Assembly: GCA_964036195.1 (NCBI GenBank)
Contig: OZ038459.1
Location: 22,131,206 to 22,195,205 of the forward strand
Direction of reading: 5' to 3'
DNA length: 64,000 bases
Source of the DNA: Sphaerolaimus hirsutus
Taxonomy: Eukaryota > Nematoda > Chromadorea > Monhysterida > Sphaerolaimidae
Positions 1-64,000 of the stretch are shown here, piece after piece. Below the pieces are notes generated by a model. That model saw only the letters and a program-made list of their open reading frames with translations. It searched no databases and was not told where the DNA came from. Position numbers and translations under genes: made by a program. The stretch's first letter is position 1. Every line of letters begins with the position of its first letter.

Positions 1-395
1 ATGTATTCGTTCAGAAAAAAATGTGTAAACGGTGTTTGCAATAAACCAGGAATTTTTTGGAGAAATTCGAAAACTGTAAGAAAATTTCGAAAAATATATT
101 CCAGTTTACGAATTCATAATTTTGTAAAGTTTTCTCCGACCGCCAAATTCGAATTTTTCACGTAAATATATATTTGGTGGTTAAATTATTGCTCGCATAT
201 TTTGAAGAAAAAAAATTTATGCACTTTATAAAAATTACGGAGTACGACAGCCGACAAACATCACAAGTTTGAAGTCAAGTTTGGCTTGGAAGTGTAATAG
301 TGCATGCAAAATGTTCGTGATCCAATTCTGCACATTGTCAAGTTGAGAGTGACAAGTAAATATAAGAGTCAAAATAAACAGAAAAAATGCGTGTG
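1..395. other. AT-rich stretch, no gene seen
   Basis: I see only AT-rich sequence without a convincing open frame, splice-bounded exon or inverted repeat. It could be the remnant of older repeats. Confidence 0.5.
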
Positions 396-668
396 AGTGG
401 TATCACTTAGATGTGCAGTACAGTGTCACTGTGAAGACACTTCACGACGCTTCACGAACAATGCAAATTATGCTGCGATCACTTGTGTAGTGCCCTATTT
501 CACTGTTGTGCTGATAGGTGAAGCGTGCGATAGCGACCTCACAAAAAATCTTGTGATTTGTGAAGCCTGTCAACTTCACGGAGGCCGCTTCACGCGCATC
601 CAGCACTCTTCCACTCGCTTCACGCACGATTCGATTTTTTTCAGTGAATGTTACCAAAAACACTTGTA
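396..668. repeat. TTCACG-rich dispersed repeat, copy 1
   Basis: Iterated short words such as GAAGACACTTCACGACGC and CTTCACGAAC occur in both orientations. The same word set returns near 18003-18330 and 25740-26050, so this is a dispersed family rather than a gene. The apparent open frames on both strands follow from the repetition. Ends and target duplication could not be fixed. Confidence 0.6.
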
Positions 669-708
669 ACATTGCGTGATAAATTTCGGAAATTTTAAGT
701 TAGCTTTA

Positions 709-1126
709 GGCCGCGTTTACACGGATTTTTTGTGACGACTCGACAATGCTAAAAAGTTCGATAAGTTGAGTAAAAAGGTTCCATTATCATGAGAAAACGT
801 GGTCAACTTTACATTCTCCCTTGGCGAATATGCATGTCAAATTGTAGAATTGTGCTTGAAGTTCAGGAGTTATAGATGTATGAAAACATATTGCTGTTGT
901 CGGAAGCTGTCGGGAGACTGTCCGACAGCTTTCGACAACATCAAAATGTTTTCAAACGTCTTTAACGCTTGAGCTGCAAGCACGATTCCGCAATTTGACA
1001 TGCATATTCACCTAGGGAGAATGTATAGTTGACCACTTTTTCTCATGAATATGGAATTTTTTTACTCAACTTATTGAACTTTTTAATGTTGTCGAGTTGT
1101 CACAAAAAATCCGTGTAAACGCGGCC
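709..1126. mobile_element. PIF/Harbinger-like MITE, copy 1
   Basis: Inverted ends GGCCGCGTTTACACGG / CCGTGTAAACGCGGCC extend inward with TTTTTTGTGACGACTCGACA and its partner. Inside is a second inverted word, TGTCGGAAGCTGTCGG. The flanks are TTA and TAA, a 3-bp site as in PIF/Harbinger but with one mismatch between sides. A relative of nearly equal length (416 bp) at 48604-49019 has a clean TAA/TAA duplication. No transposase is encoded. Confidence 0.75.
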
Positions 1127-1599
1127 TAAATCTCATTTGAATTTACCGGAATGAGAAGTCCGTCAACTACTTTTGACAGAGATCGGAAATAATTCATTCC
1201 GGCAAACTCTAATGTCTCTAAAACAGATTTATCAGTGAACCAAATTTCGGCCATAAAAAGAGCTTTGCGTGTGGCAACACGTTTTTGTCGCTTCAAAGTT
1301 ATCTTGTCACTTGACAAAGTGCCAAATTTGCCCCAGGTCAAAGCAAGCGCGCGCTAATTACATGACACCATGCATACCTAATTTGCCGCTTTTGACAAAA
1401 ATAAAGTTCTGTAGCTAAGGCGACACTTTGGTAACCGCTATTGTCTGTCAACTGAAAGTGAGTTAGGTATTCTATTTCTATACTCGCGCGCGAATGTTTC
1501 ATGTGACGTGTGTGGCGTTAGGTAATGATGGCAAGAGATAAAAATTTTTTGGTTTATTGAGAATTTTCGGAGTTTGATTTTGATTGATTGAGTGAGGTA
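1127..1599. other. Non-coding, old foldback remnant
   Basis: The segment just right of the Harbinger-like element contains pieces of the widespread GTCAACT / AGTTGAC and TTTACCGGAATGAG foldback family. No exon is recognisable. Confidence 0.4.
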
Positions 1600-2018
1600 T
1601 ACCGTATTACCTCGAATTACCCCCCCCCCTTGAATTAACCCCCCGACTCAAAATGGGCTGGGGAAGTAATACCCCCCCCCCCCTCGAAATACCCCCCCCC
1701 CTTTGGAATGATGATGTACGTCATGTACATAATAAATACGTCATGTATACAATGTACATGATGTATATTACTGTTAATTTGCATTGCAGCTACACATAGA
1801 CTAGTTTGTGTAGCTACCTATCTACGTTTGTATGTTCAAATATATCCTGTTTAGACACATTTATTACCTGTTTTGGGTATGCAAATGCCTACTATTTACT
1901 ACGATCCTTACGAAAATTTCTGACGAAATAATAAAACCCCCCTCGAATAACCCCCCCCCCTCAAATTTTGCTGGCGAAATAATAAACCCCCATGGGGGTA
2001 TTTCGAGGTAATACGGTA
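1600..2018. mobile_element. ACCGTATTAC-ended C-tract MITE, copy a
   Basis: Ends are TACCGTATTACCTCGAA and TTCGAGGTAATACGGTA. Both arms are built of TCGAATTA-plus-C-run modules (runs of 7 to 11 C). The middle holds GATGTACGTCATGTACAT words. TA at each end is consistent with a TA target duplication. Copy b at 5051-5471 is its closest relative. Confidence 0.8.
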
Positions 2019-2772
2019 CTCGGTTGACCACTTTGTATCAAATTGCTCAAAATTACTTAGGTCTTGGTCGAAAACGCGCCAGCAGGATACTTTCACAGCT
2101 TGAAAGTTATTTTAAAAGAAAAAGGCGGAGTCGAGTACAAGTTGCAACCAACAAATAATTTTTGGAAGCCTTCTTTATGAAGAATGACATCATGGCGGAG
2201 CTTTTCGTTCAGAAAAAATGCATAGCACGCGGTTCGCGGAGTATAATTGAAACAAGCGTATCCAGGGGGAGGCTGCACCCTCACCCCCCCCCCATTACAG
2301 GGGTGCGACTGGGATGAAACGTGGAAAGTGCAAATTTCACGATAAATTTTTAAGGTCGCGTAAATGGGCTACAAATAGGGTAAGCGCGGTAAAATTTTAC
2401 GGGGTTGTGCCCCCCACCCCGCTCAAAAAACCTGGATACAACCCTGACTAGAATTTTTTTTATAAAGTCAAAATTAGTTTTTGAATTTCCAGGGAAGTCA
2501 GAAAATAATATAAAAGCTGCGCATTTTGGCTAGAAATAGTAATAAGAAATGTGTGAAAATAGCGACCGCAGAAGCAGAAAAAGTTTAAAACATATTCCAA
2601 AGAAATCCAAATTACCGATGCGAAAAAAAAGTCAATTCGAATGGAGAAAAACTATTTATTATAATAGAATTTGAAAACTTTCTTAATGAAATTTTGCCAT
2701 CACTTCCAATGAGCGAGGGAGCAAGCAACAGAAGTAAAATGTCAGCATTCTGTTCAGCCGTGTAGCTATCGC
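2019..2772. other. Non-coding with two MITE pieces
   Basis: About 2097-2249 belongs to a family marked by a GCGGTTCGCGGAGTATA end, a TGACATCATGG core and an AAAAATGCATAGCACGC word; relatives lie at 16071-16321, 25194-25350 and 27493-27600. About 2258-2443 is a foldback with GTATCCAGG / CCTGGATAC ends, related to 7179-7380. The rest is AT-rich with no exon seen. Confidence 0.5.
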
Positions 2773-3092
2773 TACAGTATTTCTTCTAATAAAACGGCAT
2801 CCCCCAATTGAATGGCAGGTATGTTGGAATAGTGCCAAAACAGAAAAGTATAAAAAAATGGTGGCGAGAATGCTCAAGGACGCAAATATAAATACAAAAT
2901 TTCTAACAAAAATTGCCGCTCTGATGTAAAAACGTTGCCCAAGTTACATTTAAAAACTGTTACAGTGAACAATGTGCGTAAAAATTGGTCAAAAATTAGA
3001 ATCTCCAATAGAGGGGCACCTCCTATAGAACGGCAAGGGAAGATGTTGATTAAAAAATAGAACGGCGCTTTTCTATTACAAGAAATACGGTA
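2773..3092. mobile_element. ATAGAACGGC-type MITE with ACCGTAT-like ends
   Basis: The left end TACAGTATTTCTTCTAAT mirrors the right end AAGAAATACGGTA. Internal modules are CCAATTGAATGGCAGG and CCAATAGAGGGGCACC. The ends are those of the ACCGTAT superfamily, but the arm module is AATAGAACGGC instead of C-tracts. Confidence 0.65.
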
Positions 3093-4121
3093 GTCGGTCC
3101 TACAGAATAGTACACCAATTCCATACTAATTAAACTGAGCTATGCTTGCACAGGGACACAGGAAATTTACGAATTTATGTAATTTACAGCATGTTTATCA
3201 CAAAATGTCAGATTCCAGTAAATAGAAAAAAAATTGTGAAGAATAGTAAGTGAACCCCCTCGAATTGACCCCACCTGAAATTTGCTGACGAAAAAATAAA
3301 CCCCCTGGGGGTATTTCGAGGTAATACGGTAATTAGATATTTTGGCACAATGTAAACCTCCCACTTTCATTCAAGCGAATTAAAATACCATTTCATAATC
3401 AGCTAATAATGCCGATTGTCTGCATGAAAATAAGCATGGTAATTCTTTTCATGAAAAAAGCACTAAAATTCACAAATTCACATGTCTCATACGGCAGCTT
3501 GTGTCCAATAGTAGCACACAAGTGGAATGTATTTGATGTATTTATGTAGTGTACATAGGTAAATACAGTATTTGTATTGTACTTGTACACAATGACAGTG
3601 TGTAGCATTTCCCTCAAGGGGATTAAAAAAAAACTTTTTGGAAGGCATATAGACTTTTTAGATGATTTATTTAAGTGACTATTGAACATGATGTTGGGAA
3701 AAACAACTCAATGAGTAGCACATGTAAATTTGCGAAAATTATCCAGCGACTTGTGATTTGCGACAAAAGTTATCAAGTGAAAAAATAATAAATATTGAAA
3801 ATTGGAAATAACATTTGATGCCTGTGTGCCAATCATCTTCACTAAAAATAAATGACAAATTCTGCAATTAAATTCATATCGCTGTTATTTTTACCAAAAC
3901 CTACAAAAAGACACTATATTTCCATCATTTTTAAAATATATTTTGCCACAAAAAATTCAAAAAAATTCCTGTCACATGAATCCAAATCGACACACCCAGC
4001 AAGTGGTATATATACCTACATAAATATAAATATCTAGCCATTTACATTTGCATCTGGCGCAAGTGCAAGCATGATACTGTTTGGTTTTGTATCGGACCAA
4101 ATGCCTGTCCGCACTCCCCTG
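3093..4121. other. Non-coding, truncated MITE and AT-rich DNA
   Basis: About 3240-3331 is the right half of an ACCGTAT C-tract element (it ends TTTCGAGGTAATACGGT). The remainder is AT-rich with no exon that I can support. Confidence 0.45.
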
Positions 4122-5050
4122 GGGCCGGATCCAATTGGAACGTAAGGCGCACGTTTTTAACGTAACGTTTTTTACGCAGAATATGTAAAAACGTAAAACC
4201 GTATTTTTTCTAATAGAACGGCATGCCGCGAATAGAACGGCGCGTCCAATAGAACGGCAGGTTTTGGCATGTTTTTGCGCTCACGAAAACAATAGAACGG
4301 CAACCTCCAATTGAACGTCACCTCCAATAGAGCGGCAGGTAAAAAAGTTGACCAAAAAATAAAACGTCGCTCTTCTACGTGAAGAAATACAGTAGTATGT
4401 TCTTCTGATCTGGGAATGTATTTTTTAAATTTTCACTGACGAAACGTGAAAGTACCACTTCGATGAGTACAACCGAATATCGCTGCACAGCAGTTTACTA
4501 ATGAAATTTTGAAAACTTAGTAAACTCATTAATCAGCCTTGGACGCATTTGAGTTTACTGCAATGATGTATTTTTACTCTCCGTCAACTGCAGTTGACAA
4601 ACACTTTATTCAGTAAACTCAAATGCCATTCAAGGTTTATTTACAAGTTTACTAAATTTTCAGTTTAGAGACAGTAAACTAGTGTCTGCACCGCCAATTC
4701 AAATACTCATTTCCAAAAATTGACCACATTTCCGCAACCTTACTCAAAATGCCTGGCGCCTTATTTGCGCCTTACAATGTAGGTATTTAAATTTGTATCC
4801 AGGCGTGGCCATTTGAGCGAACCCTTGCCGCGTGAGAAGCATGAAAATAGGAACTTGCCGAACCACTTTTGTATCAATATCAAGCCGCGAATGTGAAGAT
4901 GCCCTAGTTTTTAGAGGGTGCCTATCTATTTTAGTGTGATCTACCGTATTTTCTCAAATGAGAAACCATGTGAGAAGTCACAAGAAAAGTGTTGGGTGAT
5001 GATGATGATCAAAAGTGATGATAAATTATGTTATTTATGTCGCTGCAGAC
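4122..5050. other. Non-coding nested foldbacks
   Basis: CTG at 4119-4121 precedes GGGGCCGGATCCAATTGG, the left end of the element family seen intact at 23519-23793. An ATAGAACGGC-type element lies at 4198-4394. At about 4480-4690 there is an AGTTTACT foldback around CTGCAGTTGAC. The right end of the outer element is not clear. Confidence 0.45.
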
Positions 5051-5471
5051 TACCGTATTACCTCGAATTATCCCCCCTTGAATTGACCCGCCCCCGTGAA
5101 TTAACCCCCCCTCAAAATGGGCTGGGGAAATCATAACCCCCCCCTCGAAATACCCCCCCCCCTTCGGAATGATGTACGTCATGTACATAATAAATACGTC
5201 ATGTACGCAATGTACATGATGTATATTACTGTTAATTTGCATTGCAGCTACACATAGAGTAGTTTGTGTAGCTATCTACGTTTTTATGTCTAAATATATC
5301 CTGTTTGGACACATTTATTACCTATTTTGGGTACGCAAATGCCTACTATTTACTACGATCCTTACGAAAATTTCTGACGAAATAATAAACCCCCCCCTCG
5401 AATTAACCCCCCCTCAAATTTTGCTGGCGAAATAATAAACCCCCATGGGGGTATTTCGAGGTAATACGGTA
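5051..5471. mobile_element. ACCGTATTAC-ended C-tract MITE, copy b
   Basis: This is a close relative of 1600-2018, with the same TGTACGTCATGTACATAATA core and the same CCCCCATGGGGG word beside the right end. Terminal TACCG / CGGTA. Confidence 0.8.
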
Positions 5472-5630
5472 GTTTAGTTGACTAATTTTGAAATTTTAGT
5501 AAACTCATAAATCAGCTTTGAAAGCATTTGAGTTTTTTTCTAGAATGAGATAAATTTATCGCTGTCAACTTGTTTTTAGTGGGCATTCTGGTAAACTCAA
5601 ATGCGTTCAAACTTATAAATCAGCTCCGAA

Positions 5631-7027
5631 TAGGGTGTCAAATTTCCGTTTCCGTTTCCGCCTTTCCGCAGGAAAATTTTTTTACCTTTCCGTTTTCTGT
5701 TTTCCGGCAGCTGAAATTTTTTTACCTTTCTGTTTTTTGTTTTCCGGCAGCTAAAATTTTTTTACCTTTCCGTTTCCATTTTTCCAGGCCATTTTTCCAT
5801 TTTCTGGCTCGATTTTCAGTTTTCTGTTATTTTTCCATTATTTTTCCAATCTGTATTTATCTTTTTCCACTATGGTGTTTTTTTCTACCAAGTTCTTGTG
5901 TCATTCATAATTTTTATCTGTATCCAAATCTGTACCTCACGTTCTCACAAAGACGTGAAGAGAGAGACATGCTCACAAAACTCGGAGTCAAGATGTTTGC
6001 TGCCAATGGCTCCATTCTGCTTGGAAATCCCAACTACCTGGCCAGTCTGCGCAACATCACTACACAAACTGATTTGGCTGATTTGTCAACCTGCGACATC
6101 AAGTTACAACCACCCGCCTATCGATTTGGGAAGACTGCGGATTCTGCAAATGTTGCTGAATGGTCAAGCCGTCATGCAACACATCAAGGAAAGTGCAGCA
6201 GAAGTCCAAGTCAATGGATGTTGGATAAAAGACCTGCTGTCATTGCAAGACGTGAAATTTGTTCATTTGATTGAGGAAACTCTTTTGTGTATAACCTTTT
6301 CTGTTTTCCCATGCAAACATTGTTCAATTGGTTTTTGTAACTTCAGATATTTGAAATTGTAAACTCTTACATTGTTGTATCTCTTACATTTTTATGATTA
6401 TCCGAGGTCATATAATTCGGTTACCCCCCAAGGAGTTGAGTAGTAGTGTAGATGGGGTTATTACCAAACCCGAGATTGTTATGTTTCAAGTGCACACCAC
6501 CTGTGACCTTTTGTGATGCATGTTCAGTTCAGCACTGTGCAATAAACTTGCTCTCCCAACTGTGTCTTGGGGTTGTGGGCCCCCATGTTGACCCACATCT
6601 ACTCCAACTTTATTGTTGTTGTAGTGTATTTTTGCTACCTTTTGATGATTTTTTGTTGGTTCAGTTAAGCTTGAACTACAAGTGAAGTTACTGGCATGAT
6701 CCATAGTTGCAGAATGTACAGCTACCACAATCAAAGCCAAACAGGCAAACCTGCATGCAAATTTGTCCATTTCCATGCAAATTTCACTTTATTTTTTCCG
6801 TTTCCATGAAAATTTTGCTTTCCGTTTTCCGGCATTTCATTTTTCCATTTTCCGTTTTCCGACTGATAAATTTTTTTTACCTTTCCGTTTTCCGTTTTCC
6901 GCTGAGTGAATATTTTTTACCTTTCCGTTTTCCGTTTTCCAGCAGAAATTTTTTTTACCTTTCTGTTTTCCGTAAAGTGAAATTTTTTACCTTTCCGTTT
7001 TCCGTAAAAAAATGTTTTGACACCCTA
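5631..7027 (-). mobile_element. hAT-like element TAGGGTGTCA, copy C
   Basis: Ends are TAGGGTGTCAAA and TTTTGACACCCTA, flanked by a perfect 8-bp duplication GCTCCGAA (5623-5630 and 7028-7035). TIR style and duplication length point to the hAT superfamily. Both arms are runs of TTTCCGTTTTCCG-type words with TTTACC spacers. On the minus strand the interior next to one arm matches copies A and B, including the word TGGATCATGCC, but the match breaks near 6632. Beyond that the cargo (about 5960-6600) is different DNA with open frames of 154-234 codons on the plus strand that I do not recognise. The element sits inside an older foldback whose arms carry AAACTCAAATGCG and CGCCTTTGAGTTTACCGG. No transposase was found. 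Confidence 0.85.
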
Positions 7028-7178
7028 GCTCCGAACGCCTTTGAGTTTACCGGAATGAGGTGTCCGTCAACTGCAGTTGATTGTAATTAAAACAAATTTA
7101 CCCATTCCGATAAACCGAAAAGCATTCAAGGCTTATGAGTTTTCGAAATTTAGGACGAAAACAAGTCTGTGTAAGTCA

Positions 7179-7380
7179 GGGCCGTATCCAGGGGGGGGGC
7201 GGGGGGGGGGGCTGCAGCCCCCCCCTCCCGGGGCGAGACCAAAAAGTGACCGGAAAATGCGGCTTTTTCAACGCCACTATGTAGCTAAAATTTTAGGGGG
7301 GGGGGCTGAGCCCCCCCCCCCTCGCCGGCCTCCGTAAACACGCAGCCCCCCCCCCGCTCAAAAATCCTGGATACGTCCAT
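7179..7380. repeat. GTATCCAGG foldback with long G and C runs
   Basis: The left end GGCCGTATCCAGGGGGGG pairs with TTTTTGAGCGGGGG read from the other side (right end CCTGGATACGTCC). Runs of 7 to 12 G or C lie on both arms. A relative is at 2258-2443. Confidence 0.65.
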
Positions 7381-8650
7381 GGTGTAAGTGTTCAATTTTA
7401 GCCATTTGTGAAAATTTGTTCAGATCCATTTTTGTATAGGTAGGTAGAATGTGGGCACAAAATTTCTTGATGAACCCAGAAATAATTTAAAAAATTGAAA
7501 TTGTGGCGATACTGTCTATTCTCCATGCTAATTGACACATTCTAAATATTTTAATAGTCGAAGTAGGTAGCAATTCAGTGGTACTCATAAAATTGCACTT
7601 AAAACGAGAATAAAGATACGGGAAAAAAAGCCCACCCTAGTAGGCAGTTGTTTGAATACCAATTTTTCCCCAGAAAATGTAAACGTAAATCGAATAAATA
7701 CTTTTTTTAGTATTGGTGAGAACCTGAGGCTTTGAAAAATGGTGTTAAAACATATAGGTAAATGAGGTATAAAATAAAAATTATTTCATGTGAAATGGTG
7801 TAAATACTCATTTTGAGCATTATGAGAAAATCTCGGGATATTTATATTGTTAAAAATATCAAAAGATATTTATAAAATTTAAAGATACCTATATTTGTTA
7901 ATATTTTCTATAGTGTTTTGGCTAGAGGGATTTCATTTTTTTTTACTGAGACAGAAAATATATACAATATTTGTCTTTTTATGTTTTCTTTGCATTTTGT
8001 CAGATTTGCCTATTTTTTAGATATATTCTGAGAAAATATTTATTTACATTTTATCAAAAGTACCCATATTTCCATGACCGCGCCTACAATTTATTGCACT
8101 GCGATCTTTACAAAAAATCTACCATATTCCATCTGAATAAAAATCACAATTTTAATTATTATTTTTCATCACACCAATTCCAGCCACTGTGAGTGAATTT
8201 GGTACAGAATCTTTCATGCGACTTTAATCGCAGAAATACGGTAACATTCTTCGTATAGCGCCCAGTCCAATCAGTATAAATACATTGCATTTTGCTGGAA
8301 TGTATATAGCTGGCATGGCGATATCAAAAGTGATGCTCGTCTAAAAATGTGCAAAACAATTTGCTTGGGGCCAGTTCCAAATGCTATAAACTGTCATTTA
8401 ATGTCGAGTATTAATATAAAGAGGACATAAAAAGACATATTACTGAAAATTTGACTTTTTACACGACATTTGACATATTTGTACGACATTTGACATCCAA
8501 AATGTCATTCTACAGATTGTTTTATAATGGGATTTCCCTCCGGGAAATTTTTTGCCCACATGACATTTGACAAATGAAATTATGTCTCTTGGAGAAAAGA
8601 AAAGTTTGGTTCATTTGTGCCGCAAACATTGGAATTGATTTTTTGACCTG
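7381..8650. other. Non-coding AT-rich interval
   Basis: No exon, RNA gene or clear terminal repeat was found. From about 8350 the text drifts into GACATTTGACAT words related to the neighbouring element at 8651. Confidence 0.4.
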
Positions 8651-8842
8651 GTGGCAATCCCAAGCCCTGTAAAGTGTAAAGTAAAGTGTCAAATGTAAAG
8701 TCAAATGCAAAGTAAACTGTCAATTGTCATGCAAATTTCAGTAATAAAATATTTTCTTTTTTGTTTTGATTTACACTTTACTTTACACTTGACTTTACAT
8801 TTGACACTTTACTTTACACTTTACAGGGCTTGGGACTGCCCC
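8651..8842. mobile_element. CWG-targeting palindromic MITE, AGTCCCAAGCCCTG family
   Basis: The palindrome is near perfect. CAATCCCAAGCCCTGTAAAG at the left answers CTTTACAGGGCTTGGGACTG at the right. Arms are tandem words of the type GTAAAGTGTCAAATG. It is bordered by CTG (8648-8650) and CAG (8843-8845). Relatives: 15026-15424, 22958-23096, 24409-24557 and about 44902-45056. Confidence 0.75.
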
Positions 8843-8871
8843 CAGCTGATGCAACACAAGCAAAACTTATA

Positions 8872-9108
8872 TACCGTACTTCTTCTAATAGAAGAGCGCC
8901 ATTCTATTTTTTTGTCATCTTTTTTACCTGCCGTTCTATTGGAGGTTGCCGTTCTATTTTTTCACAAATATTTTTCACGGATTTTTCATTTGAACACAGT
9001 GTTTTGAATGAAACATGAACAACATTTTAATATCAGGGCATCAATTCAAACAAAATTGGTGGTGCCGTTCTATTGGAGGTATGCCGTTCTATTAGAAGAA
9101 ATACGGTA
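8872..9108. mobile_element. ATAGAACGGC-type MITE with ACCGTA ends
   Basis: Ends TACCGTACTTCTTCTAATAG and TATTAGAAGAAATACGGTA are inverted. Internal modules are GCCGTTCTATTGGAGG. This is the clearest member of the type. Confidence 0.75.
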
Positions 9109-9364
9109 GTTCAGTGACTTAACCCCTTGCACACGTGGTTAACTTTGGAAGCGTGCCAACGATATCTAACGCATGTGATCTAAAGCAACAAAAAATTCAT
9201 AGCTGTTATAACGTTTCATGTTAACGTATTCAAAAGTAAAACATTATTTCCACATAACAAAAAAAAACAAATGCCTTGATTTACATTGGCTCGCTTCCAA
9301 CATGAGAGATGCAGAGTGCTATGCCACTGGAGTTTGCATCGATACTTTTTAAATTAAACATGTA

Positions 9365-9611
9365 TACTCGGCGTACATGATACTCTGCCCTCGCACTGAT
9401 TTATGTCTCGTGTTGGAAGCGTGCCAATGATTATTAAATCATGCGATTTACGTAAAAAGATGACAAAAATTCAATGATGTGAATATGTTGATGAATAACA
9501 TTATAACAAGAATCAATTTTGTCATCTTTTTATGAAACTCGCACACGTTAACCATCATTGGCACACTTCCAGGGGGGAACCACGCGTGCAAGGTGTAAAG
9601 TTACCGGAGTA
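9365..9611. mobile_element. TACTCGG 245-bp MITE, copy 1 (TA duplication)
   Basis: Starts TACTCGGCGTACATG and ends ACCGGAGTA, with TA on both outer sides. Two further copies of nearly the same length lie at 39970-40214 and 60559-60804. An older, diverged relative abuts on the left (about 9120-9360). The TA site suggests a Tc1/mariner-type transposase in trans. Confidence 0.75.
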
Positions 9612-9650
9612 TATTTACCTACTTCCTGTTTCATCAAGAAAGTTCAAATA

Positions 9651-10207
9651 CAGGGGTGCGCATGTTCAGTTACCGCTGGAAAAACGCGATAGCCTGAGAT
9701 ACGGTTGAGCTATAACAGTGAAATTTAAACACAATGGAGTAGACTCCATAGGACACCTATTCTGAAGTTTGCAACCCAAACAGCCACATTTTGGGTGAGT
9801 TGTGGAACACACAGTTTTTAGTGTAATTTTGTGACTTGGCGTCACCCATATGATAAATCGAGGGTGGCATTTTAGGGGGGGTCACCGGTCTTTGGTGTCG
9901 TCCCATTCTGTCATACATTGGCCGATTTTGATGCCCTTTGAGTATGTTGGGGTTTGGGGTCGGCACTACGACCAAATTTTTTTTCTTGAAAAGTCCCCCA
10001 GTCCCGAGATAAGGGGGGTCAAGTCACAAAATTATACTAAAAACTGTGTTTTCCACACCTCACCCAAAATGTGGCTGTTTCGGTTGCAAACTTCAGAATA
10101 GGTGTCCTATGGAGTCTACTCTATTGTGTAAAAATTTCATTGTGATAGCTCAACCGTAGCTCAAGTTATCGCGTTTTTCCAGCGGTAACTGAAGATGCCC
10201 ACCCCTG
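9651..10207. mobile_element. Large foldback, CAGGGGTG ends
   Basis: Arms of roughly 190 bp are inverted copies: CAGGGGTGCGCATGTTCAG at left answers GAAGATGCCCACCCCTG at right. TTACCGCTGGAAAAACGCGA and its partner, and CCTATTCTGAAGTTTGCAAC and its partner, lie further in. The ends look hAT-like, but I could not find an 8-bp duplication; only TA is shared. Confidence 0.7.
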
Positions 10208-10267
10208 TATTTTATAAAATACAATGGTTCACGTATATTATATTTGACCACCCATTTCTGGACAAAC

Positions 10268-10607
10268 TACCGTATATACTCGAATAATTCCCCCACCTTG
10301 AATCATCCCCCCTTGAATAACCCCCCTCTTAGACGAGTGAGGAAAAAATAATTCCCCCGCGTGAATAATCCTCCCTTTAGGCATATGATAAAGTTTTTGT
10401 ATCCAATTTGAAAAAAAGATTACATGTTATTTAGTAAATAAAGCATATTTCATGATATTAGTTCATAGAAACATGATAAAAAATTTTCACGAAATAATAA
10501 TTCACCCCTTGAATAATTCCCCCGCTCGAATAGTTCCCCCCTCAAAAAAGTCTGACGAAAAAATAATTCCCCAGGGGGGTTATTCGAGTACACACGGACA
10601 TACGGTA
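10268..10607. mobile_element. ACCGTATATAC-ended MITE, AATTCCCCC arms
   Basis: Starts TACCGTATATACTCGAATAA and ends with TATTCGAGTA followed by a short insertion before TACGGTA. Arms repeat TTGAATAATTCCCCC. It belongs with 12608-12894, 60155-60490 and 61264-62047. Confidence 0.7.
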
Positions 10608-11206
10608 TATCTAGGTAATGTAAACCAAGAGAAACTAAATAATGATTTACTGATTTTTAAAATTCTGGTACTGAACAAGGGTCCGTTTCGCTGAAAATGC
10701 GAAAAAGTGGCTCACGAAAATAAAATTTCAAAGTGTACAAAATAGTTTATTGAACTTACTACAAAATTTTGTAGTAAAATAAGTTCAATCAACTACGACA
10801 AAAGCAATGAAAGACAATTAAAAAAATTCTATCATAAATAAATTCAGGTGAAAAAAAACCCCTCAACAATACCGCGCAAAACGAAATAAAAATGCAAAAA
10901 TATTACATTCGAAGGAATACGGTATGTTGATAAAACTTGAATCCTAACATCACTTGAACCTGAAAAGTGCTGAAACTTTTTGCTGTAGTTTTGTGTTGCA
11001 GCTTGTTCCAAATGTTGTCAGAATTTGCTTTGTGTTTCGCAGAAATCAGGGGTCATCAAAGCCATTTCATTTCAGTGTCACTGAAATTCTCATTACACCG
11101 GCCGGTTTACATGCTTCCAATTACCCTAAAGTCGATGTGATTATAAGAATTAAACAATGACAATGATGTTTTGCTAAAAAGAACCTAACCTAGTGGTGGT
11201 AAAATG
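10608..11206. other. Non-coding interval
   Basis: It contains a small hairpin near 10741-10790 (TTGAACTTACTACAAAATTT with its inverse) and otherwise AT-rich DNA. No exon is supported. Confidence 0.4.
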
Positions 11207-11711
11207 CATAGTTGTTAAAACGTATTTACTTTTACTCGATAAATACGTATACTCGAGTAAGAGTAAATACATTTACGTTTCCTCCGAAAAAAGTTCCGGT
11301 ACTCGCTTTTACGTATACTTTTTGAAAGTACTTGAGTACAGAAAACGTATTTTGGATAATCTTTTATATAGATTTTTAAAGGCATAGAAGGGAAAAAAGG
11401 GATAAAATATGCTAATAACATGGCAAACTAGTTGAAATTGGGTGTAAAACCAAATATATAGTCAAAAATTTAGTATAAAATAGGCAAAGAGTTTCGAAAA
11501 TAAGTGATTTTGAGCGAAAATTTTGGCGATATTTCTCAAAAGTACTCACGTTTACGTTTTCTGAGGGGAAAAGTACGTTTACTCACATTTACTCATGAGT
11601 AAAAGTATAAAAAAATTACTTTACGTTTTCTGTACTCAGGGGGTGAGTAAAAAATGAATACTTAACGTTTACGTATACTTTGAAAAAAGTTCGGTACTTT
11701 TAACAACTCTA
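11207..11711. mobile_element. hAT-like element, AGTTGTTAAAA ends
   Basis: Terminal AGTTGTTAAAACG and TTTTAACAACTCTA are inverted. A perfect 8-bp duplication GTAAAATG lies at 11199-11206 and 11712-11719. The body is made of TTTACGTATACTTTTGAAAG / ACTCGAGTAAGAGTAAATAC style words. Relatives are 49862-50065, 51260-51912 and the window-end fragment from 63558. Confidence 0.8.
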
Positions 11712-12607
11712 GTAAAATGAGGGTGTTCTTTGCAAGGTTGTTATATAGTGTAAATAGGAACGTTGTACGCAATGCATCCGCACATACTTAAGTCGTATGA
11801 AAAATACCTGTACTCACTTTAACGCATACTTTTTGAAAGTACACGAGTACAGAAAACGTAATGAAAAAATTTATTGGGTGCATGAAAAGCAAAAATGACC
11901 CAAGCAAATTGAACTGACTGCAAAATTGAACTGGTAGCGAAAATAATCACAGTTGCGACGGGTAGGGAAAACAAGGACTCTCACTTGTACTGTCATCACT
12001 TTTATGTTTTTCTGGGTACAAAATCGAAAAATATACTCACGTTTACATTTCCCCTGAGTAAAAATACTGGCTTTTACGCTTACTCACCTTTTACGTAGTG
12101 CAAAAGTAAAAATAATTCTTTTTATTTTCTGTACTCAGGGGTGAAAAAAACGTTTACTTTGAAAAATTCAGCATTTATAACAACTATGAAGGGCACTAGA
12201 TAAAATGCTGACAAAAAAGACAGTTTTAATGTTTAATTGATTACTCAGAAATTACACTTTAAGTAAAAATTACCAGTCAATTTTTTTCACTCTTTCAGTG
12301 GAAACAGTTTGGCACAGTTTCAACTTTTTCACCTCTATTGGTTTCTCTGATACCAGTGGAAAGCAAAGCAAAGTCAGAAGTAAACTTTTTAAATTGGCTA
12401 ACAATGAAAATTTAAAAGAAGAAATGAGACATTTATTCTGCAATATTTTAAAGGTTTGTTGTGGCTGAACTTTCTAATTATAGAATTTTGTCATGCACTC
12501 ACTTTCTACACAAACATCTACTATCTATATGTTCTTCTACATTTTTCTATTAGTTCAAAAGATTCAAGCTTTAAGTATAAGATATTATACTGAAAAGAAT
12601 AAGATTC
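11712..12607. other. Non-coding; remnant of the same hAT-like family
   Basis: About 11739-12189 repeats the ACGTTTACTC / GTACAGAAAACG vocabulary and ends TTATAACAACTATG, so it is probably an old copy. The remaining sequence to 12607 is unremarkable. Confidence 0.4.
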
Positions 12608-12894
12608 ACCGTATTTGCTTGAATAGTCCCCCACCCCTTGAATAATTCTTCCCTCGAATAATCCCCCCCTTTAAAGTTTTGATTAATTTGTTATACCTAA
12701 TTTTAACAAAAATGGCACGTTATTGTGTTTATGAAGCATATTTCGTGAAATGAGTTGATGGAAACATGCTTGAATATTTTGACGAAATAATAATTCCCCC
12801 CCCCTTGAATAATTCCCCCCTCGAATAGTTCCCCCCTCAAAAATGTCTGACGAAATAATAATCCCCCAGGGGGATTTTTCAAGCAAATACGGTA
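12608..12894. mobile_element. ACCGTATTTGC-ended MITE (empty-site reference copy)
   Basis: Ends ACCGTATTTGCTTGAATAG and CAAGCAAATACGGTA. Its uninterrupted middle, with the words CCTAATTTTAACAAAAATGG and GAAGCATATTTCGTG, is the empty-site counterpart for the nested insertion at 61421-61872. Confidence 0.8.
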
Positions 12895-13681
12895 TTCTAT
12901 TTTCAAGTCATTAAAAAGATATCAGAAATTTTTTTCCACGCACAATTTCAAAATCAAAACAAATAAGCTTCAACGAGGAAACGTAAAAACATTTAATGGT
13001 GCTGTAGGCAAAAAAATATTTTTAAATGTGCGCGATCCAATTCTAAATATAAGGAAAAATAATAAGAGAAGCTTTTTACCAGTAAATCCAAGATGGTGTA
13101 GCAATCAATTACGCATACCAAATTTTCTCGAAATACCGGGATATTAATATTTGCTAGACAAATTTGAGTGGGGGTCAATTCAAGGGGGGTATTCGAGGGG
13201 GAAAAATTTATTTTGTCAAGTAATTATCAAGTAAAGCTAGCCTATAGCAATTTGCAGATAAAATCATAAATATTTACAGCAAAAAGTCAAGAAAAATGTG
13301 GCAAATGTCACTGGGAAAAATCAATGTGGAACATGTGGAAAAATTCAAGTGATAACGCAACAAAAACACAAACACTTCTGTTTATCAAAAAGATAACATA
13401 TAATATGAATGAATCTATGTAAACTATAACGCTTATTTTAGCTCCATTTCTGCAGAATGAAAACTGTGTGAATTGATGGCACAGCACGGGGCAGGCCTGA
13501 TACGCACATCTGCCCGGTTTTTTCACTTGACACTTTTTCAAGTGATTTTCAGGTATGAGTGAGGTGAAAAAAGTTCACAAATGTCATTGTGCAGCGTTTT
13601 TCACTTCACTCATACCTGAAAATCACTTGAAAATGTGTTAAGTGAAAAAACGGGCAAATGTGCGTAACGGGCAGATGTGCG
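12895..13681. other. Non-coding interval
   Basis: It includes a fragment with GAATTGACCCC-type words near 13140-13200 and a hairpin near 13540-13650 (AAGTGATTTTCAGGTATGAG with its inverse). No gene is supported. Confidence 0.4.
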
Positions 13682-14330
13682 TAGGGTGTCAAATTTCCGT
13701 TTTCCGTTTTCCGTTTCCGTTTTCCGCAGGCAAATTTTTTCCGTTTTCCGTTCCGTTTTCCGGCTGCTGAAATTTTTTTTCCGTTTTCCGGCAACTTTTT
13801 TTTCCATTTCCGTTTTTCCGGCTCATTTTCCGTTTTCCGGCTAAATTTTCAGTTTTTCCGCCTTTTTTCCGTTTTCCGCCTCAATTTCCAGTTTTTCCCC
13901 CTTTTTTCCATTTTCCGCCTCAATTTTCCATTTTTCTGCCTCATTTCACTTTTTTCTGGCTCAAATTTCTGTTTTCTGATCAGCCAAACTGGTAAAAATT
14001 CATGCAGATTGTCAATGATGTAAAAATTTTTCTGTTTCCAGCAAAAGTACTGCAAATTTTTTCCACTTCCAGCAAAATTTCAGCAAATTTTATCCATTCT
14101 CTGGCAAAATTTCAGCAATTTTTTCCATTTCCGTGCAAATTTGATTTTTCCGTTTCCGTTTTTCCGGCCTCTTTTTCCGTTTTCCAGCCGCTGAAACTTT
14201 TTTTCCGTTTCCGTTTCCGTTTTCCGCCAAGTGCAAATTTTTTTCCGTTTTCCGTTCCGTTTTCCGGCCGCTGAAAATTTTTTTCCGTTTCCGTTTCCGT
14301 TTTCCGTAAAAAAATTTTTTTGACACCCTA
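13682..14330. mobile_element. hAT-like element TAGGGTGTCA, copy D (arms only)
   Basis: Ends are TAGGGTGTCAAATTTCCG and TTTTTTTGACACCCTA. A perfect 8-bp duplication GATGTGCG sits at 13674-13681 and 14331-14338. At 649 bp it is almost entirely minisatellite (TTTCCGTTTTCCG words) and lacks the cargo of copies A, B and C. Confidence 0.88.
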
Positions 14331-14653
14331 GATGTGCGTATCATCAGTGCACCCCCGCACAGCACACGCTAGTTCACTAACGCCAGTAAACTCTAATTGA
14401 GTGCTCATTAATCAGCTTTGAACGTATTTAAGTTTAATTTATAGTTTGCCTTGTATCCTTCAGTTGACGGAGATTAAAAGGATAACACAAATATGTTCAA
14501 ATCTGATTTATGTGTACTCAAATTTCAGTTGACTGGTGTTAGCATAAATACTAGCGACAATATGCTGATTAAGGAATTGATATAAATGAGAAAATTGGAA
14601 TTTCCACCAAATTTCTAGCTCATTTGAAATCTTTAATTGCGAAGACTCACTAT
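14331..14653. other. Non-coding foldback remnant
   Basis: Pieces of the GTAAACTCTAATTGAG / TTGACGGAGATTAAAAG family. No gene. Confidence 0.4.
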
Positions 14654-15677
14654 CAGGGTTGGTTTTATAAAAATCATTTGTATACAAATTGTATAAAAAT
14701 TGTATAAAAATGTATTTTATTTTAATTTTATTCTTGTTTCATTTTATTTTATTTTATTCCAAAATAATAATAAAATAATAAAATGGACCATTTTACAAAA
14801 ATTTTACAATAATTTTACAGAAATTTTACAAAAAATCAGAATCTTGCATGCAAGGTCAGAAAAATGTGATAATTAGACCTAAACATGAAAAACGTGTGAC
14901 AAATTTTTCCATTACTCTGCAAAAGTTGCATGCAGTAGGTATTGTTAGCTAGTTGCAAGTGTTAAGTTACAATTATCGATATGAATGGTTTGCATTTTCA
15001 GTAGAAGGATTACTGGAGTGTGCTGGGTGCATTTGTAAAACATCATGCAAAGTGTCAATTGTCATGACAAGTGTAGTAAAGAGTCAATTGGCATCTCAAA
15101 TGTCAAGCAAAGTATAATTGTCAAAACAAATGTCGTGCAGAGTGTAAATTGTGTATCTGAATCTTATGTTTTGGTATCCAAACCTTATATTTTGGTATCC
15201 AAATCTTATGTTTTTGTATCCAAATGTTCACATAAGATTTGGTTACAAAAACAACAAGATTTTGATGCATAAGATAAGATTTGGATACAATTTGCTTTAC
15301 AGTTTCCACTTTAATTTATATTTGTCATGACAATTGACACTTTACTTAACATTTTCATGAAAATTGACACTCTCCATTCCATTTCATATGACATTTTGAC
15401 ACTTTACATGGCTTGGGACTGCCCCAGCTCCGCGAATGAACAGGTTAAACTATAAACAACAGAAAAATATTTTACAAAAAATGTGAATTTTTATACAATT
15501 TTTACAAAAATATGAATTTGTATACAATTTTACAAAATTTTTACAAAAATTTGAATTTTTATACAATTTTTATTTTTATTTTGAAATTTTCCATTTTATT
15601 TTATTTTATTTTATTCTTCAATTTTCCATTTTATTTTAATTTTATTTTTATTCTTTTCTGAGATTTTGCTAACCCTG
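14654..15677. mobile_element. hAT-like element CAGGGTTGG, copy 1
   Basis: Ends CAGGGTTGGTTTTATAAAA and GATTTTGCTAACCCTG. A perfect 8-bp duplication CTCACTAT lies at 14646-14653 and 15678-15685. The body is TTTTATTTTATT / TTTACAATTTTT low-complexity sequence. It has been invaded by the palindrome at 15026-15424. A 323-bp relative lies in a monooxygenase intron at 26858-27180. Confidence 0.85.
15026..15424. mobile_element. CWG-targeting MITE nested in the CAGGGTTGG element
   Basis: Bordered by CTG (15023-15025) and CAG (15425-15427). The right end is CATGGCTTGGGACTGCCC. Internal inverted words are ATCTTATGTTTTTGTATCC type and AAAGTGTCAATTGTCATG type. The left end is diverged. Confidence 0.6.
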
Positions 15678-16592
15678 CTCACTATGTAAACCGATTCCTT
15701 CTGAAAAGTAAATTTTGGTAAGTCGTATTGGAGAAATGATGTTATTTTATGACTTTTTGAAAATTTCTAGTTTGTGTACACTTTGACAAATTCCTCGACA
15801 AACTTGACTTGTCAATCTAAAAAATATCATCTGAAAATCTTTTGAAAACACGTCCCTACATTGACAGTTGCCAGAACAAATTAGTTGACGCTGTACATTC
15901 GTGAACTCACTTCGTGTGAATATTTGGCGGAAACGCATGATTTTTCAAAAGTGGTTCACAATTAAATCGACTTCTCAATTAAATGCTGCTATTTCTAAAA
16001 TGAAATACATCTTGGCAACATATGGTGAAGAAATTTCCAAGATCTAAAGATATAAACACTATTATAACTGGTATACTTTGCGGACCGCACACTATGCATT
16101 TTTCTCAGTGAAAAACTCCATCATTCATGACGTCATCGTTAATAAAATAAAAATTGTCTCAAAAAAAGAAAAAAACGAGTCAGGAAAAACATTCGTCGCT
16201 TGTACCTGACTCCGCTTTTTTTCAATATATTTTTTTTGTGAAGGTGCTTACATAAGTATCCTGCGTTATCGAGTAAGTCATAAGTAATTTCGGATGCATA
16301 CTTTGCGGTCCGCCGCGTATAGGTGTTCTTTTAAAAAAAGAAGAAAAAAACCTTGACAGCTGTCGACGACGCAAAATAAGCAGCATGTATTGCACAATCA
16401 TAGACAAAAATGTTAAAACAAAAATGGTTTTGGAGAATTTCAAAAATTGGATGCAGTTTTTAGATAGTCATTCTTTACAGTTTAGCTATTTTTGTTTCAA
16501 AAGGTTACTCTTTTGGCATTTCGTATGCTTCATTCGCCTTGATATTTATTTTTAGATTAGGTAATTAAAATTTGCCTACCGGTAATGGAGTA
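15678..16592. other. Non-coding; GCGGACCGC / TGACGTCAT repeat at 16071-16321
   Basis: The repeat carries TATACTTTGCGGACCGC near its left end and ACTTTGCGGTCCGC near its right, with CATGACGTCAT inside. It is related to 2097-2249, 25194-25350 and 27493-27600. No exon is supported. Confidence 0.5.
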
Positions 16593-17010
16593 TACCGTAT
16601 TACCTCGAATTAACCCCCCTTGAAATAACCCCCCCCTTAAATTAACCCCCCCTCGAAATATCCCCCCTAAAATTAGGCTGAGGAAATAATAAACCCCCCT
16701 CGAAATACCCCCCCCCCCCTAAAATTGAATGTAAAGAGAACGTACATGACAAATACCGCAGTTTGTGATCTGTATAATGCAGAACACACGTTAAAACGGA
16801 TGATTGAGTGACGTTAGAGAAGGGTTTATGTGTATATACAGTTTGTATATGCCTATAAACACATATACATCTATGTAATTGTTTGATTTTTCTACGTCTG
16901 AGTATGGGGAATTTCCAAAAATTTCTGGCGAAATAATAGCACCGCCCCCCCCTCGAATAAGCCGCCCCCTCGAATTATCCCCGCCCCCTCAAATTTTGCT
17001 GGCGACGTAA
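16593..17010. mobile_element. ACCGTATTAC C-tract MITE with decayed right end
   Basis: The left end TACCGTATTACCTCGAATTA is intact. The right arm decays after GCTGGCGACGTAATTAACCC and the terminal ATACGGTA is missing. The core has the GTACATGACAAATACCGCAG and GTTTATAGG-type words shared with 24736-25167 (opposite orientation). Confidence 0.65.
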
Positions 17011-18673
17011 TTAACCCCTAATGGCGACATAATGAAATTAAAACAAAAATGTGCAATCAAGTAGAAAAATATTGAGGGAACATATTTTTTTGAAATCACC
17101 AGAAAAACTCAATTTAGAAAAACACATGAATATTTCAAGTCTTTTCAGAGAGGTTGCCCCTCATTAAAATTTGTGGACTTTTATCAGTAATATGCTCAAA
17201 GGGAATATTCACTGTATTAATAGGGAATATTCACTGTAGGGAATTTTTAATATGGTCTGTATTAAAAATATGTGCATTTAGTGTGCTCATCAGTTTATGC
17301 CAAAACACAAAGACATAAAAAACATCTTCAAAACACATCTTCATACACAGCACACAGCACTGAATAAATAGTGGCAATATGATAGTGGTACTTGTCTATG
17401 ATGTGGTCCACAATTACTCGGACATTAAGAAATGGGCGTGATGCACAGTGTATCATTGTGTAGTTGCTTCATTAATAATGCAGCATAGAACAAGTACTTT
17501 TATATACCCTGACAACAAGAAAAAATGTGGTCCAATCTGCATGATTATGTAACTTATGAAATTTGATGTCCATGGATTACAACAATTACCAGTGTAATGC
17601 ATTGCAATTGAAGTATTTACATGAACTGTATACTGTACATGATTATTATAGTAACACATCAATAAAAGCAAAAAAGTCTGCACTAGAAATTTTTGCACAG
17701 AAAATCAAGATCAAGGCATCGCACAATCGCGCAAAATCGTCGATTTTCATGACAAAAAGATGGTAGCAAGCTCAGTTGGATAACTTTTGTTGTAATTTTT
17801 GTTGGTGAAAAAGTTCAACTGTCAAAAATGGAATGAAAAAAATGTGTGTGGTGCACAGTAGAACACATTCCATCAGTCACTTTTTCCAAAGTGTCCAGAT
17901 GTATCCAAATAAAAAGTCATTCAGCAAAACAAAAACAAAGTCTTTATGCTCAAAACAAAAAATAAAAATCGCGAAAGCTGAGTCACAACAAAAAATTGGT
18001 GTGTGATGTGTTGTGAAGGCCACTTCACGGCAACACTTCCCAAAGCTGTGAAGAGCTGGCGCTTCACAAAATTTGTTGTGAAGACACTTAGCATCACAGT
18101 TCACAGACATGTGTCACAATGCTGCACAAATGTTTTGTGCAGTCTCTTCACTTTGTCAGTGTCAGGAAGTGTGTTTCATGAAATTTTGGACTTTGTGATG
18201 ATAGGTGATGTGTGTTGAATACACTTCACCAAAAATTTCTTGATGTGTGGTGAAGTGTGTGAAAGCGTCTTCACAGAGGCCACTTCACGCACATCCAGCC
18301 CGCTTCCACACACTTCACGAACCAATTTTTTGCTGTGAGTCCCAATAGATTCACAACTAGGGTTTGGTTTTTGATATCCATTAAAAAGTCCATAAGTATT
18401 TATGTGTGAAAGTGTAGAAGTAAAATACTGCGAGACCGGACCGAAGGTCTGAGACAATCCCGCTAGTCCATAAAAATGTCATCGAGTAGCTAACAACGCA
18501 AAAACAACTGTCCCACTTTTTATGGAACAGCCCGAACATTTCTCGCATGCAAATGCCTAGCTTCCATCGGCTTGGAACGGATGGAATGAAAATTGAGAAA
18601 GAGTGCACATCGGTTCCTATTTTTATTTTCGTTCAATGGAAGCAATAAGCGGCGTGCTGACGTCGCGTTTAAA
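17011..18673. other. Non-coding; TTCAC repeat copy 2
   Basis: About 18003-18330 is a second copy of the TTCACG family (GAAGACACTTAGC, CTTCACAGAGGCCACTTC). The rest is AT-rich with a few inverted words. I see no exon or RNA gene. Confidence 0.45.
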
Positions 18674-19287
18674 TACCGTATTACTTTGAATAAAGTCACC
18701 ACAATTTAATCACCCCAGTTTAATTACACCCCCCCCCCTATTTCACTGTAGAAAGTGGGGAAAAAGTACCGCCTTCCGAATAAAGACCCTGTTTGTAATT
18801 GGCCTGACTGCTCACAGATTTTTTTAGAGATTATTACCATTTTCAAGAATATGACTTTCCGCCAATTTTCCCGTGGAGAAGGAAATGACCTTTGTGAAGA
18901 ATTTCTTTTTCAAATTCTTTTTTTTTCAGATTGGAAATGGAACATTCTGGTGTAAAGTCCAGAATAATTAAGTGATAAGACTGATGGCAAGTGAAAAGAA
19001 GCCGCTAAAAACGCTTTTGCATATTTACTTGTCACTATACTTCGCACTTATAAATTCACTTTTCATTTATTTTTTTTACTTCTCACGTTTTTAATATAGA
19101 AAAAGTACAAAATGTTTTCGCCCTGGCCGTGACTCGAACCAGGGACCTGTCACTATGCGTGTGAATGCTCTAACCGACTGAGCTACCAGGATGCTAAATT
19201 TACTAATAGTTTATCTAACTATAGTTATTTCTTTACCTTCAACTTGCAAAATTGAACCACAGGAAACTCATTCGAGGTAATACGGTA
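18674..19287. mobile_element. ACCGTATTAC element carrying a tRNA-like segment
   Basis: Ends TACCGTATTACTTTGAAT and ATTCGAGGTAATACGGTA. Left-arm C-tracts are reduced to CACCCC and CCCCCCCCC. The interior differs from all other copies here and contains the tRNA-like stretch at 19124-19195. Confidence 0.7.
19124..19195 (-). tRNA. tRNA-like sequence (pseudo-tRNA or SINE head)
   Basis: Read on the minus strand it has an A box (TAGCTCAGTCGGTTAGAGC) with a paired D stem (GCTC/GAGC), and a B box (GGTTCGAGTC). The acceptor strands CCTGG and CCAGG pair. The anticodon stem is four pairs with loop ACGCATA, which lacks the usual U33; the nominal anticodon is GCA. The T stem is poorly paired. It is therefore probably a decayed tRNA or a tRNA-derived SINE head, not a working tRNA gene. 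Confidence 0.55.
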
Positions 19288-20462
19288 CATTTAGCATAGG
19301 AAATGACGGAATTCCGCCTATCCCGTTATTTTGTTATTCGTCTTCTAATGTGCTAGCACACACTAGCTAGTACCTAGTCTTCAACTGAAGTTTTGCAAAC
19401 TCATAAATCAACTTTGAGGGCATTTGAGTTCACCGGAATGAGTTATCATGAATATTTATCAACTATAGTTGACGAACACCTCATTCCGGGAAACTCAAAT
19501 GGGTTCAAAGATTATTTATGAGTTTTCAAAGTTTTGGTTGCGAACTAGTTTGTGTTTAGCCAATGGATGCCAAGCGATGACCATTTTATGGATGAAATTG
19601 CTATTATTATAAAAATATCGCAAAAAGAATAAATGTGACTTTTGTATTGTAAGCGGAATGCTTAACATGGAATTTTTATCAATTTAATAAAAAAATAACA
19701 GAAAATTGAAATTTTGGCTCGTTCAAAATATTTTAAAAAATTGTGAAAATGCATCTTAGCTTTCTTTCCACTAAGGAGTAAATTTCGTTAATGAGTTATG
19801 TAAAATAGATATCACAAATACCGTATTTGCTCTAATAGAACGGCAGCCTCCAATAGAACGGCAGGTAAAATGTTGACGAAAATACATATAGAGCGGCCCT
19901 CTTTTATAAGAATAAATACTGTATATCATTTAAATAAATACCAGATTGTTAGTGGCGCATTTAAAATGCCCATATTATATTTAACATTACCGAAGCGGAT
20001 ATCACACCTAATTATCATTTTAATCTTGACTCATCAAAGAGAACAGTTACTAAAACTAGAAATAGTGAACACTATTTATATCACACATAAATTTTACAAT
20101 AAATGTTAAAAAACTATTTCACAAACAAATCGAATACTTAAAAGTTATTTTAAAACACTTAAAACTTAGGCACATTTTCAGACGGCTTGTCGTTGTTGCA
20201 AACAAAATACTTACATGTTTTTTCTGTCATTTTAGACAGTAGGAAAAGTAATTAACATTTTGGAAAGTTTTGACCCAACCTACCTAAATGTAAATGTCAA
20301 TATGAATACTCACACTACCAGGGTATTCTGAGTAAACGTAAATACACTTTTTGCACCTCTGGCAAAATGTTAAGTGAGTAGTTTTGCTAGTTGTATTGTA
20401 ACGTGTTTTCTTAATTAGGAATCTAACTTCTCGGGCCCGCTACTATACCATAATCCAGTGAA
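19288..20462. other. Non-coding with two MITEs
   Basis: 19376-19555 is a small foldback (CTTCAACTGAAGTTTTGCAAA and its inverse, with CACCGGAATGAG / CTCATTCCGGG inside). 19819-19923 is an ATAGAACGGC-type element. The rest is AT-rich with no gene seen. Confidence 0.5.
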
Positions 20463-20887
20463 TAGAGATGGAAAAGCGCCTTGGCGCTGGCGCCAAAGGA
20501 AAAAGCGCCATGGAAAGACAAAAAGCGCCATGGCGCTTTTGGCGCTTGGAGCTATTTTCGCCTGGCGCCAGGAACAAAATGTCTGGTGCTGGCGCTTGGT
20601 GCTAGCGCCAAAGCAAAAAGCGCCAAAAGAGCCTCGGCTTTTTTGCTCTGGAGCCATCGGCGCTTGGCGCTGGGGTCGGAAAAGCGCCATGGCGCTTTTG
20701 GCGGTTGGCGCCAAAGTCCTGGCGCTTTTCACTAACCAGGACTTTAGTGCAAAGCACAAAAAGCACCATGGTGCTTTCCGAAACCCCAGCGCCAGATCAA
20801 AATAGCGCCAAGCGACAAAAGCTCCATGGCGCTTTCTCCTTTGGTGCAAACGCCAGGCGCCAGCGCCATGGCGCTTTTGAATCACTA
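20463..20887. mobile_element. TAGTGATGG-type element with GGCGCC arms
   Basis: Ends TAGAGATGGAAAAGCGCC and GGCGCTTTTGAATCACTA. The 8-bp flanks CCAGTGAA and CCCGTGAG agree at 6 of 8 positions, suggesting an old hAT-type duplication. The body is a dense array of self-complementary words (GGCGCC, AGCGCCATGGCGCT). Long open frames on both strands come from this array. It lies just beyond the last visible monooxygenase exon, in its next intron. Confidence 0.7.
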
Positions 20888-20911
20888 CCCGTGAGTGATG
20901 CAAAAGCTTAC

Positions 20912-23900
20912 CGGAAATGGATTTCCATCATGCCCCAGACACTCTACATTCAGTGAAGACACTCCCTGCACTAGTTTCAAATGTTCTACACGATTTTTGT
21001 TCCACTGAATTGACTGGAAGTTGTCAGCTATTGGAAATTTGGCAGGGGAATTTTTTTCGGAGACTGAGGGAAGCACAATATCATTTTGTCCTTGATTCCT
21101 GCATTTTTTGTGGAAAAATTGCATGTTTTTTTTTGTAAAAATTGGTAACTGAGTGAAAATAGTTGAGTAAAAATGGGAAACTAACATTTTCATGAATTTG
21201 AAAAATCTATGCAAACTGCTATTCGACACGGCGCTTTTGCACACTTCCAATGGCATTTTTGGATAATAGTGAATGTAATTTACGCACATTTCATCGTCTA
21301 TTCCGTAGCCACCCTAAAATGGGTACAAATGTTCAATACAACTTTTAAAAAAACTTTTAAATCAAAGTTGATCCGTTAAATGAAAAATTAAAATTCCAAC
21401 AAAACAAACCAATGTAACATTTTCTTTCACTGATGTATCATAAACACAGGTCGTGATCAGCGTGTCTCCCTGGAAAAAGTGTATTTTTTGTTTTTTTGGC
21501 GTGATGCCAAAAAAGTTATGGAAATGGTGTTAAAAGTTGTTATTATCGGAAACCGAATAATCTGCTTTAAACACATTCTATTTTACCAAAATGAAACAAT
21601 TCCACTCCTATCAGCAGTAGGTAGTTGACAGACTCTTCATTCCGGTGTACTCCAAATGCTTCCAAATCTTATAAATCAGTTACCATAAGAAATTTCAGCT
21701 GTCAACTAGTGTGTGCAGCGAGCGACAATGGAAATAAACGAACGGGCCAAACTTTCACTTCCGGTTTAATGGGCCTTATCTCCTGCCAATGCGGACTGTA
21801 ATGCAAATCAGAGTTCAAATCGTCAACTACGCCGTCGATTCTTTTAATTAAAGTTGACAGTTTCCGACCGGTTTTGTGCGCGTGAAGTTGGGACGCAAAA
21901 ATTGTTATTCCGGCGGGAGGGATTCCCTGTGTTTGGGATGGCGGGTAATTAATTATTGGAAGTTTTATTTGAAATGTTGGTGAGAGTATCGTGATTTTTC
22001 ACCAAAATATATGGTGAATCAGACTTAAAAATACCTTTTCTATACTCAGATACTTTCAAAAAGTATACTTAAAAGCGAGTTTGACGGAGATAAAAAATTA
22101 CTCATTCTGGTAATCTTAACTGCGTTCAAATCTGATCTATGAGTTGACAAAAAGTCAACTGAGTTCACTAACTGACCTGTTTCGTGCACTGAGGCACACA
22201 AAATCCTTCTATGGGATACTCATTTTGCCTAGGAGGAATTGACATAACATCAGAATAGATCAGGCCAGTTTCCAAAATGCCAGCATCGAATTGACGCAGC
22301 TCATTTGTGATATAGAGTTCTATGCCGCTGTTGTCAACCACCCCTGCAAACGCATGGTTGGATTACACAATTGCCATAGAAAAATATGTGCGTGGGGCCG
22401 GATCCAATTAGAAGGTAGGGCGCATGTAAGGCGCCTGAAACGAGAGGAAGCGCATGCGATTGTGCGCATTTTTTTCTTGCAGCTGTTCTTTAAAAATTAA
22501 ACCTTATTGCCGGTTAAATTGCAATGTAAAATGTTTCAACATCGGTGCATTGCATGTAAATATGAGTTGAGTAGAGAATGGCCCTTTTCTATTTTGTAAT
22601 TTTTATTACAATAGGTTTTTGCTAAACCAAACACACCAGATGTTTTCTGTTCATTATTGTAGTGAATCTCTAGCATTACATATGGAAAGAATTCTGGCCC
22701 ACCAATTGCAATGCCAGCTTCTTCAGGGAAAATCAATGGCTGAGAATTTATAAGAATTGGTTGAAATGTGAACAATAAAATATTGATGTACTCAAATACA
22801 CGCATTAATGCTAATACTATAATAAACATGGTGTAGATGGTAGATAGCAGAAAAGTTGCACAATTTTACATTAATCTGAGTGAAATCTGAATACATGTGC
22901 TTTGTGATGCATCCAACGGTTGGAAAGACCCTCATTTAGGGTTCCAACCTACCCCAGGGGCTACTACCAGACCCTGTAAACTGTCATGCAAAGTGTCCAA
23001 AGTCATGTAAAATGCCCTGCAAAATGTGAAATCTCAATCTGTAAAATTGGAATCAACCAGAAAATGTTTTTCTTGAATTACAGGGTCTGGAAGTTGCAGC
23101 AGAATGGATCTTCAGCATTATTTGATTGATTTTGCAACATGAAAAATGCTTATCTGCTGCATTTACTTCCCATTACCGAGGTTTTTCTTACAATGAAAGC
23201 ATGCACTCATCTGTTTGAATAGAAACCCCTGCCTAAATTTATTCCCACACCACAAAGTATAAACCATCACCAAAAAAATTACACAACACGAAATCCCAAA
23301 ACCCAAAACTCAAACCATTCAAAAAAACAACAAACTCAATCCAACACAACTTTTATAAACTACCCAAAAATTACCTCAGCACCCATAGCCCAGGCAGCGA
23401 TAACACGTTTGCAAGTTTTCACGTCCTTAGGCATACTGCCCTCCAAACATTCACCATTGAAATGCATCGATTCACCATTTTTTGGTGGGGTGCACACGTA
23501 AACTTCCATGTGGTGAACCAGGGACCAAATTCAATCGGAACAAAAGGCACACTTGAAGCGCCCTACACATGCGAAAGAGTGTGAAATTGTGCTGGCATAC
23601 AATTTACTACCTAATTTGGTTGACAACTGAAATTTTCAAAAGTTTAAGATTTAAGTTTACCAGATTAATTTGAAACTGATTTATCTGCCCGTCAACTAAA
23701 TTAGTGTGTGTAGCCGTGTATGGCCCAATTTCACACACTTGCTCGCTTGTCGGGCGCTTTAAATGCGCCTTACGCTCTAATTGATTCTGGGACCAGGTGC
23801 GCGTTTGAAGGGTTAATCACTGCCGAGTACTGATTTGGGGGGGGGGGGTTCAAATGGTGGCATTGGTGAAGAAAGTAATTTTGTGTGAGGCATCGTGAAG

Positions 23901-26900
23901 CGTTGTGAAGTAAATACATACTCACAACCGTGCTACGCTGGTGCTTCATGTCATTTGATGCAGTCTTGATTCAAAATTAAATTGTCAAATTCATTCTACT
24001 GGCTACTGTTTTCTTCAATGTGCTATGTGTATGTACACAATCAATTAGTTGACAAGTAAAATTTACAAAATTGATACACAAACTTTGAATGCATTTGAGT
24101 TGCCAGGAGTCAGGACTTAATGAAGATAAAACAGGATTCATTCTGGTGAATTCAAATGTGTTTAAATGGTATTTATTTATCAATTTTAGAAGTTTCAGCT
24201 GTAATCTGGTGTGGAAGCCAGGCCAGTTCAATCTATTATTTATGCTTTTTAAAAACCAAATATTTCACATTTTACCCAACCTTGATTATGTGATGTTTTT
24301 GCTCCAATGCAGGCAATTTCAAAACTGTGCACCAATAAGTGGTTACTTTTGCTGGAATTGACGTATTCTGAGCCAAAATTTTCAGTGTTTTAGTGTTCCC
24401 AGGTAACTCTGAGGGCAGTCCCAGACCCTGTAAAATGCCCAGTAAAATGTCAAATGGCATGCAAAGTGTCAAAATACATGTAAAATACCTTAAAAACGGC
24501 AAACTTGTATGTTATTTGACACTTTACAAGACAATTTACAGGGTCTGGGATTGGCACCTGGTGGAGGCACATCCCTTTTCAAAAGTCTCAGTGGCACAAT
24601 TTTTGTTATGACGTCATTCAGATTTGTTGGTGGCATTTCCGTATTCGATTTATTTAGTGCTATGGCTAGTAGAATTTGTGTCGTTGCTTTCTGTGAGTGA
24701 TTGAAGTTAATGCAGATAATTTGTGTTTTTTTGCCTACCGTATTACCTCGAAATACCCCCAGGGGGTTTATAATTTCGCCAGCAAAATTTGAGGGGGGGG
24801 GGGGTTAATTCGAGGGGGGTTTATTCGAGGGGGGGGGGGGTCTATTATTTCGCCAGAAATTTTCGGAAATTCCCCATACGCAGACATAGAAAAATCGAAC
24901 AATTACATAGATGTATATGTGTTTATAGGCATATATAACTGTATATACACATAAACCCTTCCCTAACGTCACTTAGCCATCACTTTTAACGCGTGTTCTG
25001 CATTGTACAGATCACAAACTACGGTATTTGTCATGTACGTTCTCTTTACACTCAGTTTTAGGGGGGGTATTTCGAGGGGGGGTTTATTATTTCCTCAGTC
25101 GAATTTTAGGGGGGTATTTCGAGGGGGGGGGGTAATTCAAGGGGGGATAATTCGAGGTAATACGGTATATTGTTGATAAAACATGATTTTCTAGGTATAC
25201 TCCGCGAACCGTCTGCTACCAATGCATTTTTCTGACGAAAAAAACCTCCACCATGACGTCATCATGAATAAAATGCAAATTGTACAAAAAAAAGAAGAAG
25301 AACGTTTCAGCACAAAATTCCCGCTCGTAGGCGACTCCGCCTTTTTCTGTATTTTCTTTTTTTGTGAAATTGTGCTCATATTGTCCACAAAAACACAATA
25401 TTTTACACTCACATCAATCAAATAGTCATTCGGATTTCCAGTGTCAATTTTTCGCTCAAAAATCATATTTAGTCGTCCATCGGATGTACGCCTTGAATAG
25501 CCAACGCAATCGTTTTCTTTATCTTGGAAAATGTCACCTCGATAATCAGTGGCGCAGTCCTGGGTGGAAAATGTGCGCAGAAATGGTTGTTGTTGTTTGT
25601 TGTTTGTTTGTTGTTGTTGTTTGTTTTTTTTTGTTTTTTTTTGGGGGTAGGGTCATCACAGTGGGGTAAATAATTGAATGGTTGAAGTATATGTTAATGG
25701 CACAGCCAAAAGTTTTAAGCGACTTAAACATGTCTGGCACAGCAAAAAATAGGTTCGTGATGTGTGTGGAAGCGGGCTGGATGTGCGTGAAGCGACCTCT
25801 GTGAAGACACTTCCACACACTTCACCACACATCACGAAGTTTTTCGAGATTGTTTGTGAAGTGTCTTCCACACACATCACCTAACATCACGGAGACCGAA
25901 GTTCGTGAAGTGCACTTCACGAACTATTACAGCATACTTTGCATGGTTCGTGAAGCGCCGGGAAGTGATAACCAGCGCTTCACAGCGTCGGGAAGTGTCA
26001 ACATGAAGACACATCACGACGCTTCACGACACATCATATACCCATTTTGTGCTGTGTGGTGCGTGTTTTACACACGAATAGTGATAATTCGTTTAAAATG
26101 TTGAGAAATGACAACTTTTGCGAATGCACATTTGTCAGCGGTGGTGAAAAATGTGTTGTTTGCCTCATTAACGTTTTGTAATCGTTGACGAAAGTGCACA
26201 TGCAAAAATTGTCATTTGTCAATACTGTGAATGAATTATGATTACATTTGGTGCGTATGCAATAACTGGTCGGTCACTGTGAACCACGACGTGCGCCTAA
26301 AATTGTTTTCGAATTTGAGGCTACTAGGTATTTAAATTCCTGTTCTAAATTTGAGTGAAAAAAGACAAACCTGTAAATCGTCGCTATTCGCTGTTGCCAA
26401 ACAAAAGTCTGCATTTTTCAATGAACCATCCTGAGAAAATCCAACTGCCCACCACGAAATGGACTGAATTCCATCCTGATTTGGCTCAATTTCAACCTTT
26501 AAGTTGGATTTACAGCACAACGACAAATAAAAGTTGAAACGACAAATTTGGTATCGACAAAGTACAAATACACTACCAATGTCTTGAGATATCAATTCCT
26601 AAATTGACATGTTGAAAGCACTCACTAATATCCGAAAAGCTCCAATAGTTCTTGAGATATAAACTTCACGTCAAAATTTCACAATTTGTCGAAAATTCCA
26701 ATGAAAAATGTTGTCGACAAATTGTGAAATCTTGAAGTAAAATTCATATCTTGATAAATACTAGAAATTTTTCAATAATTTTGAACACGATATAGATATC
26801 GGTTAGAGCTACGAACATGTCTATTTAAGGATGGATATCTCTATACGTTGTTGTGATCGGGGTTGGTTTTAGTAAAATTCTTTTTACTAAAATTGTATTT

Positions 26901-27424
26901 TATTTTTATTAAAATTGTATTTTATTTTTATTTTATTTGTCAATTTTCCATTTTATTTTTATTTTATTATTCAATTTTTTATTTTATTTTTATTTTATTT
27001 TATTTTTATTTTTTATTTTAGTTTATGACCAGGATTGGTTTTCGTAAAATTCTTTTTACTAAAATTGTATTTTATTTTTATTTTATTCTTCAATTTTCCA
27101 TTTTATTTTTATTTTATTCTTCAATTTTCCATTTTATTTTTATTTCATTTTTATTTTTTTCTGAGATTTTGCCAACCCTGGTTGTGATTTTGAAATTTGT
27201 CCAGACGGAAGTTATCGTATGACATTTTATTTGTCGTTGTGCTGTAAATCCACCTTTACTCGGACTAAATTTTCACTTTCAATCCATTTCCACCAAATTT
27301 CTGACTTTCCAAAGTTATTAATGGCATTTGTCACTTTGAATGGATAGACTGTTTCATCGATTTGCGATATCGACAGAGCGATTTTGACGAAAATTAAAAT
27401 TAAAATTGTACGGTCGATTTCCAT
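20912..27424 (-). CDS. DOMON plus copper monooxygenase (DBH/TBH/MOXD family), 12 exons, 3' end not seen
   Basis: This is a copper- and ascorbate-dependent hydroxylase gene of the dopamine/tyramine beta-hydroxylase and MOXD family, expected in the secretory pathway. Exons in coding order: 27424-27254, 26496-26371, 25559-25413, 24690-24558, 24408-24281, 23829-23794, 23518-23375, 22739-22637, 22343-22177, 21926-21744, 21469-21410, 21313-20912; about 600 codons, all phases consistent. Borders are GT..AG except at 23793-23519. The ATG at 27424 starts a hydrophobic leader (TILILIFVKIALS). The DOMON part has WWAVGFSQDG and NADFCLA. Copper and core motifs are TTYWC, HHIIK, LVHHMEV, PEEAGIAIGGP, MLEIHYNN, LHAHKTG and GGYGIDDEMC. 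The usual TCD motif reads TGN. The last exon ends at GTAAGC, so a 3' exon lies further left. It may also hide a short intron (GTTAGT to ATGCAG). DBH, TBH and MOXD cannot be told apart here. Confidence 0.93.
22958..23096. mobile_element. CAG-flanked MITE inside monooxygenase intron 7
   Basis: CAG at 22955-22957 and 23097-23099 flanks a 139-bp palindrome with ACCAGACCCTGTAAA at left and TTACAGGGTCTGG at right. It belongs to the AGTCCCAGACCCTG family but sits in the middle of a larger intron, so it did not make this one. Confidence 0.7.
23519..23793. mobile_element. Element splitting a monooxygenase codon run at CTG, no AG acceptor
   Basis: On the coding strand it reads CACCTG|GTCCCAGAATC ... 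TTTGGTCCCTG|GTTCACC, so CTG is duplicated. The inverted ends are GTCCCAGAATCAATTAGAGC against GTTCCGATTGAATTTGG. Excising one CTG copy plus the element restores the conserved run from SNAHL into VHHMEV. The donor GT is present, but the 3' end is TG, not AG. It is either a rare GT-TG intron or an unspliced insertion. Relatives start at 4122 and 22394. Confidence 0.8.
24409..24557 (-). mobile_element. MITE that is exactly intron 4 of the monooxygenase
   Basis: This 149-bp palindrome of the AGTCCCAGACCCTG family reads CCACCAG|GTGCCAATCCCAGACC ... GGTCTGGGACTGCCCTCAG|AGTTACC on the coding strand. The upstream exon ends in phase 1 and the downstream exon supplies two bases, giving GAG (Glu) with no frame change. 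GT comes from the element end. The 3' AG comes from the CAG that matches the CAG left of the element. Confidence 0.88.
24736..25167. mobile_element. ACCGTATTAC C-tract MITE in monooxygenase intron 3
   Basis: Ends TACCGTATTACCTCGAAA and ATTCGAGGTAATACGGTA. The core has ACTACGGTATTTGTCATG and the GTGTTTATAGG word. Near-identical cores occur in 33258-33689, 57182-57496 and 62411-62825. Confidence 0.8.
25730..26050. repeat. TTCACG repeat, copy 3, in monooxygenase intron 2
   Basis: Dense alternation of GAAGCGACCTCTGTGAAGAC, ACATCACGAAG and CTTCACGACGC words. It is the densest of the three copies. Confidence 0.6.
26504..27252. mobile_element. Element forming intron 1 of the monooxygenase, 27-bp inverted ends
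   Basis: GGATTTACAGCACAACGACA and seven further bases (26506-26532) are a perfect inverted copy of 27225-27251. On the coding strand exon 1 ends GTAAAG|GTGGATTTAC and the far side reads GTAAATCCAACTTAAAG|GTTG. TAAAGG is therefore duplicated at the two borders. The 5' GT abuts the element and the 3' AG lies in the duplicate. It contains the nested element 26858-27180. Confidence 0.78.
26858..27180. mobile_element. hAT-like element CAGGGTTGG, copy 2
   Basis: Ends GGGGTTGGTTTTAGTAAAAT and GATTTTGCCAACCCTG. A perfect 8-bp duplication GTTGTGAT lies at 26850-26857 and 27181-27188. The body is TTTTATTTTTATTTTATT sequence with an internal restart at about 27030. Confidence 0.85.
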
Positions 27425-28217
27425 GGCTTTAATGTACACAAATGAATGTAGAATTTGCGATTTGTGCGTTTACAGGATAATTTATTTGAAGTGTATATAC
27501 CCCGCTGACCGCATGCTATGCATTTTCTGAATGAAACACTCCATCATGACGTCATCATCCATAAAACAAGAATTGTTTAAAAAAGGAAAAAAATGATTTC
27601 AGGTTAAAAACATATTTATGTTAAAACCTACATGTAGAAATAAAAACTGAAAACGGCTGAATTCCAACTTGTGTAAAATGTCTAAAGTCGGGAATGAAAA
27701 TTGTGGCTGGTTCAGGTTTCGGGGTCTTTCATCTGACCTGAAACCAGCCGGGGGTGACCCGACCCCATCATCAGAGATGAAGCCACCCCCTTACACTCAA
27801 ACCTACCCCCCCCCCTTTTGAGTAAAGTGCGTGGGTATTTGGGAAAACGCAATTACCGACAGCGCCAAACACAAGGTAACCCAAACCCCACCAACCCTAT
27901 TTTGTTCTGCACCTTCTCCCGTAGACTCAGAGCCAGATGCCATTTCGACGCGTACTTGTTCGGCTAGCCGGTCGGAAGGGGTAGGGCGTCGCCGCGGGAT
28001 CGTGAAATTTTTGGGCCTGGGAATGTGCAAAAAGTTGTTCATAGCCCGCTCGCATGGAAATGATAACTGGGATTTGCTCGAAAACGTGACAATTTGCACG
28101 TGATAAATTCAAAAATCCTGCCAAAATGTTTTTTCCCCATTTCGTAATTTCCTTTACATTCAGGGTTATTAACGGTTGGTTAAAATATAATTAATATCAC
28201 ACAAGTAGGCGAAAACG
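27425..28217. other. Non-coding between monooxygenase start and Naiad-type element
   Basis: Near 27493-27600 is a GACCGC / TGACGTCATCAT repeat fragment. From about 27700 to 28217 the sequence is less AT-rich and probably belongs to the 3' untranslated part of the retroelement at 28218. No promoter motif could be supported. Confidence 0.4.
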
Positions 28218-30941
28218 TTACAGGGTAGTTACTAGGGTAACAATCTCATTTAGAAGTGATTTGTTTTTCAATTTACCAAGCCTATGAAGTTCTATCTCAT
28301 ATTTATTCAAGCATTTCATAAATATGGTAATTATTATGGTGTTTTCATAGCCATTGTTTTTATGACCCTTGACTATAGGTGATATACCGCCGATAAAGTT
28401 TTCCCAGCTAGAAGACAGTCTCAAGCATCTAAGTACATGTCCAAATAAACAGCTAAATTTTACTTGATAATTGTGGTTGCTGTCAAAGTGGGTAACTGTG
28501 ACGCAATTAAAATTAAAGGAATTTCTTTTGTCAAAAAGTTTAGTTGAAATGTAAGGTTTTAAATTTATTGACATATCCAGATAATCGCTACTAGTATCAT
28601 TTTCGTGAGTTTTGTTCAGCGGCAAATTGCTGGGGTAGATTTCTTTAACGATGGTGTCAACACTCTTTTCTGAACCCTCTTTGTAAAAAATGGCTACATC
28701 GTCTATGTAACGAAAGATTTTCAGTAACCCACGTGCAGAATCCGGCTTATTTTTAACCCATAAAAATTCCCTGAACATTAAGCTAGCACAAGCCAAAGAA
28801 GGTGCACTGCTGCATCCCATAGGTATGCCGGAAATCTGCCTCAAAATGTGACCGGCTACGTTTACGTATGAATTTTTGAGTACGTTTCTAGTTAGTGTCT
28901 TAACTTCTTCTATGTCAAGTGTCATTTTTCCGGCTTTGAAATTGTCACTAAACCAGCAATTTTTGAAACCAAGTGCTATTCTTGATTTTTTACTGTGTCT
29001 GAAGCAAAAATCAACTAAACCATCTATATCACTTAATAAAGTACCGTGATCTAGGTTAGGATACAAAGTGGAAAAGTCACCAGTGTAGCACTTAGCTTGA
29101 TATTTACCTCGATGTAGATTCTGCAAGAAGTTCGCCAGCTCTAATGACGAATCCAATGGCCAGTATCCACTGCATTGTAGGCTGTCCGGCTCATAGCTAC
29201 CCACGTAAACTTTTAGATGACGTTTCAGCATTCTGAGAATTTTATGGAGTATTAAGGCAGCCTGTTTGATCGGTGCACGACTACCACCGCAAATAAATCG
29301 GAATTTTGGGGGTTTTTTGTGCATTTTAGGAATCGCGAAAAGTTGCGGGAGTGTTTGAAAGCGATAATCGATAGCTAGGCCCAGATTTTCCACTATTTTA
29401 TTATGCTTACTTAGTACTTCTTCTGCAGTCTCAAAGGTGGGACTATACGTTTTATTGCCTATAATCTTAATACTGGCCCCGTCAACAATTATGCCCATTT
29501 CCTCTGCCATTTTCATGCACATAAATTTACGGCATACTATGACAAAGTTACTGGTCGCTTTGTCAGCTGGTGCCAGGACGAATTTCTTATGTATACCCCG
29601 AATTTTTCGTTTTAGTGCTGTAACGTCCCAGAAATTTCCACGTTCATTTACAAATTTATGCTTAACTTTTTCACACTGTAATCTAATTGTATCTAAAATT
29701 TTGCCCGAAAGATTTTCACGGTGTATTTTCTTTAGAAGCTCATTGGTGCAGGCCTCTAGGGCTGCTAGAGCTTCTTCATAATTGAGTGGCCTGGGCAGTC
29801 TGAATTTCGACCCTTTTGAAAGTAATTCACTTAGAGCAATATCTTCAAGTACATCGGTGTCACCTGTGACAATGTGTTCTAGGTCAGGGTGCTTAAAACG
29901 AGAGGATTTACAGTCACAGGCACTTTCCAAGATGTTTTTCCAAGTACTGGCATCTTTATTCCTCAAAAAGCTGTTATGGTTACAAATAATGTTACTCAAA
30001 CTATCTTTATATTCAAAAGTAACCACTATCTTATTTTTGACGTTCCAGTCCTGACCAAATTCCTCAGTAAGCCACTGCTTATTGAACAGCTTCTGTGGTT
30101 TCAAGATGTCAATACCAGGGTTTTCATACATACATTTAATGTACACTTTCTTACGAATGTCTTCTTTGAAGGTAGACTTACTGGTGCACTTGTTTGAGAT
30201 GAAGGCAATAATTTGCAGGGCTAAAATTTCATCAAGGACACCTAAAGCACTAAAAATTTCGTCAAAGCACAGTGTCAAATCTGAAAGTTCTATTTTACTG
30301 CAGCTGTAAAGTAGTTTTATAATGGTTTCTCTATTAGATAAACTGGAAATAAATAGGTTTAATAATTCTGTTTTAGTTCTATTTTTTCGGTGTCTATTTT
30401 TACGGACTCTGTCATTGTGAAACCTTCTAACAGGCATGGTATAATATGGGCCAGAGGTAACTGAACTAAAATTATCTTTACTCACTATTCCGTAACCTTG
30501 GACTTTAGTGTTAAAACCGAAGGGGAAACAAGTATTCAATTGCTTAATCCACAAAGTTTCTTGAGCGATAAGTTCCGATTTTTGATAGTGACCCAAAATC
30601 CTAATTTTCGGTGTATGTCCGGTCCCAAAAAAGTGCTTACAGAGTTCAGTGCCCAGGCTACCTTTAAAGAAACTTCGTACATGTTCTCTAATACGCGTAC
30701 CTAATGCTCGGCTGGTTTGTCCGACGTATTGTAAACAGCAGTCGGTACATGTTAAAAGGTAGACCACATTGCGTGTTCTGCAATCATATTGTACATTCGG
30801 CTCGCAATGATGTGATAAAAAGCTGTAACCGGTACTGTACACTTTAAAACTATCACTGGAATCGATGTAGGGGCAACTTTTACAATTTTTACTGCACTTG
30901 GTGGTTTTCAGACAACAGTTCTGATCATTGCATATGTCCAC
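28218..30941 (-). CDS. Naiad-type Penelope-like retroelement polyprotein (N-terminal GIY-YIG, C-terminal RT)
   Basis: A single 907-codon frame. Near the N-terminus, cysteine-rich stretches (CSKNCKSCPYI) precede the GIY-YIG nuclease: VVYLL at about 59-63, YVGQTS at 72-77, RIREH at 84-88, and a candidate catalytic Glu at 128 (AQETLW). A CDC motif at 342-344 matches the CxC linker described for permuted PLEs. RT motifs follow: ADKATSNFVIV (about 459-469), IPKMHKKPPKFRFICGG (538-554), an extended fingers insertion, motif A TGDFSTLYPN (620-629), motif B GIPMGCSSAPSLA (705-717) and motif C YIDD (745-748). The nuclease lies before the RT, opposite to canonical Penelope. The frame stays open a little upstream of the GTG used here, so the true start is unsettled. 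No stop or frameshift breaks it, so it could be a young copy. Confidence 0.9.
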   Translation of the reverse strand: MDICNDQNCCLKTTKCSKNCKSCPYIDSSDSFKVYSTGYSFLSHHCEPNVQYDCRTRNVVYLLTCTDCCLQYVGQTSRALGTRIREHVRSFFKGSLGTELCKHFFGTGHTPKIRILGHYQKSELIAQETLWIKQLNTCFPFGFNTKVQGYGIVSKDNFSSVTSGPYYTMPVRRFHNDRVRKNRHRKNRTKTELLNLFISSLSNRETIIKLLYSCSKIELSDLTLCFDEIFSALGVLDEILALQIIAFISNKCTSKSTFKEDIRKKVYIKCMYENPGIDILKPQKLFNKQWLTEEFGQDWNVKNKIVVTFEYKDSLSNIICNHNSFLRNKDASTWKNILESACDCKSSRFKHPDLEHIVTGDTDVLEDIALSELLSKGSKFRLPRPLNYEEALAALEACTNELLKKIHRENLSGKILDTIRLQCEKVKHKFVNERGNFWDVTALKRKIRGIHKKFVLAPADKATSNFVIVCRKFMCMKMAEEMGIIVDGASIKIIGNKTYSPTFETAEEVLSKHNKIVENLGLAIDYRFQTLPQLFAIPKMHKKPPKFRFICGGSRAPIKQAALILHKILRMLKRHLKVYVGSYEPDSLQCSGYWPLDSSLELANFLQNLHRGKYQAKCYTGDFSTLYPNLDHGTLLSDIDGLVDFCFRHSKKSRIALGFKNCWFSDNFKAGKMTLDIEEVKTLTRNVLKNSYVNVAGHILRQISGIPMGCSSAPSLACASLMFREFLWVKNKPDSARGLLKIFRYIDDVAIFYKEGSEKSVDTIVKEIYPSNLPLNKTHENDTSSDYLDMSINLKPYISTKLFDKRNSFNFNCVTVTHFDSNHNYQVKFSCLFGHVLRCLRLSSSWENFIGGISPIVKGHKNNGYENTIIITIFMKCLNKYEIELHRLGKLKNKSLLNEIVTLVTTL

Positions 30942-31872
30942 AGAAAAGGGTGCATTTATGTTTCGGCTGACGCAGTATGTGCGATTGAGAAAAGGGGGAA
31001 AAGCGGAAGAGTTAGTTGTAGTTGTAGCTGGTCAAGTAGACCCCAATGGGTGACCAAACCCAAAGGGCAAAAGGCAGAATGGCCGGTTCTATTGGCCCGC
31101 TAAGGCTTTAGCAGGCGAGCAGCAACCCTAAATAGGGTTCTCACCTTTAATGAACCATAGGGTAGCATGCCCGTCTCCCTCACCGGCCAGCGAGGGACAC
31201 GTTAGAAGCCGCTCTACCCTATTTTCACGGCTAAAAAATTGTAAAAGTTGCCTTTAAATCAGCTGAATAGGCTTACTAGAGGCTAAGGGAAGCAAAGTGA
31301 AATAAGAGCATGTAATATATGCTAGAAAAAGCTGTCTCGCAAGACAGTTCAGGCTGACTAGAACTGTAAACTGTATAAATGCATAAAAACCCCACCATCT
31401 CAGGCCAAAACCGCTTCATTTTAACCATCAAAATCGGGAAGCATGAATTTTCACTAACACAGAAAATTATCGATAAAACGTAAAAAACCAGTAACACGTA
31501 CTGACGCACTTTAACAAAATTCAAAATAAAACACTAAAAATATCAGTCATCTTTAGGCTGCTTGCGTGCCGCGGCTGCATAACTACTCGAGGCGCCTTGT
31601 CCATCACTCGTGCTGTAAGAAGTGTAAAAATGTGTATAAAACATTGCTGTAAATCACTATTGCTACTGAAAGTATACTTAATTATCGCTTTAGACTACAA
31701 ACTGCTTATTATTATTTTTGCATATCTATCAAATCAAAATATCTTTTGCAAAATCATCTTGTTTTCTAATTGCTTTTATAAAATGTAAATAAAATGTCCA
31801 AGAAAATTTTTCCGGATATACGAGAACCGAGTGAAAGACTATTTTATCATGGCGTAAGCAAGAGTAATCAAA
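30942..31872. other. Probable 5' flank of the Naiad-type element, no gene seen
   Basis: It includes GC-richer words (CTCACCGGCCAGCGAGGG) unlike the AT-rich surroundings, which may be the leader of the retroelement. I could not find terminal pseudo-LTR copies within the window. Confidence 0.35.
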
Positions 31873-32938
31873 TTACCCAAATTTAGGCTGTACCCAACCA
31901 CTCCCCATGCGGGTTGGGTCGGGCACCAGCTTTTCTACCTGTACCCACTCCTGCCACGTTTTCACCGAGTTCTGAAAACTGATCCTATTACCGCGCAGTT
32001 TAATCTCCGGGCCTTTCCATCCCACGCCCTTCTTTTCGGCCAGCGCTCGGGACACCGTCTGAGGTGTGGAATTGTTGTTAGAACGGCACCTCTAATAAAG
32101 TGTCAGAAAAATGTTTACTAAAAATTAGAGCGGCGCTCTTTTATTAGAAGAGATACGGTAAAAGGTATCAAAATAACAAGAATGCCTCAAAAATGTTCCA
32201 GTTTTCTGCAAAATTATGTCACATACTGAATATATTTACTGTTGTTTGAGAAATTCCGAAGAAAAATCCAGCACATGTACATAGGTTTGAAATTTATAGA
32301 CAACGGTTTAACTCGCCTTTGCCCTCATCTGATCTATGTGGTCTTTAGGGGCAAAATCCTTATTGATGGAGACCGGGCGAGTGCACCCGTCTGCACAGTA
32401 GTTGCCCATGGACTTTTTCTTGTCTAGGACAAATTTCGTATCTACATCCGAGCAGAATCGCACCATGAGGGTATGCTTAGGTGCTGTGGAATTGGCGCCG
32501 CCCCCATTTTCTTTCCTGCGGCTGTTTTCCCAGCTGAAACCAAATTTCTAAATTATACGCAGAAAAGTATTTAATTATTCCAGATAAAGACTAGCTGACC
32601 GGGCATACGTCAGTCTACCGGGAGCGGTCATTTCCAAAACGGTATTTAAATCCACATTCATACCGTGCTGCAAAATGTCACGTAGCACGTTTACGGGGTG
32701 GCGCTCACCGGTCTCAGGGTGATCTTAAAATGGCATGCTATTTAGCGGTGTAGATTAACGAGCTACCTGTACCCAGCTCACCTTTAGACACGTTTGTAAT
32801 CCTCAAGTCATTGTGCTTCAAGTCGCGGTGCACGAAACGAAGCTCGTTCTTGACGCCTTCTAAATCGCCGGCCAACACCGCCTGGGCGTCGCCCAACGCC
32901 TGCAGCTCGGACACGTCAAGTTTGCCATGTTTGCGTTT
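31873..32938 (-). CDS. Four-exon gene resembling an L1-ORF1p-type RNA-binding protein (3' part)
   Basis: Exons in coding order are 32938-32782, 32723-32600, 32533-32317 and 32058-31873 (stop TAA). Borders are ACACAG|, AAAG|GTGAGC, TTTAAG|, CCCG|GTCAGC, TTTCAG|, AAG|GCGAGT (a GC donor) and CCTCAG|. Phases agree at every junction, giving about 227 residues. The order DLRITNVSK, LMVRFCSDVDTKFVLDKKK, VSINKDFAPK and GPEIKLRGNRISFQNS recalls the RRM plus C-terminal domain of LINE ORF1 proteins. This is a resemblance by eye. Unlike a LINE ORF it is interrupted by three introns of 58, 66 and 258 bp; the last holds an ATAGAACGGC MITE remnant (about 32080-32160). 5' exons are not found. It could be a domesticated ORF1 or an unrelated host gene. 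Confidence 0.6.
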
Positions 32939-33257
32939 CTGTGTGAATGATAGAAATTTATTTAAAGTTATGTAGAATGAGGATGTTGACAATTTAAATA
33001 TTGAATCGCTTAAAATATACCAATGGAAATTTTATTTAATTACACAATTCTATTCAATTGAATGTATTGAGTTGTATTGTATGTGTTGGTTGTACACAAC
33101 TCCGCCTATTTCTTTTTTAAATTTTTTTATATTTTACAAGTATAATTGCATAAGTAATGTGCATAATGTGCATAAGTATTGCATTGGTGAATATACAGTG
33201 CAGACCGCATCTTCACAGTTTTCTGAAGAAAACACTCTACATCGTCAAAAAAAAGAA

Positions 33258-33689
33258 TACCATATTACCTTGAAATACCCCCAGGGGGTTTATTATTTTG
33301 CCAGCAAAATTTGAGGGGGGGGGGGATAATTCGAGGGGGGGGGGTTATTTGAGGGGGTCTATTATTTCGCCAGAAATTTTTGGAAATTCCCCATACTCAG
33401 ATGTAGAAAAATCTAACAATTACATAGATGTATATGTTTTTATAGGCATGAATAACTGTATATACACATAAACCCATCCCTAACGTCACTCAATCATCAG
33501 CTTTAACATGTGTTCTGTATTGTACAGATCACAAACTGCGGTATTTGTCATGTACGTTCTCTTTACATTCAATTTTAGGGGGGGTATTTCAAGGTGGGGG
33601 GTTATTATTTCCTCAGCCGAATTTTAGGGGGGTATTTCGAGGGGGGGGGGGTTAATTCAAGGGGGTGGTTAATTCGAGGTAATACGGTA
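33258..33689. mobile_element. ACCGTATTAC C-tract MITE
   Basis: Ends TACCATATTACCTTGAAA (one change in the terminal word) and AATTCGAGGTAATACGGTA. G-runs up to 10 on this strand. The left flank has the GCAGACCGC word of another MITE family. Confidence 0.75.
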
Positions 33690-34127
33690 GTCAAAAAATT
33701 TTTTAGGCTTGAAACATATTCGGTTTGCGCACCGCCTTGTTCTTGCTAATTATTTTTCTTTTTTTTGTGTGCATAAGTATGGCATTGGTGAGTCGGCACG
33801 TAAGACATAAGTATGTGTGGATGAATACTCAGATGCGGTGTATAAACATATCACAACAAATAGCACATTGCGTCATCAAAACCTGTCAAATGCATTCGTT
33901 TATCATAAAATGGTTGTGTAAGTGACATTTTAAATGATAATTAAATCCACTCAAACTGTCTCATAATTTAACCAGTGAAGGATAAATTATGCAGTAGTGT
34001 ATTCGACATCACTGTATTGTTTAGAATACTTTAATCAAAACACATTTGTAGCAACATTTACTCAATTAGGGTATTTTCTGATGAGGTAAATGGATGGTTT
34101 TCTTTGTTAACGTAGTAGAGTTGGCAG

Positions 34128-36104
34128 TAGGGTGTCAAAAAATTTTTTTTACGGAAAACGGAAAACGGAAAGGTAAAATTTTTTCACTTTACGGAAAACG
34201 GAAAACGGAAAGGTAAAAAAAAAATTTCTGCCGGAAAACGGAAAACGGAAAGGTAAAAAATTTCACTCAGCGGAAAACGGAAAACGGAAAGGTAAAAAAA
34301 AATTGTTGGCCGGAAAACGGAAAACGGAAAAATGAAATGCCGGAAAACGGAAAACGGAAAGCAAAATTTTCACGGAAACGGAAAAAAATAAAGTGAAATT
34401 AGCACGGTAATAGACAAATTTGCAGAAGGAAAACCTGCATGCAGGTTTGCCTATTTGGCTTTGATTGTGGTAGCTGTACATTCTGCAACTATGGATCATG
34501 CCTGTAACTTCACTTGTAGTTCAAGCTTAACTGAACCAACAAAAAATCATCAAAAAGTAGCCATAGTGGCCATAGGAAAGGAAACACTATGACAATTTCA
34601 CAGTCTAGAAGCAGTGGGAGTCACTGATGACCCCTATGCAATTGATGACAACATTGCAGAGGAGATGATAATAAATAGCATAAAATTCAATGACAACAAC
34701 AAACAATACTATATTGACTGGTCGTATAAAGAGAGTATCAGTAACCTTCCCCAGGGGAAAAGCAGAAGCCTTGGTGTGGTTTAAATCACTGATAAGAAGA
34801 TTCAACAAAGATCCAAACTTATTCGAACAATACTGGAAAGTTTTGGATGACCAACTAGAAAAGGGAATAATTGAGATCTGTGACAACAAAACAGACAACA
34901 AGGGGATTCATTACCTGCCACACCAGCCAGTAATCACGCTGGGCAAATCGACATCATGCAGAATCGTGTACGATGGGTCGGCAGGTAAGCCCAGTTTCAA
35001 CGAGTGCCTTTTTAGACGACCAATTACAACACCATTAACACTGGGCCTACTCCTGAGGTTCAGGGCAGGCAATCTAGCATTAATTGCCGATAATGAAAAG
35101 GCATTTTTGCAAATAGGATTGCATGACCAAGCTAGAGACTATTTACACACAATTTTTCTGGTTGAAAGATGCCTCAAAACCAGTAACTGAAAATAACTTA
35201 ATAGTACTTTGTTTTAAACGCGTACTGTTTGAACTTGTCTGCAGCCCAGCAATTTTGGGAGCAGTCATAAAATACCATTTAAATGTGACAATAAACAACA
35301 TGAATGAATATGAAGAAAATGAAGGGGAACAAAACCAGTTGGCGATGATAATAAACAACATTTACGTCGATAACTTCATCATGAGTGTCACGAATGAAGT
35401 TGAAGCTTTAGAACTATATTACAAAGTCAAAGCGTTATTTGACCAATGTTCTATGAACATGAGGGAATGGCTGTCAAACTCCAGATCAGTCATGAATGAA
35501 ATAGCAGAAAACGACAGGAGTCCAAAGGTGAATAAAATTGTTGCAGTAATGGGCATGAAATAACATCACCAAACAGACATGCTGGCAATATCAACACCAA
35601 AATTGCAAATTGACAGCATCACAACACCAACCAGATGAAACTTGAATAAATTATTGGTGTCAGCATATGACCCAATTGGGTTCACAGCACCTGTTTCACT
35701 GACCCTGAAATCCCAGTTGTCAATGCTGCTCCAAGAGACAAAAACAACACAATGGGATGAGCCAATTGAAGATAAATACAGATTGGAAAAACAATGGAAA
35801 AATGCCAGAATACTGAAAATCGAGCCAGAAAATGGAAAAATGGCCTGGTAAAACGGAAACGGAAAGGTAAAAATTTTTCAGCCGGAAAACGGAAAAATGG
35901 GCCGGAAAAACGGAAACGGAAAGGTAAAAAATTTTCAGCTGCCGGAAAACGGAAAACGGAAAGGTAAAAATTTTTCGGCTGCCGGAAAACGGAAAACGGA
36001 AAGGTAAAAAATTTTCGGCTGCCGGAAAACGGAAAACGGAAAGGTAAAAAATTTTCCTGCGGAAAGGCGGAAACGGAAAACGGAAACGGAAATTTGACAC
36101 CCTA
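34128..36104 (+). mobile_element. hAT-like element TAGGGTGTCA, copy A, with BEL/Pao cargo
   Basis: Ends TAGGGTGTCAAAA and AATTTGACACCCTA. A perfect 8-bp duplication GTTGGCAG lies at 34120-34127 and 36105-36112. Arms of repeated ACGGAAAACGGAAAGG words (about 34150-34390 and 35850-36090) surround retroelement coding debris. Length is 1,977 bp, equal to copy B. Confidence 0.9.
34610..35851 (+). pseudogene. BEL/Pao polymerase fragment inside copy A
   Basis: Frames at about 34610-34745, 34690-35190, 35123-35563 and 35642-35851 together follow the BEL/Pao order. A region before RT (IKFNDNNKQYYIDW) is followed by RT blocks SCRIVYDGSAGKPS, NEKAFLQIGLH, CSPAILGAVIKYHL and IYVDNFI, then the downstream SAYDPIGFTAPVSLTLKS block. 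Frame changes between pieces and a missing protease, gag and integrase make it non-functional. The same breaks occur in copy B. Confidence 0.85.
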
Positions 36105-36265
36105 GTTGGCAGCAATTTATGGGAGACACTCAAATAATTGAGACAATTCAAATTTATTCATTATCATCATCAAAATCATTTAAAAAACTAATAAAAAAAA
36201 TGTTTTATTTCATTCATACGATATACGGTAGCAATAGCAAGATAAAATTCGCAGCGAGACGATAA

Positions 36266-38580
36266 TTGAGGAGTTTGATTCCGAAACCCGTTATCTGCAC
36301 GTTTTTGGGTTTTTTGAAAATCGCATTTGAAACTTTGACATTGGCCCGCGCGGGCATGCTTCAAGTGACAACACTTGCCCGAAACTTTTTGAAAAGTTCA
36401 TGAATTTCTCTACATTTTCCATATTTACAACCCTCTGGCCGGGGTATATACCTAGAGTTATGATGATTTGTTTGACCTCACATCAGCATAAATGCATGCA
36501 GATAACGAGTTTCGGGTGCAAACTTTCAACTGAATTTTATGGAGTGGCACTAGGGGCACCAAACTTGCGCCATTTGTATAGAGTGGTGCTAGGGGCACCA
36601 AAATAGTGCCATTTTTAGGGAGTGGTGCTAGGGGCACCAGAATAGTGCCGTTTTTATAGAGTGGTGCTAGGGGCACCAAAATGGTGCCATTTTTGTAGAG
36701 TGGTGCTAGGGGCACCAAAATAGGGCCATTTTTAGGGAGTGGTGCTAGGGGCACCAAAATAGTGCCATTTGTATTGAGTGGTGCTAGGGGCACCAAAATA
36801 GTGCCATTTTTATAGAGTGGTGCTAGGGGCACCAAAATAGTGCCATTTTTATAGAGTGGTGCTAGGGGTACCAAAATAGTGCCATTTTTATGGAGTGGCA
36901 TTAGGGACACCAAAATAGCGCCATTATCATGGAAATGGTGCTAGGGGCACCAAAATAGTGCCATTTTTATGGAGTGGTGCCCCTAGCACCATTCCATGAA
37001 AATGGCACATTTTGGTGCCCCTAGCACCACTCCATGAAAATGGTGCTATTTTGGCGCCCCTAGCACCACTCCATAAAAATGGCGCTATTTTGGCGCCCCT
37101 AGCATCATTCCATAAAAATGGCGTGATTTTGGTGCCCCTAGCACCACTCCATAAAAATGGCACTATTTTGGTACCCCTAGCACCATTCCATGAAAATGGC
37201 ACTATTTTGGTGCCCCTAGCACCATTCCATGAAAATGGCACTATTTTGGTGCCCCTAGCACCATTCCATGAAAATGGCGTGATTTTGGTGCCCCGAGCAC
37301 CACTCCATATAAAAAGGGCAATATTCTGGTGCCCCTAGCACCACTCCATGAAAATGGCACTATTTTGGCGCCCCTAGCACCATTCCATGAAAATGGCATG
37401 ATTTTGGTGACCCTAGCACCACTCCAACAAAAATGGCACTTTTTTGGCACCCCTAGCACCACTTCATGAAAATGGCACTATTTTGGTGCCCCTAGCACCA
37501 CTCCACAAAAATGGCACTATTTTGGCACCCCTAGCACCATTCCATGAAAATGGCATGATTTTGGTGCCCCTAGCACAACTCCATAAAAATGGCACTATTT
37601 TGGTGCCCCTAGCACCATTCCATGAAAATGGCATGATTTTGGTGCCCCTAGCACCACTCCAACAAAAATGGGACTATTTTGGCACCCCTAGCACCACTCC
37701 ATGAAAATGGCACTATTTTGGTGCCCCTAGCACCAATCCATAAAAATGGCACTATTTTGGCGCCCCTAGCACCATTCCATAAAAATGGCATGATTTTGGT
37801 GCCCCTAGCACCACTCCATAAAATGGCACTATTTTGGCGCCCCTAGCACCATTCCATGAAAATGGTACTATTTTGGTGCCCCTAATGCCACTCCATAAAA
37901 ATGGCACTATTTTGGTGCCCCTAGCACCACTCGATGAAAATGGCATGATTTTGGTGCCCCTAAATCCACTCCATAGAAATGGCGCTATTTTGGTGCCCCT
38001 AACACCACTCCATAAAAGTGTTCACAAGTGGAGTTATTCAAATAAAAAGTCATGTGGAGATAACGAGTTTCGGGTGCAAAGTCACCTGCAGATAACGAGT
38101 TTCGGGTGCAAAGTCACCTGCAGATAACAAGTTTCGGGTGCAAAGTCACCTGCAGATAATGAGTTTCGGATGCAAATTCATAAAAACCAGTACAGATTTC
38201 CTTAACGAGTTTCGGATGCAAACTCCATTTTTGTATGGTGATTTTGACACCTCCATACTAAATCCTTAACGAGTTTCGGATGCAAACTTTTTTCTCTGCA
38301 GATAACGAGTTTCAAGTGCAAAAAATGAAAAATTTTTTTTGTAGATAACGGGTTTCGAGTGCAAACTCGCCTATTTTGGGCTGCAGATAATGGGTTTTGG
38401 ATGCAAACTTGCATTTTTTTCAAAAAACGCTATCTCTGTATCTCGGGAACGGTATGAGATATTGAGAAAATTGTTTTGCTATCACGAAGAAATATATATA
38501 TATATATACGTCAGATCCGCACTTAACTCAATTTTTTTCACTTTTGCACTTAACGGGTTACGGAACCAAACTCCTCAATT
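36266..38580. repeat. 2.3-kb foldback element, TTGAGGAGTTTG ends
   Basis: Left TTGAGGAGTTTGATTCCGAA pairs with right TTACGGAACCAAACTCCTCAA. Next come repeated GATAACGAGTTTCGGGTGCA words (one at left near 36498, about seven at right between 38056 and 38410), and then the 39-bp minisatellite. No coding content is credible. Confidence 0.75.
36535..38020. repeat. 39-bp minisatellite in two opposed blocks
   Basis: The unit holds TGGTGCTAGGGGCACCA with AAAATAGTGCCATTTTTAT between. It runs in one orientation to about 36975, then in the inverse (ATGGAGTGGTGCCCCTAGCA at the turn) to about 38020, roughly 38 units in all. Because 39 is 13 codons, frames stay open for 70 to 150 codons on both strands with 13-residue periods such as NGTILVPLAPLYK. 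Confidence 0.9.
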
Positions 38581-39451
38581 AGTGATGCAAAAGCAATTAT
38601 CACGCCGTAAAAGTAACTCGTGTCTGGCGCCAGTGTACCAAAGCAAAAACGCCACGGTACTTTTGGCGCTTGCGCCATTTTGGGCTGGTAAATGGACGCT
38701 TGGAGAGGGGGCTAAACTGTAAAATTTAGTAAAGACTAAACCTAAATAGTATACTAATTAAGGTACAAGGAATCAAATTAGATAGGCACGCAATATTTCA
38801 TTGGGATCGAATCGTATGGGACCGAATTCTTGGTAAAGTCGGCAGACGTATCGCCCTACAAACATTTGCGTCAATCTCTCCAGTGGAGAGTGCATGACGG
38901 CATTAGGTATTGTGACGCAATATTTTAACCATTGGAATAGATCGGGTCACGTATGAAAACTTGGCCCTTATCCCAGTTACCAGTTGCGAAATATACAAAT
39001 GAGAGTGAAAACTGAAAGTTAGCTAAAAATCGTTAAAATTTGCTTCGCTTTGCCAATTTCCACCTTCATAATCGCTATTTTTGTTTAAATACATGGTTAT
39101 ATAGCTATTGTGAGCCTATTTTATTCATATTAATAGCGGATTTCGAAATTTTGGCCGGCTGCCAAGTTCTGTTCTGTTGGAACGGTCCCAACAAATGAAA
39201 AATAAAATAAAAACAAAAATGGTAGTTTGAACGGTAAAACAACGGTAGTTTGCGAACGGTCAAATTCTTTTAGAGCAACGTTGAAAAAGGAAGATAACTA
39301 GGACGTGGCACGCACGCACGGACGCAGCGAAACGTCCATTTTTCTTTTAATATGATTTTCTTTTTCAATTTCTAGCGTCCGCGTGGGACACAAGTTTCGT
39401 CGTTCGCTCTATTCACGAGCGAATTCTAACTCTCCGATTTTGTAGGGTGAA
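38581..39451. other. Non-coding interval
   Basis: It begins with TTAGTGATGCAAAAGC, the start of a TAGTGATG-type fragment with GCGCC words (about 38628-38680). It continues AT-rich, then a segment near 39110-39250 has TTAATAGCGGATTTCGAAAT, also found near 54275. No exon is supported before 39452. Confidence 0.4.
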
Positions 39452-39578
39452 ATGTCCGCCGACTTTAGCTTTATTGTGAAGCAAATTGCAAAATCCGTTG
39501 GAAGTAATTATACTGGCGTTAATACTGCGAAGAGAGCTCCAAAAATGGAGGATTTTCTGACAATACTTTTAATATACC
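39452..39578 (+). CDS. Candidate first coding exon, function unknown
   Basis: TTTTGTAG|GGTGAAATG looks like an acceptor followed by a start codon with an upstream in-frame TGA. The frame MSADFSFIVKQIAKSV continues for about 42 codons with less AT bias than the neighbourhood, until it runs into the MITE at 39575. I do not recognise the protein. No downstream exon could be joined with confidence. Confidence 0.35.
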
Positions 39579-40225
39579 GTATTACCTCGAATTAACCCCC
39601 CCTTGAATTAACCCCCCCTCAAAATGGGCTGGGGAAATAATACCCCCCCCCCTCGAATAACCCCCCCCCCACCAGAATGATGTAAATCATGTATGCAATG
39701 CACATGATGTATTTATTACTGCTTATTTGTATTGTAGCTACACATAGACTTGATTGTGTAGCGATCTGCGTTTTGATGTGTAAATATATCCTATTTGGAC
39801 CCATTTATTACCTGCTTTGGGTACGAAAATGCCTACTCTTTACTACGATCCTAACGAAAATTTCTGACAAAATAATAACCCCCCCTCGAATAGAACCCCT
39901 TCGAATTAACCCCCCCCCGTCAAATTTTGCTGGCGAAATAATAAACCCCCATGGGGGTATTTTGAGGTATACTCGGCATACATGATACTCTGCCCTCGCA
40001 CTGATTTATGTCTCGTGTTGGAAGCGTGCCAATGATTGTTAAATCATGCGATTTCCATAAAAAGATGAAAAAATTTATCGATGTGAATATGGTTATGAAA
40101 AACATTATTACAACAATCAACTTTGTCATGTTTTTATGAAACTCGCACGCGTTAACCATCGTTGGCACATTTCCAGCGGGAACCACGCGTGCAAGGTGTA
40201 AAGTAACCGGAGTATAATACGTTAT
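39575..40225. mobile_element. ACCGTATTAC C-tract MITE split by a second MITE
   Basis: The left end TACCGTATTACCTCGAATTA is intact. The right end reads TTTTGAGGTA, then the 245-bp TACTCGG element, then TAATACGTTA. The terminal word was cut in two by the later insertion. Confidence 0.75.
39970..40214. mobile_element. TACTCGG 245-bp MITE, copy 2, inside another MITE
   Basis: TACTCGGCATACATG ... TAACCGGAGTA is inserted in the GAGGTA|ATACGG terminus of 39575-40225 with TA duplicated. It is very similar to 60559-60804. Confidence 0.82.
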
Positions 40226-40269
40226 TTATCATGTGAAAATAAAGTGTAAAATACCTCAAAAAATAAGAT

Positions 40270-40436
40270 TACCGTATTTCCTCGAAATACCTCCAGGGTT
40301 TTTTTTTCAGAGTGGAAATTTTGAGGGGGGTATTTCGAGGGGGGGGTATTTTTTCCCCAGCTCAAAAACACCTGGGGTTTATTTCGAGGGGGGGGGGGGT
40401 AATTCAAGGGGGGGGGGTAAATCGAGGAAATACGGT
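40270..40436. mobile_element. Short ACCGTATTTCC-ended MITE
   Basis: 167 bp with ends TACCGTATTTCCTCGAAA and TCGAGGAAATACGGT. It is mainly arms (GGGGGGTATTTCGAGG) with almost no core. Confidence 0.7.
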
Positions 40437-40947
40437 GAGTTAAATCAGATAAAAATTACAATTAATATCTCAGAATATCACCCAAAATGGAAATATCTAA
40501 CATTTAAAAATATATCATTGTTTCCTTTTTTCAAGCATACATTTCCCAATATTTTTGGAATGCTACCTACCTAATTGTAAATAATCAGTGTATTTTTGTT
40601 CAACTGAATTTATTATTCACTCGCATTCTGTAGACTGTTGCATTTTGCTCTGACATTCTCCTCAAATTTTCCAAATGTGTTTTGCACAGATTTTTGGTCA
40701 GCATTGCCACAGGGCCATTCAGTGAGATTACTAAAAAATGAAAAAATTAGATATTTTAATTTTTCATGAATAAAACTTCCTGACTCTTAGAAATCTTAGA
40801 AAAAATTGAACTCACATTGTTCATAGTTCTCCAAGCAAATGTGAGCAGCTATGTCTCTGTGCAATTTTGCAACATTCATGTCTAATAATACATCTGCAGA
40901 TAGATTTCCACTTGATGTAGGCTTTTCATTGTCTTCCATTGTCGTTT
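40437..40947. other. Non-coding interval
   Basis: AT-rich sequence leading up to the copy B insertion. No exon is supported, although a frame near 40850-40940 is modestly open. Confidence 0.35.
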
Positions 40948-42924
40948 TAGGGTGTCAAAAAATTTTTTTTACAGAAAACGGAAAACGGAAAGGTAAAATT
41001 TTTTCACTTTACGGAAAACGGAAAACGGAAAGGTAAAAAAAAAATTTCTGCCGGAAAACGGAAAACGGAAAGGTAAAAAATTTCACTCAGCGGAAAACGG
41101 AAAACGGAAAGGTAAAAAAAAATTGTTGGCCGGAAAACGGAAAACGGAAAAATGAAATGCCGGAAAACGGAAAACGGAAAGCAAAATTTTCACGGAAACG
41201 GAAAAAAATAAAGTGAAATTAGCACGGTAATAGACAAATTTGCAGAAGGAAAACCTGCATGCAGGTTTGCCTATTTGGCTTTGATTGTGGTAGCTGTACA
41301 TTCTGCAACTATGGATCATGCCTGTAACTTCACTTGTAGTTCAAGCTTAACTGAACCAACAAAAAATCATCAAAAAGTAGCCATAGTGGCCATAGGAAAG
41401 GAAACACTATGACAATTTCACAGTCTAGAAGCAGTGGGAGTCACTGATGACCCCTATGCAATTGATGACAACATTGCAGAGGAGATGATAATAAATAGCA
41501 TAAAATTCAATGACAACAACAAACAATACTATATTGACTGGTCATATAAAGAGAGTATCAGTAACCTTCCCCAGGGGAAAAGCAGAAGCCTTGGTGTGGT
41601 TTAAATCACTGATAAGAAGATTCAACAAAGATCCAAACTTATTCGAACAATACTGGAAAGTTTTGGATGACCAACTAGAAAAGGGAATAATTGAGATCTG
41701 TGACAACAAAACAGACAACAAGGGGATTCATTACCTGCCACACCAGCCAGTAATCACGCTGGGCAAATCGACATCATGCAGAATCGTGTACGATGGGTCG
41801 GCAGGTAAGCCCAGTTTCAACGAGTGCCTTTTTAGACGACCAATTACAACACCATTAACACTGGGCCTACTCCTGAGGTTCAGGGCAGGCAATCTAGCAT
41901 TAATTGCCGATAATGAAAAGGCATTTTTGCAAATAGGATTGCATGACCAAGCTAGAGACTATTTACACACAATTTTTCTGGTTGAAAGATGCCTCAAAAC
42001 CAGTAACTGAAAATAACTTAATAGTACTTTGTTTTAAACGCGTACTGTTTGAACTTGTCTGCAGCCCAGCAATTTTGGGAGCAGTCATAAAATACCATTT
42101 AAATGTGACAATAAACAACATGAATGAATATGAAGAAAATGAAGGGGAACAAAACCAGTTGGCGATGATAATAAACAACATTTACGTCGATAACTTCATC
42201 ATGAGTGTCACGAATGAAGTTGAAGCTTTAGAACTATATTACAAAGTCAAAGCGTTATTTGACCAATGTTCTATGAACATGAGGGAATGGCTGTCAAACT
42301 CCAGATCAGTCATGAATGAAATAGCAGAAAACGACAGGAGTCCAAAGGTGAATAAAATTGTTGCAGTAATGGGCATGAAATAACATCACCAAACAGACAT
42401 GCTGGCAATATCAACACCAAAATTGCAAATTGACAGCATCACAACACCAACCAGATGAAACTTGAATAAATTATTGGTGTCAGCATATGACCCAATTGGG
42501 TTCACAGCACCTGTTTCACTGACCCTGAAATCCCAGTTGTCAATGCTGCTCCAAGAGACAAAAACAACACAATGGGATGAGCCAATTGAAGATAAATACA
42601 GATTGGAAAAACAATGGAAAAATGCCAGAATACTGAAAATCGAGCCAGAAAATGGAAAAATGGCCTGGTAAAACGGAAACGGAAAGGTAAAAATTTTTCA
42701 GCCGGAAAACGGAAAAATGGGCCGGAAAAACGGAAACGGAAAGGTAAAAAATTTTCAGCTGCCGGAAAACGGAAAACGGAAAGGTAAAAATTTTTCGGCT
42801 GCCGGAAAACGGAAAACGGAAAGGTAAAAAATTTTCGGCTGCCGGAAAACGGAAAACGGAAAGGTAAAAAATTTTCCTGCGGAAAGGCGGAAACGGAAAA
42901 CGGAAACGGAAATTTGACACCCTA
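40948..42924 (+). mobile_element. hAT-like element TAGGGTGTCA, copy B, with BEL/Pao cargo
   Basis: Same 1,977-bp structure as copy A. By eye I find only two substitutions between them (near 40973 and 41544). Flanks GTCGTTT and GTCGTTAT fit an 8-bp duplication with one base lost at left. Confidence 0.9.
41430..42671 (+). pseudogene. BEL/Pao polymerase fragment inside copy B
   Basis: The blocks and frame breaks match those in copy A (pieces 41510-42010, 41943-42383 and 42462-42671), with one Arg-to-His change early in the first piece. Sharing of all breaks shows the cargo was already dead before copies A and B separated. Confidence 0.85.
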
Positions 42925-43983
42925 GTCGTTATTGGAACTGAAAATTGAACATAAAGTGTTTGAAAAATTTCTCTACTTTTGGACCACACAACACAGCCAG
43001 TGATGACAAATGGAAAATTGTGCCAGTACTAGGATCAACGATGGCAAAAACACACATATTAAATACGGAAACTCATTGAGTTTCTGTGTTTTTGTTTAAC
43101 ACAGAAACATGGAAACTCAACAATTTTGAAAAACACGGAAACTCAAATGAGTTCTTTTTTGGAGAACATGGAAACACAGAAAATACGGAAATGTTTTTTG
43201 AGTTTTTTTTTATCCAAGCAATTGAATGCACAAGATTTGAACATGAACAATGTGTGTATGTGCACACATAAGGTATGCATGTATGTATATGGTGTAAAGT
43301 TGTACATAAATAGTATCCAAGTTTAACGATGAAATAAGTATAAGTAATAAAAATAATGGTGTCCGCATCTCCTTGTGGTTTTGACAATATAAGGGACTGT
43401 GATCGAAGTGTGGAGGAGTGTCCACCAGGGTCTGCTAGCTCACACAATTGAGCTGAGGGCTCCTCACCTCCCAAGCTGTCAAAGGTATTGGTCACCCATT
43501 TGGAACTACCTCCAGTGAACTAATGAAAATTTTCCAATACACGACAAAACGTATGCAAAACCTATATTTGATAAGAAAACCACTGTTTCAACAGTAAAAT
43601 GCTGTAAAATGCAACTTTCTGTAAATCAACTTGAGTTTTTACCAAAAAACTTGAGTTTTTATAAAAAAACTTGAGTTTTTATAAAAAAACTTGAGTTTTT
43701 ACTAAAAAACTTGAGTTTTTACCAAAAACACAGAAATAAAACACAGAAACTTAAGTTTTTTTTCGTGAAAAAACTCAAAACACAGATATTCATTTTTGAA
43801 AAACTCAAAATACAGAAAGTGTTTTTATTTTGAGAACTCACACATCGTTGACCAGGATACAAGCAGCCAGGCCAGTTCCCCTGTCGTTGCCCAACTACAG
43901 ATTCCCTAGATGGGCAACTGGCTTAGATGGACAATAGACCTACGTCGTGCCAGCCAGCAGCATTGGCCTGTCAATGTGTTACT
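42925..43983. other. Non-coding; GGAAACTCA foldback with tandem block
   Basis: About 43030-43850 is bordered by CAACGATG and CATCGTTG. It contains AACACGGAAACTC words and a tandem block at 43630-43735 with unit CTTGAGTTTTTATAAAAAAA (five units). Confidence 0.5.
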
Positions 43984-45803
43984 TCATGAGCAGAAGTATT
44001 GTAAAAGTGAAATGAACAAACCAGTTTGCATGCTTTGATCCTTTTTCAAAGTTATCTTCATTGAAGTTGTTTGAATTTCTGCATCTCTCAATTCTTGTTT
44101 TGCAACTTGTGTCTCAGAATTTCTCAATTCCTGTTTTGCAACTTGTGTCTCAGAATTTCTCATTTCAATCTTTTCTGAGACTTTGTCATCTTTTATTGGC
44201 ACTATATTTTCACTTTTCTTGACACTCATAGTAGTAGAATGATCTATGGTCAATTCCACAAGTTGAGAAGCAAAAAAAATAGAAGTGAGAAGTAATTAGA
44301 TGAAGTGAAAAGTGAAGTGAAATGAGTAGTAGAAATTGATGAGAAAGGTAAATTAGAAATGAAAAGTTAAATGAGGTGTAAGACTTTAAATTTAGATGTG
44401 AGATATAAATGAGAAGTAGAATGTTTGACTTTTCACTTCTCATTTTTCGTCTCACTTCTAAATTTACTTTCTTTTGAATTTTTGTTTCTCATTTCACTTC
44501 TAAATTTACCTTAATTTTTTACATCTCACTTCTAAATTGTTTTTTTTTTCTTCTCAACATGCGGAATTGGCACCTGTTGAAGCACTGGATTCAACAGCTT
44601 CAAATGTGGCATCTTCATATGAAGTTCCTTGTGATTCAGGGTCTTTTACAATCACACTAATCACACTTTTCAGTGACTCATTGTGAGGATTTGATTTTGA
44701 CCATTGTCCACTCAGTTCTGTTTCAACTTCAGTGACCACACTTTCATTGGTTGAAACATTCGGAGTGACCACTGCTATTTTTGCTTGTCTTTGAATTGGG
44801 TCCTTTGAAGATTTATGACCGGGGATGAGATTTAATTTGCCTGATGTGTTTTTTCAGGCTGCCCGATTCGTTTTGTAATGATTCATAATGTCAATCTTCT
44901 GGGGAGTCCCAGACACTGTAAAATGTTCTGTAAAATGTGAAATGTCATGCAAATTGTGAAAAGTCATGTAAAATACCCTGTAAAATGTCAAGGGACTAGT
45001 AAAAATATAAAATAAAATGTGACATTCTACAGGGAACTTTACATGTCTTTAGACACTTTACTCTTTAGACACTTTATATCGTCTAGGAGACTTTCAGTGG
45101 GAGTGGAACCAGGCAGCCTGGAAAAAAACCCCGCTTTGGACTGATTAAATCTCTCACCAGGACCCTGTCCAGACTTATCATTAACACTCTCTACAACTCC
45201 TCCATCCAGACTTTCTGCACCAGTTTCTGACATGGCAGGCACAATGATTTGAGCCTGATGGATATCAGTTTCTGGCAGTTCATCACTAATACTGCTGAGT
45301 TCATTTGGACTGCGCACTATTCCCAAAATGGATCTGGGGTCAATTCTGAAAGTGGAGTAGTGAAAAACCGTGAAGTAGTGAGAAGTGAGAAGTGAAATGA
45401 GGTGTGAAATTGCAAGTAAAAAGTCAAAAGTGAAGTAAAATGAAATGGGGAAATGATATATAAAAAGTTAACAGCAAAGTAAACTTTCACTTGTAATTTT
45501 ACTTTTCTTTTAACTTTTAACTGACCATTTCACATTTCACTTGTCATTTTATTTCTCACTTCTAAAATGTTATTTTTTACTTCTCCACTTTCGGAATTGG
45601 CACCTGGTTGATGGAGTGTCTGATGATATTGATGGGTCACTTTTTATTGGAACACTTGAAATGTCCGACTTTTTGGCCATCGATTTCTGGGCAGGTTTTT
45701 TTGTTGCGTCAGCCTTTGGAATTGGATCGGATGTTTTTGTTTTCAACTTTGATTTTACTTTTTTGCCGCTTGAAGAATGCGCCGTCAATTGAGACAGGTA
45801 TTT
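43984..45803 (-). CDS. Unknown multi-exon gene, Ser/Thr/Lys-rich protein, introns are MITEs
   Basis: Exons in coding order: 45803-45604, 45333-about 45057, 44898 (or 44842)-44574, and 44243-44022 (open to 43984). Visible sequence is low-complexity and polar: HSSSGKKVKSKLKTKTSD, DELPETDIHQAQIIVPAM, then a tandem RNSETQVAKQEL motif in the last exon. No domain is recognised. Introns 45603-45334 and 44573-44244 are exactly palindromic elements flanked by CAG. Junction codons are AG|A (Arg) and G|AT (Asp), so the frame continues. The middle intron also contains a MITE (about 44902-45056). With its simplest borders exon 3 has one in-frame TGA at 44856-44854; a donor at A|GTAAAG and acceptor ATCAG|GC avoid it. 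The 5' end is not seen. Confidence 0.65.
44244..44573 (-). mobile_element. GTGCCAATTCC MITE that is exactly an intron
   Basis: On the coding strand: TTCAACAG|GTGCCAATTCCGCATG ... CTTGTGGAATTGACCATAG|ATCATTC. Arms are AAGTGAGAAGT / ACTTCTCACTTCT words. The element gives GT; the last three bases TAG stand where other copies have the duplicated CAG. The phase 1 to phase 2 join is in frame. Confidence 0.83.
44902..45056 (-). mobile_element. AGTCCCAGACACTG MITE within the middle intron
   Basis: On the coding strand its 3' end is TTTTACAGTGTCTGGGACTC followed by CCCAG|AAG, matching the family at 8651 and 24409. The 5' end is diverged, so the exact splice border is uncertain. Confidence 0.6.
45334..45603 (-). 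mobile_element. GTGCCAATTCC MITE that is exactly an intron
   Basis: On the coding strand: TCAACCAG|GTGCCAATTCCGAAAG ... TTCAGAATTGACCCCAG|ATCC. Inverted ends and AAGTGAAAT-type arms are as in 44244-44573. The exon phase is 2 and the next exon supplies A, giving AGA with the frame intact. Confidence 0.85.
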
Positions 45804-46850
45804 CTGCGGAGTTGTAGAATTTTTTGTTTTAATTGTTGATTTAAATGTTTAAGTTGATTTTTAGACACTGTATTAAATACATCGAACTTACATCGAACTG
45901 TCAACGAATAAAACACAACATGATGAATGTTTTTACTTATAAATATTTGACACAGCACAGCACAACACCTTTTTTTTGAAACAACCAACTAAGTATTTTG
46001 GAAGTTGAAAAGTGACACAAAGTGTTAAGTGAGGTAGATTAAGTACCAGTGTTGGCAAGTTATATAAGTATAACCTTTTAAATGAGCAGTAAATTTTTGA
46101 TAGATTGAGAGATTGACGTCACTTGTAAATCTACTTGTCAATTTTACCACTTGAAGTTTGTACAATTTTATAAGCGCACCTGTAAATTTGCCGATGATTT
46201 TCTCTGGCTCGTTTCCTGTAAATTTCTCTCGACATTTTTCTGTTTCTCGTCAGCTATTATTTTATCCGGTTGAAAGGATAGATCTATCAAATTTTTATTC
46301 ATTTTTTGTTGTTTTTCGATTTGTGTGAAATTCTATTCACGAACACAGGTACATTAGCTGCGAATATATTTTGCATTTGACGTGTTAATTTGTGATGCAT
46401 GCATTCGTTTTACTTCCGTTTCCATGGAAACCATAGGCAACATTCGTTTTAGGTGTTATATACACTGATTTGCCGTATCCAGGATTGGTTGATAAAAATT
46501 AATGTTAAAAATGTAAAAAGGTTTATTTTCATGATCACTGTTTGAGCAATTTTTTGGGAACCCATGTACTGAAGCATTTGATGAAAATGAGCAACATTTC
46601 TTTAAAATTTAGTTAAACTAGGTACATTTATAATATTGTGCATTGCCTTTGATTTTGAAGCATTTTTTAGGAATTTGCCAACCCTAGGTACAAATGAATA
46701 GACTTCCATTTGGGAATTGAGCAATTTCAATCAACCTTGGAATACAATGGTGCCGATCCAAAAGTGCCTAAAAATAATGTAAAAATGCCTGGTGCTGGCA
46801 TCAAGTCGAACCACGGTGAAAAAGTGCTAGCGCCAAAAAAGTGTCGTGAC
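45804..46850. other. Non-coding interval
   Basis: About 46491-46687 resembles the CAGGGTTGG family (CAGGATTGGTTGATAAAA ... TTTGCCAACCCTA) but shows no 8-bp duplication. No exon is supported. Confidence 0.4.
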
Positions 46851-48246
46851 TAGTGATGTTAAAGGCACCGGGAAAAATGGCACCGCACCGCACCGGCACC
46901 TTTGCCAACGGATGAAAAGGGCACCTGGCACCCTGGGGCACCGGCCAGAAAATGGCACCGCACCGCACCGGCACCGGTGCCTTTTGGAAAAAATGGCACC
47001 GGCACCGAAGGGCACCGGCGGGTTGCCGGTGCTAGCACCGAAAGGCACCGCACCGGGCTGGAATTTCTGAAGTAAATATCGGGCAGTTTCTCAATGGTCT
47101 CACGTTTGGAAGTGCATATTTCCATGAATTTTCAACCGATTTTGATGGTTGAGCACTTAAAATGATCAGAATGATGTGGCAATCGCTTTTATGAAGCAAT
47201 TACAACGATTACAAATGAAAGATAAAATATTTAATTCATTACAATGTCCATAGCCACTATTGTCTACTGATCGGAGTCGTTGCTGTACAGAGAATGGAAC
47301 TATCTCTGTCATAAACTGACAACAAAATTTGAACAAAAAAGTAAGATAGATAAAAAATATAAAAATGATTTCAAATTCAACAAAATTTTAGATTCGCTCA
47401 TCAGATCACGTATTGGGTATAATGGATTTCACAGTAGGTATATTTATTTGATGGGAGGTTTACAAAATAGGCAAAAACGGTTGGGTAAAAACCGTATATC
47501 CTTGAATAAGACCCCCCCCCCCCTTGAATAACTCCCCCCTCTTGAATAAGTCCCCCCTCTGGGTAAAACGATCGATGAGCAACACACGAAAATGAAAACG
47601 AGACAAACAGAAAAATAAAGCTATGTCTGGGCTGATTCATCGAATGGGGTTTGGTGTGTGAAACGAAAAATACAAAAGAATGTTAGCCTATGATATTTTT
47701 AGGTTTAGATGATTGAACACGAATTTTTAGATGGATACGTTGTTTTGTTAGTGTTGAACTGGTCATTTTCTGCATTAGATGTGTTGACGGAATGCATACA
47801 AACAATGAATAAAGTGAAAGTTTTCCTGGAAGTTCTGAGGAAAAAATAACTCCCCCCTTGAATAGTACCCCCCCTTGAATAACTCCCCCCTCCAAAACCT
47901 CTGACGAAATAATAACACCCCTGGGGTCTTATTCAAGGATATACGGTATATCGCTGTTTTTTGAAATATGAATATGCACATACTATGGACAAAATTGCAC
48001 AGCACATGAAGCCTTCCCCGGTGCCTTTCCCGGTGCCTTTTACTTTGCCCTGGTGCTAGCACCTTTGGCACCGGCAAAAAAATGGCACCGCACCGCACCG
48101 GCACCGGTGCTGTTCTGAAAAAAATGGCACCGGCACCGGTATGGCACCCCTGAAGATTGCAATGGCACCGCACCAGCACCGGTGCTGGTGGTGCCCTTCG
48201 GTGCCCAGCACCGGGGCACCGGTGCCCCGGTGCCTTTACATCACTA
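46851..48246. mobile_element. hAT-like element TAGTGATG with GGCACC arms
   Basis: Ends TAGTGATGTTAAAGGCACCG and CGGTGCCTTTACATCACTA. A perfect 8-bp duplication GTCGTGAC lies at 46843-46850 and 48247-48254. Arms are arrays of GGCACC / GGTGCC words. The middle carries the nested element 47491-47947 and unique AT-rich DNA. No transposase was found. Confidence 0.85.
47491..47947. mobile_element. ACCGTATATCC-ended MITE nested in the TAGTGATG element
   Basis: Ends ACCGTATATCCTTGAATAAG and CTTATTCAAGGATATACGGTA. Arms are TTGAATAACTCCCCCC modules. This is a distinct subtype in which even the bases after ACCGTAT differ. Confidence 0.75.
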
Positions 48247-48261
48247 GTCGTGACTAGTTAT

Positions 48262-48345
48262 TAGTGATGGAATGGCGCCTTGGCGCCTGGCGCCCTGCAT
48301 TAAAAGGGCGCCAAAAAGGCGCCAGCAGGGTATCAAGGTGAGTGC
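48262..48345. repeat. TAGTGATGG fragment with GGCGCC words
   Basis: TAGTGATGGAATGGCGCC starts 15 bp after the previous element ends. No right terminus is found, so it is truncated. Confidence 0.5.
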
Positions 48346-48363
48346 TGTGTAAATGAAAAAATA

Positions 48364-48474
48364 ATGAAAAACGCATCCGTGGATGATCTAAATTTGCCAA
48401 AAAAATGGACGAAGTGGTGTGAGTGGGTGAAAATCTTTCGTCCAACTGTTGATCAGATGTGTCTGACGGATCAG
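48364..48474 (+). CDS. Candidate exon interrupted by a MITE
   Basis: A frame containing LNLPKKWTKWCEWVK and ending ...TDQ stops at CAG (48472-48474), where a palindromic element begins. After the element, CAG|AAGACAAGAATGATGG continues in phase 0. The left border here is CAG|GG, not GT, so canonical splicing would fail. The protein is not recognised. Confidence 0.25.
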
Positions 48475-49374
48475 GGGCCAGTTCCGCAAGTGGAAAAGTT
48501 AAGAGTTAAAAGTCAAGAGTTGAGTAAAATGACAAATGGCAAGTTAAGAGTAAAGTTAAATGATAAATGATGAGTTAAGAGAGAAGTGTAAATTTAAGAG
48601 TAAGACCCCGTTTACACGGATTTTTTGTGACGACTCGACAAAAATAAAACGTTCAATAAGTTGAGTAAAAATGTTCCATATTTATGAGAAAAAGTGGTCA
48701 ATGATACATCTTACCTAGGCGAATATGCATGTCAAATTTCACAATCGTGCTTGTAGCTCATGAGTTAGAGGCGTTTGAAAACTTTTGCAGTTGTCGGACA
48801 GTTGTCGGACTGTCTCCGACAGCCAGCGACAATAGCAAACTTTTTTTGAACGTCATAAATCTTGAGCTACAAGCACAAGTCTGCAATTTGGCCTGCATAT
48901 TTGCTTAGGTAGAAGGTATACTTGACCACTTTTTCTAATGAATATGGAACCTTTTTACTCAACTTATTGAACGTTTTCTTGTTGCCGAGTCGTCACACAA
49001 AATCCGTGTAAACGGGGTCTAAAGTTAAATGACAAATGATTAGTTAAGAGATAAGAGTAAAGTTAAGAGTCAAGCAAGTGTATCCAAATATTATTTTTTC
49101 GTATCCAGATCTTATGTTTTTCTATCCAAATCTCATTTTTGACATATGATTTGGATACAAAAACATAAGATTTGGAAACGAAAAAATAAGATTTGGATAC
49201 ACTTGCTTGACTCTTAACTTTACTCTTATCTCTTAACTAATCATTTGCCATTTAACTTAACGCTTGTCTCTTGACTCATCATTTATCATTTAACTTTACT
49301 CTTAACCTGCCATTTGTCATTTTACTCAACTCTTAACGTTTAACTCTTAACTTTTCCACTTGCGGAACTGGCAC
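48475..49374. mobile_element. GGGCCAGTTCCGC MITE with CAG duplication
   Basis: CAG|GGGCCAGTTCCGCAAG ... CTTGCGGAACTGGCAC|CAG, with CAG at 48472-48474 and 49375-49377. Arms are AGTTAAGAGT / ACTCTTAACT words. It was later split by the Harbinger-like element 48604-49019. Without that insertion it is 484 bp. Confidence 0.82.
48604..49019. mobile_element. PIF/Harbinger-like MITE, copy 2
   Basis: Ends GACCCCGTTTACACGG / CCGTGTAAACGGGGTC. TAA is duplicated at 48601-48603 and 49020-49022. The core has the same GACGACTCGACA and TTGTCGGACAGTTGTCGG words as 709-1126. Confidence 0.85.
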
Positions 49375-49408
49375 CAGAAGACAAGAATGATGGACCGTCG
49401 AACTTGCA

Positions 49409-49760
49409 TACCGTATTTCCTCGAAATACCCCCCCCCCCTCGAAATACCCCCCCTCGTTTGACCCCCCCCCCTCTCGAGACCACTATGAAACAATCACCC
49501 CCCCCCTCGAAATACCCCCCCCCCCAAATTGAGTGTAAAGGGAACGTACATGACAATAACTGTAGTTTGTGTTCTGTGTACTGCAGAACACAAACTGCCA
49601 TATTTGTGATGTACGTTCTCTTTACACTCAATTTTGGGGGGGGGGGGTATTTCGAGGGGGGGGGGGTGATTGTTTCATAGTGGTCTCGAGAGGGGGGGGG
49701 GGGTCAAACGAGGGGGGGGGGTATTTCGAGGGGGGGGGGGTATTTCGAGGAAATACGGTA
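49409..49760. mobile_element. ACCGTATTTCC MITE with near-perfect palindrome
   Basis: Both halves are almost exact inverse copies over some 170 bp, including ACCACTATGAAACAATCACC and its partner. TACCG / CGGTA termini, TA on each side. G-runs reach 13. Confidence 0.8.
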
Positions 49761-49861
49761 CAAGAAAAACAATAAAGTTTACATGTGTAAGTACATTGGT
49801 TGGATATTTCATACTACAGGAGCATATCACAGCTTATTATTTCATGGTAGAATGCAGAAAT

Positions 49862-50065
49862 CAGAGTTGTTATAATAATACTGGTATTTAAAAAAAGTGT
49901 AAAATAAAACATATAAGTTTTCTGTACTCGCGTACTTTTAAAAAGTACACGAGTAAATGAGTACTGGTATTTTTTTCTGGAGGAAAGGTAAATGTATTTA
50001 TGTAGTACGCGAGTGAGTACGCGTATCATTTTGAGTACAAACATAAATAACTTTTGCCAACTATG
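49862..50065. mobile_element. hAT-like AGAGTTGTTA element, short copy
   Basis: Ends CAGAGTTGTTATAATA and TTTTGCCAACTATG. Flanking octamers GCAGAAAT and CCACAAAA agree at 5 of 8 positions, so the duplication is only a suggestion. Body words are GTACTCGCGTAC and AAAGTACACGAGTA. Confidence 0.55.
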
Positions 50066-50424
50066 CCACAAAACCAATGAAAACTACTACCAGTGATAAT
50101 GTGTATACTGCAGCGACATTACACCTTACAATGAAATCTACCATATCCCATCTGAATAAACAAACATACATAAAAAATTTCATCATCTTTATCAAAAACA
50201 TTTGATAAATATGATGAAATTTTTCTGTTTGTTCTTTTATTCAGGTGGGATATGGTAGATTTCATTGTAAGGTGTAATGTCGCTGGAGTATATGTGAAAT
50301 TACATGCTCCCACGCAATCATTTTGCAAACAGATGAATTTTGCAATTCTGAACACCACCAAGATGTTCAGCTGCTGTTTAAAGGCTCAGATGTAGCTGTT
50401 GACAAAACGCTGTTTAAAAACTTT

Positions 50425-50600
50425 AAGATTGCTAGAAAATTTCGGTTCTTTCGGGTATTTACTTCGGTTCCGGGTATAAGTGCCGGTTCTCGGTTCCGGT
50501 TCGGTTCTCAAGGTCGGTTCTGGTTCTCGGTTCTCGGTTCCAAAATAGTGCTCGGTTCTCGGTTCGGTTCGGTTCGGGTCGGTCCGGTTCCCCAACCCTA
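50425..50600. repeat. GGTTCTCGGTTCC minisatellite
   Basis: Irregular tandem words CGGTTC, GGTTCTCGG and GGTTCCGG run through this stretch. Open frames on both strands are by-products. A TAGAAAATTTCGG / GGTTCCCCAACCCTA pair may mark element ends. Confidence 0.6.
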
Positions 50601-50710
50601 TGGCATAGGCAGAAATGGAATTAGGCATAGCAAAAATGTTTATCTTGTAAAATGTCTACATTCAGATATTTTGCATTGGCGTGTAGACCTTTATTTCACT
50701 GCGCCTTCAG

Positions 50711-50906
50711 GTGCCAGTTCCGCAAATTGAGAAGTGAGAAGTAAAATGGCAAATGCGAACTGAAATGATAAAAGTGAAGTGAAATGGCAAGTAAATTGGC
50801 AAAAACGAGATATTTAAAAAAAGAAAAAGTAAGTTCTCTTCACTTTTGCCATTTTACTTAGCTTTTGCCATTTTACTTCTCACTTCTTAATTTGCGGAAA
50901 ATGCCC
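50711..50906. mobile_element. GTGCCAGTTCC MITE, CAG-flanked
   Basis: CAG|GTGCCAGTTCCGCAAATTG ... TTAATTTGCGGAAAATGCCC|CAG (50708-50710 and 50907-50909). With GT at one end and CAG at the other it has the same intron-ready form as those in the 44-45.8 kb gene, but no flanking exon is evident. Confidence 0.75.
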
Positions 50907-50909
50907 CAG

Positions 50910-51144
50910 GGGCAAAGTGCTTTACTCCTTACTTAATGGCGAAGTGCTTAACTCTTTTATCTGAAATTTACGAGTTACTTGATTCTTTCCTCTTAACGTT
51001 TCATTTATAATTTTATATTATTTTGAAGATTACGCTTCAATCTTTACTTTACTCTTTACTTCACTCTTTACTTTTCACTTTACTTTTTACTTTTTGCTTT
51101 ACTTTTTACATTACTCTTGACTTTGCCACTTGCGAAACAGGCCC
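50910..51144. mobile_element. Second CAG-flanked element abutting the first
   Basis: It begins right after the shared CAG (50907-50909) with GGGCAAAGTGC and ends CTTGCGAAACAGGCCC|CAG. Arms are TTTACTTTTTACTTT words. Two neighbours appear to share one target trinucleotide. Confidence 0.5.
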
Positions 51145-51259
51145 CAGATGCTTCACACTTTTTAATAAACCACTTTAATAAGTATGCCACTTCACTTGTG
51201 TTGTGAAGTGTGCTTCACTTACTTTTATTACTGTGATGAGAGGTGAACCACGTAAAAAG

Positions 51260-51912
51260 CAGAGTTGCGAAAGCGTATTTACGCTTACCCAAAATACCCG
51301 GGTAAATGGGTATTTATACTTACGCTTACGCTTTCATAAAATACCCGTGCGCTTTTTTACGCTTTCCCGGCAAAAATACCCGGGTACTAAAAGCGTAAAA
51401 AAGTTATTCACACGGTTCAGTTTTACGCTTTTGAAAAAGTGTAAAACCACAAAAAAGAGTGAACGAAACCGCGTACCAGAAAAAAATGACTGTGTGTGTG
51501 CAGTAGTGATGGAAAAGCGCCAGGAAAAATGGGGCCAGGCGCCAATGGCGCCATGGCGCCATTCAAAATAATGGCGCCAGCGCCAAGATGGCGCCATAGA
51601 AAATGGCGCCAGGCGCCAAAGGGCGCCAGAAACAATGGCGCCAACAATAAAAGTTACCATTTTAGCATTTATATTCTAACAGAAGCATTTTTGTTAAGGG
51701 CAATATGTTAAAAATGTTGCTGAGGGCTTGATTTGGAAAGAATTCACTAAGCAAAAAGCCTCTTAAAAAATTTTTACGCTTACGCTTTTATTTACGCTTT
51801 CCCAGGTATTTTAAAAATACCTTACGCTTTGAGTATCCATACTCAAAATTTTGAAAGTGTATTTACGCTTACGCTTACGCTTTCCAAAAATACCGGTATT
51901 TTAACAACTCTG
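51260..51912. mobile_element. AGAGTTG element with TTTACGCTTACGC body
   Basis: Ends CAGAGTTGCGAAAGCG and GTATTTTAACAACTCTG. The 8-bp flanks GTAAAAAG and AGAAAAAT share 5 positions. A GGCGCC array of TAGTGATGG type (about 51504-51645) is nested inside. Confidence 0.65.
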
Positions 51913-52575
51913 AGAAAAATCAATTCCATCAGAATAATAAATATATCATAAAGCATGTGAAACTTTTCTAGAGGCTGCTTATCTGAGAAACAGCCCACTC
52001 CCAGGCCATTTCCAAACATAGTTTTGCAGTGAAATAGGTATATTAAAAACTGCTAGAGGTCAAAAGCAAACCGTTCAAAAGAGTACCTAAATACTTAAAA
52101 GTATGATACTTTTCAAAGTGCATGTGAAATATCAAATATTTAAAAAACAAAATTCTCAGCACCACAGTAGAGTACTAAGTGTCAAGTAAGAATCTTTTTC
52201 ACTAAGGAAATTAAAAGAGATGAACTTTTACTCTTAAATGTTTAAAGTTTAAAAATGTTTAAAATGTTTAAGTACTTTTAATCCAAAAAGTTTCAGTGGA
52301 AACACCTTGAATAATTTTTAAAGGAAAATGTGAGAAGTGTAATTATTCTCACACTTTAGACCAGACATAAGGATTCACATATTACAAAATATCCATCAAA
52401 TACCTATATCAAAAAGATGATGATCTCTCTCTCCAAAATACTCAAATTTATAATAATCAATAAGCACATGCAAATCCAAGTACTTTTTCTGAACGTAATG
52501 CACACATACCAGTTTAGATACTCAATGTCTGAGTACCTAAGTGCACACATTTTGTGAGTAAAAATAAACTCATTT
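51913..52575. other. Non-coding AT-rich interval
   Basis: No exon or clear repeat terminus was found. Confidence 0.35.
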
Positions 52576-52580
52576 TGTCA

Positions 52581-52802
52581 ACTCAGCAGCCACCACGGTT
52601 GACTAAACACGTCACCCCACGGGGACGAAACATCACTCTTTGCACATCGCTAATGAAACAGCCATCCGAACTCAAATGTCTGACTGTACCCAAAGCCCAT
52701 TTCCAAGCGCAATATTTCCCCTTCGAAATAACGCATCGGCGCGCATTTGACACGCGCAAATGCCAATATAACACGGAGAGTCATTTTGAAAGCTGGCGTT
52801 AA
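52581..52802 (+). CDS. Candidate terminal exon, function unknown
   Basis: After GTCAACTCAG a less AT-rich frame (RLTKHVTPRGRNITLC, SELKCLTVPKAHF, YFPFEITHRRAFDTRK) runs to a TAA at 52802. Composition differs from both flanks. I do not recognise it, and it could be chance. Confidence 0.3.
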   Translation, partial: TQQPPRLTKHVTPRGRNITLCTSLMKQPSELKCLTVPKAHFQAQYFPFEITHRRAFDTRKCQYNTESHFESWR

Positions 52803-53123
52803 CGAAACAGACTGTGTATTTTGCTCTTTTGTAATTGAAAGGTGCTAGCTAGCTGCTGAGGGATGTATTTGCGGTCATTTCTGGTAATTGGGGTTGGCGC
52901 CAGGGTGGTAAAATATTTTTTTTGTTGGAAAAAAATTAAAACTAGCAGGATTTTCATTCAGACCTTCGGCCCGGTTTCTCAGTGGTCTATGGTTTCATTG
53001 CAAAAACTGCCTATGGAAAATGCCAAAGCGAAAATGGAAATAACAAAGCTTGCTGGGAATATAGTGGCATCCACTCAGTAGGTATCTTAGCTTCTTTTAG
53101 TTACCCTAAATCCATATCTATTT

Positions 53124-54263
53124 GAGGCATCTAATTCTAAAGCGGGAATTAGAGCTCAGCGTCGATTCGACGTGAAATGATGACGTGAAATGTCGTCGTG
53201 AAATTAATTACACGAGTGTGGATCATGCTACGGGTCTACAATTTTCTAAGGATAATATATTAATCAATACCTTAATCGTGTCCAATACTGAGTGTTATCA
53301 GCCACAACTAGAGCGAATTGAAAAATTCAATTTTTATCATTTCACGTCATCAACATTTCACGTCACAGTGTCAGGGAACAACTTGACATTTCATGTCAGA
53401 CTGCTGCTTGCAATAGTCTGACGTGAAATGTCAAGTTGTTCCCTGACACTGTGACGTGAAATGATAAAAATTGAATTTTTCAATTTGCTCTAGTTGTGGC
53501 TGATAACACTCAGTATTGGACACGATTAAGGTATTGATTCATATATTATCCTTAGAAAATTGTAGACCCGTAGCATGATCCACATTTGTGTAATTTTTTT
53601 CACGACGTCATTTCACGTCATCATTTCACGTCGAATCGACGCTGAGCTCTAATTCCGGCCTAAAAGTTGACAAGTCCACAAAATGCGATTTTGAGTAAAT
53701 CGCATTTTAAGTTTCAGACCCAATTCCAGACCCATAGTGCATGTCCAATTTGCTTTCTCTCATGTTTTACATTAAGTTCCATATGTTGACAAAGTCTCCA
53801 ATTTTCAGCCCCTAATCTCAACCTATATGTGAAAAATGGGGTGTCCATAAAATTCCATTTGGTCAGAGCAAAACTGTTTTGGGGAGGGTAATGGACTTGT
53901 CGACTTCTTGCACGTGAACGTTTTTGTTCCCGCCCGCGTTGGTCCTGCCTTATTGGAAATTTATGCACTTGTCGACTTTTAGAAATCGGTGCCCATAGTG
54001 GACTTTTCACATTTCTTGCATTTTTCCCATAAAAAGGATGCAGAGGATGGACTTGTAGAATTCAGCCCAAAACTAAGTGGACTTGTCGACTTCTTGCCCA
54101 ATTTTTTTGCATTTTTGTCCAAAAATGTCAATTTTGTCACTATGCCATATGGGCATGTGAGGTCAAAAAATTTATGAAAAATATGTAGCCCCAGATGACG
54201 TTTCCGGGCCTAACTCAAAATTTTCATATTTTTCACTTGTCGACTTTTAGAATTGGATGCCTC
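53124..54263. mobile_element. Outer element with GAGGCATC ends, split by a Harbinger-like MITE
   Basis: The left arm GAGGCATCTAATTCTAA (53124-53140) continues as AAGTTGACAAGTCC only after removal of 53141-53663. Together they mirror the right arm CTTGTCGACTTTTAGAATTG through GGATGCCTC (to 54263). Internal words are GTGGACTTGTCGACTTCTTG type. Confidence 0.7.
53141..53660. mobile_element. 520-bp near-perfect palindrome, PIF/Harbinger-like, copy 1
   Basis: Arms of about 250 bp: AGCGGGAATTAGAGCTCAGC at left, GCTGAGCTCTAATTCCGGCC at right. TAA is duplicated (53138-53140 and 53661-53663). Almost nothing separates the arms except TGCTGCTTGCAATAG. Confidence 0.88.
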
Positions 54264-54337
54264 ATTTATATTCATAGCGGATTTCAAAATTTTGGTTGAC
54301 TGCCAAGTTCCACAAAAATATGGGGTCTCGTCCTTTA

Positions 54338-54857
54338 AGCGGGAATTAGAGCTCAGCGTCGATTCGACGTGAAATGATGACGTGAAATGTCGTTGTGGAA
54401 TTAATTACACGAGTGTGGATCATGCTACGGGTCTACAATTTTCTAAGGATAATATATGAATCAATACCTTAATTGTGTCCAATACTGAGTGTTATCAGCC
54501 ACAACTAGAGCAAATTGAAAAATTCAATTTTTATCATTTCACGTCATCATCATTTCACGTCACAGTGTCAGGGATCAACTTGACATTTCACGTCAGACTG
54601 CTGCTTGCAATAGTCTGACGTGAAATGTCAAGTTGTTCCCTGACACTGTGACGTGAAATGATAAAAATTGAATTTTTCAATTCGCTCTAGTTGTGGCTGA
54701 TAACACTCAGTATTGGACACGATTAAGGTATTGATTCATATATTATCCTTAGAAAATTGTAGACCCGTAGCATGATCCACATTCGTGTAATTTTTTTCAC
54801 GACGTCATTTCACGTCATCATTTCACGTCGAATCGACGCTGAGCTCTAATTCCGGCC
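54338..54857. mobile_element. 520-bp near-perfect palindrome, PIF/Harbinger-like, copy 2
   Basis: Same length and sequence as copy 1 with a handful of substitutions. TTA is duplicated (54335-54337 and 54858-54860). Confidence 0.88.
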
Positions 54858-55110
54858 TTACAGACATCAATTTAGGATACAAGGCATTTTGTAGTTTTTT
54901 ACCCCCGGGCCCCGTATTATCCATTCAAGACTCTCTGCCCCCTATTTTTTTTTTTTTTGGGGGGGGGGTGTAAAGTATAGATTTATATCCCTTGACACGT
55001 CTGCACGCAGACTTGTGGAAAAGAGTATTAAAAATATGAAATGATCAAATATCACGCCATGTGAGGATGGGCTTTCATGTAAGGCGCCGTCTAGTCGTTC
55101 AGAATCTACT

Positions 55111-55538
55111 TACCGTATTACTTGGAAGTACCCCCATGGGGGTTTATTATTTCGCCAGCAAAATTTGAGGGGGGTTGGGTAATTCGAGGGGGGTTTATTC
55201 GAGGGGGGGGGGTCTATTATTTCGCCAGAAATTTTACGAAATTCCACATACTCCAACGTAGAAAACTGCACTATTGATAGAAACATATAAGTGTTTATAT
55301 ATAACTGCATATGTGCATAAACCGTGTCCTCATATCACTCGGTCATTAGTTTTAACGTGTGTTCTGCATTATACAGATCACACACAGTGGTATTTGTTGT
55401 GTACATACCGTTTATACTGTATTTGCGGGGGGGGGTATTTAGAGGGGGGTTATTATTGCCCCAGCCCATTTTGAGGGGGGGGGGTAATTCGAGGGGGGGT
55501 TTATTCAAGGTGGGGGGATAATTCGAGGTAATACGGTA
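55111..55538. mobile_element. ACCGTATTAC C-tract MITE, diverged core
   Basis: Ends TACCGTATTACTTGGAAG and ATTCGAGGTAATACGGTA. The core keeps AACGTGTGTTCTGCATTA but has many changes, so it is one of the older copies. Confidence 0.75.
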
Positions 55539-57181
55539 TTATAACATGAATACCTAGGTAACAAAATTTTCATTTATTTATTTTGACGTTTTTTGAAGGT
55601 TGTTTTGTACCTCTTCAAAAAAATAAAATATTGTAAAGGTATAGACTTCCGAATGCACATTTTGCATTGAAATCAGCAATATTCCATTCAATCAATAAGC
55701 AAATATTATCCATATTTCTATCTTAATACGTTTTTTCTATATGTAAAATTATGGTAGCCTTTGTCCATAAATTTTTTTTGACACTGTAGAACTGCTTTAA
55801 GTGGCATGTATCCTCCACTGGATCGCACACGAGTGTGCGCTTCCATATTCGTAAATGATTTAAGTCACACATTTACGCATTTATGCCTTAGAGCGTGCCT
55901 GCTAGTGACTGATTGGTGATGAGATGATGGCAAACAAAAATAATAAAATTCTTTTGAATTTTAGAATTCTTTGCAGTTGTTTATTTTTATTTCACCATGA
56001 AAACCACCTACAAATTAATGTTTTGGCTTCATAAAATTCAGAAATAGCAAAAAAATTTGCAGTATTTTTGGTTGAAAATGCGTACAAATAAACAAAAACA
56101 CAATCTAAAACTCTAACCAACTCAACTCTAATCTAAAACAAAAACACAATCTAATCTATTTATAGCAGGAAAAAAAGAAAAAGCAAAAATGTGCTAATGT
56201 GTCTGCAGCAACAGCTTGGAAGCTGGCTAAACATTCAAATGGCTGTATTCAAAATGTGTCAGAAAAATTTAAAAGTGGATAAATTTAGTAGAAAAAAAAT
56301 CAGAAAATCCTTAAAGAATTCGATACTACTTTTGGAACAAAATCCTCAATACAAAAAAATTAAAGAAAAAAAACTAGAAAATTGAAACATTTTTTGCAGG
56401 CGGCTTGCCATCGTTCATGATTCTTTGAAATGCAACAGTGCGATAAAGCGCGCACGCCATCCCAAAGGCAAGGGATACCGGGTTGAATGAATATTGAATG
56501 TTGGCACTGATCCAAAAAATGGAACATTCCAGTTCATTTTGATTCACCTAAGTCACATTGCAATAATTTGTGATTATTGGATTATAAAATTGAATATAAT
56601 ATCAGAAGATCTGTCAAGAGAAAAATATGATTAAAACTTTCTGAGAATTGCCGGAAAAATATAAATAAATATAAATGAGATCATTTTTAGATATTGTGAT
56701 ATTTAAATGCCCCTAGAAAAATGTAAAATATGAATATAATAAATTATATTTTTCAACTTTTTCTGGGGTTAAAAAAATATAGATTTCTAAGAGATTTTTT
56801 TCGAATGAATGGAATTTAAATTCCAGTGAAATTTTGATTTTAGACATTAGCACACCGGTATAAAATAGTACAGCAAAAAGAATGTACAGTCTAGTGATGT
56901 AAAAAGACCCAGGACTTTGGCGCCAAGCGCCAAAAGTTCCATGGCGCTTTTCTGACCCCAGCGCCAAGCGCCAATGGCGCCAGAGCAAAATGGCGCCAAG
57001 CGCGAGAAGCGACATGGAGCTTTTTTCTGGTTATGTTTTGGTGCCCGGCGTTATTTTCTAATGGGTCCATTCCGTAAATACCACCCACGGTGCAATTTTT
57101 CCTGGCACTTTTTATTCAATACTATCTATAGGTGCACTACATACAGACAATAGTTAATCAACCATTCTAAAGGTGGTAGAA
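55539..57181. other. Mostly non-coding; weak exon candidate and GGCGCC fragment
   Basis: At 56166-56275 a plus-strand frame (CANVSAATAWKLAKHSNG) looks slightly coding, but the rest of the sequence to 56395 is poly-lysine-like AAA text. 56893-57050 is a TAGTGATG-type fragment with GGCGCC words. No splice-supported gene. Confidence 0.35.
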
Positions 57182-57496
57182 TACCGTATCACCTCGAAAT
57201 ACCCCCAGGGGGTCTATTATTTCGCCAGAAATTTTCGGAAATTCCCCATACGCAGACGTAGAAAAATCGAACAAATCACATTGATTTACATGTGTTTATA
57301 GGCATATATTACTGTATATACACAAAAACCCTTCCCTAACGTCACTTAATCATCAGTTTTAACGTGTGTTCTGCATAGTACAGATCACAAACTGCGGTAT
57401 TATCATGTACGTTCACGTTACACTCAATTTTAGGGGGGTATTTCGAGGGGGGGGGTTAATTCAAGGGGGGGGGGGTTAATTCGAGGTAATACGGTA
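57182..57496. mobile_element. ACCGTATCAC C-tract MITE
   Basis: Ends TACCGTATCACCTCGAAA and AATTCGAGGTAATACGGTA. The left arm is shortened to a single module, giving 315 bp. Confidence 0.75.
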
Positions 57497-58892
57497 TATT
57501 CATTTGTGCGTGTACAATTTTTGCGCACCATAAAAAATTTAGTGAATTGGTTCAAATGAACATAACACTTACCGTTCCCCTAATTTATTTTCTTTTTGTA
57601 TTGCTTTTTTGGATGGAACAATTTAGCAGGGAACTGGATATTTGACATTTTTTCATCAAAAAACGTCATTTTGGAAAACAGGGTGCCTATTTTAAATGTC
57701 ATAAAGACCTGAGTTAAATAAAGAAAGTAAACTGATATTATGAGTAAACATAGAGGTAGTCCACACGCCAGTTCTACACAGGTCATCCATGCAAAATTTC
57801 ACGTTAAAAACTATTGATGGCATGATCAAATATTTATAGGTCTGGTTTACGTCAACCAATCTCGCGAGTACAAATACATACGAATTAACGCGTTTCTTCT
57901 AATATAAAGGTACCCTTCTATTTTTTTCGTCAATCTTTTTACCTGCCCTTCTATTGGAGACCGCCCTTCTATTTTTTTCGTAGACTTTTCAGCCAATCTT
58001 TTTCAAGTTCTTTTTCAAGGTTTTTCAAAGTGTTAAATACGTCATAGACAGTTCATAAATGACGATACGTAGAGTTCACTGAACATTTAATGTTAAAATA
58101 GAACAAAATCAATGGACCAAAGCCACTAAATCACAGGGTCTGCTAATATTTTTTATTTTTTAATGCATTTGGCACAATTCCAGCACTTTGCGTACCTTCT
58201 ATTGGAGACCGCCCTTCTATTTATTTCATGCCTCAAATTAAGTCGAAAAAGTGTACCTTCTATTGGAGACGCCCTTCTATTGGAGACCTGCCGTTCTATT
58301 AGAAGAAATACGGTAAATGCTTTTCTTTTTAGAGCTTTGTTTGAAAACCGTTAATAATTGATCCTTCTACAACGTCAGGCAAAGAAACAATTTTCTTCGA
58401 ATGTATCATACTTAGCATTCAAAAAAATTGCCAATTGTTTGGAAAATATATATAAATATATCACCCCAAACTTGGGAAAAATATAAATATATATAAATCA
58501 CTCAAGGCCTTCAGAAAATATAATTAAATCACTGAAAAAATAACTCTAAGCTCAAAAAAAATCACAAAAAATCACTTGCGGTTTATTTCAATTACAAGCA
58601 AAATTGTGCAAAATGCAAGCACAAAATGTACTCTCACATCCTACAATCTATTTATTATTGTTTCACAAGCAGTATTCATTTCATACAATATTGACAAGTG
58701 AAAATATCACGCAAATATCACAACAGAAAAATTCAACCTACAACCTCAATGACAACTACAAAAACATTTTGCACTGCAAACATGTTGCACTGAACCTGTA
58801 GCGCCTGGTTGTGGCAGTGATGTTTGACTAAATGGGTGCTTAGTACTTGCAGCAGTGCCAGGTATGCCGAGGAAGTTTAGTGCGAATTCACT
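57497..58892. other. Non-coding; ATAGAACGGC-type element at about 57890-58315
   Basis: The element repeats CCTTCTATTGGAGACCGCC and ends TATTAGAAGAAATACGGTA. From about 58440 AAATATATATAAATATATCA-type repeats appear and recur at 59830-59950. No gene is supported. Confidence 0.45.
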
Positions 58893-59020
58893 TACCATAT
58901 TTCCTCGAAATACCCCCAGGGGGTTTATTTTTTCAGAGTGAGAATTTTGAGGGGGGTTAAACCAGGGGGGGTTATAAATTCATAGTGTCCATTTTGAGGG
59001 GGGGTTGAGGAAATGCAGTA
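58893..59020. mobile_element. Short diverged ACCGTATTTCC MITE
   Basis: TACCATATTTCCTCGAAA at left, GGTTGAGGAAATGCAGTA at right. 128 bp with both termini mutated. Confidence 0.5.
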
Positions 59021-60154
59021 GTTCATGCAATCATCTAGTGTTTTAAGAAGCTACTTTTTCAACAGTGGTGAGCTGTGAAAACTCAGGGCACACGGCTACA
59101 TGTTTGGCAAAATTTTGGTGACATCATGGTGACAGTTTTCCACAGTTGTCCCCCATATTTGATAAGTGGCAACATTGGTGGATGTCACCAAGTGTTGCAA
59201 GCTTTCAAAAGTGGTGAAGTGACTTTTCAATTACTGTAGATCATTTTTGATGACATCAAGCAGGTATTTTTGATTCAATGTTATGTTTTATTTCAGAAAA
59301 GTATGTTATAAGATCGAGATGCTTTATACACTAAAACGTGACAATGCAATTCATAGCAGGATGACATAAAAAGTTACTAAAACAGTTTACATCTTTGTCA
59401 CACACATAATGAAGACTAAGTGATGGTGATATCACCATTTGTCATGATTTGAGTTTTCACATTAGGTAAACACAGTGGCAAACTAGTGACTTGCCAAAAC
59501 AACCCCACTGAAATTCACGCTATATGTTAAAACTGAACATCTACAGCATTCTATTGTGGAAAACTGGATGGTGACATGTCACCATTTTTGGCCATTTCAG
59601 TTTTCAAAAAAGTCATGGTGAAAACTAGTGTGTGTAGGCACAATATTTACCTGCTTCAAACACTATTTTAACTCAATAATGCTGTACATGAGCAGATGAG
59701 AGATTTCCAGGAGAAAATTCTCTTGCAAAATTCAAAATTCTCTTGCACAAATTACATGTTTTAGTCATGAAGCGCAATACTTGCACCACAATGTATCTAG
59801 TATGAGTGATTTTCTCAGTGATTTTTTTCAAATTTGAAAAATATATATAAATATATCACTCAGAATTTGAAAAAAATATAAATATATATAAATCACGGGT
59901 TATTTATATTTATTGTGATTTTTGAAAATATAAATCACGGGTTATTTTTCGAATGCTAATCATACTTATGAAACATATTCTGTACATACATGCTATGCTT
60001 AAATAGAGTGTCTAAGATATTATTGATTGATAGCATATCTGTTCGAATAATTCTCCTGGGGAATTCATAATTTTTTATCAGGCTTTTAAAGGGAGGGGGT
60101 GGACATTTGAAGGGGAATTATTATTCCATCAAAATTTTCAAGTATGTTTCTATA
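59021..60154. other. Non-coding; GGTGACA repeat region
   Basis: Between about 59065 and 59645 words such as TTTTGGTGACATCATGGTGA and ATGTCACC recur in both orientations, probably a foldback of its own. Near 60041-60150 is a truncated TTGAATAATTCCCCC-type fragment. Confidence 0.4.
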
Positions 60155-60490
60155 TACCTTATTTGCTTGAATAGTTCCCCCTTGAATAATTCCCCCCACG
60201 AATACCCCCCCCCCTGTAAGACAACTGAGGAAATAATAATTCCCCCTTCTCGAATAATTCCCCCCTTAAAAGATTTGATCAATTGTTTGTGCCCAATATT
60301 AACAAAAATGGCACATTCCTGTGTTTATAAAGCATATTTCATTAAATGTGTGGATAGAAACATGCTTGAAAGTTTTGACGAAATAATAACTCCCCCCTCG
60401 AAAAATTCCCCCCCCCCTTGAATAGTTCCCCCTCAAAACAGTCTGACAATATTATAATCCCCTAGGGGGATTATTCAAGCAAATACAGTA
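60155..60490. mobile_element. ACCGTATTTGC-type MITE, mutated ends
   Basis: ACCTTATTTGCTTGAATAG at left and TCAAGCAAATACAGTA at right. The core matches 12608-12894 (AACAAAAATGGCACATTCCT). Confidence 0.65.
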
Positions 60491-60558
60491 CTCATTTCAC
60501 AAAATGTGCCTTATTAACTGTTGTGGGTCACATATATCGGTTAAGTTTGACTCTGTTA

Positions 60559-60804
60559 TACTCGGCAGACATGATACTCTGCCCTCGCACTGATTTATGT
60601 ATCGTGTTGGAAGCGTGCCAATGATTGTTAAATCATGCGATTTCCATAAAAAGATGTAAAAATGTATCGATGTGAATATGTTAATAAATCACATTATAAC
60701 AACAATCAATTTTGTGATCTTTTTATGAAACTCGCACGTGTTAACCATCGTTGGCACACTTCCAACGGGAACCACGCGTGCAAGCTGTTAAGAAAACCGG
60801 AGTA
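60559..60804. mobile_element. TACTCGG 245-bp MITE, copy 3
   Basis: TACTCGGCAGACATG ... AAAACCGGAGTA with TA on both outer sides. The core word TGATTGTTAAATCATGCGAT is shared with the other two copies. Confidence 0.78.
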
Positions 60805-61263
60805 TATGCACTATTAAGTTTTCCACTAGGTAATCCATGTTCAAGTGCTCTGCACTGGTCATGTATCCAGAGCACCTGCACAACACTTTTTTTGGGTGTT
60901 ATTTGCTGTAATTAGGTCAACTGCAGATTCAGTGTGATCAGTGAATCCAGTACTTAAGGGGCTGCCCTGCCACGAGAATTTCTCATCTCAATTTCTATTA
61001 TTGTATTTCTTCTAATAGAAGAGTGCCATTCTGTTTTTTCATCAACTTTTTTTACCTGCCATTCTATTGGAGGTACTGTTCTATTGGAGGCTGCCATTCT
61101 ATTTTTTCACACATTTCTCATTTGAACATAGCCTCATTTTTTAATGAAGCTTGAGCAATATTTTAATATCAGAGCATCAATTTGAAATTTTATATGTGTA
61201 TGAATGCTTTGACGATTCCTGCCATCCATTTTTCACAATTTCTTTTTAGTATCTAATCTATTT
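60805..61263. other. Non-coding; ATAGAACGGC-type fragment at 61003-61110
   Basis: The fragment has TGTATTTCTTCTAATAGAAG and CCATTCTATTGGAGG modules but lacks a right terminus. No gene. Confidence 0.4.
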
Positions 61264-62047
61264 ACTGTATTTGCTTGAATAATCCCCCTGGGAGATTATT
61301 ATTTCATCAGACATTTATGGGGGGAACTATTCGAGGAGGGAATTATTCAAGGGGGGGATTTTTATTTCATCAAAATTTTCAAGCCTGTTTCTATCAACTC
61401 ATTTCATGAAATATGGTTTATACCGTATTTCCTCGAAATACCCCCGGGGGGTTTATTGTTTCAGAGTGAGAATTTTGAGGGGGGGTTAAACGAGGGGGGG
61501 GGTATTTCGAGGGGGGGGTTTATTATTTCGCCAGAAATTTTTTGAAATCCCAGTACTAAAATGTAGTCTGAAACGTACGCAGACGTCGAAAAATGCAACA
61601 AAAATCGCCATTTATAAGACTCTAAAGACATTTATAAGTGTGTAGACGTACAAACACTGTTCTCACATAACAGAGTCATCGTTTTTAACGTGTATTCTGC
61701 ATTGTCGGGATGACAAACCACAGCCTTTGTCATTTACGTTCTCTATACACTAAATTTGGGGGGGGGGTATTTCGAGGGGGGGGGTTTATAAGTTCATAGT
61801 GTCCATTTTGAGGGGGGGTATTTCGAGGGGGGGGGTATTTCGAGGGGGGGGGTATTTCGAGGAAATACGGTAAACACAATAACATGCCATTTTTGTTAAA
61901 ATTAGGTACAACATATTAATCAAATCTTTAAAGGAGGGGATCATTCAAGGGGGGAATTATTATTTCCTCACTCGTCTTACAGGGGGGGGGGGGATTATTT
62001 GAAGGGGGGAAATTATTCAAGGGGGAACTATTCAAGCAAATACGGTA
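61264..62047. mobile_element. ACCGTATTTGC MITE hosting a second MITE
   Basis: Outer ends ACTGTATTTGCTTGAATAAT and TTCAAGCAAATACGGTA. Without 61421-61872 its core reads like 12608-12894 in inverse orientation. Confidence 0.8.
61421..61872. mobile_element. ACCGTATTTCC MITE nested in its own superfamily
   Basis: TACCGTATTTCCTCGAAA ... TTTCGAGGAAATACGGTA. The host core is TTTA before and AACACAATAAC after, against CATAAACACAATAAC in the empty copy, so TA was duplicated. Confidence 0.82.
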
Positions 62048-62410
62048 GTATTGTTTTTTTAGGCATCCTATTTACATTCCCAATCAAATGTGCACGTGGT
62101 TTTACACATACCTAAATATGAAAGTGTGTGTTAACAATTCAACAATTAACACTGAAGGTGTAGAAATGAGAGTAGACAACGCAGCTGATCTAGGCAATTC
62201 TCTCGTTTTTTCAACATTGACATTTCAATGTATTTTTCTGGTGCATAAGTATTTGCCATTTCCGGATCGTTTCTCATTGGAGCGTCCTGGATTATCAGTG
62301 AGATTTCAGCTGGGGTATAAAAGCAAGAATTTATTTAAGCATGAAATTTTACTTTGAAAATGATTATGCAAAAGTCGATAGAGTCCTAATCCACTACTTA
62401 ATAATGTACA
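62048..62410. other. Non-coding interval
   Basis: An open frame at 62088-62357 has no splice or homology support. Otherwise nothing is seen. Confidence 0.35.
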
Positions 62411-62825
62411 TACCGTATTACCTCGAAATACCCCCAGGGGGTTTATTATTTCGCCAGCAAAATTTGAGGGGGGGATAATTCGAGGGGGGGGGGGTCTATT
62501 ATTTCGCCAGAAATTTTCGGAAATTCCCCATACGCAGACGTAGAAAAATCGAACAATCACATAGATTTATATGTGTTTATAGGCATATATTACTGTATAT
62601 ACACAACAACCTTCCCTAACGTCACTTAATCATCAGTTTTAACGTGTGTTCTGCATAGTACAGATCACAAACTGCGGTATTTGTCATGTACGTTCACGTT
62701 ACACTCAATTTTAGGGGGGGTATTTCGAGGGGGGGGTTTATTATTTCCTCAGCCGAATTTTAGGGGGGGTATTTCGAGGGGGGGGTTATTCAAGGGGGGG
62801 GGGGATAATTCGAGGTAATACGGTA
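62411..62825. mobile_element. ACCGTATTAC C-tract MITE
   Basis: TACCGTATTACCTCGAAA ... AATTCGAGGTAATACGGTA. The core is nearly the same as in 57182-57496 (ACTGCGGTATTTGTCATG). Confidence 0.8.
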
Positions 62826-63007
62826 ACTCAACATTCATGATCCACCGTTTCCAGATTTTCCGATCCGAGTTTCCGATCTTTCAATGAAATTTCCATGTAA
62901 AATCAGTTGGAAACATAAAGTTGGAGACATTTATAATCATCTACTTTTATGTAATCAATATCGCAGTAAACTTTTTCCTTGATTTTTACATCGAACTGTA
63001 ATTCCAG

Positions 63008-63418
63008 GGGCCAGTTCCGCAAAATGAGAAGTGAGAAGTGAAATGGCAAAGGCGAAGTAAAAGCGCAAAGGCCAAGTGAAATGGCAAGTGAATTGGCAAA
63101 AGCGAAGTAAAAAAAAGAAGTAATTTCTCTTCGCTTTCACCATTTCACATTGCCTTTGCGCTTTTACTTCGCTCGCGGCTCACGGGAATTTCCAACGCAG
63201 AACAAAATTGTGTCGCGCAGGTAGTGATGGAAGGGCGCCGTGGCGCAGGCGCCATTTAAGGGCGCCAGAGTGTTGTACCATTGCACCACTTGTGCACAAC
63301 AAACTTTTGTTGCGCTAAAAACTGCGCGACACAATTTTGTTCTGCGTTGGAACTTATTACGACCCTTACTTCGCCTTTGCCATTTCACTTCGCACTTCTC
63401 ATTTTGCGGAACTGGCAC
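63008..63418. mobile_element. GGGCCAGTTCCGC MITE with CAG duplication
   Basis: CAG|GGGCCAGTTCCGCAAAATG ... CATTTTGCGGAACTGGCAC|CAG (63005-63007 and 63419-63421). Arms are AAGTGAGAAGTGAAATGG words. Inside are a hairpin (CAACGCAGAACAAAATTGTG and its inverse) and a TAGTGATGG / GGCGCC fragment at 63222-63270. Confidence 0.8.
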
Positions 63419-63557
63419 CAGCTTATATACCCGGACTGAAACCTCACAGTCCGGGACGATCCAATGGGAGACGATCCTGAAACGGCAAAAACATTTGCAC
63501 CGAGCCAATAATCGTAAATCAACACAGAACTAGCAGGCGCACATTTACATCCAATGC

Positions 63558-64000
63558 AGAGTTGTTAAAAGTACTGAACTTTTATCGTAAACGTAAACGT
63601 AAAGTATTTTATTTTTACTCAAACCTGAGTACTGAAAACGTAAAGTATTTTTAAAATACTTTTACGCTGCGTAAAACGTGAGTAAAACACTTTTTTCAGA
63701 GAAAGCGTAAAAGTGAGTATTTTTTTAAAGGAAAACGTGAAAACAAGTATTTTTCAGTGAAAACGCCAAATCAGTATTTTCAAGTGAGTATTTGTTTCAA
63801 TTTTGTACTCAGGAAAGTGTAAAAATGTGAAAAAATGCTCCCTTTTACAATGAAAAATGCTTCCTTTCTTCTATCAAGAAGTGTATTAACTTGAAAAACC
63901 TGTAATTCGTCAGTTTCTTCATTCGGGTGACTAAAAATCATTCCGACAATTTTATATCGGACAACAATGATGGCGAAATAAACAAAAGCGTTAACACAAC
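63558..64000. mobile_element. AGAGTTGTTAAAA hAT-like element, right end not identified
   Basis: Starts CAGAGTTGTTAAAAGTACTG and continues with ACGTAAACGTAAAG and GTGAGTATTTTT words. No matching right terminus is found before the window ends. Confidence 0.5.

Follow-up and report, generated by a model that had tools for sequence, protein, structure and literature searches.

Three introns in two genes of the 64-kb window (the whole stretch of DNA analyzed) coincide with palindromic elements carrying a target copy at their 3' ends, and they are very probably spliceosomal introns derived from small nonautonomous DNA transposons that inserted into exons. Two of them, E1 and E2, interrupt a minus-strand gene, here called gene 1. 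The third, E3, belongs to a dopamine beta-hydroxylase (DBH)-like gene, where it is backed by protein homology. These introns look like a fresh example of a known route of intron birth, in which a transposon lands ready to splice. In the proposed mechanism, a transposase would cut a CWG site and duplicate three bases, so that each insertion would carry CAG on one strand. The element itself would be asymmetric, one end starting with GTG and the other with GGG. In an insertion with sense-strand CAG and the GTG end leading, the 5' splice site would be formed by the CAG at the end of the exon plus the GTG of the element, and the second, downstream CAG would supply the 3' splice site through its YAG. 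The excised stretch would equal the insertion, and the mRNA would therefore be unchanged.

E1 (minus strand, 45334 to 45603) consists of an element at 45603 to 45337 and a 3' target copy, CAG, at 45336 to 45334. E2 (minus strand, 44244 to 44573) consists of an element at 44573 to 44247 and a 3' target copy, TAG, at 44246 to 44244. Their lengths, 270 and 330 nt, are each a multiple of three. Both begin with GTGCCAATTCC directly after CAG, and their 3' ends are CCCCAG (E1) and CCATAG (E2). The borders of E1 read CAG/GTGCCAATTCC...GAATTGACCC/CAG (at greater length, CAG/GTGCCAATTCCGAAAGTGGAG...CTCCACTTTCAGAATTGACCC/CAG), and those of E2 read CAG/GTGCCAATTCC...GAATTGACCA/TAG (at greater length, CAG/GTGCCAATTCCGCATGTTGAG...CTCAACTTGTGGAATTGACCA/TAG). 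The termini of E1 match as an inverted repeat at 20 of 24 bases, and both elements are near palindromic over their full length (67% for E1 and 69% for E2). Identity of 75% over 123 aligned columns at the 5' ends places E1 and E2 in one family (family 1). The coordinates and ends of both elements were as given in the first-pass annotation. Its further claim, that exact CAG flanks surround both elements, held for E1 and for the 5' side of E2; the 3' copy of E2 is TAG. The duplication around E2 therefore has one mismatch, in a triplet that could still function as an acceptor.

Retention of E1 or E2 introduces in-frame stops, and their removal leaves a single frame open, with junction codons AG/A (E1) and G/AT (E2), as expected from the earlier statement that removal causes no frame change. 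The proposed model of gene 1 has seven exons on the minus strand: a putative first coding exon with ATG (46180 to 46302), exon 2 (45604 to 45803), exon 3 (45158 to 45333; 3' border, with the donor at 45157, predicted), exon 4 (44574 to 44840; 5' border predicted), exon 5 (44022 to 44243; 3' border predicted), a putative exon 6 with a weak acceptor (40816 to 40932), and a putative last exon with TGA (40600 to 40730). Exons 2 to 5 are open frames, and the terminal CAGs of exons 2 and 4 are the 5' target copies of E1 and E2, respectively. The model encodes 411 residues, with only the terminal stop in the chosen frame and 13 to 35 stops in the other five frames. The exon pair flanking E1 (125 codons) was stop free in 5 of 20,000 mononucleotide shuffles, and the pair flanking E2 (162 codons) was stop free in none of 20,000.

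The element-exact pairs in E1 and E2 combine a CAG/GT donor with a YAG acceptor. A stop-free reading was given by 15 of the 53 nearby GT-AG pairs that preserve the frame at E1 and by 10 of 62 at E2, the element-exact pair included, and element-exact splicing is not singled out by the open frame alone. At E1, an alternative acceptor (TTTCAG), 12 nt upstream of the acceptor at the element end, would add four codons. The gene 1 protein had no significant match in Pfam (best E value, 0.067) or PDB (best E value, 0.6), and its E1 and E2 junctions are therefore drawn from the open frame only. Pfam searches of the minus strand from 36.5 to 46.5 kb gave just two matches, both below their cutoffs and both in the repeat array at 36 to 37 kb. 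The region from 36536 to 37977 is a long array of GGTGCTAGGGGCACCAAAATAGTGCC-like units whose orientation inverts near 36.97 kb.

The arms of predicted intron 3 of gene 1 (45157 to 44841, minus strand) are palindromic at 83% over 24 nt, with more outer similarity visible by eye, and the intron contains a degenerate family 2 piece; the intron borders lie near or within the arms. This intron was considered as a fourth element-exact case and is not claimed, since its borders could not be fixed. Family 2 was found through BLAST with this intron and reading of the matched places.

E3 (minus strand, 24409 to 24557) is a family 2 element at 24557 to 24412 followed by CAG at 24411 to 24409. Its similarity to family 1 is confined to roughly the outer 11 bp, which indicates a separate family. 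The exon before E3 (24558 to 24690, minus strand; 5' border predicted) ends in ...LLKRDVPPP, and the exon after it (24281 to 24408, minus strand; 3' border predicted) begins with ELPGNTKTLKILAQNTSIPAKVTTYWC (ELPGNTK...TTYWC). Downstream of E3, the gene matches the Pfam copper type II monooxygenase domains Cu2_monooxygen (E value, 2.9e-16) and Cu2_monoox_C (1.1e-14), with the matches distributed among reading frames as exons would be; the match to DOMON (0.0071) falls below its cutoff. When E3 is removed at the element ends, the resulting protein aligns with DBH (PDB 4zel, chain A, which we take to be the human enzyme) without gaps over 38 residues (VQLLKPNIPEPELPSDACTMEVQAPNIQIPSQETTYWC; E value, 1e-6, for a 54-amino-acid query). 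A longer query of 137 amino acids across the junction gave an E value of 6.7e-16, with 135 query residues aligned and gaps located away from the junction.

Retention of E3 (149 nt) shifts the frame and introduces a stop. Between two conserved anchors, 27 GT/GC-AG pairs are open and in frame, and three of these reproduce the 36-residue spacing of DBH. One is the element-exact pair, the sole GT-AG pair among the three. The other two are GC-AG pairs, one lying two bases from the element-exact pair and one (24500/24352) encoding a protein unlike DBH. The gap-free homology across E3 is the strongest single support overall, and for E1 and E2 that place is taken by the rule that they share with E3. 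An introner interpretation predicts further copies located exactly at introns, and one such copy, E3, was found. With E3, the rule that applies to E1 and E2 would also hold for another gene and for another family whose outer ends match those of family 1, and DBH homology backs the E3 junction.

The elements could instead be insertions that stay unspliced in genes that are dead or decaying, which is very unlikely. Transcription of both genes is predicted only, and the lack of a recognized domain in gene 1 would fit such decay. However, the other exons of gene 1 keep long stretches of open frame, and 135 query residues from the DBH-like exons align with DBH, which speaks against this reading.

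Outside these introns, three further family 1 copies and two further family 2 copies were recognized in the window. Copies A (48475 to 49374) and B (63008 to 63418) have CAG on both sides on the plus strand with the GGG end first; copy A is interrupted by another insertion at 48604 to 49019. Copy C (50711 to 50906) has CAG on both sides on the plus strand with the GTG end first, and no gene was identified nearby. Copies F (22958 to 23099, minus strand; sense flank CTG) and G (8651 to 8842, plus strand; flanks CTG and CAG) belong to family 2, and their ends were set by eye. The catalog therefore holds eight copies, namely E1, E2, A, B, and C of family 1 and E3, F, and G of family 2, and leaves out the ninth, degenerate family 2 piece in intron 3 of gene 1. 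GTG is found at one end in seven of the eight copies, the GTG-type end of F reading CTG, and GGG is found at the other end in six of the eight. CAG or CTG makes up 15 of the 16 flanking triplets, and both flanks are identical in six of the eight copies (the exceptions are E2 and G), with the ends of F and G placed by eye in these counts. The inverted-repeat match of the ends is 18 to 23 of 24 bases. Family 2 ends in E3 and G are approximately G[GT]G[CG]CARTCCC, with outer bases common to family 1.

Because of the visual placement of the F and G ends, a motif-driven scan is the fairer test. The scan required ends resembling GKGYMARWYCC (at least 9 of 11 positions), placed 70 to 1,200 bp apart, with an inverted-repeat match at 18 or more of the 24 terminal bases. 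It recovered 13 pairs in the window, whereas 100 first-order Markov sequences averaged 0.02 pairs each and never held more than 1; elements of this shape are therefore not a product of chance. CAG or CTG stood on both sides of six of the 13 pairs (G, E3, E1, A, C, and B; identical on the two sides in five) and of none in the 100 random sequences. The remaining pairs were E2, with CTA/CTG, and six alternative or unrelated pairs; F was missed. With a looser cutoff (13 of 24), the 44 pairs in the window were no excess over the 25 to 46 pairs in 10 such Markov sequences.

Only the arrangement with CAG on the sense strand and the GTG end first can splice at the element ends. When each copy is read from its GTG end, the flanks are CAG for E1, E2, E3, and C, CTG for A, B, and F, and CTG and CAG for G. 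All three copies in predicted coding sequence have the splice-capable arrangement, for which the chance is 1/64 if the four arrangements are equally likely, and the opposite arrangement is seen in A, B, and F. Together with E3 in a second gene, this agreement supports the introner interpretation put forward in the first-pass annotation.

Alternatively, the elements may have landed in preexisting introns, with the remaining old intron sequence lost later. Insertion into introns does occur, as copy F is well inside what is predicted to be an ordinary DBH-like intron, with 275 and 218 nt separating it from the splice sites, in a form unable to splice at its own ends, and the family 2 piece lies within intron 3 of gene 1. 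Such a history is nevertheless quite unlikely for E1 to E3: in all three cases there is no intronic base beyond the element and its target copy, and the CAG duplication spans the exon border, as an insertion into an exon would give.

Spread through an RNA stage, with intron copies reverse spliced into new sites as proposed for fungal introners in the available part of PMC9860276, would explain the similar intron sequences within one gene. This route is hardly credible here, as it sits poorly with the inverted termini and the three-base CWG duplication and with copies A, B, and F, whose arrangement is not spliceable at the ends.

Within the preferred explanation, insertion of DNA transposons into exons, the elements may be general miniature inverted-repeat transposable elements (MITEs) without splicing adaptation, and the three introns may be survivors of random insertion whose arrangement happened to splice. 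This version is slightly favored; it is a form of the best explanation rather than an alternative to it, so the likelihoods attached to the different accounts do not sum to one. Five of the eight cataloged copies do not coincide with known introns, and copies occur in both orientations. On the other side, the GTG/GGG asymmetry is common to two families, in contrast to NuwaI ends, which are usually GGG, and may be a hint that a GT at one end was selected for.

For copy C, an alternative right end at 51144 is likewise followed by CAG; C was considered as an intron and is not claimed, because its removal from its open reading frame (ORF) leaves a frame running into other repeat-like sequence. The flanks of copy A (48350 to 48474 and 49375 to 49420, plus strand), when joined, form an open frame (KKWTKWCEWVKIFRPTVDQMCLTDQKTRMMDRRTC), yet A cannot splice at its ends; the joined flanks have no Pfam match and are possibly a broken exon or a chance occurrence. 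No Pfam domain was found on either strand around copies A, B, and C (E values up to 0.1).

In family 1, the left arm is rich in purines (0.66 to 0.75) and the right arm is rich in pyrimidines (0.62 to 0.79; 0.76 in E1 and 0.79 in E2), compared with a window mean of 0.50 (standard deviation, 0.09), and a pyrimidine tract therefore stands ahead of the 3' splice site. Arm composition is weaker in family 2 (0.55 to 0.68), and pyrimidine content near the acceptor of E3 is moderate (0.50 to 0.58, in stretches that include the acceptor CAG itself). The donor bases at +4 to +6 (CCA) are a poor match to the usual donor consensus. Predicted RNA hairpins have z scores of -9.5 (E1), -11.7 (E2), and -8.9 (E3), and in each minimum-energy structure the first four and last seven bases are unpaired. 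Such a hairpin would draw the splice sites together and leave both single stranded at its base. A strong hairpin is expected for any palindromic element and is no evidence of selection.

The CAG target and the GGG end point to the NuwaI group of the PHIS superfamily as the putative transposase source; this group, in the available part of PMC4482050, is described as having a CWG target duplication and terminal inverted repeats (TIRs) usually starting with GGG and as occurring only in animals, in 16 animal genomes. The CWG target duplication and GGG at one end are common to NuwaI, as described there, and the elements of the window, and the fit to NuwaI on the target and one end appears good. Unlike NuwaI as presented in the same part of that paper, the elements have GTG at the other end and are short, palindromic, nonautonomous copies that would act as introns. 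Autonomous PHIS elements carry a DDE transposase and a Myb/SANT protein, and Pfam recognized neither in the parts scanned frame by frame, which were the plus strand up to 19.9 kb and from 46.5 kb onward and the minus strand up to 29.9 kb and from 36.5 kb onward, apart from short gaps near 10 kb. Because the other end differs and the scanned parts held no transposase, the elements are filed as NuwaI-like rather than as proven members. Tentatively, NuwaI-type transposons that target CWG may be preadapted to intron making: CAG always lies on one strand, and a single change from GGG to GTG would complete a GT-AG intron. As the two families share this change, the lineage may recurrently supply new introns in animals.

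Other mobile and repeated sequences were observed in the window. The insertion nested in copy A has ends GACCCCGTTTACACGGATTTT that match at 24 of 25 positions, with TAA on both sides, which fits the TWA targets of PIF/Harbinger given in the available part of PMC4482050. Two stretches of 510 bp with perfect 25-bp inverted ends lie about 1.2 kb apart at 53146 to 54852. A Penelope-like ORF (28221 to 31031, minus strand; 937 codons) has a GIY-YIG domain at residues 89 to 167, N-terminal to a reverse transcriptase match at 708 to 797 (E value, 0.0006, below its cutoff), a permuted order reminiscent of the Naiad group. Two near-identical 168-amino-acid ORFs about 6.8 kb apart (34684 to 35190 and 41504 to 42010, plus strand), which we take to resemble fragments of BEL/Pao retroelements, are each followed by similar CCGTTTTCC-type repeats on the plus strand. 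Together with the DBH-like gene, the Penelope-like ORF and these retroelement-like ORFs point to an animal host, probably an invertebrate. Scans of viral contigs with the element ends gave at least 120 and 112 matching stretches, and none of 232 loci held both ends 60 to 1,200 bp apart; the matches were therefore taken as chance. Neither the family 2 end nor the Penelope-like ORF had a match in these contigs.

Introners are recognized by sequence similarity extending to both splice borders at more than one place, and E1 and E2 show this within family 1, E3 being of another family; signs of DNA transposition, namely target duplication and inverted ends, are present as well. A larger introner survey reportedly dates from 2025. 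Among the matches listed in the literature search, there were no further animal introner cases, and introners were treated together with Harbinger only in a fungal study, as far as its listed text shows. Within animals and land plants, the 2022 survey, in its available part, placed introners in two groups only, both of them animals, and counted introner families of at least five copies per genome (PMC9860276). Three element-exact introns, together with a transposon group whose target would explain both splice sites, make the question of which transposons become introns testable, as splicing insertions would be predictable from target strand and element orientation alone.

The arrangement proposed here has counterparts among known introners. 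Introner families with their own 5' splice site and a 3' site from the target duplication are described for Chrysochromulina in the available part of Gozashti et al. 2022 (PMC9860276, Fig. 2C), and the division of roles is the same here, the element supplying the 5' splice site and the target duplication the 3' site. The Chrysochromulina introners differ in having 4-bp duplications and, in the available part of that paper, no evidence of inverted ends, whereas the present elements have 3-bp CWG duplications and inverted-repeat ends. Introner elements of Amoebophrya, as covered in the available part of PMC7789003, share with the present elements inverted repeats, direct repeats of 3 to 5 nt at exon borders, and a hairpin. 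They were defined on noncanonical introns with varied repeats, whereas the putative introns of the window are GT-AG, with a near-constant target and near-constant ends.
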